From NCBI GenBank assembly GCA_025358295.1, contig JANYJY010000035.1:1-64000 (forward strand): a DNA stretch of 64,000 nt, written 5' to 3'. Position numbers and translations under genes: made by a program. The notes beneath the pieces are model-generated. The model was not told the origin of the DNA. It ran no database searches and saw nothing but the letters and a program-made list of their open reading frames with translations. The stretch comes from Gammaproteobacteria bacterium. GTDB taxonomy: Bacteria > Pseudomonadota > Gammaproteobacteria > Steroidobacterales > Steroidobacteraceae. Shown here piece by piece: positions 1-64,000 of the stretch (its first letter is position 1; every line of letters starts with the position of its first letter).

Positions 1-992
1 CCGCCCATGGTGAGGCGCACATCTTGTGCGTTCAACACCGCATCGATGCGCCCTCCCAGCGAGTCGATGGCACTCCATTGCTCCTCCGAGTACGGTTTGG
101 TGACCCGCGGGGCCTGCCACACCCGCTCGACCCGCATGGCATATTCAAATGTGGTCTCGCATTCATCCACGGCGCCGGACAACGGCGCCGCCGACTGGGG
201 ATCCGGCGTGCAGGACAGCGGGATGTGGCCCTCGCCGGTCAGTAGTCCAGACGTGGGATCCAATCCGATCCAACCGGCACCCGGCAGATACACTTCGCAC
301 CAGGCGTGTAGATCAGTGAAATCATGTGTGGGGCCCGAAGGCCCTTCCGTGGATTTGTTATCCGCCACCAGTTGAATGAGGTAGCCGGAAGCGAAGCGTG
401 CCGCGAGCCCGAGATGCCGCAGTAGTTGCACGAGGAGCTCGGCCGAGTCGCGGCAGGAGCCCAAGCGCTGCTCGAGCGTGCGCTCCGGCGTCTGCACGCC
501 GGGTTCCATGCGGATGACATAGCGTATATCGGCCGCCAGACGCTGGTTCACCTCAACCAGAAAATCGATCGTCACGCGCGGATCGAGCGAGATCGTCGCG
601 AGATATTCTGCGAACAGTGGAGTTGCCGGGCTGGCGATCAAAAAGGGAGCTAGGTCACGCTCCTCGCTCGGATCGTACTCGAAGGGAAATTGCTGTGCGT
701 AGGGCTCCAAGAAAAAATCGAAGGGATTTTGCACGGCCATTTCCGCGACCAGATCCACCTCGACGCGCAGCTCCTGCGCGGGCTTCGAGAACATCACGCG
801 AGCCAGATAATTGGACTGCGGATCCTGTTGCCAATTGATGAAATGTTCGGCGGGGTGGATGTTCAGCGAATAAGAAAGAATGCGCGTTCGACAATGCGGT
901 GCGGGCCGCAACCGAATGATCTGTGGCCCTACGTTGACCCATCGATCGTAGCGGTAATGCATGACATGATTGAGCGCCACATGAATCGACAC
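1..992 (-). CDS. Transglutaminase-like protein (DUF2126-type family), 3' part outside window
   Basis: Open frame from GTG at 992 to the window edge (MSIHVALNHVMHYRYDRWVNVGPQIIRLRPAPHCRTRILSYSLN...). Transglutaminase core GSCRDSAELLVQLLRHLGLAARFASGYL and DLHAWCEVYLPGAGWIGLDPTSG. Confidence 0.85.
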   Translation of the reverse strand, partial: MSIHVALNHVMHYRYDRWVNVGPQIIRLRPAPHCRTRILSYSLNIHPAEHFINWQQDPQSNYLARVMFSKPAQELRVEVDLVAEMAVQNPFDFFLEPYAQQFPFEYDPSEERDLAPFLIASPATPLFAEYLATISLDPRVTIDFLVEVNQRLAADIRYVIRMEPGVQTPERTLEQRLGSCRDSAELLVQLLRHLGLAARFASGYLIQLVADNKSTEGPSGPTHDFTDLHAWCEVYLPGAGWIGLDPTSGLLTGEGHIPLSCTPDPQSAAPLSGAVDECETTFEYAMRVERVWQAPRVTKPYSEEQWSAIDSLGGRIDAVLNAQDVRLTMG

Positions 993-1022
993 TGAACGTC
1001 TCCGATGGGGATCTTTTGCATT

Positions 1023-2171
1023 CTACGCGGAACCGCCCGCCGCGCTCCGATACTCGTCGATGGTGGCGTGGATGAACTGCAGTTTGCGGACCGCAGGCGC
1101 CGACAAAACGAAGGGATAGATGTCCAGTAATCCCATACCTCGGCTGATATTGTTCAATACATAGGTGAGCGCTACCCACGACTCGATCATGGAATTGAAG
1201 TCGCGGTGGCGCGGGTTCAGCGGATCGGGAGGCGGCCCCATGTGGGGCTCATCACTGCGTGCCGGCCGCAGTGCCAGCCCGACCGCCCCCGCCGTCTCCA
1301 GTGCATCCACCATATGCAGGTAATGGGCCCATGACTCGGCCCAGTCCTCGGACGGATGCATGGTGGCATAGGCACTGATAAAGCTCTGCTCCCATTGAGC
1401 GGGCGCGCCTTGGTCATAATGCTTATTCAATGCAGCTTGATAGTCCGCACGCTCATCGCCGAATAGTTCACGGAATTCACCGAGCTTCTGATCGCTCGAA
1501 ATCAAAATGTCCCAGAAATAATGTCCCACCTCGTGACGAAAATGCCCCAAAAGGGTGCGATACGGTTCGTTCTGCAGCGTGCGCTCCTTTTCTCGGTGCA
1601 CATCGTCCGCCTCCGCGATATTGATGGTGATCAAGCCATTGTCATGACCGGTCAGCACCCTCTTCGCATCGCCGACATGCGAATCCTCCAGGAATTCGAA
1701 CGCCAGGCCTGAATTTTGGTCCCCGTCTTTGGGGACTACCGGCAGTCCCAGGCCTAGTAAGGTGTAAAGCATGCGCCGCTTGGCCACTTCCAGCCGGAAC
1801 CAAGCGATTCGATTTCTCTCGCTTGTGAGGTCGGGAATGACACGATTCAATCGGCAGGAGCGGCAAAAATCGTTGCGGTCGTCTGCGGCGACAACCCAGT
1901 TGCACACGCTGACCTGATCGTAATTCGCGCACAGGCGATAGCCGGGTGATCCCGGCGGAAGCAGTTCGGCTCTCCACAGCCCGTCCGCGCCTTCTATCAG
2001 TGCACCAATGAGCCCCTTGTCCGGCAGAAACGCGAGCGAGTGACCGCAATTCAAGCAGCGCACGTTCTCGAAGAAAACTAAATTCTGGCAATGCGTGCAG
2101 TGGAAGGTTTTCACGGGCCCCTGAATCATAACGGAGCCGGCCGCAAGCGGGCCGCTCATTGGCTGAATCAA
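1023..2171 (-). CDS. Putative zinc-binding metallopeptidase with N-terminal zinc ribbon
   Basis: Zinc ribbon FHCTHCQNLVFFENVRCLNCGHSLAFLP and HEVGH motif (LLGHFRHEVGHYFWD). Start may be an internal ATG near 2129. Confidence 0.85.
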   Translation of the reverse strand: MIQPMSGPLAAGSVMIQGPVKTFHCTHCQNLVFFENVRCLNCGHSLAFLPDKGLIGALIEGADGLWRAELLPPGSPGYRLCANYDQVSVCNWVVAADDRNDFCRSCRLNRVIPDLTSERNRIAWFRLEVAKRRMLYTLLGLGLPVVPKDGDQNSGLAFEFLEDSHVGDAKRVLTGHDNGLITINIAEADDVHREKERTLQNEPYRTLLGHFRHEVGHYFWDILISSDQKLGEFRELFGDERADYQAALNKHYDQGAPAQWEQSFISAYATMHPSEDWAESWAHYLHMVDALETAGAVGLALRPARSDEPHMGPPPDPLNPRHRDFNSMIESWVALTYVLNNISRGMGLLDIYPFVLSAPAVRKLQFIHATIDEYRSAAGGSA

Positions 2172-2226
2172 TTCAACGGATAATTCCCCCGCGGCAAAAT
2201 TTACAATGGGGGCGCAACAGTCCGGG

Positions 2227-3111
2227 TCAGTTCCTCAAATCGAATCTAATTCGGAACGGGTAACAGGAATTCACGGGGTGGCCGTCTTCCGTCGAGGCGC
2301 GGTAATGACCCGAACCGGCTTTTGCGAGCCTGAGCGCGGCCTCGTCGAGCCTGGAACTGCCGGTGGATTGAATCAGGGTCGGGTTGGAAATCAGTCGGCC
2401 CATACCATCGACGCATGCCTGGACCGTCGCAATGCCCTGCTCGCCACGAAAGAGGGCGCCCGAGGGATAGAAATCTTCCGCAATGGGAAATCCCGCGCCG
2501 GGGCCGCCACGCACGCGGTTAACGGTCGTCGTTAGCGTCGGTGCCGTGTTGCGGGACATATCATCCACCCTCACAGCCGCCCCTTCCGTCGACTCGGACT
2601 CGATTGGCGGCATGTCGATGGGCGGCTGAGGGATCGGCACCGGATCCCGAATTGTCGGGCCGAGCGACGATGTTACGTCGACGGGGCGATGCTCAGTGAT
2701 GACATGATTTTGCAAAGGGGGCGCAGGCGCATGGACGACCTCCTTGGTCACGGTCACCAGCAAGGCATAGAGCGCAGCGGCGTGCAGACAGGCCACCAAC
2801 AGAAACGTCATCGTGCGGCGCGAAACCATAGGCGTGTTGTTTTGCACTAAGCCGAAGGAATTGACCTGTGCTGAGGCCGAACCCGTAACCGGCACCGCGG
2901 CGATGCGGTGGTTATAGGCGATGACGCTGGTGGCCCAACAGCAACCCACGGCGAATCGCAGACGCGAAAATTGCCCGGGCCGTTCCAAGAAATCGGCCAG
3001 CCACTCCTCCTCGAGCCGCTCTGACAGACCCGCCGGTGCGCGCCGTGCAGCCCGACGAATCACGTCCTGTCCCAGTCCATCCACCCAGTCCAGCATTCGC
3101 TCGGAAGTCAT
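2227..3111 (-). CDS. TonB-family energy transducer with unusual N-terminal domain
   Basis: Single TM segment, proline-rich linker, and TonB C-terminal motif (GIATVQACVDGMGRLISNPTLIQSTGSSRLDEAAL). Confidence 0.75.
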   Translation of the reverse strand: MTSERMLDWVDGLGQDVIRRAARRAPAGLSERLEEEWLADFLERPGQFSRLRFAVGCCWATSVIAYNHRIAAVPVTGSASAQVNSFGLVQNNTPMVSRRTMTFLLVACLHAAALYALLVTVTKEVVHAPAPPLQNHVITEHRPVDVTSSLGPTIRDPVPIPQPPIDMPPIESESTEGAAVRVDDMSRNTAPTLTTTVNRVRGGPGAGFPIAEDFYPSGALFRGEQGIATVQACVDGMGRLISNPTLIQSTGSSRLDEAALRLAKAGSGHYRASTEDGHPVNSCYPFRIRFDLRN

Positions 3112-3142
3112 AGACCCTCCTTAGACCGGCGGCAACGCCGGC

Positions 3143-3484
3143 TTACGCAAAAACACCGCGGCTAAAACTTGCAAAGACTTCGCCGGCGCGCTTCAGTCCG
3201 GTCGGCGTCATTCGATACAGACGTCGGCGCGGACGCCCGGCACTCGATGGGTCGATGGACTCCCATCGGCTGACGAACCAACCTGCGGCCTCGAGTCGAA
3301 GAAGAATGGGATACAAAGTTCCCGACGCGAGACGGGAACGCCGGTGAACTTCAGCGCCGGACAGCTGATCTGTGGGGTTTTCGAGAAACGCCTCCAACAC
3401 CTTCATGGTCTGGAGGGACATGCGCACTTCGCGATCTTGCTTACCCATGGTAGCAAGTCTACATAGGGTCTCCACCCAATGCAA
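3143..3484 (-). CDS. PadR-family transcriptional regulator
   Basis: wHTH LSGAEVHRRSRLASGTLYPILLRLEAAGWFVSRWE...GRPRRRLYRMTPTGLKRAGE. Start probably about 3448 (MGKQDREV). Confidence 0.85.
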   Translation of the reverse strand: MHWVETLCRLATMGKQDREVRMSLQTMKVLEAFLENPTDQLSGAEVHRRSRLASGTLYPILLRLEAAGWFVSRWESIDPSSAGRPRRRLYRMTPTGLKRAGEVFASFSRGVFA

Positions 3485-3566
3485 TCCCTCGCCCGCGGGG
3501 TATCGCCAATCACGGTTGGCGTATGATGCCGCCGTACAAAAACAAGCTGCTCACGAAAGGACTGGC

Positions 3567-5534
3567 ATGCGACTTCAAACGACGGCATTCCTGGTGTTGA
3601 CCCTGTTCTTTGACGTGGCCTCGAACGCACAAACGCCGTCGCTGCTCAACAGCCTGTTCGGGGACCATGCCGTATTGCAGCGAGATAAGGCAATTGCCAT
3701 TTGGGGTCAAGCCTCGCCCACAGAAACAGTAACCGTCACTCTGGCGGGCGCGGTCGGCCACGCGCGGGCTGATTCGTCCGGGCGCTGGACTGTCACGATG
3801 CCTGCCATGAGCGCCGGCGGACCTTTTGTCCTTGAGGCGCGCAGCAGTTCGGGCGCGACGCAGTCAGCCGGCGACATTCTCATCGGCGATGATTTCTTGT
3901 GTTCGGGCCAGTCGAACATGGAGCTGGCGGTACTGCGTGCCGGGGATTCACAGTACGAGATCAATACCTCCGCGAATGACGGCATTCGCATGCTGAGCGT
4001 CGATCACGCCGACAGTCCGAGCGTGCTGGCAGAATTCCGTGGCCTGAAAAAATGGCAAATCGCGTCCTCGACTACCGTGCCCGACTGGTCCGCAGTGTGC
4101 TTTTTCTTTGCGCGCGAGCTGCAAAAATCCATTCACGTACCGATCGGCTTGGTGCATTCATCCTGGGGTGGGTCGAATATCCGTCCATGGATGAGCGCCG
4201 CCGCGCTGCAGGCAACCGGAAGCTATCAGTCGTTGCTGAGCATTCTGTCCGCCTATGCGAAGAACCCGGCGCTCGGTCAACTGCAGTTCGCTGCGCAATG
4301 GGAAACGTGGTGGCGCACTCAATCACACGATCTCGCCGGCAGCGAACCCTGGGCGATCAGATCGCCGCCGACTCCCGGCGCTCATACCTGGCGCCCGGCG
4401 CCCACCGGCCTCGGCGATTGGCGTCACTGGGGAGGCGCCGGGCTAGAGAACTTTACGGGTCTTATTTGGTTTCGGACTCAAATCACCCTGTCCGTAGAAC
4501 AAGCAGCGTCGGCCGCGACCTTGGCATTGGGGCCGATCAACCAAGTGGACCAGACCTGGATCAATGGTCGGCCCATCGGCAATACTTTTGGCTACGGCAG
4601 CGAACGAACGTATTCACTGGCCGCCGGTACTCTGCACCCGGGCGTCAATGTGTTGGTGATGAACGTGCTGAGCACCTACGGCGGCGGAGGCTTGCTGGCC
4701 GGCGGCGCCAAGCGACAACTGGTCCTGGCGGGAGGCGCGTCCATCCCTCTCGATGGCCCCTGGGAATACAGTGTGGTACCCGCCGAGATAGGCTATCCAC
4801 CCCGGGCGCCGTGGGAGTCCGTCGGTGGTTTGAGCACTCTTTATAACGCGATGATCGCTCCGCTGGGGCCCTTCGGCTTTCGCGGTGCGGTGTGGTATCA
4901 AGGCGAATCCAACACCGGTGAAGCCGCCTCGTATCAGGGCCTACTGCGGGGTTTGATGGCGGATTGGCGTCGCCAGTTCGGTCCTGGACTACCCTTCCTG
5001 ATCGTCCAACTGCCGAATTTCGGGCCCCCACCCGTCGCGCCGAGCGAATCCGGTTGGGCCGAGGTGCGCGAAGCCGAACGCCGCGCGGTGGCGGGCGACG
5101 CGCATGCCGGCCTCGCGGTCAGCATCGACGTCGGCGAGGCGCACAACCTCCATCCGACCAATAAGCAGGACGTCGCCAGACGTTTGGCGCGTGCGGCTCG
5201 GCATGTCATCTATGGTGAATCGATCTCCCCGTCGGGACCAGTTGCCATCGCCGCAACCCGCGGCGCCGGTCAAATTGACGTGCAATTCGCCGAGTATGAG
5301 TCTCCCTTGGTCGCCTATAGCCACGAGAATCCCATCGGCTTCGAATTGTGCGAGGACGCGAGGGGCTCCTGCCGCTTCGTCCAATCGCACATCGACGGTA
5401 GTCGTGTTTCTCTACCCATGCCCGGGAACCTGTCCCCGACGCGCGTGCGCTATTGCTGGGCCGACAGTCCGATCTGCACTCTGTTCGATGGGTCGGGCCT
5501 TCCGGCAGGGCCGTTCGAGCTTAAAATTCGATAA
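3567..5534 (+). CDS. Sialate O-acetylesterase (SGNH/SASA-type esterase)
   Basis: Signal peptide MRLQTTAFLVLTLFFDVASNA; SGQSNMELAV block; GAVWYQGESNTGEA block. Confidence 0.9.
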   Translation: MRLQTTAFLVLTLFFDVASNAQTPSLLNSLFGDHAVLQRDKAIAIWGQASPTETVTVTLAGAVGHARADSSGRWTVTMPAMSAGGPFVLEARSSSGATQSAGDILIGDDFLCSGQSNMELAVLRAGDSQYEINTSANDGIRMLSVDHADSPSVLAEFRGLKKWQIASSTTVPDWSAVCFFFARELQKSIHVPIGLVHSSWGGSNIRPWMSAAALQATGSYQSLLSILSAYAKNPALGQLQFAAQWETWWRTQSHDLAGSEPWAIRSPPTPGAHTWRPAPTGLGDWRHWGGAGLENFTGLIWFRTQITLSVEQAASAATLALGPINQVDQTWINGRPIGNTFGYGSERTYSLAAGTLHPGVNVLVMNVLSTYGGGGLLAGGAKRQLVLAGGASIPLDGPWEYSVVPAEIGYPPRAPWESVGGLSTLYNAMIAPLGPFGFRGAVWYQGESNTGEAASYQGLLRGLMADWRRQFGPGLPFLIVQLPNFGPPPVAPSESGWAEVREAERRAVAGDAHAGLAVSIDVGEAHNLHPTNKQDVARRLARAARHVIYGESISPSGPVAIAATRGAGQIDVQFAEYESPLVAYSHENPIGFELCEDARGSCRFVQSHIDGSRVSLPMPGNLSPTRVRYCWADSPICTLFDGSGLPAGPFELKIR

Positions 5535-5601
5535 TTGGCGCGCTTCCGACTCGGTCAGCGCTCGCGTATGCCCAGCCCCCAAAGTAGTTGCCGGACAGTT
5601 C

Positions 5602-5615
5602 TGATAGCGCTACCA
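5602..5615. promoter_or_regulatory. Putative LacI-family operator TGATAGCGCTACCA upstream of GH9 gene
   Basis: 14-bp near-perfect palindrome. Its reverse complement is identical to the site at 25486-25499. Confidence 0.75.
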
Positions 5616-5822
5616 TTTGTTTATAATTAAGATTGGGCGCTGGGATAATTGGGGGGAACAGCCAATGCATTCATCGGTCCATGCAACCGAAAATCCGCTT
5701 CTTCGTGCCCGCGTTCTTTACCTATACGGGCCTGCGCATCAATGTGCTCGGCCTGGCCAGTCCATCCGATTGGCAAGGATCGGGCATCGTGCTCGCCGCC
5801 GCCATCCTTGCGGGGTATCGCG

Positions 5823-8303
5823 TTGAGCATACTCGCGACGCGTGAATGCGCGTTCGCCGTCCTGGTGATGCTGTGCGCACCCACTCTGATGGCCGCCGAC
5901 CTTCACCTGAACGACCTGGACTACTTCGAGGCCCAGGGACTCAGTGTTCTGACCTATCAGAATACTTTTCATGAGGTGTTCCGCGACCAGAAATTGGGCG
6001 GCATCGAGATCATTCAGCATGGCGAGCGAATCGCCACCGACGGCGAAGTCCGACTGCTGGCGACGCCGGAGCAATGGGATCCGGTGCCGAAATTTTCCGG
6101 GCGCAAGCGCAGCGCTGTCACGGACCAATTGGTCATCTCCTCCGGTTATCCCGATTACTCCTTGAACTATAGGATGGAGGTCACCGCCGAAGGCGAGGGC
6201 TTCCGCGTCGCCATCCACTTGAGTCAGCCGCTGCCTGCCGCCTTGGTGGGCAAGGCCGGCTTCAATCTGGATTTCCTTCCCACTGCGTATTTCGGCAAGA
6301 CTTATCGGGCCGATGATTCCTACGGAATCTTTCCTCGCCACCCGCAAGGTCCCATGGAACGAGGCGCCGACGGCACTGCGACACCCTTGCCGATCGCGCG
6401 CGGTCATCAATTCGTGCTGGCGCCCGAGGATCCATCCACCCGCGTCACCCTGACGTCCGACACGGGAGCCCTGATGCTGTTTGACGGCCGGAATCGAGCG
6501 CAAAATGGCTGGTACGTGGTGCGCGAATTGATTCCCGGCAATCGAACACAAAACGCCCTGGTTTGGCATGTCCATCCCCATGTCATCCCGGGCTGGGTCC
6601 GGCCGCCCGTCGTCTCTTACAATCAAGTGGGATATACGCCGGATCGATCCAAGATAGCGCTGATCGAGTTGGACCCTCGCGACGAGGCCGCCGCAACGGC
6701 CCGCATCCTGCGGCTGGATGACAAGGGCAACTACCAGGAAGCATTCCGCGGCGCAGTGAAGCCCTGGGGAAAATGGCTGCGCTACCAGTACTCGTCCTTT
6801 GATTTCTCCGCGGTCCATGCGCCAGGCGTGTATGCGATCGAGTACGCCGGCACCACCTCCACTCCTTTTCGCATCGCCGCCGATATCTATCGCAAGGGCG
6901 TGTGGCAGCCCTCTCTCGATACTTACCTGGCCGTGCAAATGGACCATGTGAAAGTGCGTGAGAGCTATCGTGTCTGGCACGGTGTTTCCCACATGGATGA
7001 TGCGCGTCAAGCGCCGTCGAACTACACCCACTTCGATGGCTATTCCATGGGCCCATCCTCGGACTCGCCCTATGCGGCCGGAGAGCATATTCCGGGACTC
7101 AATGTCGGCGGCTGGTACGACGCCAGCGACTACGATCTTCGCACCCAGACCCAGGCCCGCGTGATCGGCGATCTGGTCATGATGCGCGAGGCCTTCCACA
7201 TCGACTGGGATGAGACTACGGTCGATGAAGATGCTCGTTTGATTCAAATCCACCGCCCCGATGGCGTGCCGGATGTATTGCAGCAGATTAAACATGGCGT
7301 GCTCGCCCTACTGGCCCAGTATGGCGCCTTCGGCCACGCGATTCCCGGCATCGTGGAACCCACTCTCGAGGAATACACTCATCTCGGCGACGCTGCGTCG
7401 CAGACGGACGGGAGGATCTACGCTTCTCGCCTGACGACATTGCAGAGCGACGGTATGTCGTCCGGCTTGCCGGATGACCGCTGGGCGTTTACCTCGTATA
7501 CCACGCCTTTGAACTATGCGGCCGCCGCAGCGCTCGCCGCCGCCGGCCGCGCGCTGCGCGCCTACGACGATGCCCTCGCCGCCCGATGTCTGTCGACGGC
7601 GGTCCGCGTATGGCAGGACGAACACAGCCATGCGCCGGTCATTTTCCAGTCCTTCAACACCACGGGCGGCAGGCTCGAAGACGAAGAAGTCGGCGCAGCG
7701 GTCGAACTGCTGATCGCGACTCACGGCGAGGCCGTCTACAAGACGCGCCTTGCTGCTCTATTTCCGGTCATCGACAAGAATTTCTCAGCGCTGGGATGGT
7801 TGGCTTCACGGGCGCTGCCCTACATGGACGCGGGCTTCAAGACGGCACTTGGCAAATCCCTGTCGCGGTTCAAAGCCAATCAGGCTTTGGAATTGGCGAA
7901 AAATCCCTTCGGCGTGCCCATCGACACGGGAACCTGGGGAGGGTCCGGTACCGTCGCGGTTTTCGCAGTCCGCATGTACTACCTGCATGAGGCCTATCCC
8001 AATCTCGTCGGAATCGAGGACACGTTGCGGGGCTTCGACTATGTGCTCGGCCGCCATCCCGCCTCCAATGTCTCCTATGTCGCGTCCGTGGGAACCACCT
8101 CGAAACTCATTGGCTACGGCAACAATCGCGCCGATTACACTTTCATTCCCGGCGGCATGATTCCGGGAGTGGTCATCATTCAGCCGGATTTTCCGGAACT
8201 CAAAGACAAGTGGCCCTTCCTTTGGTACGAAAACGAATACGTCGTCGATGCCGCCACGGCATTCATCCTGGCGGCCAATGCCGCCGCTGCCTTCGCTCAC
8301 TAG
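5823..8303 (+). CDS. Glycoside hydrolase family 9 with N-terminal Ig-like domain
   Basis: VSYNQVGYTPDRSKIALIE Ig-like start, GGWYDASDYDLRTQTQA catalytic Asp region, FDYVLGRHPASNVSYV...WYENEYVVDAATAF C-terminal catalytic block. TTG start gives a Sec signal peptide (MSILATRECAFAVLVMLCAPTLMA). Confidence 0.9.
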   Translation: MSILATRECAFAVLVMLCAPTLMAADLHLNDLDYFEAQGLSVLTYQNTFHEVFRDQKLGGIEIIQHGERIATDGEVRLLATPEQWDPVPKFSGRKRSAVTDQLVISSGYPDYSLNYRMEVTAEGEGFRVAIHLSQPLPAALVGKAGFNLDFLPTAYFGKTYRADDSYGIFPRHPQGPMERGADGTATPLPIARGHQFVLAPEDPSTRVTLTSDTGALMLFDGRNRAQNGWYVVRELIPGNRTQNALVWHVHPHVIPGWVRPPVVSYNQVGYTPDRSKIALIELDPRDEAAATARILRLDDKGNYQEAFRGAVKPWGKWLRYQYSSFDFSAVHAPGVYAIEYAGTTSTPFRIAADIYRKGVWQPSLDTYLAVQMDHVKVRESYRVWHGVSHMDDARQAPSNYTHFDGYSMGPSSDSPYAAGEHIPGLNVGGWYDASDYDLRTQTQARVIGDLVMMREAFHIDWDETTVDEDARLIQIHRPDGVPDVLQQIKHGVLALLAQYGAFGHAIPGIVEPTLEEYTHLGDAASQTDGRIYASRLTTLQSDGMSSGLPDDRWAFTSYTTPLNYAAAAALAAAGRALRAYDDALAARCLSTAVRVWQDEHSHAPVIFQSFNTTGGRLEDEEVGAAVELLIATHGEAVYKTRLAALFPVIDKNFSALGWLASRALPYMDAGFKTALGKSLSRFKANQALELAKNPFGVPIDTGTWGGSGTVAVFAVRMYYLHEAYPNLVGIEDTLRGFDYVLGRHPASNVSYVASVGTTSKLIGYGNNRADYTFIPGGMIPGVVIIQPDFPELKDKWPFLWYENEYVVDAATAFILAANAAAAFAH

Positions 8304-8313
8304 GACAACCTAA

Positions 8314-9579
8314 TTGAACTCATCACACTCGATGGCTGTGAAATTGAGCGCACTCGCCGTGTTGGCGCTGGCGCCTGGCTGGAGCGACGCGGCCGGGAAA
8401 GTACACAAGGCCACCGTCGATGCTGCGCTACGCGCCCTCACGGATTCAAAAAAGCTGGTGGGAGTTTCCGCCTTGGTCTATGAGAACGGTCACGAAGTGT
8501 ATTTCGGGGCCTTTGGGCAAGCCGATCGCGAAGCCGGCAAACCCATGACCCGCGCTACCCTGGTGCAGATATTCTCCATGACCAAGCCGATCACGGGCGT
8601 TGCGCTGATGTCCCTATACGAAGCGGGCAAATTTCAGCTCGACGATCCCCTGAGCAAGTACGCCCCGGAGTTCGCCGATCTGCGTGTCTACGTCGGCGTC
8701 GACAGCCGCGGAGGGGCGCTCTATGAACCGCTGCGCCGGCCTGTAACGATTCGCGATATCACACGGCACACTGCGGGGTTTTACTCAGGAACGGATCACA
8801 CGCTCATCGCCGAGATGTATAGCGCAGCCGATCCCTCCGCCAAGACCAACACGCTGGCGCAAGAGGCCCAGAAACTCGGCTCGCTGCCGCTGTACTTTCA
8901 GCCGGGATCGCGCTGGCTATACGGTCCCTCGGTCGATATGCAGGCGCTGCTGGTGGAGCGCCTGTCCGGCATGCCATTCGATAGTTATCTGGAGCAGACC
9001 ATCTTCAAGCCGCTTGGGATGAAGAACACGCGCTACGTACTGCGTCCGGAAGATAAAGCGCGCCTGGCTGCCGTCTATGACTGGCACGAGAACGGCTTGC
9101 TGTCCCGCGAACCCGATGCCGAGGCCTTCGAGTTCAACAGTCGCGATTGGCCGCTGAAGCCCGGCAGTTATGGCTTGGTCTCGACGCTCGATGATTACAT
9201 GCGTTTCGCTCGCATGCTGCAAAACGGGGGTGAACTCGACGGCAGAAGAATTCTCAAAACCGATACCGTGCGGCTGATGGCAACCGACGCCATGCCCGCC
9301 GATGTGACGGATACATCGTGGTTGCCCAGCAAGGGGCAGGTGGGCTTCGGTATCGACTTTGCGGTGCGCATCCGGCCACCTGTCGATGCACACGAGGCGT
9401 CCGGCGCGGTTGGCGAATTCTTTTGGGATGGAGCGGCGGACACCCTCTTTTGGGTGGACCCTAAGAACAAGATCACTGCCGTGCTATTCACCCAGTATCG
9501 TCCGTTCGGCAAGGTGCCCCTGCACAAAGCCTTTCGCGACGCGGTGTACAGCGCCATTCCCGACGCTCTGGCTCATTGA
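8314..9579 (+). CDS. Serine hydrolase, class C beta-lactamase/esterase family
   Basis: SMTKPITG (SxxK), GYSFG-like YGPSVDMQ region, C-terminal FFWDGAADTLFWVDP. TTG start. Confidence 0.88.
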   Translation: MNSSHSMAVKLSALAVLALAPGWSDAAGKVHKATVDAALRALTDSKKLVGVSALVYENGHEVYFGAFGQADREAGKPMTRATLVQIFSMTKPITGVALMSLYEAGKFQLDDPLSKYAPEFADLRVYVGVDSRGGALYEPLRRPVTIRDITRHTAGFYSGTDHTLIAEMYSAADPSAKTNTLAQEAQKLGSLPLYFQPGSRWLYGPSVDMQALLVERLSGMPFDSYLEQTIFKPLGMKNTRYVLRPEDKARLAAVYDWHENGLLSREPDAEAFEFNSRDWPLKPGSYGLVSTLDDYMRFARMLQNGGELDGRRILKTDTVRLMATDAMPADVTDTSWLPSKGQVGFGIDFAVRIRPPVDAHEASGAVGEFFWDGAADTLFWVDPKNKITAVLFTQYRPFGKVPLHKAFRDAVYSAIPDALAH

Positions 9580-9592
9580 ACCCGGTTGGGGA

Positions 9593-10609
9593 TCAACCGC
9601 CTCGCAGTCGATGCATGACAATGGCGCGGATCTTGGCGTAGTTGTCCGGTTTGAGCGGGCCAAGCATGCCATGCTGCTCGGCCGGCAAATGCTTGAGCGG
9701 GTGCCCGTCGCTGCGAAACACGTAGTGATCGAAAAAGGCCTTCCAAGCGGCCCGTTCAGCCGCCGGACGCTCGGCGATGGCAATCATGCTGAGGAGCAAG
9801 CTGGTGTAGGGCGCATCGGGGCCCGCGGCGGAGGCATCCCACCAGTAATTGATGAGTCCGTTAAAGGCCGACAGAGATTCGATCTGATGCCACCACAGCT
9901 TGGGGATGTAGAGAGCATCGCCAGGCAGCAATTCGGCGCTCTGCGCCTGCTCGCGCTCGGCGCGAAACCGCGGGTATTTTTCATCGTCCGGCGGCGCGGC
10001 GGCGGCCAAGCTCACTGGCTGCCCCGCCATGGTGTGATCGATGGGGCCCACGTAGAGATTGGCGATCGACTGCGGCGAGTACAACGTGAATCGCCGGCGG
10101 CCGGCCACCACACAGGCAATATTGTCATAGGCATCGAAATGCGCCGACACCTTGGCCGCATGACCCAGCCAGATGCGCGGCGCGACATGGGCCGGCAGCA
10201 CCTGCAGGACATTCTGCGCGGCGAAACCCGGCAGATACTCATTCACCGGTACCGAGCCTAGATACAACGTGGGGGCGCCTGCGTCAGTTCGCTCGGCCAC
10301 AATGGCCGCAAGTGCCTCGCGAAAGCGCATGCGCCGGCGTGTAAAGTTGAAGCCCTTTAAATCCTCAGTGTAGTAATACTTGCCGTCGATGGCGGCATCG
10401 CCGACGAAAATCTCGATCTCGCGGCCATTATCGAACCGAGTCAAATAATCCTGCAGATCCATGGGTGAACGGGTCGCGGAATGCACAGCCGGCCATGCGC
10501 TCACCAGGCCGCGCAACACCACCGGCCGGCAAGGCTCGACCACCTCGCTCAGGAAGTGCGCCTCACTGGTGAGGTCCTTGCCGTCGATCTCGGGCAGGGT
10601 CCGGCTCAT
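9593..10609 (-). CDS. Cupin-like (JmjC/cupin_8) domain protein
   Basis: PVVLRGLVSAWPAVHSA...WLGHAAKVSAHFDAYDNIACVVAGRRRFTLYSP...LPGDALYIPKLWWHQIESL. Confidence 0.88.
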   Translation of the reverse strand: MSRTLPEIDGKDLTSEAHFLSEVVEPCRPVVLRGLVSAWPAVHSATRSPMDLQDYLTRFDNGREIEIFVGDAAIDGKYYYTEDLKGFNFTRRRMRFREALAAIVAERTDAGAPTLYLGSVPVNEYLPGFAAQNVLQVLPAHVAPRIWLGHAAKVSAHFDAYDNIACVVAGRRRFTLYSPQSIANLYVGPIDHTMAGQPVSLAAAAPPDDEKYPRFRAEREQAQSAELLPGDALYIPKLWWHQIESLSAFNGLINYWWDASAAGPDAPYTSLLLSMIAIAERPAAERAAWKAFFDHYVFRSDGHPLKHLPAEQHGMLGPLKPDNYAKIRAIVMHRLRGG

Positions 10610-10622
10610 GGGTAAGACCGAA

Positions 10623-11339
10623 TCAGCCGACCGACCGGCGCGGCTTCTGCGGCAGAAACCTCCGGTTCTTTATTTGCGTCAGCGTCGCGACGTGATCCAG
10701 CGACGCGCACTGCAGGTAGATCAGCTGCATATAGCCGCGACGGAAAAGATTGAGCACGGCCGCATCGTTCAGCCCCATCAACGCCTCGGGACTCACGGTG
10801 TAGAGCCCGGTCACTTCGCGATACGAACCGTCGTCGAAGTGGGATTTGATGGTGACGGCCTCGATGAGTTTCAGCTCCATCAAGGTGGCGATGAAATTCT
10901 TGGTGCGCTCGAGCCCGGGTTTGAGTTGACGCATCAGCCCCATGACCGCTTGCAGATAGGCACTGGGCGCGCCCGCCTCATCGAACAGGGCCTGCTCGCC
11001 GGCCGCGCTTACGCGGGGATTGTCGAGGTCGATGGCCAGGTCTTCACCGGACGTGTAGAAGGGCCCGCGCTGAAGATTCAGTGGACGATATAGATTCTCT
11101 ACACGATGCGCCTCGACGAACAAGTTCTCGCCGACCTCGAAGCCCAGCATGACGCCGCAGTAGAACTGGCCAGTATCCGCGTCCTTAGAAAACAGGATGG
11201 GATAGTGCAGGGCAAGCAAAGCAAACTCGTTGACCGCTACGGCGACGAAGCGCTGATTGTCCCCCAGCTCCAAGGCCGGCTGTGCGTGTACTCGCAGCTT
11301 GCGGTGCAACTCGGTGTTCAAAATAACGATATGGGTCAC
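10623..11339 (-). CDS. SapC family protein
   Basis: NQRFVAVAVNEFALLALHYPILFSKDADTGQFYCGVMLGFEVGENLF. Confidence 0.85.
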   Translation of the reverse strand: MTHIVILNTELHRKLRVHAQPALELGDNQRFVAVAVNEFALLALHYPILFSKDADTGQFYCGVMLGFEVGENLFVEAHRVENLYRPLNLQRGPFYTSGEDLAIDLDNPRVSAAGEQALFDEAGAPSAYLQAVMGLMRQLKPGLERTKNFIATLMELKLIEAVTIKSHFDDGSYREVTGLYTVSPEALMGLNDAAVLNLFRRGYMQLIYLQCASLDHVATLTQIKNRRFLPQKPRRSVG

Positions 11340-11353
11340 TGTAGTCGCTTCAG

Positions 11354-12901
11354 TTAGATCGGTTGCAGGCCGTATTCAAAAATCTTGTTCATAAGCTCGC
11401 GGTTTTTCGGCAGCTGCGCGCGCATCTGCTTGGCGAGAACCGCGGCATCATTCATATACCGGGCGGCGGCGGCAGCGGTGCCGGCATTGTCCTGCTGCTC
11501 GACCTCGGTACGAAACCCCATACCATACAGCACATATTGATAACTGGCGGCGGGGAACACTTCTTCCAGCCGGTCAAACTCATCGAAGAACCAGGGTGAC
11601 TGGTATTTCCACAACTTGAGCAGGTTCTTGAGACGTTCCGGAACGCTGGCGGGATCCACATTGTCGCGCCAGAACGCGCTGTCCTGGCGCTGCGTGAGCA
11701 CATAGTGCAGTTTCAGGAAATCGATGATGCGGCCCCATCGATAGTGGGTGACATCGTTGAAACGTGCCGCAACGATATCCATCACCTCGCGATTGGCCGG
11801 CAATTGTTCGGCGATGAACTTGGCCGACAACTCGACCAAGACGATGGCCGAGGATTCCAGCGGCTCGAGAAAACCGGCCGCCAATCCCACCGCCACGCAA
11901 TTGTTCTTCCAGAACGTCGTGCGATGACCGGACCGAATTTTGATTTTCCGGGGCGTCAGGTGCCGATGCTCCGCACCTAAGTAGCTCATCAGCGTTTCGC
12001 AGGCCTCATCATCGCTGGCGTGACGCGTCGAGTACACGTAACCGGTACCGCGCCGCGTCGGCAGGCCGATATCCCAGATCCAACCGGCCGTCTGCGCGGT
12101 GGAAATCGTGTGCGAGGACATGGGCGCGTCGGGCGTCGGGTACGGGACCTGCAGCGCGAGAGCAGCATCGCAAAACAACACATCGCCGCAGTCCTTGAAG
12201 CTCACACCCAATGTCTTGCCGAGCAGAAGCGAGGCAAAGCCGGTGCAGTCCACGAACAGATCGCCCGTGATTTGCCCAACCTGCTGCGTGTCGATCGACT
12301 TGATGTCGCCCTGTTCCGTCAGATTCACGCTCGTGACATCGGCCAGCACGTGGCGCACCCCTAGCTTCTGGGTGCAGTGCTGCTGCAGGAAGCCGGCAAA
12401 CTTTCCCGCGTCCAAGTGGTAGGCATAGTTGGCCACCGCCTCGTACTCAGGAGTGGTGATCATTTTCGGCGCCAAGCCTTGTTCGCATAGCTGCCCCTGC
12501 GGGGACACCGCGTCGCAGAAGCTGCCGCCGCCCATGCATAACCAATGAGGTGCCAGATTCACCTGCGTGAATCCCTGCGGCAGCATCAGCGGATGATAGT
12601 AGGCGTCATCGTCCGCGCCGGTGGTCCACCTGGCGAATTTCGCACCCTGTTTGAAGGCGGCATTGCAGTGGCGGAAAAAATCCGTTTCCGATACGCCCAT
12701 CTTCTGCAGGCTCGATCGCAGCGTGGGCCAGGTTCCCTCGCCCACGCCGATAATGGGCACGGTCGGCGATTCCACCAGAGTGACGGAAAAGCCGGAACTC
12801 ATGCGGCCCTGGTGGCGCGCCGCGATGATGCCCGCGGTGAGCCATCCTGCCGTGCCGCCACCGACAATGACCACGGATTGAGTGCGTTGGCTCATGCGCA
12901 A
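11354..12901 (-). CDS. Tryptophan halogenase-like flavoprotein
   Basis: VVIVGGGTAGWLTA FAD motif, GVGEGTWP, AFKQGAKF, GWIWDIGL (WxWxI). Confidence 0.9.
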   Translation of the reverse strand: MRMSQRTQSVVIVGGGTAGWLTAGIIAARHQGRMSSGFSVTLVESPTVPIIGVGEGTWPTLRSSLQKMGVSETDFFRHCNAAFKQGAKFARWTTGADDDAYYHPLMLPQGFTQVNLAPHWLCMGGGSFCDAVSPQGQLCEQGLAPKMITTPEYEAVANYAYHLDAGKFAGFLQQHCTQKLGVRHVLADVTSVNLTEQGDIKSIDTQQVGQITGDLFVDCTGFASLLLGKTLGVSFKDCGDVLFCDAALALQVPYPTPDAPMSSHTISTAQTAGWIWDIGLPTRRGTGYVYSTRHASDDEACETLMSYLGAEHRHLTPRKIKIRSGHRTTFWKNNCVAVGLAAGFLEPLESSAIVLVELSAKFIAEQLPANREVMDIVAARFNDVTHYRWGRIIDFLKLHYVLTQRQDSAFWRDNVDPASVPERLKNLLKLWKYQSPWFFDEFDRLEEVFPAASYQYVLYGMGFRTEVEQQDNAGTAAAAARYMNDAAVLAKQMRAQLPKNRELMNKIFEYGLQPI

Positions 12902-12914
12902 TTATCCCACGAAC

Positions 12915-14420
12915 TCACGCCGAGGCCGAGCAGTTTTGTCGGATGAATTCCTCATGCGTGGGCATGGCCTGCGCGCATTGCCGGATGACGCTGCGGATAT
13001 TGGCGAGGTTGTCGGCGACCTGTGCGGGATCGAGTATGGCGGCCAGCGGATCGTCGCTTTCCGGCATTATGTTTTGTCCGACGAAAACGTACAGCCAACT
13101 CTGCATCGGGAACAGCTCATTGTCTTCGCGCAGCAGGCGGCCATGGCTGCGGAACAAATCGATTTTTTCCTTGAGGCTGTCCGGCTTGTCGACATTGCGG
13201 CAATAGCGCCATATTTCACTGTCATTCCGCTCTGTCATGCTGTAGTGCAGGACCAGGAAGTCCCGCACACGCTCGTATTCGGCCGCAATGGTTTTGTTAT
13301 AGCGATCGACGTCCGCGCTGGCGAAATTACGATCGGGGAAATAAGACAGCAGCAGCGCAATGCCGCGTTGGATGAAATGGATGCTGGTGGACTCCAAGGG
13401 CTCGAGGAATCCGGACGACAAACCGATTGCCACGCAATTTTTATTCCAAAAGCGCTTGCGTCGGCCGGTGGCGAATTGCAGTTTGAGCGGCTCGGCCAAT
13501 GCCTTGCCCTCGATGCTGGATACCAGTTCGTCCTGCGCCAGCGTGTCGCTGAGAAAACCGCTGCTGTAGACATAGCCATTGCCGATGCGATGCTGCAAGG
13601 GAATACGCCACTGCCATCCCGCAGCCTTGGCCGTCACCCGCGTGTACGATGATAAGGGGCCGGTGCGTTCACACGGCATCGCAGCCGCGCGATCGCAGGG
13701 CAGCCAATGATTCCAATGTTCGTAACCGGTCTGCAGCGCGCCCTCGATAAGCAGTCCTCGAAAACCCGAACAATCGATGAATAGATCGGCCTCGACTTCC
13801 TCACCGCTCTCCAGGGTCAGCGCGCGAATGAAGCCGTTCTCGGACTGCAGCGATACCGCTTTGACCTTGCCTTCCGTACGCACGACCCCGCCGGCCTCGG
13901 CGATCGTTCGCAGATACCGTGCAAACAGCGATGCATCGAAGTGCAGGGCGTAAGTGATTTTCTCCACGGGGGAGTTGGCCGCCTGAACCGGCCGCATGAA
14001 TTTCCCCGCGTACGCCGCCGTCGCCTCGAGCGAATGTTCCTCGAGCCTGCTGGCGTTGCCCGCCCGAAAGGCTTTCAGCCAATAGGCAGAGAAGGCCACG
14101 GGACCCAGGTCGAACCCCGTCTGTCCGAACGGGTGCATGTAGGAATGACCGATGCGGGTCCAATCCTTGAACTCGATGCCCAGCTTGAACGTCGATTTGG
14201 TCTTGCGGATGAGATCGTTCTCATCGATCCCCGCGGCACGGATGAAGTGCATGATGGGTGGGATCGTGGCCTCGCCCACTCCGATGATGCCGATTTGATC
14301 GGATTCGATCAGGCGTATACGGACCAGCGACTTGAAGAACTTGGCGAGGCTCACAGCCGTCATCCAGCCTGCAGTGCCGCCGCCCACGATCGCGATACTG
14401 CGAATTGGAGTATTCGTCAT
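12915..14420 (-). CDS. Tryptophan halogenase-like flavoprotein
   Basis: IAIVGGGTAGWMTA, GVGEATIPP, TFKLGIEFKDW, GWQWRIPLQHR (WxWxIP). Confidence 0.92.
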   Translation of the reverse strand: MTNTPIRSIAIVGGGTAGWMTAVSLAKFFKSLVRIRLIESDQIGIIGVGEATIPPIMHFIRAAGIDENDLIRKTKSTFKLGIEFKDWTRIGHSYMHPFGQTGFDLGPVAFSAYWLKAFRAGNASRLEEHSLEATAAYAGKFMRPVQAANSPVEKITYALHFDASLFARYLRTIAEAGGVVRTEGKVKAVSLQSENGFIRALTLESGEEVEADLFIDCSGFRGLLIEGALQTGYEHWNHWLPCDRAAAMPCERTGPLSSYTRVTAKAAGWQWRIPLQHRIGNGYVYSSGFLSDTLAQDELVSSIEGKALAEPLKLQFATGRRKRFWNKNCVAIGLSSGFLEPLESTSIHFIQRGIALLLSYFPDRNFASADVDRYNKTIAAEYERVRDFLVLHYSMTERNDSEIWRYCRNVDKPDSLKEKIDLFRSHGRLLREDNELFPMQSWLYVFVGQNIMPESDDPLAAILDPAQVADNLANIRSVIRQCAQAMPTHEEFIRQNCSASA

Positions 14421-14443
14421 GACATCGAGATCATATCACCGCG

Positions 14444-14476
14444 ATAAAAGAGGGCCGCCCGGTAAAGGCGGCCCTC
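14444..14476 (-). terminator. Intrinsic terminator between TonB receptor and halogenase gene
   Basis: On the minus strand: GAGGGCCGCC-TTTACCG-GGCGGCCCTC followed by TTTTATC; perfect 10-bp stem plus T tract. Confidence 0.85.
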
Positions 14477-14492
14477 GTCGTCGGCTCTCACG

Positions 14493-17481
14493 CTAGAGCT
14501 TGGCGTGAACCCCCAGGGTGTACGTGCGGCCGGTATCGACCACATCGAGGATTTGCTCCGAGAAGCGGCCACGGGTGCTGAACGCCTGATCGGTGAGGTT
14601 GAGGGCCTCGAAGTAGACGCTGAAGTGGCGGTTGATTGCGTAGCTGGCGCTGAAATCCACATAGGTAGACGCATTGACGAACACCGGTTCAGCGCCGAAA
14701 TTGGAGTTCGCCTGGTGCTGACCGAATTTATCCAGATCAGCGGCGCGGTGGTTGATCGCGACGCGGGCCTGAAAGCCGTACTTGTCGTAGAAGGGCACAA
14801 AGTTATAGGAGTTGGCCAGCCCCGTGACGGCAAACGCGCCGACGTTCAAATCGTACGGATTATAGGGCTTGTTGGTGCTGACGAAGGTGGCATTGGCCTG
14901 GAAGCCAAAGCCGCTATCGCCAATCATATGCTGAACCCCCAACTCGACGCCTCACCTCGGCCGAAGGTCCGTTGACCGAGGCCGTAATGGCGAACTGTGC
15001 CAGCGAACCGTCGGGCAGCGTCACCCCATTGATGGGAGCGGTGACAGTGCCGCCGACGATGAAGTTGGTCACCTCTTTGACGAAGGCGTCGGCCGACAGG
15101 TAGGAGTTTTGCGCGTAATACCATTCGGCGCCGAAATCCAAATTATCCGACAGGTAGGGCAGTAGGTTCGGATTGCCGCCCGTGGCATTGAGTCCCCCAA
15201 CCCGTTGGCCCGCGGGGACATTCACTGTCGGGGTGATCTTGTCCAATTGCGGACGAGTCAAGGTGCGCGAGGCATCGAAGCGTACCTTTAAGTCGTCGGT
15301 GAGATTCAAGCTCAGATCGAGATTCGGCAGCAGGTAACGGTACTCGCTCTTGTTGTTGACAGTGCTGATCGGCGAGGGTTTGAAGCCGTAGGCTGTCTTG
15401 TCCGTAGACAGAATATACAGCTGGCCGGTCGGCAGGCTCGCAAGACCGCCAGAATTCACGTGGGTGACCTCGAAGCGCAACCCGACGTTGATCTTCAGCG
15501 GCATGTCCGCGATCTTGGTGGATTCCGAGAGGTTCAGGTACGGCGCCACCGTGTTTTCGCTGATGTTCTGGTGGTTGCCGACATTCTCGTACATGATGTA
15601 CTTGCCGGTGCAAGGAGTACTCCCGGCGAGATTAGTGCAGTTCCCGACGTTCATCCCCGCGCCGTTCAAGCCCTCCAAATAGGCCCTGATCGCGTAGCCG
15701 TTGGCCGCCAGAAGGGCCGGCGGCAGATTGCCGCCATTACCCCAGCCGCTGATAAAATTAGAGCCGGTGGTGTAGGAACCAGAAATCAAGTTCGCGGGGA
15801 TCGGGGCGACGCCGCCGGAACCGTTCGGCACCGGGCCGTAGCCGGCATACATCTGCCAGGTATAGGGCAGGTCAGTAAATGAGCGCAGTGACTCGGCGTC
15901 GTGGGTGAACTGCACGCCGTACTTGAACTTCAACGTGTCATCGGACCAAGTGCCTTGCAGCTTGAACTGGTTGATGCTGTCCTTGTTCTGGTTATAGTCT
16001 TCCACCAACACGTGGGAGCCGATGATGGTGGGGTCGAGGAAACGTGACGCGTTCCCGCTCGGACCATAGCCCACCGGATAGGGTAAATTCTTGCTGCCGT
16101 TCGTCACGATGCCGATGCTGGTGTTGTTGGCCGGGCTGTTGCCGTAGCCGACATCGGCGTCCAATTCGCTGAGTTGCCCGCCAGGATTTAACTTGGACAC
16201 GGCCGTGTAGGCATCAAATAGGAAGGAGGTGTGCGCGCTCACATCCCACTTCACATTGAGGCCCAAGGTGTTGTCTTCCACCACCGAACCATTGATCGCC
16301 GCCTGAAAGTCGGTCGGAGAGCCTGGTTGCGTGAAACTTGACACCGTGCCGTCCGGGGCTTGGGTCACCTCTCTGATGGTGCCATTGTTGAACCAGACGC
16401 TGAAGCCTTGCTGAATCTGGGTCAGCGTCTCCTTCGAGTAGTTATCATCGAGCGTGATCTCCACGCCATCCATCGGTCGGGCCTGCAAAACCAGGCGGGC
16501 GCCGACGCGCTTGTCCTCGTTATGCTCCTGGTAGACACCGTAGTCTTGGATGAACCAATCCTTGATGGTGACAGGATTGGTGGGCGAGCCGGGCGCCGTC
16601 AAACAAGGTCCGGCGCCTTTCAGTTGGCAGGGAGCCAATCCCGAGCCGCCGGAAACCCCCAGGACTCCATCGCCCCGGCCGCCTTCCCAGCCCTGAATAT
16701 CGACGTGATTGCCTTGCAGCTTGGTGTCCGCATAGGCAATGTCGGCCAAAATACCGAAGCGATCATCCGCAAAGGTGTCGCTGAACAGCAGACCCGCGTT
16801 CGGCGTCACTTTGCTTTCGCCGCTCGAATCGCTCGCCGACACCGAACCCGCCAATTGCAAGCCGGGGTGGTCGAAAGGCTTGGGATACTTGATATTGATC
16901 GTCGCCCCGATTGCGCCGCTCGACAGGGCCGAGTCGGGTGTCTTCAGGACATCGACTTGACCGACGAAGTCCGCCCCCACCGCACCGAAGTCGAAGCCAC
17001 GGTTGCCGCTCGAGGTTGGCACCTGGCGACCGTCGTAAAGTGTTTCATTGAACTCGGGACCAAAACCGCGCACGGTGACTTGGTTGGCGGCGCCGGTCGA
17101 CCCCGACACCCCGCCCATCGACTTCTGCGTTGCGCGGCTCACCGTCACGCCCGGGATTCTCTCCATCGCAGTGGCAAGGTTCGAGTCGGGGAATTTGCCT
17201 ATGTCTTCAGCCGAGATCGCGTCAACGATACCAACTGAGTCACGCTTGATGTCCAAACTCTTTTGCAGCGAGGCGCGTATTCCGGTGACGGTGATCTCGC
17301 TCAGCTCATCGGAACTAGAGGTCGTCGCGGCATCCGCCGCAAATAACGAACCGCTAAAGGCCAAGGATCCGAGTGCAAGTCCGGACATTCCGATTCTGGC
17401 GTAGGCCGGGCGTTCGAAAGCGGCCTGAGTGGTTTTCTTGGCAGCGTTCTTGATGGCATTCCGCCGTGTCTTTCGGCTCAT
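14493..17481 (-). pseudogene. TonB-dependent receptor with an apparent frameshift near 14940-14960
   Basis: ORF 14914-17481 has signal, TonB box region (EITVTGIRASLQKSLDIKRDSVGIVDAISAEDIGKFPDSN) and plug. The C-terminal barrel strands (ELGVQHMIGDSGFGFQANATF...RTYTLGVHAKL) continue in another frame as ORF 14493-14942. Confidence 0.8.
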
Positions 17482-17622
17482 TAGCAGTCTCCCCCAATAA
17501 ATATATATTTGTTAACAAACAACAGCCCACGCGGCGCCGCATTGACGGCGGAAGCCGAGCAAAACAAGATATTTAAGACTCCCGGGATTACCCCCTATCG
17601 TGTAGCTGTTACGTCACTCTCA

Positions 17623-17636
17623 TGGTAGCGCTACCT
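17623..17636. promoter_or_regulatory. Putative LacI-family operator TGGTAGCGCTACCT upstream of TonB receptor
   Basis: Contains the perfect 12-bp palindrome GGTAGCGCTACC. Confidence 0.75.
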
Positions 17637-17681
17637 TCTTACCGTCAGTATAAGCACGGTTCTAAATCGAAATCAACCACA

Positions 17682-17735
17682 TTCTGACAGCGCTGCCATA
17701 CGAAGATCAAGCACTTTCTGACAGCGCTGCCATAC
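17682..17735. repeat. Two 20-bp direct repeats TTCTGACAGCGCTGCCATAC, each containing palindromic TGACAGCGCTGCCA
   Basis: Copies at 17682-17701 and 17716-17735 with 34-bp period, in the receptor promoter region. Confidence 0.85.
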
Positions 17736-17965
17736 CTGTAATAAAAGCTCTTCCGCCGCCGTGCCTGAAATCACCCGCGTTACGGCGCCAAGAGCTGTCG
17801 GCGCAGGCGGTTCGTCACTGTCCACGCCACCGAAATGACCATCTCGGGCCCCTGCTCCGGGGCTCGTTGCGGCAGCAGCCCATTCAACCAGACCCAGTTT
17901 GCGCTAAACGCAAGGTTGAAGTCTCGAACATCTGTAGTTTTGCTGCCACGGTGTGAGACCTGCCT

Positions 17966-20302
17966 TTACTCGGTCACGGTCAACGTTGTGGGCCTTACAT
18001 CGACGGAATCAGCGCCCACCATGATGGTGAAGGTTCCGGGCTCTACCACACGATGCATCTCGGCGTTCCAGAATTGCAGCGCGCGCGAATCCACGTCGAA
18101 GGAAACCGTCTTGGTTTCTCCGGGCGCCAGTGTGACGCGGCGAAAGCCCTTGAGTTCCTTGACCGGGCGCGTCACGGAACTCACGTCGTCGCGGATGTAG
18201 AGCTGCACGACCTCATCGCCCGCGCGGCTTCCGGTGTTCCTAACATCCGTGGTTACGGTTACAGAGCCATCGGTTTTGATGCTGGCTGAAGACAGGCGCG
18301 GCGTGCCGATCTCGAACGTGGTGTAGCTCAAGCCAAAGCCAAATGGGAACAAAGGTTCCGTCGTGTCGAACAGATATCCGCGCCGCGCGCTGGGTTTGCG
18401 GTTGTAGAACATCGGCAGCTGACCGACCGAGCGCGCCAGAGTGACGGGAAGCTTTCCGCTGGGATTGAAATCGCCGAACAGAATGTCGGCCAGCGCCGTT
18501 CCTCCCTCCTGACCCAGATACCAACCCTCGATCAAGGCATTCGCCCGCGCGGCAATATTGACCACGGCCGGCGGCCGCCCATTCAAGAGCACGACCACTG
18601 TGGGCTTGTGCAGATTAAAAATCGCCGTGGCGAGATCATTCTGCTGACCGACCAATTCGAGACTGTCCCGATCGCCCAAATGAGTGTCGGCCCAGCCTTC
18701 GCGGCTGGTCTGCTCCGTGTCGCCGAGAACCAGCACGATCTCATCCGCACCGGCGGCGGCGGTGACGGCCGCCGCGATGAGCTGCGCGTTTTTTGCGGGA
18801 TCCGCGAGCTTCACCTCGTCGGCCCACCAGTCATCGTCCTCGGTGATGCGCACGCCTTCGGCGTAGACGACTCTTTCAGAGCTGCCGAGCTTGGTGCGAA
18901 TTCCCTCGAGTGCCGAAATAGCGTGGCGCGGACTGACCGAGTAGCCACCGAGCCGGGCCACGGCCGCATTGGGGCCGATGACAGCCAAGGTTTTGTGCGC
19001 CGAAATAGACAGCGGCAGTACGCCATCGTTCTTCAACAACACGGCGGCGCGATGCGCGGCGTCGAGCGCGACCGCACGCGCTTCGGCGTTTCCCGTCAAT
19101 AGATCGGCGGCAGCCGCGTCCGCATAGGGCTGTTCGAAGAGTCCGGCGAGAAACTTGAACTCGAGAATGCGCCGCACCGAGCCATCGATCTGCGCCTCGC
19201 TGACCTTGCCCGCCCGCACAGACGCGGCCAAAGTCCGATAGGCCTCCCCATCCGGCAGATCGACATCGACGCCGGCCGCGAGTGCCAAGATGGCCGCGGA
19301 GGATAGATCCGGCGCCACATGATGCAGCGTCATCAATTGTTCAATGCCCTCGTAATCGCTGACGACGGCGCCCTTGAATCCCCACTCACCTCGCAGCACA
19401 TCGTGCAGAAGCCAGCGATTGGCGTGCGAGGGCACGCCGTCGATCTCATTGTATGAAGGCATGACGGCGCGGACATTGGTCCGGCGCACGATCTCCTCGA
19501 AGGGCGGAAAGAAATTCTCGCGCAGGGTCCGTATCGAAATGCTGGCCGGACCCACATTGGTGCCGCTCTCCGGCTGCCCGTGGCCCGTCAGATGCTTGAG
19601 CGTGGCAAATACCTTGCCATCGGCGAGCGGCAGACTGTCCCCTTGAAGTCCGCGCACAGCGGCCACCCCAAGTTGCGACACCAGGTAAGGGTCCTCACCG
19701 AAGGTCTCTTCGATCCGTCCCCAACGGGGATCTCGTGCCACGTCCACGACGGGCGATAGGGCCTGCCGCACTCCCCGGGCGCGAATCTCGCGGCCGACGA
19801 TGGAATTGACCCGGCCGATGAGCTCGGTATCCCAGCTGCTTGCCAGACCAATGGCCTGGGGGAAATGCGTCGCATCGACGGCGGCATAGCCATGCAGCCC
19901 TTCCTCGTGGAACCAAACCGGAATGCCGAGACGCGTCTTCTCGAGCGCAAAATGCTGGATGGCATTCACGAGCTTGACCGTCGCTCGAGTGTCGCGCCCC
20001 GGCGCCAGTCGCGGCGATACGGCACCGCGCAGGTCCGCGGGCCTGGCGAATCCGCCGAAGCTGTTCGGGTATTTGGCGCCGGCCTTCGCGGCATCGAATT
20101 GCATATTCTTGTCGAATATCTCGATCTTGCCTTGCCACACCGCCAGCATCTGCGCCACTTTCTCCTCCAGAGTCATGCGGCCGAGCAGATCCTCGACCCG
20201 GGCACTGACCGGGGCGTGGGCATCTTTATAGACGGGAAGCGGCGCGGCCGGCGCCTGGCCGCCGGCCAACACGATCAATGCAACAGCGACGGCGGCGCGC
20301 AT
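17966..20302 (-). CDS. Glycoside hydrolase family 3 (beta-xylosidase/beta-glucosidase-like)
   Basis: Signal peptide, MTLEEKVAQM, FGEDPYLVSQLGVAAVRGLQG, GAVVSDYEGIEQL nucleophile region, fibronectin III-like C-terminus. Located in a xylose operon. Confidence 0.92.
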   Translation of the reverse strand: MRAAVAVALIVLAGGQAPAAPLPVYKDAHAPVSARVEDLLGRMTLEEKVAQMLAVWQGKIEIFDKNMQFDAAKAGAKYPNSFGGFARPADLRGAVSPRLAPGRDTRATVKLVNAIQHFALEKTRLGIPVWFHEEGLHGYAAVDATHFPQAIGLASSWDTELIGRVNSIVGREIRARGVRQALSPVVDVARDPRWGRIEETFGEDPYLVSQLGVAAVRGLQGDSLPLADGKVFATLKHLTGHGQPESGTNVGPASISIRTLRENFFPPFEEIVRRTNVRAVMPSYNEIDGVPSHANRWLLHDVLRGEWGFKGAVVSDYEGIEQLMTLHHVAPDLSSAAILALAAGVDVDLPDGEAYRTLAASVRAGKVSEAQIDGSVRRILEFKFLAGLFEQPYADAAAADLLTGNAEARAVALDAAHRAAVLLKNDGVLPLSISAHKTLAVIGPNAAVARLGGYSVSPRHAISALEGIRTKLGSSERVVYAEGVRITEDDDWWADEVKLADPAKNAQLIAAAVTAAAGADEIVLVLGDTEQTSREGWADTHLGDRDSLELVGQQNDLATAIFNLHKPTVVVLLNGRPPAVVNIAARANALIEGWYLGQEGGTALADILFGDFNPSGKLPVTLARSVGQLPMFYNRKPSARRGYLFDTTEPLFPFGFGLSYTTFEIGTPRLSSASIKTDGSVTVTTDVRNTGSRAGDEVVQLYIRDDVSSVTRPVKELKGFRRVTLAPGETKTVSFDVDSRALQFWNAEMHRVVEPGTFTIMVGADSVDVRPTTLTVTE

Positions 20303-21619
20303 TTAATACTTGCTGTGCCGCGCGATGATGCTTTCCGCCAATTCCTGGCGACCGGATCGCGGCGCGGGATCCAAGCCATTTTCAGCCGCGAAATCGGCGA
20401 GACTGGCCAAGGTATAGGCGCCCCCATTGATGCGCTTGCCGAGATCACCGTCCCAACCTTGATAGCGCTCCTGGCGCAATCGGTCCAACGCTCCGTCGGT
20501 CTTCACATCGGCCGCGGCCAACAACGCGCGCGCCAGAGTGTCGATTCCGCCGATGTGGGCCAGATACAGGTCTGCCGGATCGACGGACTGTCGGCGCAAT
20601 TTCGCGTCGAAGTTGAACCCGCCGGTGACGAAGCCGCCGTCCTCGACCAACTGCATCATCGCGGGAACGAGTTCCTGCGCATTATTGGGGAACTGGTCCG
20701 TGTCCCAGCCATTGCGCGGGTCGCCGCGATTGATATCGATCGAGCCGAAAATTCCAAATGTGCGCGCCGCGGAGATTTCATGTTCGAAATCCAATCCCGC
20801 CAGCGTGGCATGGTTCACCTCGATGTTGACCTTGACCTCCTTGGTCAACCCGTAGCGCTGCAAAAAAGCATACACGGCGGCCACGTCATGATCGTATTGG
20901 TGCTTGGTGGGCTCGAAAGGCTTGGGCTCGATCAGTATCGTGCCCTTGAATCCGATGCGGTGTTTGTGTTCGACGACCATGGAAAGAAAGCGGCCGTACT
21001 GGTCGAGCTCCCGTGTCAGATCCGTGTTCAGCAGCGAGTCGTAGCCTTCGCGACCGCCCCAAAGCACGTAATTTTCTCCCCCTAACCGATGCGTCGCTTC
21101 GATGCAGCAGCGCACCTGAGCAGCCGCCCAGGCAAAGACTTCCGGATTGGGACTGGTGGATGCGCCACCGGCATAACGTGGGTGACTGAATAAATTGGCC
21201 GTGCCCCACAGCAGCTTGACGCCGCTCGAGGCCATCTTTGCCGCGATGCCCTCTTCTGTTTTGCGCAGATTGTAATCATGTTCCTTGAGCGTGGCGGCGG
21301 ACGCCATGGCATCCACATCATGAAAAGCAAAATAACGGACGCCAAGACGCGTGAAAAAATCAAAGGCGGCCTCGAGCTTGGTGTCAGCCATGCTCTGGGT
21401 AACCGAGGGCCCAAGCCAGGGGCGCGTGAGCGTGCCGCCGCCGAAGATATCCGCGCCCGGCCAATTGAAGGAATGCCAATAGCACACGGCGACCTTCAAC
21501 CAATCCTCCATGCGCTTGCCTTGCACCATGCGGTCCTTGTCGTAGACGCGATAAGCAAACTCGTTCGTGGCATGGGCGCCTTCGAAGCGCACCGGCTCGA
21601 CATTTGAAAACAGACTCAT
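20303..21619 (-). CDS. xylA: Xylose isomerase
   Basis: YFAFHDVDAMASAATLKEH; NYVLWGGREGYDSLLNTD; IEVNHATLAGLDFEHEI; GSIDINRGDPRNGWDTDQFPN. Confidence 0.97.
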   Translation of the reverse strand: MSLFSNVEPVRFEGAHATNEFAYRVYDKDRMVQGKRMEDWLKVAVCYWHSFNWPGADIFGGGTLTRPWLGPSVTQSMADTKLEAAFDFFTRLGVRYFAFHDVDAMASAATLKEHDYNLRKTEEGIAAKMASSGVKLLWGTANLFSHPRYAGGASTSPNPEVFAWAAAQVRCCIEATHRLGGENYVLWGGREGYDSLLNTDLTRELDQYGRFLSMVVEHKHRIGFKGTILIEPKPFEPTKHQYDHDVAAVYAFLQRYGLTKEVKVNIEVNHATLAGLDFEHEISAARTFGIFGSIDINRGDPRNGWDTDQFPNNAQELVPAMMQLVEDGGFVTGGFNFDAKLRRQSVDPADLYLAHIGGIDTLARALLAAADVKTDGALDRLRQERYQGWDGDLGKRINGGAYTLASLADFAAENGLDPAPRSGRQELAESIIARHSKY

Positions 21620-23076
21620 ACTGAATACTCCGCGAATGTGTTCTTGAGATCCTGATAGAGCCGCACGAATATTCGGCGGCGCCTGGCAAGCAGTTCCGCG
21701 GCGGCGGCATCCGGCTGCACAACTCGCTCAACGGGAGGCGCCTCGCAGACGTCCTCCGGACGCTCGCCGCTCACGGCGAGGCGTGCAAGCCGCGCGGCGC
21801 CCAGCGCAGCGCCAATTTCACTGCCCGTCCGATAAGTCATAGGACGTCCCAGCGCGGCCGCGAGCAGTTCGCCCCAGTACGGTATCCGCGCACCGCCTCC
21901 GGTGACGCTGATCTCGCCGACCGAACCGCCCTTTTCAACCAAGACGTCCAGGCCGTCGGCAAAGGCCAGTGCGACCCCCTCGAGCACCGCGCCGGCCAGG
22001 TCCGCTGCAGTCGTGTCCGCATTCATTCCGAAGAACACGCCGCGGCTCTTCGGATCGTTGTGCGGCGTGCGCTCGCCCGACAGATATGGCAAAAAGAACG
22101 GCGATCGCATGTTCAATCCCCGGCGTTTCGCAGCAGCGGCCAGCCGCTGCAGATCGCGCTCGCCGGTGAGTTGAGCGACCCAGTCGAACGCACTGGCGGC
22201 GCTCAACATGACCGACATCTGATGCCAGCGATCGGGGAGGCAGTGGCAAAATGCATGCGCGGCACGGTCGGGATTGGGACGAAACCGATCCGTCACCACG
22301 AACAGCACCCCCGACGTTCCCAGCGAGAGAAATGCCTGACCGGGGGCAACGACTCCCAATCCCACGGCACTCGCCGCATTGTCACCGCCGCCGCCGGCGA
22401 CCACGACCTGCGGCAAATCGAGTTCACCGGCCGCCGTGGACCTCAGCCTGGCTGAGATCATGCTTCCCTCGACCAGCCGTGGCATGTGCGCGCGAGACAA
22501 TCCGGTGGCGGAGAGCATTGCATCGGACCAATCGCGCTTTGCCACATTCAACCACGCAGTGCCCGACGCATCCGACATGTCGCTGACTTTTTCGCCCGTC
22601 AACTTCAGGCGGACAAAGTCCTTCGGCAACAATACGCAAGCCGTACGACGAAATATCTCCGGCTCGTGACGCGACACCCACAATAGTTTGGGCGCGGTAA
22701 ATCCAGGCATCATGATATTGCCGGTGATGGCGCGGGATTCCGGTTCGCGCAGCTCTAAGTCCAGGCACTCCAGCGCCGAGCGACCGTCGTTCCACAGAAT
22801 CGCCGGACGCAAAGGCCGATCCTCGCTGTCCAACAGGGTTGCGCCATGCATTTGGCCGCTGAGCCCTACGGCTTTGACCGCGGCGCGCGGCACCGCCGGA
22901 AGACCCCTGACGGCGCTGACCGTCGCCAGCCACCACGCCTCGGGATCCTGCTCGGAGAAGCCCGGCTGCGGACGGTTGACGTCGAGCGGGTGGGAGGCCT
23001 GCGCCACGATGGTACCGCGTTCATCGACGACGACTGCTTTGACGCTGGACGTGCCGATGTCGATTCCAAGGAACAC
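21616..23076 (-). CDS. xylB: Xylulokinase (FGGY)
   Basis: FLGIDIGTSSVKAVVVDERG; LSGQMHGATLLD; PYLSGERTPHNDP; ISVTGGGARIPYWGELLA. ATGA overlap with xylA. Confidence 0.96.
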   Translation of the reverse strand: MFLGIDIGTSSVKAVVVDERGTIVAQASHPLDVNRPQPGFSEQDPEAWWLATVSAVRGLPAVPRAAVKAVGLSGQMHGATLLDSEDRPLRPAILWNDGRSALECLDLELREPESRAITGNIMMPGFTAPKLLWVSRHEPEIFRRTACVLLPKDFVRLKLTGEKVSDMSDASGTAWLNVAKRDWSDAMLSATGLSRAHMPRLVEGSMISARLRSTAAGELDLPQVVVAGGGGDNAASAVGLGVVAPGQAFLSLGTSGVLFVVTDRFRPNPDRAAHAFCHCLPDRWHQMSVMLSAASAFDWVAQLTGERDLQRLAAAAKRRGLNMRSPFFLPYLSGERTPHNDPKSRGVFFGMNADTTAADLAGAVLEGVALAFADGLDVLVEKGGSVGEISVTGGGARIPYWGELLAAALGRPMTYRTGSEIGAALGAARLARLAVSGERPEDVCEAPPVERVVQPDAAAAELLARRRRIFVRLYQDLKNTFAEYSV

Positions 23077-23077
23077 C

Positions 23078-23938
23078 TTAGTTGGCCCTCATCGATAATT
23101 GCAGCTGCATCGCGAAGCGCTCTCCGGCGGCAACCACGGTCGCTTCACCTTGCCGGCCGAGCGCACCGGCCGCCGCGGTCTGCGGCTCGATGCAGAAGAA
23201 GTCCCTGCCCGCCGGCGTGTACATATGTACACAGCTGCAATTCGTAGCGTGCATGGCGACGGTGTGGTTAGGCCAACGCAACGTGGCTAGGCCGTCCCAG
23301 CTGGAAAAACAATGATCGAGCGATACCGCGCCGACGGCCCTGGCAGTTGCAAAACTCCACGCCGGCGGCGTACGGATATCCAGCACCGGCAGGGACGCTG
23401 AATCGGTCGACCAGACTCGCGGCAGCTGTGCCTGCAACGTCGCATTCGTCACATCCGGAAAATAGGGATGCAACCCCAGGATGGTCGGCATGGGCCTATC
23501 GCTCAGATTCTCAATGGATAATTCGATCATCAGCGCGTCGCTCGATACCTTAAAGAACTGATCGCAGCAGTAGCGCCAAGGCCACTCCCCGCCGCCACCC
23601 TCCAGGCGTATCCGAGCCTGGCAGCCCGATGCCTCGACGACAGACCACGGTGCGTGCCAGCCATCGCCGTGCAGGGGATGCGGATCCTCGCTCCAATTTC
23701 GCGTCAGCTGCAGGTCGCGGCCGCCGAAGCTGAAACGGCCGCCGGCGATGCGATTGGCATAAGGCACCATGGGAAAGCACGCCGTCTCTACCGGATCCTC
23801 GCCCCCAGCCGCGGGCGCCGGCCGCAGAATGTCCTGTCCGCGCCAGCTGAATTCGCGGATCACCCCGCCATGCTTCGGATCCAGCGAGAGCCGCGCGGTC
23901 TCCTGCTGCAGTACCAAATAACCCGTAGGGATTGTCAC
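23078..23938 (-). CDS. Aldose 1-epimerase family protein
   Basis: PMVPYANRIAGGRFSFGGRDLQLTRNWSEDPHPLHGDGWHAPWSV; LHPYFPDV. Confidence 0.9.
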   Translation of the reverse strand: MTIPTGYLVLQQETARLSLDPKHGGVIREFSWRGQDILRPAPAAGGEDPVETACFPMVPYANRIAGGRFSFGGRDLQLTRNWSEDPHPLHGDGWHAPWSVVEASGCQARIRLEGGGGEWPWRYCCDQFFKVSSDALMIELSIENLSDRPMPTILGLHPYFPDVTNATLQAQLPRVWSTDSASLPVLDIRTPPAWSFATARAVGAVSLDHCFSSWDGLATLRWPNHTVAMHATNCSCVHMYTPAGRDFFCIEPQTAAAGALGRQGEATVVAAGERFAMQLQLSMRAN

Positions 23939-23959
23939 TGTGCGTGAACGACGCTGGAG

Positions 23960-25426
23960 TCAACCGACGGCCGGCTGCTTGGCCACGGCCGCATGCCGAC
24001 CACCGCGCGACCACAGGTGCTGAATCTCCTCGAGCGTTCGCAGTTTGGTTTCCGGCACGTAAACGTAGACGAACAACGCAGCCAGGAAACTCATCGCCCC
24101 ATAAATCCAGTACGGAAGACCGTGGTTGAACATCGCATTCAACGTCGAATTGCCGATGAGAACCTTGAAAGACCAGGAGACGAAGAGATTGGCGATCCAT
24201 TGCGCTGCAACGGCGATCGCCATTGCACGGGCCTTGATGGAATTCGGGAACATCTCCGACAGCATCACCCACGTCACCGGCCCCCACGACAGTGCGAATC
24301 CCGCTATGTACGCAACCGCGGCAATGAGCGGCCCCGTGCCCACGGCATTCGCCTGGAACTGAAAGCCGAGAACGACCATGGCGACGCCCATGACCACGCC
24401 GCCGATGATCAGTAGGGGTTTGCGGCCGAGACGGTCGACGGTGAGGATGGCGACCACGGTGAAAACGACATTGGCCAGGCCCACGATCACCGTCTGCCAG
24501 AGCGCCGAATCAGTCGAGGCGCCCAGGTTCTTGAACATCAATGGCGCGTAATACAGAACCGCGTTGATGCCGACGAACTGCTGAAACACCGACAGCATGA
24601 TGCCGGCGACGATAACCAAGCTGCCGAAGGCAAACAAGCTGGTGCCGTTGGACTGAGCCGGCACAATCAGCGAGGCTTCGATTTCCTTGATGGTGACCCG
24701 AGCCTCAGCTTCTCCGACTAAACGACTAAGCACGGCAAGTCCCTTGTCGCTGCGCCCCTTCATGACAAACCAGCGCGGTGTATCGGGAACCAAGAGCAGC
24801 AGCCCCAGGAACAAAACGGCCGGCACGGCCTCCGACGCGAGCATGAGCCGCCAGCCCGTGGTCCTAATCCAGGTTTCGTCACCCTGCGAGGCGATGGCCC
24901 AATTGACGAAATACACCAATAGGATGCCGCCCACGATGGACAACTGATTGAAGGAAACCAATCGTCCGCGGATTTTGCTGGGCGCAATTTCCGCAATGTA
25001 GAGCGGCGAGAGCATCGAGGCGATGCCGACGCCGACGCCACAGAGAATGCGGTACAGAATAAAGGGCGTGAGCGCCTTCGGTCCCATCCCGCCGATCGGA
25101 CCTAAGCCGAATTCCGGATAGGCCGAGCCGCCCGCCGAAATCAAAAACAACGCGCCGGCAACCAGCATGCCGCCCTTGCGGCCGATCGCATTGGAGACCC
25201 ATCCGGCCACGATGGCGCCGATGATGCAGCCGAACAGCGCGCTCGACACCGTCCAGCCCGAAAGGCTGCTGCGGGCAGTTTCACTCAGATGCTGCGGATC
25301 GATGAAATTTGCATCGATCGAACTCACGGCGCCTGAAATGACGGCGGTGTCGTAACCGAACAATAGTCCGCCCAAAGTGGCGACAAAAGTCAGTCCCGTT
25401 ACTAACGAGGCGTTATTTTTATTAAT
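23960..25426 (-). CDS. MFS sugar porter (XylE-like); start codon non-canonical in this sequence
   Basis: LVTGLTFVATLGGLLFGYDTAVISG, PDTPRWFVMKGR, VPETKLRTLEEIQ. Frame has no ATG/GTG/TTG before the TTG at 25375, which lies inside TM1. ATT at 25424-25426 after GGGGGA is the likely start. Confidence 0.9.
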   Translation of the reverse strand: MNKNNASLVTGLTFVATLGGLLFGYDTAVISGAVSSIDANFIDPQHLSETARSSLSGWTVSSALFGCIIGAIVAGWVSNAIGRKGGMLVAGALFLISAGGSAYPEFGLGPIGGMGPKALTPFILYRILCGVGVGIASMLSPLYIAEIAPSKIRGRLVSFNQLSIVGGILLVYFVNWAIASQGDETWIRTTGWRLMLASEAVPAVLFLGLLLLVPDTPRWFVMKGRSDKGLAVLSRLVGEAEARVTIKEIEASLIVPAQSNGTSLFAFGSLVIVAGIMLSVFQQFVGINAVLYYAPLMFKNLGASTDSALWQTVIVGLANVVFTVVAILTVDRLGRKPLLIIGGVVMGVAMVVLGFQFQANAVGTGPLIAAVAYIAGFALSWGPVTWVMLSEMFPNSIKARAMAIAVAAQWIANLFVSWSFKVLIGNSTLNAMFNHGLPYWIYGAMSFLAALFVYVYVPETKLRTLEEIQHLWSRGGRHAAVAKQPAVG

Positions 25427-25485
25427 GATTCCCCCTTTCCCGGCGTCGTGCGCCGAGTAGTTTTAGCCGGCCAGTTGCGCGCCGA

Positions 25486-25499
25486 TGGTAGCGCTATCA
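25486..25499. promoter_or_regulatory. Putative LacI-family operator TGGTAGCGCTATCA upstream of MFS/xyl operon
   Basis: Reverse complement of the GH9 upstream site, about 60 bp upstream of the inferred MFS start. Confidence 0.8.
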
Positions 25500-25549
25500 G
25501 TCGGTAGGCGTCAATTGAGGGTTGCCCCGTCCCGCGCGATGCCCAGCGC

Positions 25550-26587
25550 CTAGATCGGGGCGGAGGATTCCCGCTTGACCAGGGTGAAATTCATGATGTG
25601 CAGCAGGGGTTCGAGCGTTTCATTGGTGCGGCGCAGGCGAATTTCCTCGAGCAAGAGCTCCACGGCTTTGCGCGCCATAGCCGCAACCGGCTGACGAACC
25701 GTGGTCAGCTCCGGCCAAATCGTCGTCGCCAGCGGTGTGTCGTCGAATCCGACCACGGTCAGATCCTTGGGCACATCCAGCTGCACTCGATGCGCCACCG
25801 CAATGGCGGCGGCGGCCATGTCATCGTTGCTGGCAAATATCGCGGTGGGTCGATGCGGAGAATTGAGAATCTGAGCTGCCGCCGCGAGCCCCGAGCGATA
25901 GGTGAAGGAACCCTGCTTCACCCATTCGGAATGCACCGGCACGCCGGCCTCACGCAGCGCGGCGCTGAAACCGGCCTGGCGTTGCAGACTCGCGGTTTGA
26001 TTGGGGGCGCCGACGATGAAGCCGATATCGCGGTGACCAATCGACAGCAGATAACGCGTCATGGCGGCCGCCGCTTCGAAATCGTTGATTCGCACCGACA
26101 GTCCCTCGACCTCGGGGCGCCCGGTCGCTACCGCGATGAATGGAATCCGCGCGGCGCGCAGCGCCGCCAATGCAACCTTCGAATCCGATAAAGGCGGCGG
26201 AAGAATGATGCCGCCGACACCGTCGCGCAGCAGACGGTTGATCGCCGCCTTTTCGTTGCGTGCCCCGCATTTCTCCAGCACGATCTGGCACCCAACCAGG
26301 CTGCTTTGCTCCAGTACGCCGACCAAAAGTTCGTTCAGATAAGCGGCGCTCGGGTTGTTGTAAAGCAGACCAATATGAACGGTCGCGGCTTTTGCCAGGT
26401 TGCGTGCCGCGACGTTCGGCGTGTAGCCGAGTTCCTTGATTGCTTCTTGGACACGCTGCAGGGTCTCCGCCCTGACATTCGCGTCGCCGCTGATCACTCG
26501 CGATACCGTCATGGGTGAGACCCCCACGTGCTTCGCGACCTCGTGCATGGTCACCGCGTTTCGGCTACGTCTTGGCGTCCTTTTCAC
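25550..26587 (-). CDS. LacI-family transcriptional repressor, probable xylose regulator
   Basis: TMHEVAKHVGVSPMTVSRVISGDANVRAETLQRVQEAIKELGYTPNVAARNL HTH, followed by a periplasmic-binding-like domain. Confidence 0.95.
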   Translation of the reverse strand: MKRTPRRSRNAVTMHEVAKHVGVSPMTVSRVISGDANVRAETLQRVQEAIKELGYTPNVAARNLAKAATVHIGLLYNNPSAAYLNELLVGVLEQSSLVGCQIVLEKCGARNEKAAINRLLRDGVGGIILPPPLSDSKVALAALRAARIPFIAVATGRPEVEGLSVRINDFEAAAAMTRYLLSIGHRDIGFIVGAPNQTASLQRQAGFSAALREAGVPVHSEWVKQGSFTYRSGLAAAAQILNSPHRPTAIFASNDDMAAAAIAVAHRVQLDVPKDLTVVGFDDTPLATTIWPELTTVRQPVAAMARKAVELLLEEIRLRRTNETLEPLLHIMNFTLVKRESSAPI

Positions 26588-26649
26588 TTATTATCCGCGC
26601 GACACCCGATGGGGACGTTATAGTGTACCAACGAAATGAGCCACCCGGC

Positions 26650-26663
26650 CGGTAGCGCTATCA
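26650..26663. promoter_or_regulatory. Putative autoregulatory operator CGGTAGCGCTATCA upstream of the LacI gene
   Basis: 13/14 match to the 25486 site, 63 bp from the LacI start. Confidence 0.75.
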
Positions 26664-26705
26664 TACGGCACGAATCAACCCGCTTGTTGAAGTTCTGCCC
26701 GCGGA

Positions 26706-28418
26706 TCACCGCGTCGACTGCTCGCTCGGCGACTCCCGCAGCTTGGCCGCCGCAACCATGCGCTTTACATCGCCGAGAAGCGCCGGTGCGTCGTAAACGA
26801 TGCCGTCGTGAATCGTGTATCGCACGCCCCCGACCCGGGTGGGTTTGCGGGTCGTATCATCCAGTTTAAGCGCACCGGTTCCGTACAGCACTTTGAAATT
26901 GGCAAGCGGATTTTCCTTTACGATCACCAAATCGGCAATCTTCCCGGCCTCGACCGAACCTAGGCGGTCCGACATGCCGAGAAGCTCGGCGCCGGACAAC
27001 GTCGCCGAGTGCACCACCTCGAGCGGATGAAACCCCGCCTCCTGCAGCAGCTCCAGCTCTCGAATATAGGCGAAGCCGAACAACTTGTAGATATAGCCCG
27101 CATCGTCGCCGACGGCGACTCGTCCGCCTGCATTCTTGTAGTCATTGATGAACGACATCCAAATCGCATAGTTTCTTTTCCAGGCGATTTCGTCCGCAGT
27201 GGTCCAATTGAACCAATACGCACCGTGCGCCTCGCGATTCGGCGCGTACCAACGCATCAGCGTCGGCAGAGTGTATTCATCGTGCCATTCGGCGCGCATT
27301 TCGCGCATGAGATCGCGGCTGGCTTCATAAATGGTAAAGGTAGGCACCAGAGTAAAATCGCGGCCCTTCAGTGTCTCTATCACTTGCGACCAGCGCTCGC
27401 TGCCGCGGGGTGCGGCCTGCGACCAGAGCCGTCCCGCCTGGCCGAATCGATCCGACTCATCGCTGTAGTTATAGTCCAGAGGAAAGTCCTGCACACGACG
27501 GTCGGTAAAAAGCGCTTCGGGCAGACCGTACCAGTGTTCCAGGCTCGTGAGTCCCCAGGCGGAGGTATCCAGGGCATTCATGCGCGCCACCGCGGTTTGC
27601 GCGTGATGACAGGCGCTGCGCAGGTGTTTGATTTTCGCCTCGGCCAGCGCCGCCTGCATGAGATCGGGCGGAGAGCCGAGAAATTTAATGCCCTCGGCGC
27701 CGGCCGCGGCAACGGCATCGACCCAGCGGCGTGCTTCCTCGGGGGTGCTGACGCCGCCCGGCGTATCGACCTCTACCGGAAAGCCCACGTAGGGGACGAT
27801 GCGCGGGGCAACGATTTCGTGTGCCGCGCTGCGCCGGCGCTCGTTCAGCGTCCAACGCAATCCATTGAATGAACCGGCTTCGCGCACCGTGGTGATGCCA
27901 TGGCCCAGCCACAATTTATAAACGTATTCGGCCGGCGGCACTTCGCCCACCTTACCCTGCGAGGCGTCGGCGATATGCGCGTGGGCGTTGATGAAGCCGG
28001 GCAGCACGTACATGCCGGTCGCATCGATTTCGTAGTCGCCTTTCTCAGGCCGGCCCTGCTCCTTGATCGGCAGATGTGCGTATCCGACGCCCTGAATCCG
28101 TGCAATTTTGTCCTGCTCGATGACGATGTCGACGGGACCAATGGCCGGTGCACCCGTGCCGTCGATCAACGTCGCCCCTCGAATCACCAGACGGTGGTAC
28201 GGCCCCAATCCCTCCCCCGCCCGACGATTGGGCGCCGGCAGCGGCGGATGCACTTGAGCGCTGCGGGCTGCCGATATGTACTCCTCGCCCGGCAGCGGAC
28301 GTGTGGCATCGCCGGCGCGTGACGTACCCGGCAATGCAGCCGCAAGCGCCAGGGAAAACATGCATGCGGCGCAAAGAATTCGCCGCGCGAATTTATCGTC
28401 CATCCGTTCCTTTGGCAT
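26706..28418 (-). CDS. Amidohydrolase family protein, exported
   Basis: Signal peptide; ATLIDGTGAPAIGPVDIVIE; YVLPGFINAHAHIAD; GKIADLVIVKENPLANF. Confidence 0.9.
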   Translation of the reverse strand: MPKERMDDKFARRILCAACMFSLALAAALPGTSRAGDATRPLPGEEYISAARSAQVHPPLPAPNRRAGEGLGPYHRLVIRGATLIDGTGAPAIGPVDIVIEQDKIARIQGVGYAHLPIKEQGRPEKGDYEIDATGMYVLPGFINAHAHIADASQGKVGEVPPAEYVYKLWLGHGITTVREAGSFNGLRWTLNERRRSAAHEIVAPRIVPYVGFPVEVDTPGGVSTPEEARRWVDAVAAAGAEGIKFLGSPPDLMQAALAEAKIKHLRSACHHAQTAVARMNALDTSAWGLTSLEHWYGLPEALFTDRRVQDFPLDYNYSDESDRFGQAGRLWSQAAPRGSERWSQVIETLKGRDFTLVPTFTIYEASRDLMREMRAEWHDEYTLPTLMRWYAPNREAHGAYWFNWTTADEIAWKRNYAIWMSFINDYKNAGGRVAVGDDAGYIYKLFGFAYIRELELLQEAGFHPLEVVHSATLSGAELLGMSDRLGSVEAGKIADLVIVKENPLANFKVLYGTGALKLDDTTRKPTRVGGVRYTIHDGIVYDAPALLGDVKRMVAAAKLRESPSEQSTR

Positions 28419-28484
28419 GCCAACACCCCTTTATTATTGATGGCGCAATCATCTCACGAACAAGTGCCGAGAACTCGCCGCGGC

Positions 28485-30131
28485 CTATTGCTTGCTGACG
28501 TTGATATAGTAGAGGTCGGTGGCAACGTCGAAATCCTCCTTGCCGACGGGGGTGCTCATTTGCTGCCACGAGACGGTGGGATGAATAATCTGCCAATGGT
28601 CCTTAAGACCCACGCGCACCGGCATGGCAAAATCCTTCTCCTGCGCCAGCCATCGATAGGCAACCGAGTGTGCGTAAGCATCGAAATGCAATTCCAAAGT
28701 TGGAATGGCGGCGTAACGGAGATATTCGTCGAAGATCGGCCGCAATTCCCTGCCGGTGTGGCGATTAAAAAAGGCCACCATGTCCGCGGTCATGATGGTC
28801 TGATACTTGAAGTGACGGTAGTAATCCCGGAGCAGCGAAAACCATTGTTTATCGTCGTCGATCACGCTGCGCAGGGTGTTCAAGAACAGCGCGCCTTTTT
28901 TGTACTGATCCGTCGGCGGCGTACTGAATACCCCCGCCTCGGAAATGATCGGAACCTCGTTTTTTACCTTGTCCTTTCCCGTGTTCACATAAGTGATGGC
29001 GTCCTGCTTGCCCCACATGTGCTCGACGAACAGCGCCTCGCTGTAATTTGCCCATCCCTCGTGGATCCACATATCCGAGCGATCTTTCGCCGTGATGCTA
29101 TTGCCGAACCATTCATGCGCGCTTTCGTGCACGATAATGAAGTCGAAGCGCGTTCCTATGCCCTCCTTGGGCCTGCCGAGATAGCCGTTCTCGAAATGAT
29201 TGCCGTAGGTGATGGCGGTCTGATTTTCCACTCCGGAATACAGGGCCTCAACGAGTTTGTATCCATCCTTGGGAAACGGATAGTCGCCGAGGTAGCGGGT
29301 GAATGCGCCAAGCATGTCCTTGACCTGGACGAATTGACGCTTGGCCTTGTCGAGATCTTCGGGGAATACATAGTAGTCGAGCGTCAGTGCGCCGTACCGA
29401 TCGGCGAAGTGCACGTACTTGCCTATGTTGAGCGACACGTCGTAGTTGTTGATGGGATATTGGACGCGCCAATTCCAACGTGTGTAGCCGTCCGCAAGTT
29501 CTTGTTTGCCTTGAAATCGCCCTCCGGACACTTCGACCAGGTCGCTGGGCGCCTCGACACTGATATCCATGCTCTCGACTTCATCGCGCCACTGATCCTT
29601 GTTGGGCCACCAAACGCTGGCGCCTTCTTCTTCGCAGGCCGTGTTGACCAGGTTGCGGCCCATGGGATCTTTGCGAAATACGAACCCGCCGAATCTGCCC
29701 ATCTCAACGGGGTGTCCCGAGTAATAGAACTCGATGGTGTATACGACCCCTTTGCGCAGCACTTTGGGGAAATCGACGTAGACGGTGCGTCCCGCTGCGC
29801 GCTCGTAGTGCAGCGGCAGTGATGCACCTTTCGCCTGATCCAACATGATCTTGTTGATCTGAAACGTCGGCACGAGATCGAGCTGAATCCGCGTGCCGTC
29901 AACGAGCATCTTGAATCTAATCGAATTTTTACCGCTCAGGTACTGCTTATCGGGATCGACCCGCACATCCAAATGGTAGTAGAGCAGGTCGTTATTGGAC
30001 CGGTAGGGGCCGTAGCCACCTCGCAGATGATCGGCCTCGGAGAATTCGTCCGGCGCCGGCTGAGCAAGCGCGGCTTCGGGCAGGCAAAACACCCCTGCGG
30101 CCAACAGATACAACAACTGATGAGATTTCAC
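28485..30131 (-). CDS. M1 family metallopeptidase
   Basis: Signal peptide; HESAHEWFGNSITAKDRSDMWIHEGWANYSEALF (HExxH-x18-E). Confidence 0.93.
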   Translation of the reverse strand: MKSHQLLYLLAAGVFCLPEAALAQPAPDEFSEADHLRGGYGPYRSNNDLLYYHLDVRVDPDKQYLSGKNSIRFKMLVDGTRIQLDLVPTFQINKIMLDQAKGASLPLHYERAAGRTVYVDFPKVLRKGVVYTIEFYYSGHPVEMGRFGGFVFRKDPMGRNLVNTACEEEGASVWWPNKDQWRDEVESMDISVEAPSDLVEVSGGRFQGKQELADGYTRWNWRVQYPINNYDVSLNIGKYVHFADRYGALTLDYYVFPEDLDKAKRQFVQVKDMLGAFTRYLGDYPFPKDGYKLVEALYSGVENQTAITYGNHFENGYLGRPKEGIGTRFDFIIVHESAHEWFGNSITAKDRSDMWIHEGWANYSEALFVEHMWGKQDAITYVNTGKDKVKNEVPIISEAGVFSTPPTDQYKKGALFLNTLRSVIDDDKQWFSLLRDYYRHFKYQTIMTADMVAFFNRHTGRELRPIFDEYLRYAAIPTLELHFDAYAHSVAYRWLAQEKDFAMPVRVGLKDHWQIIHPTVSWQQMSTPVGKEDFDVATDLYYINVSKQ

Positions 30132-30270
30132 GGCAACTCCGGGCGCTCAGCCCGGAAACTATCCTGTCACCGAGGCGCTGTCTAGCTAACACCGACCCAT
30201 CGCGCTGCCGACAATAGACTTATATAATTCAATAACTTGGCACGCAAGGCCCTTCAGGGTATACCCACTC

Positions 30271-30855
30271 TTGATGGCAACGCGCTCTAATACCCAGGGA
30301 AACCTCAACGTGGGTTGTATGGTCGTGGGTGTATCCGACAACCGCAGTTTCGTCGCGAATATTGCCGCCCGGTATGGGACGCGGCTACGCCGCTTTCTGT
30401 CGGTCCGGCTGCGCAATGCTGCGGATGTCCCGGACTTGGCTCAGGAGGTTTTTTTGCGCCTATTGCGCGTCGAGGGTTGCGAGAGCATCCGCAGCCCTGA
30501 GGCCTATTTGTTCACCATTGCCAGCCATGTCATTCACCAGCACGCCGTGCGCCGCTCGAGTGAGCCCGTCTCGGTCGATATTGCAGAGGTATTTTCAGAG
30601 CTCCGCACCCCGTCCAGCGATGATCCTCCCGATCAGGTCGCCCAGGCCCAGCGACTCGACGAACTCGAACGAATCCTCGCATACTTGCCGGCGCGCGTGG
30701 CTACCGCCCTCGTTCTACACAGAGTGGCCGGGTATTCGGTCCAAGAGGTCGGAGATGAACTCGGCGTGTCGCGAGAGACCGCCAAGAAGTATTTGGCGCG
30801 CGCGGTCGAACATTGTCGAAATCTGCGGGCTTCGGAGAGCGGCAACAGGTTATGA
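30271..30855 (+). CDS. ECF RNA polymerase sigma factor (FecI-like)
   Basis: DVPDLAQEVFLRLLRVE (sigma2); LPARVATALVLHRVAGYSVQEVGDELGVSRETAKKYLARAVEHCR (sigma4). Confidence 0.92.
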   Translation: MMATRSNTQGNLNVGCMVVGVSDNRSFVANIAARYGTRLRRFLSVRLRNAADVPDLAQEVFLRLLRVEGCESIRSPEAYLFTIASHVIHQHAVRRSSEPVSVDIAEVFSELRTPSSDDPPDQVAQAQRLDELERILAYLPARVATALVLHRVAGYSVQEVGDELGVSRETAKKYLARAVEHCRNLRASESGNRL

Positions 30856-31910
30856 GGATCAGATCGTCGAGCGCAAAAACTCATCCGGTGATCGTTGCCG
30901 AGGCGTCAGAGTGGTTTATCGAATTCCGCGCCGGCGATGTGAATGGTGAGGCACGTCTGCGTTTCATCGAGTGGCTGCGCCGGTCCCCTGAACATATCCA
31001 GGCGTACCTGGAAATATCAGGCATGTGGGCCGAACTGCCTACATCGGATCCGGAACGGAGGATCGACATCGCTTCGTTGATTGTCCGCGCCCGGAACGAA
31101 GCCGATGTCATTGCACTCAACCCCGGAAATTCGCCCCCACCCCCCAATCTACCGGCAGCGACACCATCGCCATTCTGGCCGCAGCCGCGTCGCGCGGTGC
31201 TGGCCTTTGCCGCACTGGCGTTGCTGGCATCAATCACGGTTCTATTTTGGGCCGGTGAATCCTCCGCCTCCTACGTCACGGGGATCGGCGAGCAGCGAAC
31301 GATTCAATTGGCGGACGGCTCGACCGTCGAGCTCAATGCGCGCTCGAGCGTCCGAGTTCATCTCACGGAACATCAGCGCGATGTGACGCTGCTCGAGGGC
31401 CAGGCATTGTTTCGAGTGGCGAAGGATAAGCATCGACCATTCGTGGTGCGCGCGGGCGATGCTCAAGTGCGTGCCGTTGGTACGGAATTCGATGTCTACA
31501 AAAAGCAGATCGCCACCGTCGTCACCGTGGTCGAGGGGCGAGTCGAAACCTACGACACTTCCGGCGTGACCGGCGGTGCCCCGATCCTTCTGTCGGCGGG
31601 CGAGCAGCTCACCGTCCTGCCACATACCGTGACTAAACCGACGCGGACCGATACCTTGGTCGCCACCGCCTGGTTGCAGAAGCGTCTCATGTTCGAAGAG
31701 ACCCCTCTGAGCGACGTCGCGGAAGAATTCAACCGTTACAATCGGCGACCCCTGAGCATCGATGACGTGGAACTACAGAAGGTCAAGATCAGCGGAGTTT
31801 ATTCGTCGACCGACCCCGCATCGCTCATCAATTTCTTGCGCAGCCAGGGATCGATTCAGGTAATCGAAACGGAGAACCAGGTGCGCGTTGTTCGCCGCGA
31901 CGCACACTGA
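30852..31910 (+). CDS. FecR-family anti-sigma/signal transducer
   Basis: ATGA overlap with sigma gene; EWFIEFRAGDVNGEARLRFIEWLRRSPEHIQAYLEI; FecR core IQLADGSTVELNARSSVRV. Confidence 0.92.
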   Translation: MRIRSSSAKTHPVIVAEASEWFIEFRAGDVNGEARLRFIEWLRRSPEHIQAYLEISGMWAELPTSDPERRIDIASLIVRARNEADVIALNPGNSPPPPNLPAATPSPFWPQPRRAVLAFAALALLASITVLFWAGESSASYVTGIGEQRTIQLADGSTVELNARSSVRVHLTEHQRDVTLLEGQALFRVAKDKHRPFVVRAGDAQVRAVGTEFDVYKKQIATVVTVVEGRVETYDTSGVTGGAPILLSAGEQLTVLPHTVTKPTRTDTLVATAWLQKRLMFEETPLSDVAEEFNRYNRRPLSIDDVELQKVKISGVYSSTDPASLINFLRSQGSIQVIETENQVRVVRRDAH

Positions 31911-32011
31911 CCATACCCATTTTTTATGTGACAACGCTCTACTGTAATGGGAGACGGCGGCCGTGTTGGCCGGCCGGCATCAAGAACCTCTCTAGAGGTG
32001 CGGGAGCGTTT

Positions 32012-35000
32012 ATGCGTATTTCAGTAATCGCGGCGGCTGTCTGTCTTGCCCTTGTCGGATTATCCAGCGCTGATGATGCGCATGCGTCCATCCGCAAGGC
32101 CACCCATATCGTGCCGCAAGGTCTCGGACCCGCACTCAAGCAGCTCGCGCAGAGCCGCGGACTTCAAGTTCTCTATTTGTCGAGTACGGTTCGCGACGTG
32201 CGGACTCACGGTGCGAGCGGCGACATCACGGCTGAAGAAGCGTTCGACCAGCTGCTCACCGGCACAGGACTGACGTACCGCTACCTGGACGAGAACACGG
32301 TAACCGTCGTCCCCTTGAGCACGACTCCCCTGACCGAAGGAGCCGGCGTCACGCTGCAGTCGCCCATCGTCGATGCTGTCGCCACGGGAACGTCGGTAGC
32401 AAAGATGCAAGGCATTCCCGCCGACAGCTACCTGCTGGCGCAGGCCGGGCCGACTCCAGTGCAACAGCAGGTCCCGGCCCAAGCCGAGCCGCAGCCCTTG
32501 CAGGAGATCATTGTCACGGGATCGCGCATTGCCTCTCCCAACGAGGTGAGCACCAGTCCCATCCAGGTCATTTCTTCTCAATCGATTTTGGTGTCGGGCA
32601 AGACGGATATCAGCGACATCATCACCCAATTGCCCCAAAATTTTAACAACGACCTTGGGCAGGATCTCGGTAATGGCACCAGCGGATTATCCACCGCCGG
32701 CGGCGTTGCCACCGCCGATTTGCGCGGCCTGGGCCCGCATCGCACCCTGGTGCTGATCGATGGACGACGGCTTGGCGTGGGTTCGCCAAACACGGCCATC
32801 TCATCGCCGGCTCCCGACCTTGACCAAATTCCGGCCGGTCTCGTCGACCGCGTTGAAGTCATCACGGGCGGCGCGTCGGCGGCCTACGGATCGGACGCCA
32901 TCGCGGGCGTGGTCAACTTCATCATGAAGCGCAACTTTGAAGGCTTCCAGGTAGACGGCCAAATGGGCGAGAACTGGCACGATAACAATGATTCTTTCGC
33001 GCAGGGCCTGGTGCGCCAGTTTGGCTACTCGCCGCCGGCGGGCACGGCCAAGGACGGGCGCAACCGCACCTTCGACATGCTGATGGGCACCAATTTTGCC
33101 GACGGCGACGGCAATGTGACCGCCTACCTCAGCTACCGTCATGCGGACCCGGTGGCCAGCAGCCAGCGCGATTTCGGCGCCTGCCAATTGTTTCCGACCT
33201 TCGACAACGGCGGCAATGTCAACGGCGTGGCGTGCGGCGGTTCGTCGAATTCAAACTGGTTCCAACCCACCGGCGGTCCCAACGCAGGAACCGTCTACAG
33301 CGTGTCGGGAAACAGTTTCGCACCGCGTGGATCGGTCGCGACGACGCCGCCCGCGGTGTACAACTCCCAACAGTTCATTTTCATGACTCGCGAAGACGAC
33401 CGCTATAACGCGGCATTTATGGCGCATGAGAAAATTACCGATTACTTTCAACCCTACGCCGAATTCTTTTTCATGGACGACAAGACGCACCAGCAGGTTG
33501 CCCCGGCCGCGCTATTCAAGGACAGCAATCCGCTCGATCCGACGGGAGCCGGCGACTACTACGTCAATTGCAGCAATCCGCTGTTAAGCGTGCAGCAACA
33601 GGGGACACTCTGCACGCCGGCACAGATTGCGGCCGATACGGCGAATCCCGGCTCAGCCACCATGCAAGTGAGAATAGGCCGGCGCAACATCGAGGGCGGT
33701 GACCGCTTCATCGACTTCGAGCACACCAATTACCGTGCTGTGTTCGGCACCAAAGGTGACATCGCAGATGCGTGGAACTATGATCTGTATGGACAGTACT
33801 TCTACACGACGTTTTCCGATTCCAACCAGAAATACTTGAGCTACGCAGGCATCACCAACGCCCTGCTGGTGACCGGCACGGCGGCCAATCCCAGGTGCAT
33901 CAGCGGCGGGGGTTGTGTCCCCTACAACATTTTTTCCGATGGCGGCGTCACACCGGCGCAACTCAACTACCTGTACCAGTTAGGCACGGCGCAAGGGGCC
34001 TCGACTCTGCGCACGGTGCACGCCGATGTGACCGGCAAGCTCGGCAACTACGGCATCACCTCGCCGCTCGCGCACGAGGGTGTCGGCGTGAACTTTGGGT
34101 TCGAGCATAGAAATGATCATGAGTACTTGCAGCCCGACTCCGCCGAGGAAAGCGGCCTACTCTCCGGATTCGGCAGTGCCGTGGCGCCGATCAACGCCAG
34201 TGTCTCGGTCAAAGAAGAATTCATCGAATTGCGGGCGCCGCTGATCCAAGACCACCCCGGCGCCAAGGAACTGTTGTTCGACACGGGCTACCGGCGCTCC
34301 GACTATTCGACGGCGGGCGTGACCAATACCTATAAATTCGAAGTGCAATACGCGCCGATCGCGGACTATCGATTCCGCGCGTCCTACGACCGAGCCGTCC
34401 GCGCCCCGAGCGTCGCCGAGCTGTTCACTCCGCCCATCGTCGGGCTTGCGGCGGTGGGAAACGACCCTTGCGCGCCGCCCATCAGCTATTCCCTGCTGCA
34501 GTGTCAGCGCACCGGTGTAACGGCCACGCAGTACAACAGCGGCTCCATTCCCCAGGGTACCGCGTCACAGCTGTCGCAGGAAACCAGCGGTAATGCGGCT
34601 TTGAAACCGGAACAGGGCGACACTTACACCATCGGTGTGAACTTCGCTCCCAGTCAAATCAAGCATCTCACCGGCAGTATCGACTACTTCCATATTCAAG
34701 TGAAAGATGAAGTCGGGACTATTCCCTACCTGGTCATTGTTTCCAATTGCGCCAACACCGGTAATCCGGCCTATTGCAGCCAGATAGTTCGTCAACCCAA
34801 CACCGGCAGCTTGACCGGCAACACCGTCGCCGGCGGCGGCTTTGTCAGCCAGAAGCTCTACAACCTGGGCACCGCGGTGAACAGCGGTATCGATGCGCAA
34901 TTAAATTACCGAATCGATCTGCCGCCTGGTTTCGGCGGAGTGTCGTTTGCATTGAACGGTGCGTATCTACTGCATAACGAGGCGCAACCGCTGCCGGGAG

Positions 35001-35419
35001 CACCTACCTACGAGTGTGCCGGACTGTTCGGCTTCACCTGTCAGACCATCAATCCGCGCTGGCATCATATCTTCCGCACCACGTGGGACACTCCCTGGGA
35101 CGTGTCAGCGTCGCTCACCTGGCGTTACATCGGATCAGTCACGCAGGACAACAACAGTGGCGATCCGACGCTGCATTTCTCGACGTTCGGCGCCTATGAT
35201 TACTATAACGGCACCATTTCCTCTTTCAATTACCTGGATCTCGAGGCCACCTGGAACGTCAACAGAATCCTGCAGATTCGAGCCGGCGCCAATAACATTC
35301 TCGACAAGGATCCCCCCATCATCGACACCGACATCGCACCCGGCGGCGCGGCAAACACCTACAGTTCTTACGATATGTTCGGCCGCCAGCTATTCCTGGC
35401 ATTCACGGCGAAATTCTGA
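32012..35419 (+). CDS. TonB-dependent receptor with STN signalling domain
   Basis: STN: LGPALKQLAQSRGLQVLYLSSTVRDVRTHGASGDITAEEAFDQLLTGTGLTYRYLDENTVTVVP. Plug: EIIVTGSRIASPNEVSTSPIQVI. C-terminal GRQLFLAFTAKF. Confidence 0.95.
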   Translation: MRISVIAAAVCLALVGLSSADDAHASIRKATHIVPQGLGPALKQLAQSRGLQVLYLSSTVRDVRTHGASGDITAEEAFDQLLTGTGLTYRYLDENTVTVVPLSTTPLTEGAGVTLQSPIVDAVATGTSVAKMQGIPADSYLLAQAGPTPVQQQVPAQAEPQPLQEIIVTGSRIASPNEVSTSPIQVISSQSILVSGKTDISDIITQLPQNFNNDLGQDLGNGTSGLSTAGGVATADLRGLGPHRTLVLIDGRRLGVGSPNTAISSPAPDLDQIPAGLVDRVEVITGGASAAYGSDAIAGVVNFIMKRNFEGFQVDGQMGENWHDNNDSFAQGLVRQFGYSPPAGTAKDGRNRTFDMLMGTNFADGDGNVTAYLSYRHADPVASSQRDFGACQLFPTFDNGGNVNGVACGGSSNSNWFQPTGGPNAGTVYSVSGNSFAPRGSVATTPPAVYNSQQFIFMTREDDRYNAAFMAHEKITDYFQPYAEFFFMDDKTHQQVAPAALFKDSNPLDPTGAGDYYVNCSNPLLSVQQQGTLCTPAQIAADTANPGSATMQVRIGRRNIEGGDRFIDFEHTNYRAVFGTKGDIADAWNYDLYGQYFYTTFSDSNQKYLSYAGITNALLVTGTAANPRCISGGGCVPYNIFSDGGVTPAQLNYLYQLGTAQGASTLRTVHADVTGKLGNYGITSPLAHEGVGVNFGFEHRNDHEYLQPDSAEESGLLSGFGSAVAPINASVSVKEEFIELRAPLIQDHPGAKELLFDTGYRRSDYSTAGVTNTYKFEVQYAPIADYRFRASYDRAVRAPSVAELFTPPIVGLAAVGNDPCAPPISYSLLQCQRTGVTATQYNSGSIPQGTASQLSQETSGNAALKPEQGDTYTIGVNFAPSQIKHLTGSIDYFHIQVKDEVGTIPYLVIVSNCANTGNPAYCSQIVRQPNTGSLTGNTVAGGGFVSQKLYNLGTAVNSGIDAQLNYRIDLPPGFGGVSFALNGAYLLHNEAQPLPGAPTYECAGLFGFTCQTINPRWHHIFRTTWDTPWDVSASLTWRYIGSVTQDNNSGDPTLHFSTFGAYDYYNGTISSFNYLDLEATWNVNRILQIRAGANNILDKDPPIIDTDIAPGGAANTYSSYDMFGRQLFLAFTAKF

Positions 35420-35433
35420 GCGGCCGATGCAGC

Positions 35434-35462
35434 GCGCGGCCCGCAGTCACGGCGGGCCGCGC
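35434..35462 (+). terminator. GC-rich hairpin after TonB receptor, weak or rho-independent-like terminator
   Basis: Perfect 11-bp stem GCGCGGCCCGC-agtcacg-GCGGGCCGCGC starting 15 bp after the stop; no T tract. Confidence 0.5.
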
Positions 35463-35569
35463 CGCTGATGGGATTGCATGCGCGCCCGGCTCCTCTGCTC
35501 GGTTCCCAATATTTAATCTTGATGGGTTTCCAATTAATTGTGGCTCTCCGTCGGCCGGGTTTTTTTTGG

Positions 35570-35948
35570 CTATTTCAAAGGAAGGCGCACGTCCGTGTGC
35601 AACTCGTGTTCCGCCGTGTCGGCCTTCAAGTTCAGATATTGAAAATATACTGGAAAGTCGCGCAGTTTCTCAGCGCTGTGCGGCAACCAATTTCGGAATG
35701 CATAGTGAACGCTGGCGGCAATGTCATCGGGCGAACCTGCGTGTCGAACCACGGCGCATCTACTGCCCGGAATCGCTTTTATTGTCGTACGCAATACCGT
35801 ACGTTTGGCTGCCGGCGATCGGCGAGATTCCCGACTCCTTGCGCCAGGAAATGAATTGCTGCACAGAGTCATTGAGCAACGCGGGGGCTCCGCGGTGTTC
35901 GAGTACTGCGACGTTAACGGTCTCAACATTGACGATTCGGACTTGCAT
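35570..35948 (-). pseudogene. GyrI-like/AraC effector-binding domain remnant with internal frameshifting deletion
   Basis: N half MQVRIVNVETVNVAVLEHRGAPALLNDSVQQFISWRKESGISPIAGSQTYGIAYDN in one frame; C half AIPGSRCAVVRHAGSPDDIAASVHYAFRNWLPHSAEKLRDFPVYFQYLNLKADTAEHELHTDVRLPLK in another. The usual middle segment is missing. Confidence 0.8.
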
Positions 35949-36044
35949 GGATTTTATCTCTTGGAGTGACTTGAATTGAAACTGCGCGCTCCAGGCCGCA
36001 ATTCTGACTTCTTACAGGCGGTATGCGCCACCAGTCTCTCCTGT

Positions 36045-36105
36045 GAGGTGATTGGGCCTCATAATCACCTCTTGCTGTGAGTCGAATAGGGTATATAATC
36101 ACCTC
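36045..36105. repeat. Inverted repeat GAGGTGATT-N9-AATCACCTC plus a third ATAATCACCTC copy upstream of fic
   Basis: Arms 36045-36053 and 36063-36071; ATAATCACCTC at 36061-36071 is repeated at 36095-36105. fic ATG at 36122. Confidence 0.85.
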
Positions 36106-36121
36106 AGATGATGAGCTGATT

Positions 36122-37318
36122 ATGACATCAAAACACCTCGCAACCTGGATATGGCAAAGAGCCGACTGGCCCCGATTTACGTGGGACTCGGCGGTTCTGG
36201 CTGCTCCGTTGGCAGCTGCCCGTCGCGCCCAGGGAGAGGTTGCCGGCATGGCCAAACTGCTCGATCCTCGCTTGGATCTGCACGCCCAGCTCGAAATTCT
36301 TGCTGCCGAGGGCGTAGCCACAAGTGCTATCGAAGGAGAAAAATTCGATCCATCGACCCTGCGCAGCTCCTTGGCGCGAAGATTGGGGCTTCCTACGGCG
36401 GGTCTTGCGGTGCCGCCCAGATCAGTCGAGGGACTGGTGGACGTGTTGCTGGACGCAACCAGTCGCTACGATGAACCTCTCACGTTGAAGCGACTGTGCT
36501 CGTGGCAGGCTGCCCTGTTTCCCACGGGTCGTTCCGGCCTGCATGAAATCCGCGTTGGAGAATTGCGTGGGCCGGACCCCATGCAAATTGTTTCAGGACC
36601 GCTGGGGCACGAAAAAATCCACTACGAGGCACCGCCTCGCAAAAGGCTAGCTCGCGACTTGGATCGACTGCTCGCTTGGTTCAATGCACCACCCGCGGGT
36701 CTGGACGGGCTGCTGCGTGCCGGCTTAGCGCATGCATGGTTCGAACTCATTCATCCCTTCGAGGATGGCAATGGACGAGTGGGACGCGCCCTCTTGGACC
36801 GGGCCCTTGCTCAAGATGAACTGAGAGCCGTTCGGTTGTACAGCATGTCCGCGCGCATCATGATCGTTCGAGACGACTACTATCAGGCGCTTGGCGAAAT
36901 CTCGCGCGGCGATCTCGATGTGACACAGTGGCTGCGATGGTTTCTAGAGCAAGTCAGCGTCGCGGCACGCAGCAGCGAGCAAACGATCCGGCACGTGCTG
37001 AATAAGGCACGATTCTGGATTCAGCACGCCCAGCAACCTTTGAATGATCGCCAGCGCAAAGCGCTCAATGCCATGCTCGACGCCGGACCGACGGGTTACA
37101 TTGGCGGCATGACCAATCGAAAATACGCGAATTTGACGAAATCCAGCGCACCCACCGCGCAACGCGATCTGTCCGAGTTGGTTGCCTTGGAATGCTTGGT
37201 GACGGCTGGCGCCGGGCGTAGCGTGCACTATGACCTGCCCTTGTCTGCGACCGGAAGCTCGACCACTACCCCAAGGCCGAGCGCAGCGCTGCAATCTCCG
37301 CGCCTGCCTCGATCATGA
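36122..37318 (+). CDS. Fic family protein (DUF4172-type N-terminus, C-terminal wHTH)
   Basis: HPFEDGNGRVGR catalytic motif; ATSAIEGE inhibitory-helix motif; N-terminal WIWQRADWPRFTWD; C-terminal RKYANLTKSSAPTAQRDLSELVALECL wHTH-like. Confidence 0.93.
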   Translation: MTSKHLATWIWQRADWPRFTWDSAVLAAPLAAARRAQGEVAGMAKLLDPRLDLHAQLEILAAEGVATSAIEGEKFDPSTLRSSLARRLGLPTAGLAVPPRSVEGLVDVLLDATSRYDEPLTLKRLCSWQAALFPTGRSGLHEIRVGELRGPDPMQIVSGPLGHEKIHYEAPPRKRLARDLDRLLAWFNAPPAGLDGLLRAGLAHAWFELIHPFEDGNGRVGRALLDRALAQDELRAVRLYSMSARIMIVRDDYYQALGEISRGDLDVTQWLRWFLEQVSVAARSSEQTIRHVLNKARFWIQHAQQPLNDRQRKALNAMLDAGPTGYIGGMTNRKYANLTKSSAPTAQRDLSELVALECLVTAGAGRSVHYDLPLSATGSSTTTPRPSAALQSPRLPRS

Positions 37319-37349
37319 GACGCTTGAAGGATTGCACGTCTATCCACCG

Positions 37350-37915
37350 CTACTCCACGAATCGTGGCGCGTAGTTCTTCCATTTGCCTGTCCGTCGATT
37401 GAATGCCCGGAATGACCCGTCGGAGTTCGCTTCCAGTTTTATCCAATGAGCAGTGCTTTCGTCGAGGTTGGCCACGTACTTCGCTGCGAAATTGCTGTCG
37501 CCCGCAACGGCGGACACATGCAGCTGCCATACGTCCTCGAGGCCTGGCGCGTGATGCAGTCCTTGATAGGTCTCGAGTGCACCGCCCTTTTTTATCCCGT
37601 TGGTCATGACAGCCACACGCGGCTTGAATGCGGCGAATGTCGCCGGATCAGCGACGTCCGGCCCGCCATGATGGGCGACCAGGTACACATCGACCGATCC
37701 GATCAAGTCTTTCGGACACGCGAGATCGAATAGCGGCTGACCACTCAGATCGCCGACGTCCAGAAAGCGAAATCTCCCATAGCTAATCACGACTCCGGTG
37801 GAGCGCGGGTTCTCGTACAAACCATGGATCGCATTGTTTTTCGACGAGTGACTGTGGTCATGGGGGTCGGCCTTGAATAAACTGGATGCTGGTAAGCTTA
37901 CATCCTCGGCGTAAA
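37350..37915 (-). pseudogene. C-terminal fragment of a metallo-beta-lactamase-fold hydrolase
   Basis: NAIHGLYENPRSTGVVISYGRFRFLDVGDLSGQPLFDLACPKDLIGSVDVYLVAHHGGPDVAD...AYWIK-like end. The N-terminal HxHxDH-bearing half is absent and similarity stops near 37900. Confidence 0.7.
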
Positions 37916-37936
37916 AGCTTTTCAGCGAGGGGACAC

Positions 37937-38860
37937 ATGCGGCTCCATCCAACCGGAAAGTTCGATAACCATGCGACGACGTACAGGCACATTGAGGTAA
38001 AACCCCTGTCTGCAGCCATGGGAGCGGAAATATGCGGCGCGCATGCATCCCACGTCAGTGATGCACAATTCGAGGAGATCGCGCACGCGCTGTTCCGTCA
38101 CAAGGTGATTTATCTGCGCGCTCAGACGCTCACGCACCACGATCAGGAAGCCTTCAGCCTGCGCTTCGGCCCCTTCGCGGAGGACGCCTATACCCAGGGC
38201 GTCCTCGGACACCGCAACGTGCATCCGCTCATCAAGGCAGCCGCCGATTCGTCCGAGATGGTGTTCGGCGAAGGCTGGCACACGGACTCGCCCTTCCTGC
38301 CCGAGCCGCCAGCGATCACGATTCTGCGGTCAGTTGAAGTTCCGCCGTTAGGCGGCGACACGACCTGGGCGAACTCGGCGCTGGCCTATGCCATGTTGAG
38401 CGACGCCTATCGCGGCATGATCGAGGGCCTCAAGGTCCACTTCTCCCTGCGCGATGTCCTCAAGTCGACGCAGGAAGCCGTCGAGGTAAGCGACAGCCCC
38501 ATCGGCCGGCTGGCCGCAACGCGCGATTCGGCTCAGCTTTCAGAGGATCTCGCGCGCAAGATCAAGGGCCACTCGCACCCAATCGTACGCACGCATCCGG
38601 TAACGGGCGAGAGGGCGCTGTATGTGGACCCCTCCTATGGCATCGGCATCGATGGCATGTTGCCCGAGGAGTCCGCGCCCAGCCTGCGTTTCCTGACCGA
38701 GCACCTCACACAACCTGCCTTCGGCTGCCGGCTGCGCTGGGAGCCTGCCATGCTCGTGATCTGGGATAACCGACTCTGCGTTCACCAGGCTTACAACGAC
38801 TACCAGGGCTACCGTCGCGAGTTGTACCGCACAACCGTGCGCGGCGAGAAGCCGGTCTGA
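37937..38860 (+). CDS. TauD/TfdA family Fe(II)/2-oxoglutarate dioxygenase
   Basis: IEVKPLSAAMGAEICGAHASHVSDAQFEEIAHALFRHKVIYLRAQTLTHHDQEAFSLRFG; WHTDSPFLPEPPAITIL; NRLCVHQAYNDYQGYRRELYRTTVRGEKP. Confidence 0.93.
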   Translation: MRLHPTGKFDNHATTYRHIEVKPLSAAMGAEICGAHASHVSDAQFEEIAHALFRHKVIYLRAQTLTHHDQEAFSLRFGPFAEDAYTQGVLGHRNVHPLIKAAADSSEMVFGEGWHTDSPFLPEPPAITILRSVEVPPLGGDTTWANSALAYAMLSDAYRGMIEGLKVHFSLRDVLKSTQEAVEVSDSPIGRLAATRDSAQLSEDLARKIKGHSHPIVRTHPVTGERALYVDPSYGIGIDGMLPEESAPSLRFLTEHLTQPAFGCRLRWEPAMLVIWDNRLCVHQAYNDYQGYRRELYRTTVRGEKPV

Positions 38861-38899
38861 GCCAGTCAGTTACGCCTGGATTCAACCATTCGGGATTCG

Positions 38900-39778
38900 T
38901 CACCCGACCAAGATTGCTCGTGCGGTAAGGAACAACCCGGCGCCGAAGACGATGGCTCCGACGACTCGGTCTGCGCGCATACGGGCCGGTGTAAGACGTT
39001 CACCACTGACGGCAACCGTCACGACAGCCATCGCGCGCAGATCCATGAGCCCGATGACGAAAAGTGTCGCAGTCAGGCCTGCACAGCAGTAAACGCAGTG
39101 AAGACCCAGGCGCAGTCCGTACTGCCACGGCGCACCTGTCTCCGCCAACATGTCGGTAACGCCCTCGGCCGCGCCCCGGCAGCAAGTAAGGTGACGCGCC
39201 TTCCAAGCCGTGAATTGCAGCAAACCGGCGCCCACGACCACTACGCCGACGACGATCGGCACGCTACGCGCCACCGCCGGCAGCTGCATTTCGAGCGCCA
39301 CCAGTGCGACGCCCAGCGGGAATACAGCAATACCAAATACGGTCCACACCCAGAAGTACCCGATCGCCACCACCGCGGATAGCCGACCGAGCCGCGTCTC
39401 GCCCGTCCGGGCGGCGGACCGACGGTGGCGCCACAGCAATGGCACCAATGACGGCAACATCATGGTTACCATCATCATTACCCACATGCAGAGGAACGAG
39501 GCCGCTACGCCAGGCCACGTCTGCCCGGGCATCCGCATCCACGCCATCGATAAGGTCCAGCCGCCGGGCATCGGCAACCCTTGCGTCGCGGACATGGACG
39601 CGCACTCGATAACTGTCGCCGCCCCGGCGGCGGCGAAGATCAGAACTGAAATTCCCAGGAAAGCCCGCTGATCACGATCGTGGAACGGGCGCTGGTGGTA
39701 GGATGTGCTCACGTGAGTCGACGCTAGTCGCCGGCATTCTGTGTTGTTGACAGGGCGTTCGCCACTACCTTTGCCCAC
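38900..39778 (-). CDS. DUF2182-type integral membrane protein
   Basis: Multiple TM helices; FLCMWVMMMVTMMLPSLVPLLWRHRR; cysteine-rich HLTCCRGAAEG segment. Start uncertain (possibly about 39700). Confidence 0.75.
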   Translation of the reverse strand: MGKGSGERPVNNTECRRLASTHVSTSYHQRPFHDRDQRAFLGISVLIFAAAGAATVIECASMSATQGLPMPGGWTLSMAWMRMPGQTWPGVAASFLCMWVMMMVTMMLPSLVPLLWRHRRSAARTGETRLGRLSAVVAIGYFWVWTVFGIAVFPLGVALVALEMQLPAVARSVPIVVGVVVVGAGLLQFTAWKARHLTCCRGAAEGVTDMLAETGAPWQYGLRLGLHCVYCCAGLTATLFVIGLMDLRAMAVVTVAVSGERLTPARMRADRVVGAIVFGAGLFLTARAILVG

Positions 39779-40512
39779 TTCGCGTCGGCCGTCGAAGAGG
39801 CAGCGTATTCATCGTGCCAATTCCACCACTTGTACGGCGGGGTTTGGGGGTAGCCCTTCGGCGAGTCCTCCCAGGTCTCCTGGCGCCCGAGCGGAGTCAC
39901 ATCGAGGTAGCTCCAAGTACTCCCCATCGCCTCGTCACCGCGGCTGTTGATGAAGTAGGTCCGGAACACGCTGTCGCCGTCGCGGAAGAACACATTCGTG
40001 CCGTGCCACTGATCCACGCCGAAGTCGATGTCAAAGCCGTCCGTCACCGTGTACCAAGGCATCTGCCAACCCATCCGCGCCTTCAGGCGCACGATATCGT
40101 TCTGCGGCGCGCGCGAAGCGAATACCAGGGTGGTGTCGCGGGTATTCAGATGAGCTACGTGGGCGACCTGGTCGGCCACCAAGGAACAGCCGCGACAGGC
40201 ATGTTGGGGCCAGCCGTACACACCGGGCTCGAAGAAAGCGCGGTAGACAACCAGTTGACGGCGGCCGCCGAACAAATCGAGCAGGCTCGCCTTGCCCTCG
40301 GGCCCATCAAACTCGTACGCCTCGTTTACGGCGAGCCAGGGCATCCGCCGGCGTTCCGCGGCCAGCGCATCGCGGGCGCGGGTCAGGGCTTTCTCCTTGA
40401 CTAGCAGCAGCTCGCGCGCCGCCTGCCATTCCTTCGGCGACACGATCGGCGGCGCATTCATTGGGAGCCGTACGCTCTTCGGGTCATTCTTAGCTGTTGT
40501 GGTCATGGTCAT
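39724..40512 (-). CDS. DUF899 family thioredoxin-like protein
   Basis: MPWLAVNEAYEFDGPEGKASLLDLFGGRRQLVVYRAFFEPGVYGWPQHACRGCSLVADQVAHVAHLNTRDTTLVFASRAP. Confidence 0.9.
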   Translation of the reverse strand: MTMTTTAKNDPKSVRLPMNAPPIVSPKEWQAARELLLVKEKALTRARDALAAERRRMPWLAVNEAYEFDGPEGKASLLDLFGGRRQLVVYRAFFEPGVYGWPQHACRGCSLVADQVAHVAHLNTRDTTLVFASRAPQNDIVRLKARMGWQMPWYTVTDGFDIDFGVDQWHGTNVFFRDGDSVFRTYFINSRGDEAMGSTWSYLDVTPLGRQETWEDSPKGYPQTPPYKWWNWHDEYAASSTADAKWAKVVANALSTTQNAGD

Positions 40513-40597
40513 TGCAACCTCGTCTTGTTCATTACTCGTGAGATAGTTATAGCCCCAGGCATCGAAGCGCGGGAGTTACAAGTGTGACGGGATTGCG

Positions 40598-41818
40598 ATG
40601 GACTCATTGATAACGGCCGCCGCACGCGCACTCGCGGCGGGTGATCCGCTCGGCGCATTGAAGCGGGTCGCCCTGCGCGACGACGCACCCGCTCTCGCGC
40701 TTCGAGGCATCGCGATGGCGCAGCTCGGCGATTTCATTCGCGCGAAGGCGCTCCTGCGACGTGCCAGGCACGCCTTTAGCCCCAAGGAAGCCGTGGCTCG
40801 CGCGCGGTGCGTCGTTGCCGAGGCCGAGATCGCACTCGTCTCGCGCGACTTGGGGTGGGCTGCGAAGTCGCTCGACGCGGCGCGTGTGACGCTCGACGCG
40901 CATGGCGACCGGGTGAACGCCGCACATGCGCGATATCTCGAACTCAGGCGGTTCCTCCTGATCGGACGTCTCGAGGAGGTCGAGCGTGCGCTCTCCGAAA
41001 TCGATCCCGCGCGATTACCGCCCGCGTCGCAAACCATCCACGAGCTGGTACTCGCGGGGATCTCAATGCGCCGCCTGCGGACGAAGCAAGCGCGCGCGGC
41101 GCTCGCTCGAGCCGCGGACACCGCACGCCGCTCGGCAATCCCCGCTCTGACCGCGGAGGTCGACAACGCAGGCCGGATTCTGAACACGCCCGCGGCGCGC
41201 CTGATTTCGCGCGGCAGCGAGCGGCTCGTCTTGCTTGAAGAAGTCGAAGCACTGCTGGCGTCGAAGGCATTCGTGGTGGACGCTTGCCGCCACGTCGTGC
41301 GTCAGGAGCGCCGGCTGATATCACTCGCCAAGCGTCCGGTATTGTTCGCGCTCGCACGCTCGCTAGGCGAAGCCTGGCCGGGAGACGTGCCGAGGGACGC
41401 GCTCGTCGCGCGCGCATTCCGATTGAAACTCACTGATGGATCGCATCGCGCCCGATTGCGAGTGGAAATGGCCCGCCTTCGCGCGGTGCTGCGGACGCTG
41501 GCCGACGTGAACGCGACCAAACGAGGCTTCATACTTTCCCCCCGCATCGCACACGAAGTTGTCGTACTGGCGCGACCGGTCGAAGAGAAACACGCGGCGG
41601 TGCTCGCTTTTCTCGCCGACGGTGAATCGTGGTCAAGCTCGGCCCTGGCTATTGCGTCGGGGGCTAGTCAGCGTACCGTTCAGCGGGCGCTCGACTCACT
41701 CGCGGCGGCAGGCAAGGTACAGTCATTCGGGCGCGGGCGGACGCGCCGTTGGATGACTCCCCCAATGCCCGGAATCGCGACAACCTTGTTGCTCTCCGTG
41801 TCTCTTCCGATTGACTAA
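40598..41818 (+). CDS. Helical-repeat protein with C-terminal HTH, probable regulator
   Basis: Alanine/leucine-rich helical pairs; C-terminal SSSALAIASGASQRTVQRALDSLAAAGKVQSFGRGRTRRWMTPP wHTH. Confidence 0.65.
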   Translation: MDSLITAAARALAAGDPLGALKRVALRDDAPALALRGIAMAQLGDFIRAKALLRRARHAFSPKEAVARARCVVAEAEIALVSRDLGWAAKSLDAARVTLDAHGDRVNAAHARYLELRRFLLIGRLEEVERALSEIDPARLPPASQTIHELVLAGISMRRLRTKQARAALARAADTARRSAIPALTAEVDNAGRILNTPAARLISRGSERLVLLEEVEALLASKAFVVDACRHVVRQERRLISLAKRPVLFALARSLGEAWPGDVPRDALVARAFRLKLTDGSHRARLRVEMARLRAVLRTLADVNATKRGFILSPRIAHEVVVLARPVEEKHAAVLAFLADGESWSSSALAIASGASQRTVQRALDSLAAAGKVQSFGRGRTRRWMTPPMPGIATTLLLSVSLPID

Positions 41819-41827
41819 GATGGACAC

Positions 41828-42487
41828 ATGAACCGCAAAACCGCTGAAATTGTTCGAGAGTTTAGCCCTTTCTCGGGTGCCGACCGGGTGCATGGAGTCA
41901 CGTATGACGGTCAAAAGGTGTGGTTTGCCACGGGGGACAAGCTGAACGCCTTCGATCCCACCAGCGGTGAAGTGTTGCGCTCGATCGATGTCGCCGCACA
42001 TGCTGGGACGGCCTTCGACGGTGAGCACCTGTTTCAGCTCGCCGAGAATCGCATCCAGAAGATCGATCCGCACAGCGGCCGTGTGCTCGCCACGATCCCG
42101 GCGCCGGGAGGCGGCGGGGACTCGGGTCTTACCTGGGCAGAAGGGACGCTGTGGGTGGGCCAGTACCGGGACCGGAAGATTCATCAAATCGATCCTGACA
42201 CGGGGGCGATTCTTCGCACGATCGAGTCCAATCGTTTCGTCACCGGAGTGACATGGGCCGATGGAGATCTCTGGCACGGGGCCTGGGAAGGTGACGAGGG
42301 CGAGCTGCGGCGAATCGATCCGCGAACGGGAGAGGTTCTGGAGAGTCTCGGGATGCCGCCCGGAGTCTTCGTTTCGGGGCTCGAGTCGGATGGCGGCGAT
42401 CAGTTCTTCTGCGGAGGAGGAAGCAGCGGGAAAGTGAGGGCTGTTCGCCGGCCTAAGCGAGGGATCGATCCGGTGAAGGCGACATAG
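41828..42487 (+). CDS. Vgb/glutamine-cyclotransferase-like beta-propeller protein
   Basis: Repeated blades (GVTYDGQKVWFATGDKLNAFDPTSGEVLRSIDV; IDPHSGRVLATI; WVGQYRDRKIHQIDPDTGAILRTI; IDPRTGEVLESL). Confidence 0.75.
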   Translation: MNRKTAEIVREFSPFSGADRVHGVTYDGQKVWFATGDKLNAFDPTSGEVLRSIDVAAHAGTAFDGEHLFQLAENRIQKIDPHSGRVLATIPAPGGGGDSGLTWAEGTLWVGQYRDRKIHQIDPDTGAILRTIESNRFVTGVTWADGDLWHGAWEGDEGELRRIDPRTGEVLESLGMPPGVFVSGLESDGGDQFFCGGGSSGKVRAVRRPKRGIDPVKAT

Positions 42488-42551
42488 CGAGGCATCGCGT
42501 TGACAATAGCGAAAGCCCGACGGCGCCCGGTGAGGGACCATGCTAGATGTT

Positions 42552-42785
42552 TCAATAGGTCTCTATTAGCCCGATCAATTGCCCCTGCCGAACGGGACTC
42601 TCAGCTGCAATGAGAATGGTCAGCCGTCCGGCTCCGGGCGAGGTGACTTCCATGCTGGCTTTTTCATACATGACTTCCGCAAGAACGGCGCCTACGGATA
42701 CCAATTCCCCACTTTGGAATAGCCAGGTCGCGATAACCGCGTCGCCGTCGTCACCCCATAAGTCCGCGGGAATGATTACATCCAT
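42552..42785 (-). CDS. Stand-alone lipoyl-domain protein
   Basis: MDVIIPADLWGDDGDAVIATWLFQSGELVSVGAVLAEVMYEKASMEVTSPGAGRLTILIAAESPVRQGQLIGLIETY. Lipoyl-type EKASMEV; ATGA overlap with E1 beta; no E2 catalytic domain. Confidence 0.85.
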   Translation of the reverse strand: MDVIIPADLWGDDGDAVIATWLFQSGELVSVGAVLAEVMYEKASMEVTSPGAGRLTILIAAESPVRQGQLIGLIETY

Positions 42786-43822
42786 CAAACGGCCCCGCCG
42801 CGGCATAGCTGCCTAGAGAGTTCCACGATCTTGGCGGCACTCGGCAACAACGGATGTTCGAGTGCGGGTGAATACGGAATCGGCACGTCCGGATGGGTAA
42901 TGCGTGCCGGCGCGGCCAGCCAATCGACACCGCTTTCGCAGGCCCCGGCGATGACCTCGGCACTCACACCGAAACTGCGGTAGTCGTCATCCACGACGAT
43001 GAGCCGGCGGGACTTGGCCACCGATACCGCAACGGCCCCATGATCCAAAGGCGCAATAGTGCGTAAATCGATTACCTCAGCCTCGATGCCCTCTGCCGCC
43101 AAGGTTGTAGCCGCCTGCAGCGCCAGATGTACCGTGAGACCCAAACCCACGAGCGTAATGTCGCGACCGGGTCGTACCGTCGCTGCCTTGCCGATCGGCA
43201 CTTCATACATTTCCTGAGGTACGTGAACGATGGAGCCGGGTACCGTGCCGAGCCACCCCATGCCCTGCAAGGCCTTATGAAACATGAAAACCACGGGATT
43301 CGCATCCGCGATGGCGCTCAGCATCAGGCCCTTGGCATCGTAAGCGTTCGAGGGCATCACTACTTTCAAGCCAGGCAGATGCGCAAAGGTTGCGTACAAG
43401 CACTGGGAATGCTGCCCGGCATCGCCATAGCCGCCGCCCACCGAAGTCATGAGCACCAAAGGGCAGCACACATGGCCACCGGAGAAATAGCTCTGCTTGG
43501 CTGCCAGGTTGTAAATCGCATCCATGCACACGCCGAAGAAATCCACGAACATGAGTTCAACGACCGGACGCATACCCGCCGCGGCGAGGCCTACCGCGGC
43601 GCCGATGAAGGCCGTCTCGGAAATCGGCGTATCGCGAACGCGCCCGGCGCCGAAGCGTTCGAGCAGGCCTTGCGTCGTGCCAAAGACGCCGCCCAGCGCG
43701 CCGATGTCCTCGCCGAGCACGATGACCTTCGGATCGGCGTCCATGGACTGGCCGATCGCCTCGCTCATGGCCTTCGCAATTGTCAGCCGGCGCGCGGTCG
43801 CAGCGGTGGTGGTGGCGGTCAT
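42785..43822 (-). CDS. 2-oxoacid/acetoin dehydrogenase E1 beta subunit
   Basis: GEDIGALGGVFGTTQGLLERFGAGRVRDTPISETAFIGAAVGLAAAGMRPVVELMFVDFFGVCMDAIYNLAAKQSYFSGG. Confidence 0.93.
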   Translation of the reverse strand: MTATTTAATARRLTIAKAMSEAIGQSMDADPKVIVLGEDIGALGGVFGTTQGLLERFGAGRVRDTPISETAFIGAAVGLAAAGMRPVVELMFVDFFGVCMDAIYNLAAKQSYFSGGHVCCPLVLMTSVGGGYGDAGQHSQCLYATFAHLPGLKVVMPSNAYDAKGLMLSAIADANPVVFMFHKALQGMGWLGTVPGSIVHVPQEMYEVPIGKAATVRPGRDITLVGLGLTVHLALQAATTLAAEGIEAEVIDLRTIAPLDHGAVAVSVAKSRRLIVVDDDYRSFGVSAEVIAGACESGVDWLAAPARITHPDVPIPYSPALEHPLLPSAAKIVELSRQLCRGGAV

Positions 43823-43840
43823 ACTGCCTCTCTATGAATT

Positions 43841-44824
43841 TCAGCTGAAGACGGTGTCGAACGCCGACTCGGCGGCGGGATAGTCGGACTTGCGCGCGAA
43901 TTGCAATGCGTCTGTGACGGCGCGCAGCTCGCGGCCTTCAATCGACTCGAGTTCCGCCGTCGAAACTCCGGCAGCGGCGAGCCGTTGGCGGTACACGATG
44001 AGGGGATCGCGCGTTTGCAGCGCGGCGACTTCCCCGCTGGGCCGATAACCTTCGGCATCGCCCATAAAATGTCCTTCCAATCGCCAGGTCTCGATCTCGA
44101 TCAGTGTGGGCCCGCCCCCGGCGCGCGCACGTTGAATTGCTTCGCCAGCCGCCGCGTAGATAGCATCGATGTCATTGTCCGCCACGAAGCTGCCCGGCAT
44201 TCCATAGGACGCGGCGCGATCCGAGTTTCTCTCGATGGCGGTTGAGGCGCGCTTCGCCACCGAAATGCCCCAGGCATTATCCTCAATGACGAATACCACC
44301 GGCACCTTCCAAACCGCAGCGAGATTCAAGGATTCATGAAACGCCCCTTGGTTGGCGGCGCCTTCGCCGATAAAACTCACGGCGACCGCATCGCTGCCGC
44401 CCAGTTTGGCGGCCAATGCCGCGCCGACGGCCGGCCCCATGCCTTGCGCCACGATCCCTGAGCAGCAGAAATTGACGCCCGCATCGAACAGATGCATGTG
44501 CCCGCCGCGGCCGCCAGAGAGTCCGTCGCGCTTGCCGAAAATCTCCGCTGCCATGGCATTGAGCGCGACTCCCTTGGCAATGGCGATGTGATGCGCACGA
44601 TGTGTCGCTGTCACAGTGTCGTCGGGTCGCAAGTGCGCGCACACGCCGACCGCGCAGGGTTCCTGACCACTCGATAAATGCATTTCGCCGGGAATCGGGC
44701 CCTTGGCCATGTTGAACAGGGGCTGTTTGCCCTCGAGATACGCCACTTTGATGGCCTCCTCGAAGTAACGGCTCCTCGCCATCTGCGCATACATCCGAAT
44801 TCGCACGTCACATTCCGCTGGCAC
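43841..44824 (-). CDS. 2-oxoacid/acetoin dehydrogenase E1 alpha subunit (TPP-binding)
   Basis: GGRGGHMHLFD; VAVSFIGEGAANQGAFHESLNLAAVWKVPVVFVIEDNAWGIS (TPP motif); EGHFMGDAEGYR. Confidence 0.93.
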   Translation of the reverse strand: MPAECDVRIRMYAQMARSRYFEEAIKVAYLEGKQPLFNMAKGPIPGEMHLSSGQEPCAVGVCAHLRPDDTVTATHRAHHIAIAKGVALNAMAAEIFGKRDGLSGGRGGHMHLFDAGVNFCCSGIVAQGMGPAVGAALAAKLGGSDAVAVSFIGEGAANQGAFHESLNLAAVWKVPVVFVIEDNAWGISVAKRASTAIERNSDRAASYGMPGSFVADNDIDAIYAAAGEAIQRARAGGGPTLIEIETWRLEGHFMGDAEGYRPSGEVAALQTRDPLIVYRQRLAAAGVSTAELESIEGRELRAVTDALQFARKSDYPAAESAFDTVFS

Positions 44825-46730
44825 GGGTCACCTCTGTTTGGCTGTAGCCCACCGCACGCAGCGCCTCGCAAACCCCGTCAAGCGCTTGGGGATCTTCGAT
44901 GCTGGCGGGAGTTTCGAAAGACTCGCCGTCGGCGATCCGGCGAATGACGGAGCGCAATATCTTGCCCGAACGCGTCTTTGGTAACCTGTCGACGACAACG
45001 ATCGCCCTACAGGCCGAGATAGCACCGATCTCATCGCGAATCTTTCGCGCCACTTCGACGATGATCTCGGCCTGGGCTCGAGTTACACCAGCCTTCAGGA
45101 CCAACAGCCCCACCGGCACCATGCCCTTGATGGCATCGGCGGCGCCGATGACCGCACATTCGGCTACATCGGGATGTTCGGCAATGACTTGTTCGATGCC
45201 GCCGCTAGACAGGCGATGACCCGCAACGTTGATGATGTCGTCGATACGGCTCATGACGTGCACGAAGCCGTCGGCATCGATGAATCCTGAATCACCCGTG
45301 CGATAGAATCCTGGATGCGCGGCGAGATAGCTCGCGACGAACTCGACTTCATTGTTCCACAGGGTGGATAGGCACCCCGGCGGCAACGGCAATCGAATGC
45401 AAATGTCGCCGATGATGCGCGGTGACTGCGGCTCGCTCTGAGCGTTCAATACAGCAAAACGATAGCCGGGCACCGCATGGCCCGCGCTGCCGTAGCGCAC
45501 CGCTCGCTCTCCCAACCCCAAACAGGTGGCCAGCGCCGGCCACCCCAATTCAGTCTGCCACCAGTTATCGATCACGGGTACCTGGCAGTGTTTTTCCGCC
45601 CAGCGAACGGTGTCAGGATCAGCGCGCTCTCCGGCCAGGAACACAGCGCGCAAGCGCCCCGTGCCGGGTTTGAGTTGCAACCCCTCTGGGTCTTCGCGCT
45701 TGATGGCACGCAGCGCAGCGGGCGAGGTTAACAGCACCTGCACCCCATGCGCGCGAATCACGCGCCAATAAGCGCCGGCATCCGGGGTGCCCACCGGCTT
45801 GCCTTCGTAAAGAATAGTGGTGCAGCCGGCAATGAGGGGCGCATACACGATATAGCTGTGTCCCACCACCCAGCCAATATCGGACGCTGCCCAGAAGACC
45901 TCGCCCGGCTGCATGCCAAATACATGGCGCAGGCTCCACGCCATCGCCACCGCATGACCGCCGTTATCACGCACCACGCCCTTCGCTATCCCCGTGGTGC
46001 CGGAGGTATACAAAATGTACAGGGGATCGCTCGCCCTCATCGGCACACAAGCAGCCGGCGCGGCGGCGGCTGTCGCCTCGCACCAATCAAGATCACGTGG
46101 ACGACGCAGCTCAGCACGAAGCTCGCGCCTCTGCAGGATCACGACACTCTCCACCGGGTGCGCCGCCAGTTCGAGCGCTGCATCCAGCAGGGGCTTGTAT
46201 GCCACGATGCCCTTGGGCTCGATACCGCACGACGCGCTCAAGACCACGCGCGGCTTAGCGTCATCGATGCGCTTGGCAAGCTCAGGCGCCGCAAATCCGC
46301 CGAATACCACGCAATGTACGGCGCCGATGCGCGCGCAGGCCAGCATGGCGATCACCGCCTCAGGGATCATCGGCAGATAGATAACCACTCGATCGCCGGG
46401 CTGCACCTGCAAATCACGCAGCGCGCCGGCCAATTGCGCAACATCGTGTTGCAATTCCTGATAGCTGACGCATCTTTCCGTACCGGCGAGCGGGCTGTCG
46501 TAGATCAATGCCGCTTGAGCGCCGCGCCCTGCGTCGACGTGCCGGTCGACTGCGTTGAAGCAGGTGTTGAGAGTCGCACCCGGAAACCACTCCGCGAGGC
46601 CGTAAGCCTTGCCCTCAAAGGGCTCCTCAGGCGCGTGATACCAACTGACGGCACACGCCGCTTCCGACCACAAGCGTGCCGGATTCTCGACGCTGGCTTG
46701 ATAGGCACTGGCGAAGGCGGTCATGGGCAA
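44808..46730 (-). CDS. Acyl-CoA synthetase, PrpE (propionate-CoA ligase)-like
   Basis: YILYTSGTTGIAKGVVRDNGGH; WAASDIGWVVGHSYIVYAPLI; WWQTELGWP; YRTGDSGFIDADGFVHVMSRIDDIINVAGHRLSSG; PKTRSGKILR. Confidence 0.92.
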   Translation of the reverse strand: MPMTAFASAYQASVENPARLWSEAACAVSWYHAPEEPFEGKAYGLAEWFPGATLNTCFNAVDRHVDAGRGAQAALIYDSPLAGTERCVSYQELQHDVAQLAGALRDLQVQPGDRVVIYLPMIPEAVIAMLACARIGAVHCVVFGGFAAPELAKRIDDAKPRVVLSASCGIEPKGIVAYKPLLDAALELAAHPVESVVILQRRELRAELRRPRDLDWCEATAAAAPAACVPMRASDPLYILYTSGTTGIAKGVVRDNGGHAVAMAWSLRHVFGMQPGEVFWAASDIGWVVGHSYIVYAPLIAGCTTILYEGKPVGTPDAGAYWRVIRAHGVQVLLTSPAALRAIKREDPEGLQLKPGTGRLRAVFLAGERADPDTVRWAEKHCQVPVIDNWWQTELGWPALATCLGLGERAVRYGSAGHAVPGYRFAVLNAQSEPQSPRIIGDICIRLPLPPGCLSTLWNNEVEFVASYLAAHPGFYRTGDSGFIDADGFVHVMSRIDDIINVAGHRLSSGGIEQVIAEHPDVAECAVIGAADAIKGMVPVGLLVLKAGVTRAQAEIIVEVARKIRDEIGAISACRAIVVVDRLPKTRSGKILRSVIRRIADGESFETPASIEDPQALDGVCEALRAVGYSQTEVTRASGM

Positions 46731-46733
46731 AAG

Positions 46734-47138
46734 TCAGGCCGCGCTCGTCAACTTGTTCACCAACTCATAATCGAGCACCGAGGCGATGCTGTCGTCCTCA
46801 TTTAAGAACAGCACGGGCCCGAAATTGGTGAATAGCAATTCGGTGTATTCCGGAAAACTGGTCATGTCGTGCACGGCGCCGATCGGCTCATAGCCGTACA
46901 CCCCAGCAAGCGCGGTGCCCATGCGATAGTCCATGCGACCCCTGAGCACGAAATACTCGCCTGCGCCGAGATGCTTGTGACGCGGAATGAAACTGCCCGC
47001 CTGGCAGCGGAACAATACTGTCCAGCGCCCAGTCTCCGGACTGGTGAACAAGCGCTTGAGATCGATGCCCGGAACTACGGGGGCCCAGTTAAGATCCGCG
47101 CCGTCGCACATTACTTCAGGCATATTGAGGTCAGTCAT
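46734..47138 (-). CDS. Cupin dioxygenase-like (acetylacetone-cleaving enzyme Dke1 / 2,4'-dihydroxyacetophenone dioxygenase family)
   Basis: SPETGRWTVLFRCQAGSFIPRHKHLGAGEYFVLRGRMDYRM...YGYEPIGAVHDM...FGPVLFLNEDDSIASVLDYE; three candidate metal-binding His (HKH...VH). Confidence 0.8.
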   Translation of the reverse strand: MTDLNMPEVMCDGADLNWAPVVPGIDLKRLFTSPETGRWTVLFRCQAGSFIPRHKHLGAGEYFVLRGRMDYRMGTALAGVYGYEPIGAVHDMTSFPEYTELLFTNFGPVLFLNEDDSIASVLDYELVNKLTSAA

Positions 47139-47166
47139 CTCTTAGGTCTCCGTGTGTTTCTGGTGG

Positions 47167-47949
47167 TCACGCGCTCGCCGGGATGCCGGTGGTGAAGCCA
47201 CCGTCGACGATGTAGCCGGCGCCGGTGACGTAACTGGCCTCATCGCTGCTCAAGAAGGCGATGACTTGCGCGATTTCATGCGGCTCGGCATAGCGGCGTA
47301 GCGGCACGAAAGAGCTGAAATGCGCGTGGGCTGCCTCAAGGCTGGGTGCGCCTACCTGCTCTTCGACCTTTTGCATCATGGCGGTGTTCACCAATCCGGG
47401 ATGCACGGAATTCACCCGAATGCCGTGCCGCGCAAGATCGATGGCAGCGGTTTTGGCGAGGCCCATCACGGCGTGCTTGCTGGCGGCATAGGCGGCAAAG
47501 GTCCCGAAGCCACGAATGCCGTTGATCGAGGAGACGAGGACGATGGAGCCGGAACCGGCAGCCCTCATTAGCGGGGTCACGGCTTGAATGCCATGCCACG
47601 GCCCATGTACGTTGACCCGCATCACCTCATCGAATACCTCAATCGGGTAATCCTTCAAGGGTGAGGACACCCCGGCAATGCCGGCGTTGAATATCGCTGC
47701 GTCGAGTCGGCCGAAGCGTGCCTCAATCGCGCGCACCGCCTCCGCCATCGCCTCAGGATTCGCGGCATCGCCGACAATCTGTACGACGTCTCGATTCGCC
47801 GTGCCGGCCACACTGTGAGTAAGCGCCGCCGCGTCACGGTCCATGGCCGCCACCACGTAGCCCGCTTCGAGCATGCGCTTCACCACGGCTTTGCCGATTC
47901 CATTGGCCGCGCCGGTCACCAAGGCTGCGCGCCGCGCTCCACTGCTCAT
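47167..47949 (-). CDS. SDR family oxidoreductase
   Basis: AALVTGAANGIGKAVV; SSINGIRGFGTFAAYAASKHAV; VTGAGYIVDGGFTTG. Confidence 0.93.
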   Translation of the reverse strand: MSSGARRAALVTGAANGIGKAVVKRMLEAGYVVAAMDRDAAALTHSVAGTANRDVVQIVGDAANPEAMAEAVRAIEARFGRLDAAIFNAGIAGVSSPLKDYPIEVFDEVMRVNVHGPWHGIQAVTPLMRAAGSGSIVLVSSINGIRGFGTFAAYAASKHAVMGLAKTAAIDLARHGIRVNSVHPGLVNTAMMQKVEEQVGAPSLEAAHAHFSSFVPLRRYAEPHEIAQVIAFLSSDEASYVTGAGYIVDGGFTTGIPASA

Positions 47950-48728
47950 GTGGCAAACCCGCCGTCGACGGTGTACACGCCGCCGGTGCAAAAGGACGCG
48001 TCGTCGCTCAATAGAAAACAGACGACCTTCGCGATCTCCTGCGGCTGTGCGTAGCGACGCAATGGCGTTCGATTCACGGCTGCGTCGTGCGCGGCCCCTG
48101 GATTAGCGGGGTTTAAGTTGCGCTCCAGATCCCTCGTCATGCGCGTCGATACAAAGCCTGGTGCGACGACGTTCACGCGCACACCGAAGGGCGCCAATTC
48201 CAGTGCAACCGAACGCATCATACCGATCACCGCATGCTTGCTTGCGGTGTAGGCCGACACCCCTGCGAATCCCATCACCCCAGAAATAGACGAGACGATG
48301 ACTGCGTTGCCACGCCTCTTTTCCAACTCCGGTATGCAGGCTTGCAGGCCGCACCACACCCCGCGCACATTGACCTTCATCACCTCGGCGAATATCTCGC
48401 TCGGGTACTCGTCTACCGGCGCCACTGCGCCCTCGATGCCGGCATTCAGCACGATAGAATCCACCGCGCCGAAGGACGCCGAGCCGGCCGCCACGGCACC
48501 GCGCATGTCCGAAAGATCCGTGACATCCGCGCGCACCGTGCACAGCGCCCCACCCCGAGCGGTACGCAATTTCAGTGCCGCAAGCGCCTCTGCGTCGCGA
48601 TCGACGGCGACCACACTGGTGCCGCGTGACAGCAAGCGCTCAACGATGGCCGAGCCGATTCCGCCGGCCGCCCCGGTCACCAAGGCCACCTGCGGCTGCC
48701 GCGCGCTGCCGGCTTCAGTAGCGGACAT
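47946..48728 (-). CDS. SDR family oxidoreductase
   Basis: VALVTGAAGGIGSAIVERLL; SSISGVMGFAGVSAYTASKHAVIG; CTGGVYTVDGGFAT. Confidence 0.93.
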   Translation of the reverse strand: MSATEAGSARQPQVALVTGAAGGIGSAIVERLLSRGTSVVAVDRDAEALAALKLRTARGGALCTVRADVTDLSDMRGAVAAGSASFGAVDSIVLNAGIEGAVAPVDEYPSEIFAEVMKVNVRGVWCGLQACIPELEKRRGNAVIVSSISGVMGFAGVSAYTASKHAVIGMMRSVALELAPFGVRVNVVAPGFVSTRMTRDLERNLNPANPGAAHDAAVNRTPLRRYAQPQEIAKVVCFLLSDDASFCTGGVYTVDGGFAT

Positions 48729-50961
48729 TGAACTCGACGCCAAAAGTGCGCGGCGGCGCCAGGCTGCCGACCACCGTGGAGCCAATGATGTCGCCATTGA
48801 AAATCTTGTTTGTGGCGACGACTTCGTTGGTCGCATTGTCGACGTAGGCCGCTACATTCCACTTACCCGAGGGTCCGGTATAGGTGCCGCGAGCCTTGAG
48901 CCAGCCGTAACTGCGTTCGGCGAGATCCGGCACATTGAACGCCGAGAAGTAAATCTTGTCCTGCCAGGCGTAATCCACACGCAGTGTGATGTCGCTGTGA
49001 TCGCGCAAATCGAATTGGTACTGCGCCCCAACAGTGGCTTTCAACGCGGGCGCCCGCGGCAATTTCTTACCGCTCAATTGCTGTACGCCGAGCGCCGGGT
49101 ACTTAGGATCCAGCAAAGCGCCATCGGTAAATTCGGCATCCAGCCAAGTCAAATTGGCGTCAACGCGAAAAGCCGACGTGGCGAGCCACGAGGATTCGAG
49201 CTCAACGCCCTTGACCTTGGCCTTGGCAGCGTTGCGAATGATGACGTTGTTGTTCTGGACGTCCTGTACTTGTAGATCCGTGTAGTCGTAGTAGAACACC
49301 GCCGTGTTCAACCGCAGCCGACGATCGAACAGCGTCAGCTTGGCTCCCGCCTCGTAGTCCCAAATCTGCTCGGGCTTGTAGGGATCATTCTGATAGCTGC
49401 CCGGATTGAAGCCACCGGACTTGAATCCCTTCGATGCCGATGCATAGAGAAAGGTGTTCGAGTTCAGTTCATAGTTCACGCCCAACTTTGGGGTAAACGA
49501 GTTGAATCGCGTGTCCGCGAATGTCGCCACGTTGTCGAAGGCCGTGATCGGTGCGTTGACGAAAACGACATCATTGCTGCCGCCGCGCCGCTCACTGCTG
49601 TAGCGGCCGCTCAGCACGGCCTGCAGCTTGTCGGTGAAGTAGAGCGTGCCCTCGCCAAAGCCGGCGTAGGCTTGAGTGGTGGTCTTGCCGTTGAGCTTCA
49701 AGAGGCAACAAATGGGATTATTTGGCAGGCCGAACAGCGCATCGGTAAAGGGCAGAAAGTATTCATTGCGAATCGGGTTCGCTTCGTCGAAGTAGTACGC
49801 ACCAAGGATCCATTGAAAGAATCCGCTGTTCGGTGAACTGAGCTGAAACTCCTGCGAGTATTGATGCTGGTCCTCCTCGCGCAATTGGTCCACGCCGAAC
49901 ACGGGCGACACATCGAGATCGTCGCGGTTGTAGGGGCGGGTTTTCCGGTAGGCGCTCAAGGAACTCAAGGTGTAGTCGCCGATATTCCACACCAATTTTC
50001 CGGAAATGCCTTCACTGTAGGGCTTATTGAAACCTTGGATGTCCGAGCCGTAGCTGCGGGCATAGGGCGCGGAACGAACCGAGGGTGGCACCAGGGCTTG
50101 GTAGATCGGATTGGTGGATGTCCCGGGTCCAAAGTAATGCCACACGACGCCATCATCGTTCGCTTCGTAGTAGTCCACCTTGATGGTGGCGTTCAACGTG
50201 TCGAGAATTTTCGCCGTCAACGTGATGCGTGCCATCCAGGCGTTCTGGTCCTCGGCATCGCTTTTGACAGAGCCCAAGCCCACCGGGTCCGCGATCGGGC
50301 GATACAGCGTGGTGTAGCCTGAGTGCGAATCGTGTTCCACGGCGATGCGCAACCCGATGCGATCGCTCAACGGCCCGCCGATGGCGCCCGTCACCCGATA
50401 GGCATCGTAGTTCCCGACATCGAGCCGGCCCTCGGCCTCAAGCTCGTTGCTCGGTCCTTTGGAAATTACATTCACCGACCCGCCGGTGGCATTGCGGCCG
50501 TACAAAGTACCCTGCGGACCGCGCAGCACCTCTACACGCTCCACGTCGAGGAACGCCGGCACCGCACCGGCACTTCGAGATATGTAAACGCCATCCGAAT
50601 GAAATGCGGTCGAACTGTCCGAGCCGCCGATCACCGAGGAGTAGCCGATGCCTCGGATATAGATTTGCGCCTCGCCTTGAAACAGGCTGACCAGCAGGCT
50701 GGCATTCGCGTTGGCCATGTCGCTGATGCCGACGATGGTTCGCTCTGTCAGGTCCTCGCTGGAATACGCGGTCACCGCAGCCGCCGTTTTTTGTACATCC
50801 GTGGTACGGCGCTCCGCGGTGACCAGGATGGTCTCGAGGCCCGTCGAGGCATCCTCGGTAACCGCCTGAGCCCGGGTTTTCGACGCGCCACCCAATAAGC
50901 CCATAGCCAATAGGCAGCAAAACACGTTCACGCCAGCCTTAAACATAGTCATTCCCCGCAA
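48715..50961 (-). CDS. TonB-dependent receptor
   Basis: Signal peptide; ETILVTAERRTTDVQKTAAAVTAYSSEDL; VEVLRGPQGTLYGRNATGGSVNVISKGP; C-terminal PPRTFGVEFNVRY. Confidence 0.95.
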   Translation of the reverse strand: MRGMTMFKAGVNVFCCLLAMGLLGGASKTRAQAVTEDASTGLETILVTAERRTTDVQKTAAAVTAYSSEDLTERTIVGISDMANANASLLVSLFQGEAQIYIRGIGYSSVIGGSDSSTAFHSDGVYISRSAGAVPAFLDVERVEVLRGPQGTLYGRNATGGSVNVISKGPSNELEAEGRLDVGNYDAYRVTGAIGGPLSDRIGLRIAVEHDSHSGYTTLYRPIADPVGLGSVKSDAEDQNAWMARITLTAKILDTLNATIKVDYYEANDDGVVWHYFGPGTSTNPIYQALVPPSVRSAPYARSYGSDIQGFNKPYSEGISGKLVWNIGDYTLSSLSAYRKTRPYNRDDLDVSPVFGVDQLREEDQHQYSQEFQLSSPNSGFFQWILGAYYFDEANPIRNEYFLPFTDALFGLPNNPICCLLKLNGKTTTQAYAGFGEGTLYFTDKLQAVLSGRYSSERRGGSNDVVFVNAPITAFDNVATFADTRFNSFTPKLGVNYELNSNTFLYASASKGFKSGGFNPGSYQNDPYKPEQIWDYEAGAKLTLFDRRLRLNTAVFYYDYTDLQVQDVQNNNVIIRNAAKAKVKGVELESSWLATSAFRVDANLTWLDAEFTDGALLDPKYPALGVQQLSGKKLPRAPALKATVGAQYQFDLRDHSDITLRVDYAWQDKIYFSAFNVPDLAERSYGWLKARGTYTGPSGKWNVAAYVDNATNEVVATNKIFNGDIIGSTVVGSLAPPRTFGVEFNVRY

Positions 50962-51128
50962 CAGCCAATGATCGATTTGTTGTTTTGTCTAGCCTAGGCG
51001 TAGCATTCGGGGCAATCCTGGCAGCGGGCGCATGTCGACCCGTCTCAGAAGGAACTCAAGGTTTGACGGGGAGTCGGCCTGGTGTAGTCTTAATGGGCGT
51101 GATTACAACAACAGCGAAGCTTTAGGGC

Positions 51129-52121
51129 ATGCTTGAATATCCGCGCTCTGGCGAACTAAGGGCACCTATAAAGGCTTGGTCCGCGGGGCAATTTCCTGCA
51201 AGCCAGCGCTACGATGCGTGGGCGAGTGCGCTCAGCCAATACTTCCTGCCGTGGTCGATCACCTCGCGCAGCCAGCAAACCTGCGAGGCGGCGGTCCGTC
51301 AATACGACTTCGGCGGCTGCAAACTCATCCACTGCAATAGCGACCCATTGAGCGGCATTCGAACGATCGGCGACATCGGCCGCACCGACGGCCACTTCTT
51401 CAACGTGTTGTACGTGGTCTCCGGTGTTGAATACCTGCGTTTCCACGATCGCGACGTCACGCTGCGCGCCGGTGAATATGTGTTGTGGGACTCGCAGCGG
51501 CGGATCGAATTTACGCTGTTGGAGCCGCTCGAAAAGCTGACCTTCATGGTCCCCGCTTCTCTCATGCGCTCACTCATGCCCAACGCCGAGGACTACGTGG
51601 GAGTAGCCCTTTCTTGCAATCAAGGAATCGGCGGATTGTTCGCCAATCACCTACGGGCATTGGGTCACGCGCTGTGGAATATGCACGAGCATGACGCCGC
51701 GCAGATCGTGAACCCCACGCTCGACCTACTGGCACGAGCGTTGACCTCGGCACCCTGCCGCAAGCGGCCGAATATGCGTCACGCAACGTTGCGCCGTCTG
51801 CGCGAGTATATAGTTGAGAATCTAGCGGACCCGAATCTCACGCCCACTCGAATCGCAGCCGCCAATCACGTTTCGGTGCGTTACCTGCACATGCTGTTCG
51901 GCGAAATTAACAGCACAGTATCGGACTGGATTCGAGCGCAGCGCCTGGAGCGCTGCCGCTCCGATCTATCTAACGTGCAACTCGATCATCAGACCATCAC
52001 CGAGATTGCATACAAGTGGGGATTCGCGGATTCCGGTAACTTCGGCAAGGTATTCCGCAAGGCATACGGTCAAGCGCCGCGCGCTTATCGTCAGACGCGC
52101 AGGCAACGAGCGCCTGCCTGA
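51129..52121 (+). CDS. AraC-family transcriptional regulator
   Basis: AraC-binding-like N-terminus (RAGEYVLWDSQRRIEFTLLEPLEKLTFMVPASL); C-terminal HTH ADPNLTPTRIAAANHVSVRYLHMLFGE...TITEIAYKWGFADSGNFGKVFRKAYGQAPRAYRQ. Confidence 0.94.
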   Translation: MLEYPRSGELRAPIKAWSAGQFPASQRYDAWASALSQYFLPWSITSRSQQTCEAAVRQYDFGGCKLIHCNSDPLSGIRTIGDIGRTDGHFFNVLYVVSGVEYLRFHDRDVTLRAGEYVLWDSQRRIEFTLLEPLEKLTFMVPASLMRSLMPNAEDYVGVALSCNQGIGGLFANHLRALGHALWNMHEHDAAQIVNPTLDLLARALTSAPCRKRPNMRHATLRRLREYIVENLADPNLTPTRIAAANHVSVRYLHMLFGEINSTVSDWIRAQRLERCRSDLSNVQLDHQTITEIAYKWGFADSGNFGKVFRKAYGQAPRAYRQTRRQRAPA

Positions 52122-52174
52122 CTTCATGCCCGCCAGCCATGCCCGACCCGATCATCCCTAAAATCGGCTAGTAG

Positions 52175-52430
52175 TTTTTTTGCTTCGATGACGTTAATGG
52201 ACTCATTGCGCGCGCGATCGCCAACACGGCTCTCGCCCGTTCGGAACGGAGCACGCAGCGCTTTTACAGCATGTCAGCGCAAATCAGTCGCGAGCGGAAT
52301 GACTATTGCACAATGCTGGAGCGTGCGCAAAAGGGTGGCCTCGATGTTACGGGATGGCAGAAATGGTTTCTGTCGTGCCTACACCGCGCGATTGAGGCCT
52401 CACAAGAGACGCTGAGCGCGGCGCGCTATG
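52175..52430 (+). pseudogene. Fic-family protein remnant (C-terminal half, degraded catalytic motif)
   Basis: After two in-frame TAG codons: FFCFDDVNGLIARAIANTALARSERSTQRFYSMSAQISRERNDYCTMLERAQKGGLDVTGWQKWFLSCLHRAIEASQETL. Aligns to the intact Fic in this window (LYSMSARI...DYYQAL...LDVTQWLRWFL). Confidence 0.8.
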
Positions 52431-52439
52431 CAAGCGCGC

Positions 52440-53570
52440 TCAGTTCAGGCCGAGGAGCCTTGAGACTAGTTGCGTGCGGCTGTTGATACCGACCTTCGCG
52501 TACACGGAGCGCAGATGATTTTCGACCGTACGCAGCGCGATCCCCAAGCCGCGGGAAATCTGTCCATTACTCTGCCCGGCGCATATCAGGCGGGCGACGT
52601 CGATCTCGCGGTCGGAAAGAGCGAATGACGCGCAGGCATCGTCGAGAACCTTGCGGTCACTGCATTCGGACATGACGAGAACATAGTAAATTCTCGCGTC
52701 GATGTCGCGAAAGGCGCGCACGTCGATGTCCATTTGACAAGAATTTCCGTGGTTCTCCCGCGGCATTGCGACGGTGAACCGGCCGCGAGAGCCCGCCGCC
52801 GGCGCAAGATACATCAGCCGCTGACGTATTTCGCCAAATACGCTCGCCGACTGCGCGCTGCGGCACGCAGCTTCCTCGTATAGCCCGAGCTGCGTCAGGC
52901 CGTGACGATTCGCATGCCGGACGAGCAGGTCCTCGTCGAGTACAACGAAACCCATGCCGGCGTCACTATCTGCGACGGCATCCAGTACGGCACCCGACAA
53001 AGGAACCGAGTCCCGATACGCAAGGTTCGAGATGACCGATTGAATCACCGGCACCAATTCTTGTAGCCTGCCCACCTCCTCGGTCGAGAACGGCTGCGCT
53101 TCGTGGGCGCGATGAAACCCCAAGCACATCATCTCCGATCCAAGGGTCGAGCGGACGGGAAAGACAACGCCGAGGACATGCCGGATATCGTACTCAAAAA
53201 GAAACTCACGGTAGTAAGCCTGATCCCGCCAACCCGGAATTCCCGACAGCAGTGACACGGAGGCACGCTGACCGTTCGCTCCGGAGCGCAACCGTTGCAG
53301 ACCGGGCTTGAGGACTGGATCCAGGTTGTAGACGCCTTCCGCGTACACTTCGACGCTACGCGGATGATGCCCGACGTACGATCGCCTCCCCACCAGCTGT
53401 CCATTGGTGGGCAGATCAAAGAACTGCAGGAACACACTACTGGTCGCATTCAACGCGTCTGCTACCGGCGTCAGCAGGCGCTCACCCATCTGCTCGTATG
53501 ATGTGCACGAAAGCACGCGCACGAATAATTCGGCGGACACCGCGCTCCGCGACGCCGAAATTTCGGACAT
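52440..53570 (-). CDS. LuxR-type HTH regulator with PAS/GAF-like N-terminus
   Basis: C-terminal LSDREIDVARLICAGQSNGQISRGLGIALRTVENHLRSVYAKVGINSRTQLVSRLLGLN. Frame opens upstream to 53618; start uncertain. Confidence 0.88.
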   Translation of the reverse strand: MSEISASRSAVSAELFVRVLSCTSYEQMGERLLTPVADALNATSSVFLQFFDLPTNGQLVGRRSYVGHHPRSVEVYAEGVYNLDPVLKPGLQRLRSGANGQRASVSLLSGIPGWRDQAYYREFLFEYDIRHVLGVVFPVRSTLGSEMMCLGFHRAHEAQPFSTEEVGRLQELVPVIQSVISNLAYRDSVPLSGAVLDAVADSDAGMGFVVLDEDLLVRHANRHGLTQLGLYEEAACRSAQSASVFGEIRQRLMYLAPAAGSRGRFTVAMPRENHGNSCQMDIDVRAFRDIDARIYYVLVMSECSDRKVLDDACASFALSDREIDVARLICAGQSNGQISRGLGIALRTVENHLRSVYAKVGINSRTQLVSRLLGLN

Positions 53571-53714
53571 GATTGTGATGTCCCCTCCGAGCCAGCCTAT
53601 AACCCCGTCAGCGCCCACCGACCCGCGTTTCTTCGTTTTTCTTCAACGGCGGCACTGTGCCTTTGGTCAATATGCAACAGTTCGGGGCCCTTCGCAATCC
53701 GAACCGGCGATGCC

Positions 53715-54272
53715 TCACACGGCGGTGCGTCCTGGCGTGCGGATCGCAGCGGATCCATCCCAGCCCACGCTGGCCTGATGTATTTGGGTGAATAGCCCTT
53801 CCACGGCCGAAGTGACTTCAATGACCTCGATCATGCCCCCTAGCTCCGCGGAGGTGTCGACGTAAGCGGCGCGGGCGCCGATCGACACCATGGCCTCAAG
53901 GCCAAGGGCGAATCCCTGCTGTTGATATCGTGCCAGCACTGCCTCGTAGTGCTCCGGCTGCGCCGCCACCGCCCAGTGGTGAAAACCATAGCCGCGTCTA
54001 TCGAGAATCTCTCGATAGACGCTGGGCTGAGCGTCATTCTGCTGAATCAACTCAAACATCATGTGGCCCGAATTCGCCAGCGCAACCGTCAAATCGAGCT
54101 CACAGGGCAAACCACGGTACTTGATCCATTGAAACTCGAAGTGTTCGAACAGGAACCACGGGCCGAGATTGAGCCGGCTGCCGAAATTCTTCATTGCGGC
54201 CTGTATGTCCTCAACGATGTAGGCGACCTGAATGATCCCGTCGAGCGGCTGTCCCCAATTCCATGTCGGCAT
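53715..54272 (-). CDS. VOC (glyoxalase/bleomycin resistance) family protein
   Basis: GIIQVAYIVEDIQAAMKNFGSRLNLGPWFLFEHFEF; ELIQQNDAQPSVYREILDRRGYGFHHWAVAA; GMIEVIEVT. Confidence 0.88.
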   Translation of the reverse strand: MPTWNWGQPLDGIIQVAYIVEDIQAAMKNFGSRLNLGPWFLFEHFEFQWIKYRGLPCELDLTVALANSGHMMFELIQQNDAQPSVYREILDRRGYGFHHWAVAAQPEHYEAVLARYQQQGFALGLEAMVSIGARAAYVDTSAELGGMIEVIEVTSAVEGLFTQIHQASVGWDGSAAIRTPGRTAV

Positions 54273-54318
54273 TCGATCCTCTCTTTGCTCAATTCAGGTT
54301 GAGCAGTTCTATCTGCAA

Positions 54319-55104
54319 TCAATTCGCAAGCGTAAAGCCACCATCGACCGCCAACGCCTGCCCGGTTATGTAACGTGACTCGTCGGAAACGAGAAATAGC
54401 ACGGCATTGGCGATGTCCCTGGGCTCCTGAAAGGCGCCCAGTGGAATGGTGGCCAGGAATTCCTGAGCGAAGGTGGCCCGACTCATACCTGCCTGGGCCG
54501 ACAATCGATCGAAAAGCACGTCGAACATGGGCGTTTGCACTTGACCCGGGTGGATCGAGTTGCAACGGATTCGGTAGCCCGCGCGCGCGCAGTACAGCGC
54601 GACGGAGCGAGACAAATGTTCCACCGCAGCTTTAGCGGCTCCGTAGGCGCTCAGGAAGGGCGTAGGGACGAGAGAGGCGACGGACGAGAAGTTGACGATG
54701 GCGCCGCCGCCAGATCTTGCCAAGAGTGGAATGGCATGTTTGCACGCAAGGAACACGCCGCCGGCGTTGACCTTGAAGATCTGGTTCCAATCCTCGAGTG
54801 GCGCATGCTCGGGATCCTTGGCGGCCGCAGGATCGCCTTCGATACCTGCGTTATTGACTAGTGCATGAAGTGAGCCCTCGGTTCGGTCGACATCCGCGAT
54901 GATCCGTTGCCAATCGGATTCCGATGCAACATTCTGCTGAATGAATCTTGCACGCAATGCATCGGCGGCCTTGAGTCCGGCATCCCCCTTGATGTCCGTC
55001 AAAACCACACGTGCTCCTTCCTCGGCCAATCGCTGGGCGACTCCATATCCGAGCCCTTGCGCGGCGCCCGTGACGATAACCACCTTGCCTTCAAGTCGCG
55101 CCAC
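54319..55104 (-). CDS. SDR family oxidoreductase
   Basis: KVVIVTGAAQGLGYGVAQRL; NFSSVASLVPTPFLSAYGAAKAAVEHLSRSVA; ITGQALAVDGGFTLAN. Confidence 0.94.
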   Translation of the reverse strand: MARLEGKVVIVTGAAQGLGYGVAQRLAEEGARVVLTDIKGDAGLKAADALRARFIQQNVASESDWQRIIADVDRTEGSLHALVNNAGIEGDPAAAKDPEHAPLEDWNQIFKVNAGGVFLACKHAIPLLARSGGGAIVNFSSVASLVPTPFLSAYGAAKAAVEHLSRSVALYCARAGYRIRCNSIHPGQVQTPMFDVLFDRLSAQAGMSRATFAQEFLATIPLGAFQEPRDIANAVLFLVSDESRYITGQALAVDGGFTLAN

Positions 55105-55180
55105 GCGTGCCTCTCAAGATTCGAATATCGACCAGTGCCCACCTTGAACCAATGTTGTCAGCCAAGGGAATAGCGGAGAC

Positions 55181-55214
55181 CACTCAGTGCCTGGCGAGCG
55201 CTGCGCACTGAGTG
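55181..55214. repeat. Inverted repeat CACTCAGTGC-N14-GCACTGAGTG in divergent promoter region
   Basis: Perfect 10-bp arms 55181-55190 and 55205-55214, between divergent SDR and TonB receptor genes. Confidence 0.85.
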
Positions 55215-55297
55215 ATTCACGCTATGGTGCGTACCCCTGTTGCGTGTTGTCCTGACGAAACGCTGAAGGCAGCACGAAAAACGATAATGGGGGGAAA

Positions 55298-57577
55298 ATG
55301 CACACTAAATTCGGACACGACCATGTGCGTGAGCTGATCGTTGGCATCTCAGAACACCGACCTGCGGTCATCGCAGCCATCGCACTGGCGCTTGCCATGC
55401 CGGCACTGGCCCAGACGACTCCTTCGTCGGCAGCCAAGCCTGTGCAGTCAGCTCCCGGCGGCGCTTCGGCCGATGCGTCGGGGTCGGTGCTAGATGAGGT
55501 TGTGGTGACGGCGACGCGACGCGAGACGAACCTCCAGACAGTGGGCATCGCGATCAGCGCCTTCTCTGGGCAGGAACTCGTCGATTTGGGCGTCAATCAG
55601 ACGACTGATCTGGCCGCCGTGACTCCCGGGCTGCAGTTTTCGGCGCCAGGTGGCTCGCCAGTCGCCGGCCTGCTGGCGATACGCGGGGTTTCGCAGAACG
55701 ATTTCGCCGGCCATATCGAGCCCGCCAATGCGTTCTACGTCGACCAGGTATATCAGCCATCAAACGCGGCCAGCGTTCAGGAATTCTATGACGTTAACCG
55801 CGTCGAGGTGCTCAAAGGACCCCAGGGTACTTTGTTCGGCCGCAATGCGACGGGGGGTCTCGTACACGTGATCACGAACCAACCCACCGACCAGGAGGAA
55901 GGGTTCGCGAATCTCTCCGGCGGAAGTTACGGCCAGGTGCGATTCGAAGGCGCGATCGGCGGTCCCATTACGGACGGAGTATCCGGACGCGTAGCGGTGC
56001 TGCGCGACAAGAGTGACGGATTTGTCAAGAATGCGATCGGTCCCGCGCTCCTCAAGGACGACACATACGCTGTGCGTGGCCAATTGCGCATCGCTCCCAA
56101 CGACCGCCTCACGGTGTTGTTGGAAGCGGACACTTATATTATCGAGCCGGTGACGACGGGTGGCGACTACATCACGGGTGCCTACCCAGGACCCGATAGC
56201 CTCGGCCTCCCGCTGCCGCAGGGGAGCCCCACAGGCTTCGGCTATGTCCCTTCGGGTGACCCGTATCGCGGATCGTTTGACTACCCCGGCCGGTTCGCGC
56301 GTCGCGTGTCGAGCGGGGCCGTACACGTCACATACAATTTCTCGAACGACTTGTCGCTGTCCTCCATTACGAGCTACCAGAGACTGCACAGCGAATACTC
56401 GGCGGACAATGACTTCTCCCCAATTTCGTTCGCCATCTTCGATCAGAACGCCAGCGCGCGTCACCTCACCGAGGAGCTGCGCCTTAGTGGCGCAAGCGAG
56501 CGCAATCACTGGACCGCCGGCCTGTATTTCTTAAGGATCGACGGCTCCTACCTTCAGGCTTTCGCCATCTTGCCGATCGCAACCCGCCCCATGGAAACGC
56601 ACTCCGTCGACACGAAATCCTATTCGATGTTCGGTCAGAACGAGTTCCAATTGCGTGACGATCTGCGGGTGACAGCCGGTTTCCGCGGCACGCGCGACCA
56701 CAAGGACTACGAGTATCAGGAGAACTGCGTGGGGCCGGCCTGTAGTGCACTACTAGCGCCGGGAACCATAGGCACGGCCGGCTTGGTGACCGACGCTCAC
56801 TCGGAGACGGGATGGTCGGGCCGCCTTGAGCTCGATTGGCAGGCGACCCAGGACACCATGTTCTACGCAAGCATCAATCACGGTTACAAAGCGTTCAACT
56901 ATAACGCCGGATTCGTCGGCCACGCGCCGCTCGACACGTTTCGTTTCCGTGGAGAGAATCTTCTGGCGTACGAAGTGGGCAGCAAGCGCGAGTTTCTTGA
57001 GCGGCGTGCACGCTTCAACATCGCCGCTTTTTACTACGATTACTCGGACTATCAGGCATTCGACCAGCGCGGTTTCAATTTTACGCTGTTCAACACGCGC
57101 GCCCACATGTACGGCGCGGATGCCGAGCTTACGCTGCGCCCATTGCAAGGGTCGATGCTCAAGGCGGGCGCCGCCTTCTTGCATACCGCGGTGGACGACA
57201 TTCCCATTGCCAACGAAACGCTGACTCGCAAGGCACCTCAATCGCCTGCGTTTACCTTCAATGCCTCTGCCACTCAGAGCGTGGCGATTCGTTCCGCGAC
57301 GCTGTCCGCGACCTTGGAAGGAAACTACACGGGGGATTTCTACGCACAACTGACCAACGCGCCCGTGACGCTGATTCCACATGGATGGCTTGCGAACGCC
57401 CACATCAGCCTAGCGACCTATGGCGACCGCTTGAGCTTCGAGGTGTCCGCCAACAATGTCTTCAACAAAGCCAAGCCGGCGTACGCCTTCGACAATTCCA
57501 GCCCGCCGCTCGGCGCCACGTACAACACCTACGTGCGTCCACGGTGGCTCAATGCAGGCGTCAACTATAAATTCTGA
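55298..57577 (+). CDS. TonB-dependent receptor
   Basis: LDEVVVTATRRETNLQTVGIAISAFSGQEL; VEVLKGPQGTLFGRNATGGLVHVITNQPT; C-terminal PRWLNAGVNYKF. Confidence 0.95.
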   Translation: MHTKFGHDHVRELIVGISEHRPAVIAAIALALAMPALAQTTPSSAAKPVQSAPGGASADASGSVLDEVVVTATRRETNLQTVGIAISAFSGQELVDLGVNQTTDLAAVTPGLQFSAPGGSPVAGLLAIRGVSQNDFAGHIEPANAFYVDQVYQPSNAASVQEFYDVNRVEVLKGPQGTLFGRNATGGLVHVITNQPTDQEEGFANLSGGSYGQVRFEGAIGGPITDGVSGRVAVLRDKSDGFVKNAIGPALLKDDTYAVRGQLRIAPNDRLTVLLEADTYIIEPVTTGGDYITGAYPGPDSLGLPLPQGSPTGFGYVPSGDPYRGSFDYPGRFARRVSSGAVHVTYNFSNDLSLSSITSYQRLHSEYSADNDFSPISFAIFDQNASARHLTEELRLSGASERNHWTAGLYFLRIDGSYLQAFAILPIATRPMETHSVDTKSYSMFGQNEFQLRDDLRVTAGFRGTRDHKDYEYQENCVGPACSALLAPGTIGTAGLVTDAHSETGWSGRLELDWQATQDTMFYASINHGYKAFNYNAGFVGHAPLDTFRFRGENLLAYEVGSKREFLERRARFNIAAFYYDYSDYQAFDQRGFNFTLFNTRAHMYGADAELTLRPLQGSMLKAGAAFLHTAVDDIPIANETLTRKAPQSPAFTFNASATQSVAIRSATLSATLEGNYTGDFYAQLTNAPVTLIPHGWLANAHISLATYGDRLSFEVSANNVFNKAKPAYAFDNSSPPLGATYNTYVRPRWLNAGVNYKF

Positions 57578-57918
57578 TATGGCCGCTTCTGTCAAGCGAA
57601 GGCACGGTTTTTTTCGCGGGCTCACGAACATGATTTGTGCACAGTGATATGAGCGATACACCGAACGGGGAACGCGACGCGTGGGGAATGGCTGCGACGA
57701 TGGATCATTCTGATATCCGCGGATTGGGTACCGCATTACATCTCTTCTTCGCGGGGCTGCCTCGCTCTAAGAACGGAGATCATCCCGAAGGATGCTCGCT
57801 TAAAAGTTTCGAGGATTCCCCTCATCGGTCCCACTCGTCGCGTTCCCGATTAGGTGTATGGCTTGTAGTAAAGGTACTGTGTGTTCGAACTCCTATGGTT
57901 GATGGTGAAAGGACAGAT

Positions 57919-58469
57919 TCAGGGGCTGATCTTTACCTGACGTGCCACGTCCCAAATAAATCCGGAGAGCTCGCGGGCGACAGCGACGCAGATTTTGTTT
58001 TGATGGATCTTGCGTCCCATGCCAAGGCTTCGCCAACGTTTAGCAAGACGCAGCTGCGCCCTCCAAGAGATATCGCGGATAATCTTCGGCTGCCCCTCCT
58101 GGCGGACCTCGAGCACGCGGCTGACTTGCGCTTTGAAGCGATTATTCCACGCAGCCTCCACCAGGATACGTCGAGACTGTTTGTTGCCGCTTTTAGTGAT
58201 CGCACCCTGGCGGCGGGAGGCACCACTCGAGAACTCCGAAGGCACCAGTCCCAAGTACGCCATGAGCGCCCGCGGATGAGCGAAGCGAGTGATGTCGCCG
58301 ATCTCGGCGACGAAAGTGATCGCACTGACGAATCTTTGCACAGCTCCGCTGGGACCGCATTGATCGTGCCAATAAATCGCGGCGCAGCACGATCCGCATC
58401 AGCAATCGCCATCGCAATCGATTCCTTATGAATATCCAGTCCAACATAGAAAGTGATAGGCTCTTTCAC
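57919..58469 (-). mobile_element. IS110-family transposase remnant with large internal deletion
   Basis: N-terminal VKEPITFYVGLDIHKESIAMAIADADRAAPRFIGTINAVPAEL joins out of frame near 58335 to C-terminal VQRFVSAITFVAEIGDITRFAHPRALMAYLGLVPSEFSSGASRRQGAITKSGNKQSRRILVEAAW. Confidence 0.85.
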
Positions 58470-58568
58470 GGTCTGTCTCCTGATGGTTTTGGCAGAACGA
58501 TCCCTTCGGGGACTCTGCATGTGGCTCGGCGCACTCACCTGCGCAACCCACGATATAGGAGACAGACC
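58470..58568 (-). other. IS110 5' non-coding segment bounded by a 12-bp inverted repeat
   Basis: GGTCTGTCTCCT at 58470-58481 and AGGAGACAGACC at 58557-58568, 75-nt interior, immediately upstream of the transposase GTG start. Confidence 0.65.
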
Positions 58569-58649
58569 ACTTCATCATTTTTCAACATGTGTCGCACTCC
58601 AATGAGGACGTGCGGCCATGATGTCTAACGTCGTTAACGGAGGGCTCCC

Positions 58650-59138
58650 ATGCAGGTCAATCAATTCCAGCTCGCGGCGTCTGCGGCCGTCGGCAGCACC
58701 GCAGCCGTGAAGTCGGCCTTCTTCGACCCCTCCGGCTTGCCGTGGGTGGACTGGGTAATGCCGGGCACGTGGTTCAAGCTTTTAAACCTGAATCCAATGA
58801 CAGGGGGATTTTCGATGCTCCTTAAGGTTGAAGCGAACAATCGCGCGCCGATTCACGGTCACCTGGGTGCGGTCGAAGGCATCATCCTCGAGGGCGGATT
58901 TTCGTATGATCAGGACCACGGTCACACCGGCAGTTATGTCTTCGAAGGCGCCGGTATCCGGCACGAGCCCAACACGCATCCTGGCGGCTTGATCATGTTT
59001 GCGGTCATTCACGGGCCCCTCTGCGGCTACAACGCGGACGGGACGATCGCGGGCATCGTGGACGCGCGTCTAATGTACGACCTGGCGGCGGCGGCCGGCG
59101 CGGCGCAGCACATTGAAAAGCCCTCCCACTGGGTCTAG
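58650..59138 (+). CDS. Cupin dioxygenase-like (acetylacetone-cleaving / DHAP dioxygenase family)
   Basis: APIHGHLGAVEGIILEGGFSYDQDHGHTGSYVFEGAGIRHEPNTHPGGLIMFAVIHGPLCGYNADGTIAGIVDARLMYDLA; HGH...RH candidate metal ligands. Confidence 0.78.
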   Translation: MQVNQFQLAASAAVGSTAAVKSAFFDPSGLPWVDWVMPGTWFKLLNLNPMTGGFSMLLKVEANNRAPIHGHLGAVEGIILEGGFSYDQDHGHTGSYVFEGAGIRHEPNTHPGGLIMFAVIHGPLCGYNADGTIAGIVDARLMYDLAAAAGAAQHIEKPSHWV

Positions 59139-59404
59139 CCGCATCGTGTTCGCGCAGCCTAAGATTGGGGTCGGAACTACGCCTCCATGGTGCTGGCATG
59201 AATAACCCTTGCCGAGGGCGATGGTCGTGAGCGCCGGATAGGGTCGCCCTTACATCAGTCCATTCGTCTGGAATAATCGTCTCAGCAGGGTCCAGGGCGC
59301 CCGCGAGCCGAGATGATTGAGGGCGGCTGTAGTCTTTCGCCTACGGGCAATGGCACCATTGTCGTACGCGACTCGGAACCCCAATTGAGCCACACTTTAA
59401 CGTC

Positions 59405-60169
59405 ATGACACCAATGGACCATCTTTGGAGTAATCCACAGCCTGAAAAGGCTATATCATTCATAGAGATACTCGGGGCGGCTGTGTGTGCACTGGTCGGT
59501 GAACGATGCCGCCCGTCCTACCTGCACGACATGCGCGGCGAATTGCATACGCTAAACAGCGCCGTCGAACTACTCGCTCGCGCAGCAAAGAGCCCCGAAG
59601 CCAATTCAGCTATAGTCGAAAAGGCCTCTTCCATCGCCCGGCACTCGCTGGCTAAACAGGAGAAATTGCTGGTCGAACTCGTGAATCAATTGACGCCGCA
59701 AAGGGAGGCCCCGATGGACGTCAATGTCGGTGATTTGGTCAGCGACGTGCTGCGATTCGTTCGCAATGAATCAGCGAAAAAATCGATTACGTTTAGATCT
59801 GATTTGGCACGTGACGTTGTCGTGCTTGCCGAGCCACACAAGTTTCGATTGTTAATTCTCGGACTATGCTCGACGCTGACGGACGGGCTTCCTGCCGGAA
59901 CGGTCATCGACGTCACCGTCACTCGATCGGATCTCAGCGCGTTGATGGAGTTCGGCCCCATAGTTCCATGTGCGTCCGTTAGGCCGCCCAGTGACCTTTT
60001 GCACTACGCGCCTGAAAAGACGTCCACCTATGAATTGTTATTGTCACTGCTGCGGCAATGGGTATCTGACAATGCCGGCGCAATCGAGCTGTCGCCCGTC
60101 TCACATTTGCCGAAAGCGCTGCGGCTCTTCTACCCCATGCCAGCCCAAACCGCGGGCGCGGGACCATGA
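59405..60169 (+). CDS. Degenerate histidine-kinase-like protein
   Basis: HisKA-like LHDMRGELHTLNSAVELLARA; ATPase-like segment EPHKFRLLILGLCSTLTDGLPAGTVIDVTV lacks the usual N-box Asn; no G-boxes seen. Confidence 0.55.
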   Translation: MTPMDHLWSNPQPEKAISFIEILGAAVCALVGERCRPSYLHDMRGELHTLNSAVELLARAAKSPEANSAIVEKASSIARHSLAKQEKLLVELVNQLTPQREAPMDVNVGDLVSDVLRFVRNESAKKSITFRSDLARDVVVLAEPHKFRLLILGLCSTLTDGLPAGTVIDVTVTRSDLSALMEFGPIVPCASVRPPSDLLHYAPEKTSTYELLLSLLRQWVSDNAGAIELSPVSHLPKALRLFYPMPAQTAGAGP

Positions 60170-60534
60170 CACTAGAAATCCTCTACGTGGAGGATGACGC
60201 GCTGGTTCGCGAACTTACTCTGGAATTGTTGTCGGACGGTTCACGGGCAGTTGTGGCCGTGGCAACTGGCGAAGAGGCGCTGAGCGTATTGAGCGAGAAA
60301 CGATTCGATCTCGTCGTAACCGACATAAGCCTGCCAGCAATGTCCGGCGTCGAGCTGGCCCGGCAAGTTGCCGCCAACTATCCCTCACTGCCTATTATAT
60401 TGGCCTCTGGATATCTCTTGGATCCGAAGGATTGTGGCTTGGGGACGCAGGTGCGGGCTATTGCGAAGCCGTTCACTACGCTCACATTCGACCAACTAGT
60501 ACAGGAACTGTGCACCAGTCCAGGCGCTAGTTAG
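60166..60534 (+). CDS. Single-domain response regulator receiver protein
   Basis: ILYVEDDALVRELTLELLSDGSRAVVAVATGEEALSVLSEKRFDLVVTDISLPAMSGVELARQV...AKPFT; ATGA overlap with upstream gene. Confidence 0.93.
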   Translation: MTLEILYVEDDALVRELTLELLSDGSRAVVAVATGEEALSVLSEKRFDLVVTDISLPAMSGVELARQVAANYPSLPIILASGYLLDPKDCGLGTQVRAIAKPFTTLTFDQLVQELCTSPGAS

Positions 60535-60599
60535 CGGCGCCGCCAGTTTACCCTTGCTGAGTGCGGCCAAAGAGTAGGGATATAGCGTGGCCACCGAGA

Positions 60600-62993
60600 C
60601 TATCGATTGTCAATCGAGCGAAGAATATCCACAATCCGGTCGGGATCGACTGGCTTCGTAAAGTGATGGTTGAACCCCGCGGCGAGCGCATGCGCTTTGT
60701 CTCGGTCCTGACCCCAGCCCGTGATGGCAATCAATGTTGTCGCTCGTCCGAGTGACCCTTGGCGCACTGAACGCGCGACCTCATACCCATTTAATTCCGG
60801 CATTCCAATATCCAAAAGCGCCACCTCGGGCTGGAATTCTGCAAATGCGGCGAGCGCAGATTGACCATCGTGAACCACGCGAACATCGTGATCGTGCAGC
60901 TGGAGCAACATTGCAAGGCTTTCGGCAGCGTCGCGATTGTCATCTGCTATGAGGATCCGGCGGCTCGTCGGCGGCGCCTCACTAACCGTCTGAGCGGAGA
61001 CGAGATGATTACTTCGCCTGCTTTGGTGAGGCAACCAGACGATAAATTCGCTGCCTAGGCCAACGCCCCCGCTGCGCGCCTCGATTCGTCCGCCGTGAAG
61101 TTCCACCAAACCTTTGGTCAGGGCCAGTCCGATGCCTAAGCCCCCTTCCGAGCGGTCCAGCGTCGATTTCACCTGCGAGAACATGTCGAAGACCTTCGCA
61201 GTTGCCTCAACCGGAATACCAATCCCAGAATCCGTCACTGCGATCAATACGCCGTCCACCGCAGATTGTACACGCAGTTGTATCTGCCCCTGCGGGTCGG
61301 TATATTTCGCGGCATTGGTCAACAGATTCGCCAGAATCTGCGCGAGCCGCAGTGGATCCGCCACAATTTGCACCGGTTCCGCCGGCGCTTCTACGGAGAA
61401 GTGGTGGCGTTTAGCATCAATGACCGGCCGCGCGGTTTCCACCGCGGCTTCAACAACATCCTTGAGGTCAGTCGTCTCAAGCCTGAGCTCAAGGATTCCG
61501 CGCGTGACGCGAGAAATGTCCAGTAAATCATCGAGCAACAGAGCCATATGATGCACCTGGCGACCGATGACTTCGTGACTCCAGCGTTTTTGCGCCTCTG
61601 TGGACGAGTCTGATTTCGAAATCAGTGCCGCCTGGCGAATCGGCGCCAACGGGTTTCTCAACTCATGCGCCAGGGTGGCGAGAAATTCATCCTTGCGTCG
61701 ATCGGTCTCCCGCAATGCGGCTTCCGTTCGCTTGCTCTGGGTAATATCACGGGTAATTTTCGAAGCGCCGATAATGTTCCCCCGAGCATCCTCGATCGGC
61801 GAAACGGCCACCGAAACATCAAGTTTGACGCGATCCTTGCGCAATCGAACGGTTTCAAAGTGGCTTATCCGTTCCTTTTTCCGAATGCGATCAAGAATTT
61901 CCCTTTCTTCATTTGCGCGGTCCTGCGGCAGGATTCGCGCCGTCGTATGGCCGATCATTTCCTCGGCTAGGTAACCGTACATGCGCTCCGCACCGTGGTT
62001 CCAACTGGTGATCACGCCGGTGAGGCTCATGCTGATGATGGAGTCATCGGATGAGGTGATGATGGCGGCCAGGCGCGCTTGAGCCTCTTCCGCTCGTCTG
62101 CGCTCGGTAATGTCTTCGACGATACCGGTGAAGTGATGTGGGTGGCCAGCCGCATCGCGCACCAGCGCGATGGTGCTTAGACACCAAATCACCCGACCGT
62201 TCTTACAAACGCAGCGATTTTCCAAGAGAAGATCGGCAATCTCCCCGCTCGCGAGTTGGCCCATTTGCTGGGATGCGCTCGTGACATCGTCTGTATGGGT
62301 CAACTGCAAGAGAGTCCGTTGTCGAAGCTCCTCGATGGAGTACCCGAACATGTCGATAAATTTTCGATTCGCGTTTAGCAACTTCCCACTGGAGTCGGTG
62401 ACGGCAATGCCCACAGCCGCTTGATTAAAGACCGTACGATATTGAAGCTCGCTTTCACTCAGCGCAGCTTCCGCGTGCCGTCGCGCCGTCACGTCGTGGA
62501 ACACCACGACAGCGCCGATGAGATTGCCCTTTGGGTCACGAATGGGCGCGGCGCTATCTTCGATCGACGTCGTGACTCCGTGCCGACCCACCAAGGCAGT
62601 GTGATTGGTCAATTCGACAATTCGACCTTCGCGCAGCACCACATCGACGGGGTGTTCGGCCGGCTGGTTCGTCGCTTCGTTGAGAAGGTTTAACACGGTG
62701 CGCAAAGCGTGGCCTTGCGTTTCCTTGGATGTCCAGCCCGTCATTGATTCGGCGACTGGATTCATGAAAGTGACGATGCCGCGGGCGTCGGTGGTTATGA
62801 CCGCATCACCGATGCTAGACAACGTGACGGCAAACCACTCGCGCTGCTGATGCAACTCTTCGAGGTTGCGCTCCAATTCCGCTTTTGCGTCACGAAGTTG
62901 CTGTTCGACCCGCTCACGTGCGAGCAACACGGCCTCGGCACTGCGCAACACGGTGATCCGCAGTTGCCGATCTTCTTCGTCCTCACCGGCCAT
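60600..62993 (-). CDS. Multi-PAS hybrid sensor histidine kinase with C-terminal receiver domain
   Basis: Three PAS repeats; ATLAHELRNPLAPIRQA (HisKA); LAQILANLLTNAAKYTD (N-box); RRILIADDNRDAAESL...VALLDIGMPELNGYEVARSV...FTKPVDPDRI (REC). Confidence 0.92.
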   Translation of the reverse strand: MAGEDEEDRQLRITVLRSAEAVLLARERVEQQLRDAKAELERNLEELHQQREWFAVTLSSIGDAVITTDARGIVTFMNPVAESMTGWTSKETQGHALRTVLNLLNEATNQPAEHPVDVVLREGRIVELTNHTALVGRHGVTTSIEDSAAPIRDPKGNLIGAVVVFHDVTARRHAEAALSESELQYRTVFNQAAVGIAVTDSSGKLLNANRKFIDMFGYSIEELRQRTLLQLTHTDDVTSASQQMGQLASGEIADLLLENRCVCKNGRVIWCLSTIALVRDAAGHPHHFTGIVEDITERRRAEEAQARLAAIITSSDDSIISMSLTGVITSWNHGAERMYGYLAEEMIGHTTARILPQDRANEEREILDRIRKKERISHFETVRLRKDRVKLDVSVAVSPIEDARGNIIGASKITRDITQSKRTEAALRETDRRKDEFLATLAHELRNPLAPIRQAALISKSDSSTEAQKRWSHEVIGRQVHHMALLLDDLLDISRVTRGILELRLETTDLKDVVEAAVETARPVIDAKRHHFSVEAPAEPVQIVADPLRLAQILANLLTNAAKYTDPQGQIQLRVQSAVDGVLIAVTDSGIGIPVEATAKVFDMFSQVKSTLDRSEGGLGIGLALTKGLVELHGGRIEARSGGVGLGSEFIVWLPHQSRRSNHLVSAQTVSEAPPTSRRILIADDNRDAAESLAMLLQLHDHDVRVVHDGQSALAAFAEFQPEVALLDIGMPELNGYEVARSVRQGSLGRATTLIAITGWGQDRDKAHALAAGFNHHFTKPVDPDRIVDILRSIDNR

Positions 62994-64000
62994 TGGAGCT
63001 TCCGAGTGCTCGCGCGGCGAGCATGGTGCCTTCAACACGAGCACGAATCTTGGCAAATGCGGTGTCGCGGCTGGTCGATCTGTCATCGCAAAAGGGAGCA
63101 AAACCACAATCGTCGGTGGTTCCAAGCCGTTCAATTGGAATGTAGTGGGCGGCCTGTATTACTCGATCGCGTACTTCTTCGGGAGTCTCTATTCGTGGGT
63201 CAATTGGAGCAATCACGCCCACGAATACGCGTTGATGCGGTCGGAGCCGATCGCGAATCAACTTGAGTACATAGTCCCGGTCTGCCTCGCCCGCGAGTGC
63301 GGCGTAGAAATTCGTTACGTTGAGCGCAAAGAGGCTCGGCAAGAGTTCCGCATAGTCCACATCGGCACTATGCGTTGAGTCCCAATCCCCACCCGGGCAG
63401 GTATGGACTCCGAGTTTAAGGCGCTCGGCGGGCGAAAATCGCATGAACGCCAAGTTATTCAGCTCGACAAAGGGACTGAGAAGAGATCCCGACGGGTCGA
63501 CCTTCATCGCCAGGCGGCGTTCGGTAAAGTCGATTTGGACGCAGGCAGCCCCTCTTGCAAAACAGCGCCTCACTTCGGTCACATGCTCGGTCAGTAAATC
63601 GGCGAGAAATTCATCCCTGGAATAGCCCTGTATGGTCTCGGCCGGATACAGCAGACTTAGGGCGGACGGCGATATGACCGCCTGTTTGAGCGGAACGCGG
63701 GCGATGCGGGACGCAAACGCCAGATATTCGTCTGCGTACCGGTGATAGTAAAAGGGTTTGCATAAGAGGCGAGGCATTCGCCGGGTATGCCCTGCAGAGA
63801 ACGGAATCTTGAACCCGTCCGGAGCAGTATTCGGTAGCCCATGAACGCTATAAGTCCAGAAATTTTGGTACTTACGTTGTTCGCCATCGGTAATGATCGG
63901 TGAGCCCGTCGCTTCAAAGCGCGCGATGGTATCGCGCACCGCTTCGTCGTAGAGGGGTTCTAACGCCGGGTTCGAATTGTCGCCGCCGGCGGCAGAGATT
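62983..64000 (-). CDS. MetE-like (cobalamin-independent methionine synthase family) protein, 5' end outside window
   Basis: Frame open to the window edge (NPALEPLYDEAVRDTIARFEATGSPIITDGEQRKYQNFWTYSVHG); QIDFTERRL; LKLGVHTCPGGDWDSTHS; LGTTDDCGFAPFCDD. Confidence 0.85.
   Translation of the reverse strand, partial: ISAAGGDNSNPALEPLYDEAVRDTIARFEATGSPIITDGEQRKYQNFWTYSVHGLPNTAPDGFKIPFSAGHTRRMPRLLCKPFYYHRYADEYLAFASRIARVPLKQAVISPSALSLLYPAETIQGYSRDEFLADLLTEHVTEVRRCFARGAACVQIDFTERRLAMKVDPSGSLLSPFVELNNLAFMRFSPAERLKLGVHTCPGGDWDSTHSADVDYAELLPSLFALNVTNFYAALAGEADRDYVLKLIRDRLRPHQRVFVGVIAPIDPRIETPEEVRDRVIQAAHYIPIERLGTTDDCGFAPFCDDRSTSRDTAFAKIRARVEGTMLAARALGSSNGR

Follow-up and report, generated by a model that had tools for sequence, protein, structure and literature searches.

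In the textbook 2-oxoacid and acetoin dehydrogenases, a swinging arm is tethered to a huge E2 core. An E1 cluster of Haloferax volcanii presumably carries a free lipoyl domain. The oadhAB clusters of this species encode acetoin-dehydrogenase-like E1s for which no substrate is reported (PMC8305020). Archaeal single-domain lipoyl proteins are recognized as a class (PMC3904984), and in sHdr sulfur oxidation the free lipoyl protein LbpA, which has its own ligase (LplA), works as a shuttle (PMC6067878).

The locus described here lies within a 64,000-nucleotide stretch of DNA (the window) on contig 17 of a 4.0-Mb gammaproteobacterial draft assembly. It shares with AcoAB, PDH, and BCKDH a full E1 (PF00676, PF02779, and PF02780) and an operon-encoded lipoyl domain; in contrast to these systems, its lipoyl domain has its own gene, and the operon is without a peripheral-subunit-binding domain, an E2 catalytic domain, or an E3. 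The carrier stands alone as do the archaeal proteins, which differ in being archaeal, and its partner would be E1, whereas LbpA is GcvH-like and has Hdr-like partners. Split-E2 operons, found in Phenylobacterium (locus L030), on plasmid pR1CP1 of Rhodococcus opacus 1CP, and on plasmids of Sphingomonas paeninsulae and Halobaculum, encode a related E1 with a ∼77-amino-acid lipoyl protein in the same position. Unlike these, the window has neither a separate E2 catalytic domain (E2cat) nor a ligase gene. The bacterial arrangement of E1, free lipoyl domain, separate E2, and ligase was not found in the literature searched, which covered few subscription journals.

The E1 operon and its small lipoyl protein

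Seven intact minus-strand genes, with short gaps or overlaps between them, are transcribed in the order SDR1, SDR2, Cupin_7, PrpE/Acs-like acyl-CoA synthetase, E1 alpha, E1 beta, and lipoyl ORF. Both SDR dehydrogenases matched PF13561 (SDR1, positions 47946 to 48836, E value 1.7e−56; SDR2, 47167 to 47991, 8.9e−59), and the second-best NCBIfam model for SDR1 was meso-2,3-butanediol dehydrogenase, below its cutoff. The cupin (46734 to 47138), a predicted β-diketone-cleaving dioxygenase of the Dke1-like 3-His type, matched PF12973 (7.1e−37) and PDB entry 3bal (1.1e−19). The synthetase (44808 to 46730) matched PF00501, PF13193, PF16177, and PDB entry 5gxd (1.1e−228); it scored 668 bits against the NCBIfam propionate--CoA ligase model, below that model's cutoff of 955, and its ORF overlaps that of E1 alpha by 17 bases. 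The E1 alpha/beta pair proposed in the preliminary description was confirmed by Pfam matches above the cutoffs. E1 alpha (43841 to 44824) matched PF00676 (E1_dh; 1.7e−66) and carries the ThDP motif GEGAANQG...EDN, while E1 beta (42785 to 43822) matched PF02779 (Transket_pyr; 5.9e−42) and PF02780 (Transketolase_C; 2.1e−32). This intact domain set is that of a heterotetrameric E1 of the PDH, BCKDH, or acetoin type; NCBIfam E1 models matched the window E1 below their curated cutoffs.

A TonB-dependent receptor gene (48715 to 50961, minus strand; PF00593 and PF07715), assigned to uptake, lies 5′ of the operon, and an AraC-type regulator gene (51129 to 52121, plus strand; PF12833 and PF14525) is divergent from it. 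The window also contains a second Cupin_7 protein (58650 to 59138). Between this and the operon are genes for a LuxR regulator (52440 to 53618), a glyoxalase-like protein (53715 to 54272), an SDR (54319 to 55104), and a TonB receptor (55298 to 57577), and the whole could possibly form one larger catabolic region. On the other side, the next gene past the lipoyl ORF (41828 to 42487, plus strand) encodes a β-propeller-like protein. A minus-strand ORF at 41723 to 42541 was rejected as an operon member because the opposite plus strand encodes this protein, with Pfam matches. Nearby, on the same strand as the operon, a DUF899 protein gene overlaps that of a PpoB2-family membrane protein (38900 to 40512).

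The lipoyl ORF (42552 to 42806, minus strand) opens at 42806 with 84 codons. An ATG at 42785 gives a protein of 77 amino acids (MDVIIPADLW...) that aligns with the starts in relatives, and this is the likely start. With it, the overlap with the E1 beta stop is a single base (TGATG) rather than the ATGA reported earlier; a 4-base overlap (−3) of the two genes is common among relatives. The description of this ORF as a lipoyl domain alone held: Biotin_lipoyl (PF00364; 1.7e−9, above the cutoff) was the sole Pfam family on the chain, and no peripheral-subunit-binding or catalytic domain was found in the Pfam scan of the ORF. Trp21, Lys42, and Gly53 were invariant in family alignments, and Lys42 of the 77-amino-acid form, within YEKAS, is the predicted lipoylation site. 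Structure prediction, which had been proposed as a check, gave a lipoyl fold. The AlphaFold2 model, built from 36 family members, was all-β (mean pLDDT, 94; pTM, 0.76), with a flattened β-barrel and the lysine at a hairpin. Its top Foldseek matches were E2 lipoyl domains and biotinyl domains, and the family profile, when compared with solved structures, matched E2 lipoyl domains best and biotinyl domains less well.

The barrel fold is common to biotinyl domains, and in LbpA a lipoyl protein likewise occurs on its own and has a ligase dedicated to it (PMC6067878), so the small protein might be a biotin carrier or a sulfur-oxidation LbpA and not a partner of E1. This is very improbable. The gene lies directly 3′ of E1 beta in nearly all relatives, the lysine context is of the EKA/DKV type and not MKM, and hdr-like or carboxylase genes were absent from the neighbors scanned; PF00364, the only Pfam match, does not place the protein with LbpA. 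Ligase-like proteins beside relatives match PF21948 (lipoyl-ligase catalytic domain), and such neighbors, or lipA, are of the lipoyl type and therefore point to lipoate rather than biotin on the carrier.

A lipoyl ORF in the range of ∼75 to 85 amino acids thus directly follows E1 alpha and E1 beta, as in split-E2 operons, but no separate E2cat and lipoate-ligase-like gene lie 3′ of it. Using profile searches in all six frames, no E2 catalytic domain was identified in the window. PF00198, the mark of a canonical E2, was found neither on the lipoyl chain nor elsewhere in the operon, the six PF00198 matches of the genome all fell on other contigs, and no E3 was found on the contig of the window. 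The absence of E2 and E3 noted in the preliminary description therefore stands for the window and its contig. Two findings had been named there as counting against it: an E2 gene just outside the cluster, and a frameshift separating an E2 once fused downstream. No E2 gene was found on the contig or adjoining the cluster. A short-segment profile search of ∼37000 to 42560 for frameshifted or decayed remnants of E2 or ligase 3′ of the lipoyl ORF returned only chance-level scores (E ≥ 0.36). With both searches empty, neither finding was obtained.

Split-E2 arrangements among relatives of E1 beta

When 84,980 genomes were scanned once with the window E1 beta, 80 loci were obtained; these were sorted with three purpose-built profiles, one each for the lipoyl domain, E2cat, and ligase-like protein. 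A separate lipoyl domain together with a separate E2cat of ∼230 amino acids was present at 30 of the 80, usually with the ligase-like gene next; all three occurred at 28 loci, and the ligase-like gene was missing at 2. At a further 14 loci the lipoyl domain and ligase-like protein were found with no E2cat. The lipoyl domain was accompanied by neither E2cat nor ligase at 22 loci, of which 15 were followed by 3 kb of contig or more, 5 were too short to judge, and 2 were from Planococcus. Ordinary fused E2s accounted for 12 loci, and at the remaining 2, one of them on a contig ending there, the lipoyl domain was not detected. The E2cat profile retrieved the E2 of the Rhodococcus, Sphingomonas, and Halobaculum plasmids at 1e−54 or better and is thus sensitive enough. 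The search for split lipoyl/E1 operons in related genomes that had been suggested earlier therefore showed them to be widespread. The anatomy of the lipoyl-only arrangement was described correctly, but the surprise implied there was too great: the arrangement is not unique, and separate lipoyl domains after E1 beta are widespread and annotated in RefSeq, where such genes are named "lipoyl domain-containing protein" and "2-oxo acid dehydrogenase subunit E2."

The active-site His was kept in all 29 aligned E2cat proteins, and the Ser/Thr block was also kept. That these proteins are dead enzymes was considered because the HxxxDG pattern failed in 14 of the 29, and rejected because the alignment placed His in all, with Asp changed to Asn in some. 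The Asn was seen at L013 to L015, L017, L018, L020, L021, L023 to L025, L027 to L029, and L037.

Some individual loci had features of their own. The mobilizable plasmid pR1CP1 of R. opacus 1CP (L181; 5949 to 10033) carries E1 alpha, E1 beta, lipoyl domain, E2, and lipA in that order, a self-contained set with its own lipoyl synthase. In Mycolicibacterium (L081; 6133 to 7818 and 10274 to 11209), a lipA-like radical-SAM gene comes right after the lipoyl domain, with no E2cat, and just 5′ of E1 alpha are two ORFs without annotation (444 and 115 amino acids). A zinc alcohol dehydrogenase gene sits between the E1 subunit genes of Marinobacterium (L010). In two Planococcus loci (L048 and L052), a chain of ∼150 to 160 amino acids directly 3′ of E1 beta comprises a lipoyl domain and a binding-domain-like part and stops before the catalytic domain, unlike the full E2 of Planococcus glaciei (L055).

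A quick-search tree of 85 E1 beta rows placed the window beside L030 and L007 (support, 90); L008 and L012 (86) and L042 (89) joined next, these supports of 86 to 90 being below the starred level. Its nearest row was Phenylobacterium L030, to which the window E1 beta, intact in frame, is 70% identical. A Dke1-like cupin was encoded at all six loci of this sub-branch (the window, L030, L007, L008, L012, and L042) and was not seen at the other loci of the 80-locus survey. AraC homologues were present at L007, L008, L012, L030, and L042, and in L012 a TonB receptor 54% identical to the one encoded 5′ of the window operon adjoins the cupin, E1, and lipoyl genes. Of the six loci, L030, L012, and L042 have E2cat, and the window, L007, and L008 do not. 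Across the 75 tree rows with a judged state, a minimum of 11 changes in E2 presence was counted, and a single origin of the cupin association. Repeated loss of E2cat would be the simplest reading, the change count alone fitting loss, gain, or transfer alike. The best E1 beta match in the other searched genomes of the host's family was just 53% identical, and the operon is therefore probably an acquired accessory.

E2, E3, and lipoylation genes of the host

The rest of the host genome was searched for E2 and E3, as had been proposed, and six PF00198 proteins and two high-scoring E3 genes (contigs 26 and 70) were identified. The sucB product, the PDH E2, and the E2s of contigs 39 and 20 are each encoded beside their own E1 or E3. 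Another PF00198 match runs off the end of contig 6. A further E1 pair is truncated within its E1 beta by the end of contig 24, and it plausibly belongs with the truncated E2. The E2 at 75.3 kb on contig 26 has no directly adjoining E1. Besides the window, E1 alpha/beta pairs stand without a neighboring E2 at three places: 40 and 65 kb on contig 26, and contig 9. The E2-less E1 pairs outnumber the unattached E2s, which favors sharing of E2. Two of these pairs and the E1-less E2 lie within one ∼40-kb region of contig 26 (40 to 79 kb), among SDR-like and other ORFs.

The borrowing of a chromosomal E2 and E3, already raised in the preliminary description, is the best reading. Sub-branch E2cat proteins with their His, the contig-26 E2, and the E2-less E1 pairs all argue for it, and from them we infer the sharing itself. 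That a free lipoyl carrier serves E1 while other complexes supply E2 and E3 is given slightly better than an even chance. A dedicated E2cat, perhaps with a ligase, could instead have escaped assembly or be encoded at another place in the genome: the draft is in 74 contigs, the E2 match on contig 6 is incomplete because the contig ends there, and in the related locus L008 the ligase-like gene is 2.6 kb from E1 beta and not adjacent. This is improbable, given that the genome is 97.5% complete, that the open frame is 400 to 443 codons long for five of the six PF00198 matches, and that the sixth, on contig 6, plausibly partners the E1 pair cut at the end of contig 24.

The pair on contig 9 belongs to a second E1 alpha-E1 beta-lipoyl module (22062 to 24197). 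It has an in-frame TAG near the E1 beta start, and its E1 alpha alignment begins at residue 30; this module may be decaying. If such decay happens in this host, the window operon might likewise be decaying after loss of E2cat and ligase, its carrier a remnant and its E1 and lipoyl domain nonworking. The seven window genes are nevertheless intact and tightly packed, neither the E1 motifs nor the lipoyl lysine has been lost, and the E2-less E1/lipoyl layout is conserved across many actinobacteria, all of which makes a remnant hard to credit.

One LplA/LipB-type protein was identified in the host genome and, with the two E3 genes, could serve the carrier. The window carrier would most likely be lipoylated by the housekeeping LipB/LipA route. 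Its domain is the lowest-scoring PF00364 match in the genome, and recognition by LipB is therefore not assured.

Possible pathway and role of the free carrier

Dke1 converts acetylacetone to acetate and methylglyoxal and also accepts other β-dicarbonyls (PMC7226712). The window cupin is of the same fold family as this enzyme (PDB entry 3bal); in the alignment, an HxH and a third His of the Cupin_7 barrel bring all three metal-binding His into register. From a 3-substituted β-diketone, the cupin would be expected to yield an acid and an α-diketone. Judging from the neighboring genes and family resemblance, the operon may be a module for β-diketones or α-hydroxyketones, with a 2-oxo acid as an alternative substrate. 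Such a module would fit the SDRs, whose resemblance to butanediol/acetoin dehydrogenases is below cutoff, the PrpE-like ligase for short acids, and an E1 family that includes the L010 enzyme with its intervening zinc alcohol dehydrogenase gene. No acetylacetone operon with an E1 was found in the literature searched.

An SDR would make or use the β-diketone, the cupin would split it into an acid and an α-dicarbonyl, and the synthetase would activate the acid released. At the end of this catabolic route, E1 and the carrier could take the α-dicarbonyl or its hydroxyketone: E1 would cleave an acetoin-type α-hydroxyketone or α-diketone, or a 2-oxo acid, and reductively acylate the lipoyl-lysine of the 77-amino-acid protein. 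In relatives, the separate ∼230-amino-acid E2cat would transfer the acyl group to CoA, and the dedicated ligase-like protein would lipoylate the carrier. In the window, the carrier may be de-acylated by an E2 encoded elsewhere, the best candidate being the contig-26 E2 with no adjoining E1, and re-oxidized by the housekeeping E3.

As the main rival reading, the acyl group could leave the carrier as free acid or be handed to an acceptor other than CoA, with the PrpE-like synthetase making the acyl-CoA in place of an E2. Many relatives have no E2cat, and the synthetase is present in the window and L007, both without E2cat; in L012 and L042, both with E2cat, none was seen close to E1. However, L008 is without E2cat and shows no synthetase, L030 ends too near its cupin to bear on the matter, activation of the cupin-released acid explains the synthetase equally well, and neither a hydrolase nor another acceptor gene was found conserved. 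This route is considered unlikely. Marginally less likely is a two-part system of E1 and carrier in which the acyl-lipoyl carrier of this E1 family works without any E2 and the acid is re-activated by the PrpE-like ligase. As a general substitute for E2 the synthetase was rejected, not being near most other E2-less loci; it survives only as a rival explanation.

The preferred reading is a split-E2, acetoin-dehydrogenase-like module that would use a shared E2 and the housekeeping E3. The sequences support the gene identities, the lipoyl fold and its lysine, the separate-E2 relatives, and the lack of a local E2; the substrate, the lipoylation route, the sharing of E2 and E3, and loss as the direction of E2 change are what we infer.

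Stand-alone lipoyl proteins were already known, and the broader split-E2 family is more interesting than its instance in the window. The association with a Dke1-like cupin suggests that β-diketones or related compounds are catabolized by a module of this kind, for which no pathway was described in the literature searched. In this E1 family of bacteria and haloarchaea, the arm has been cut loose, and the acyltransferase is split off and often missing. Its repeated absence could mean that acyl transfer to CoA is not required in every case. The family makes it directly testable whether tethering is needed, whether complexes share an E2 core, and whether E1 can run without E2.
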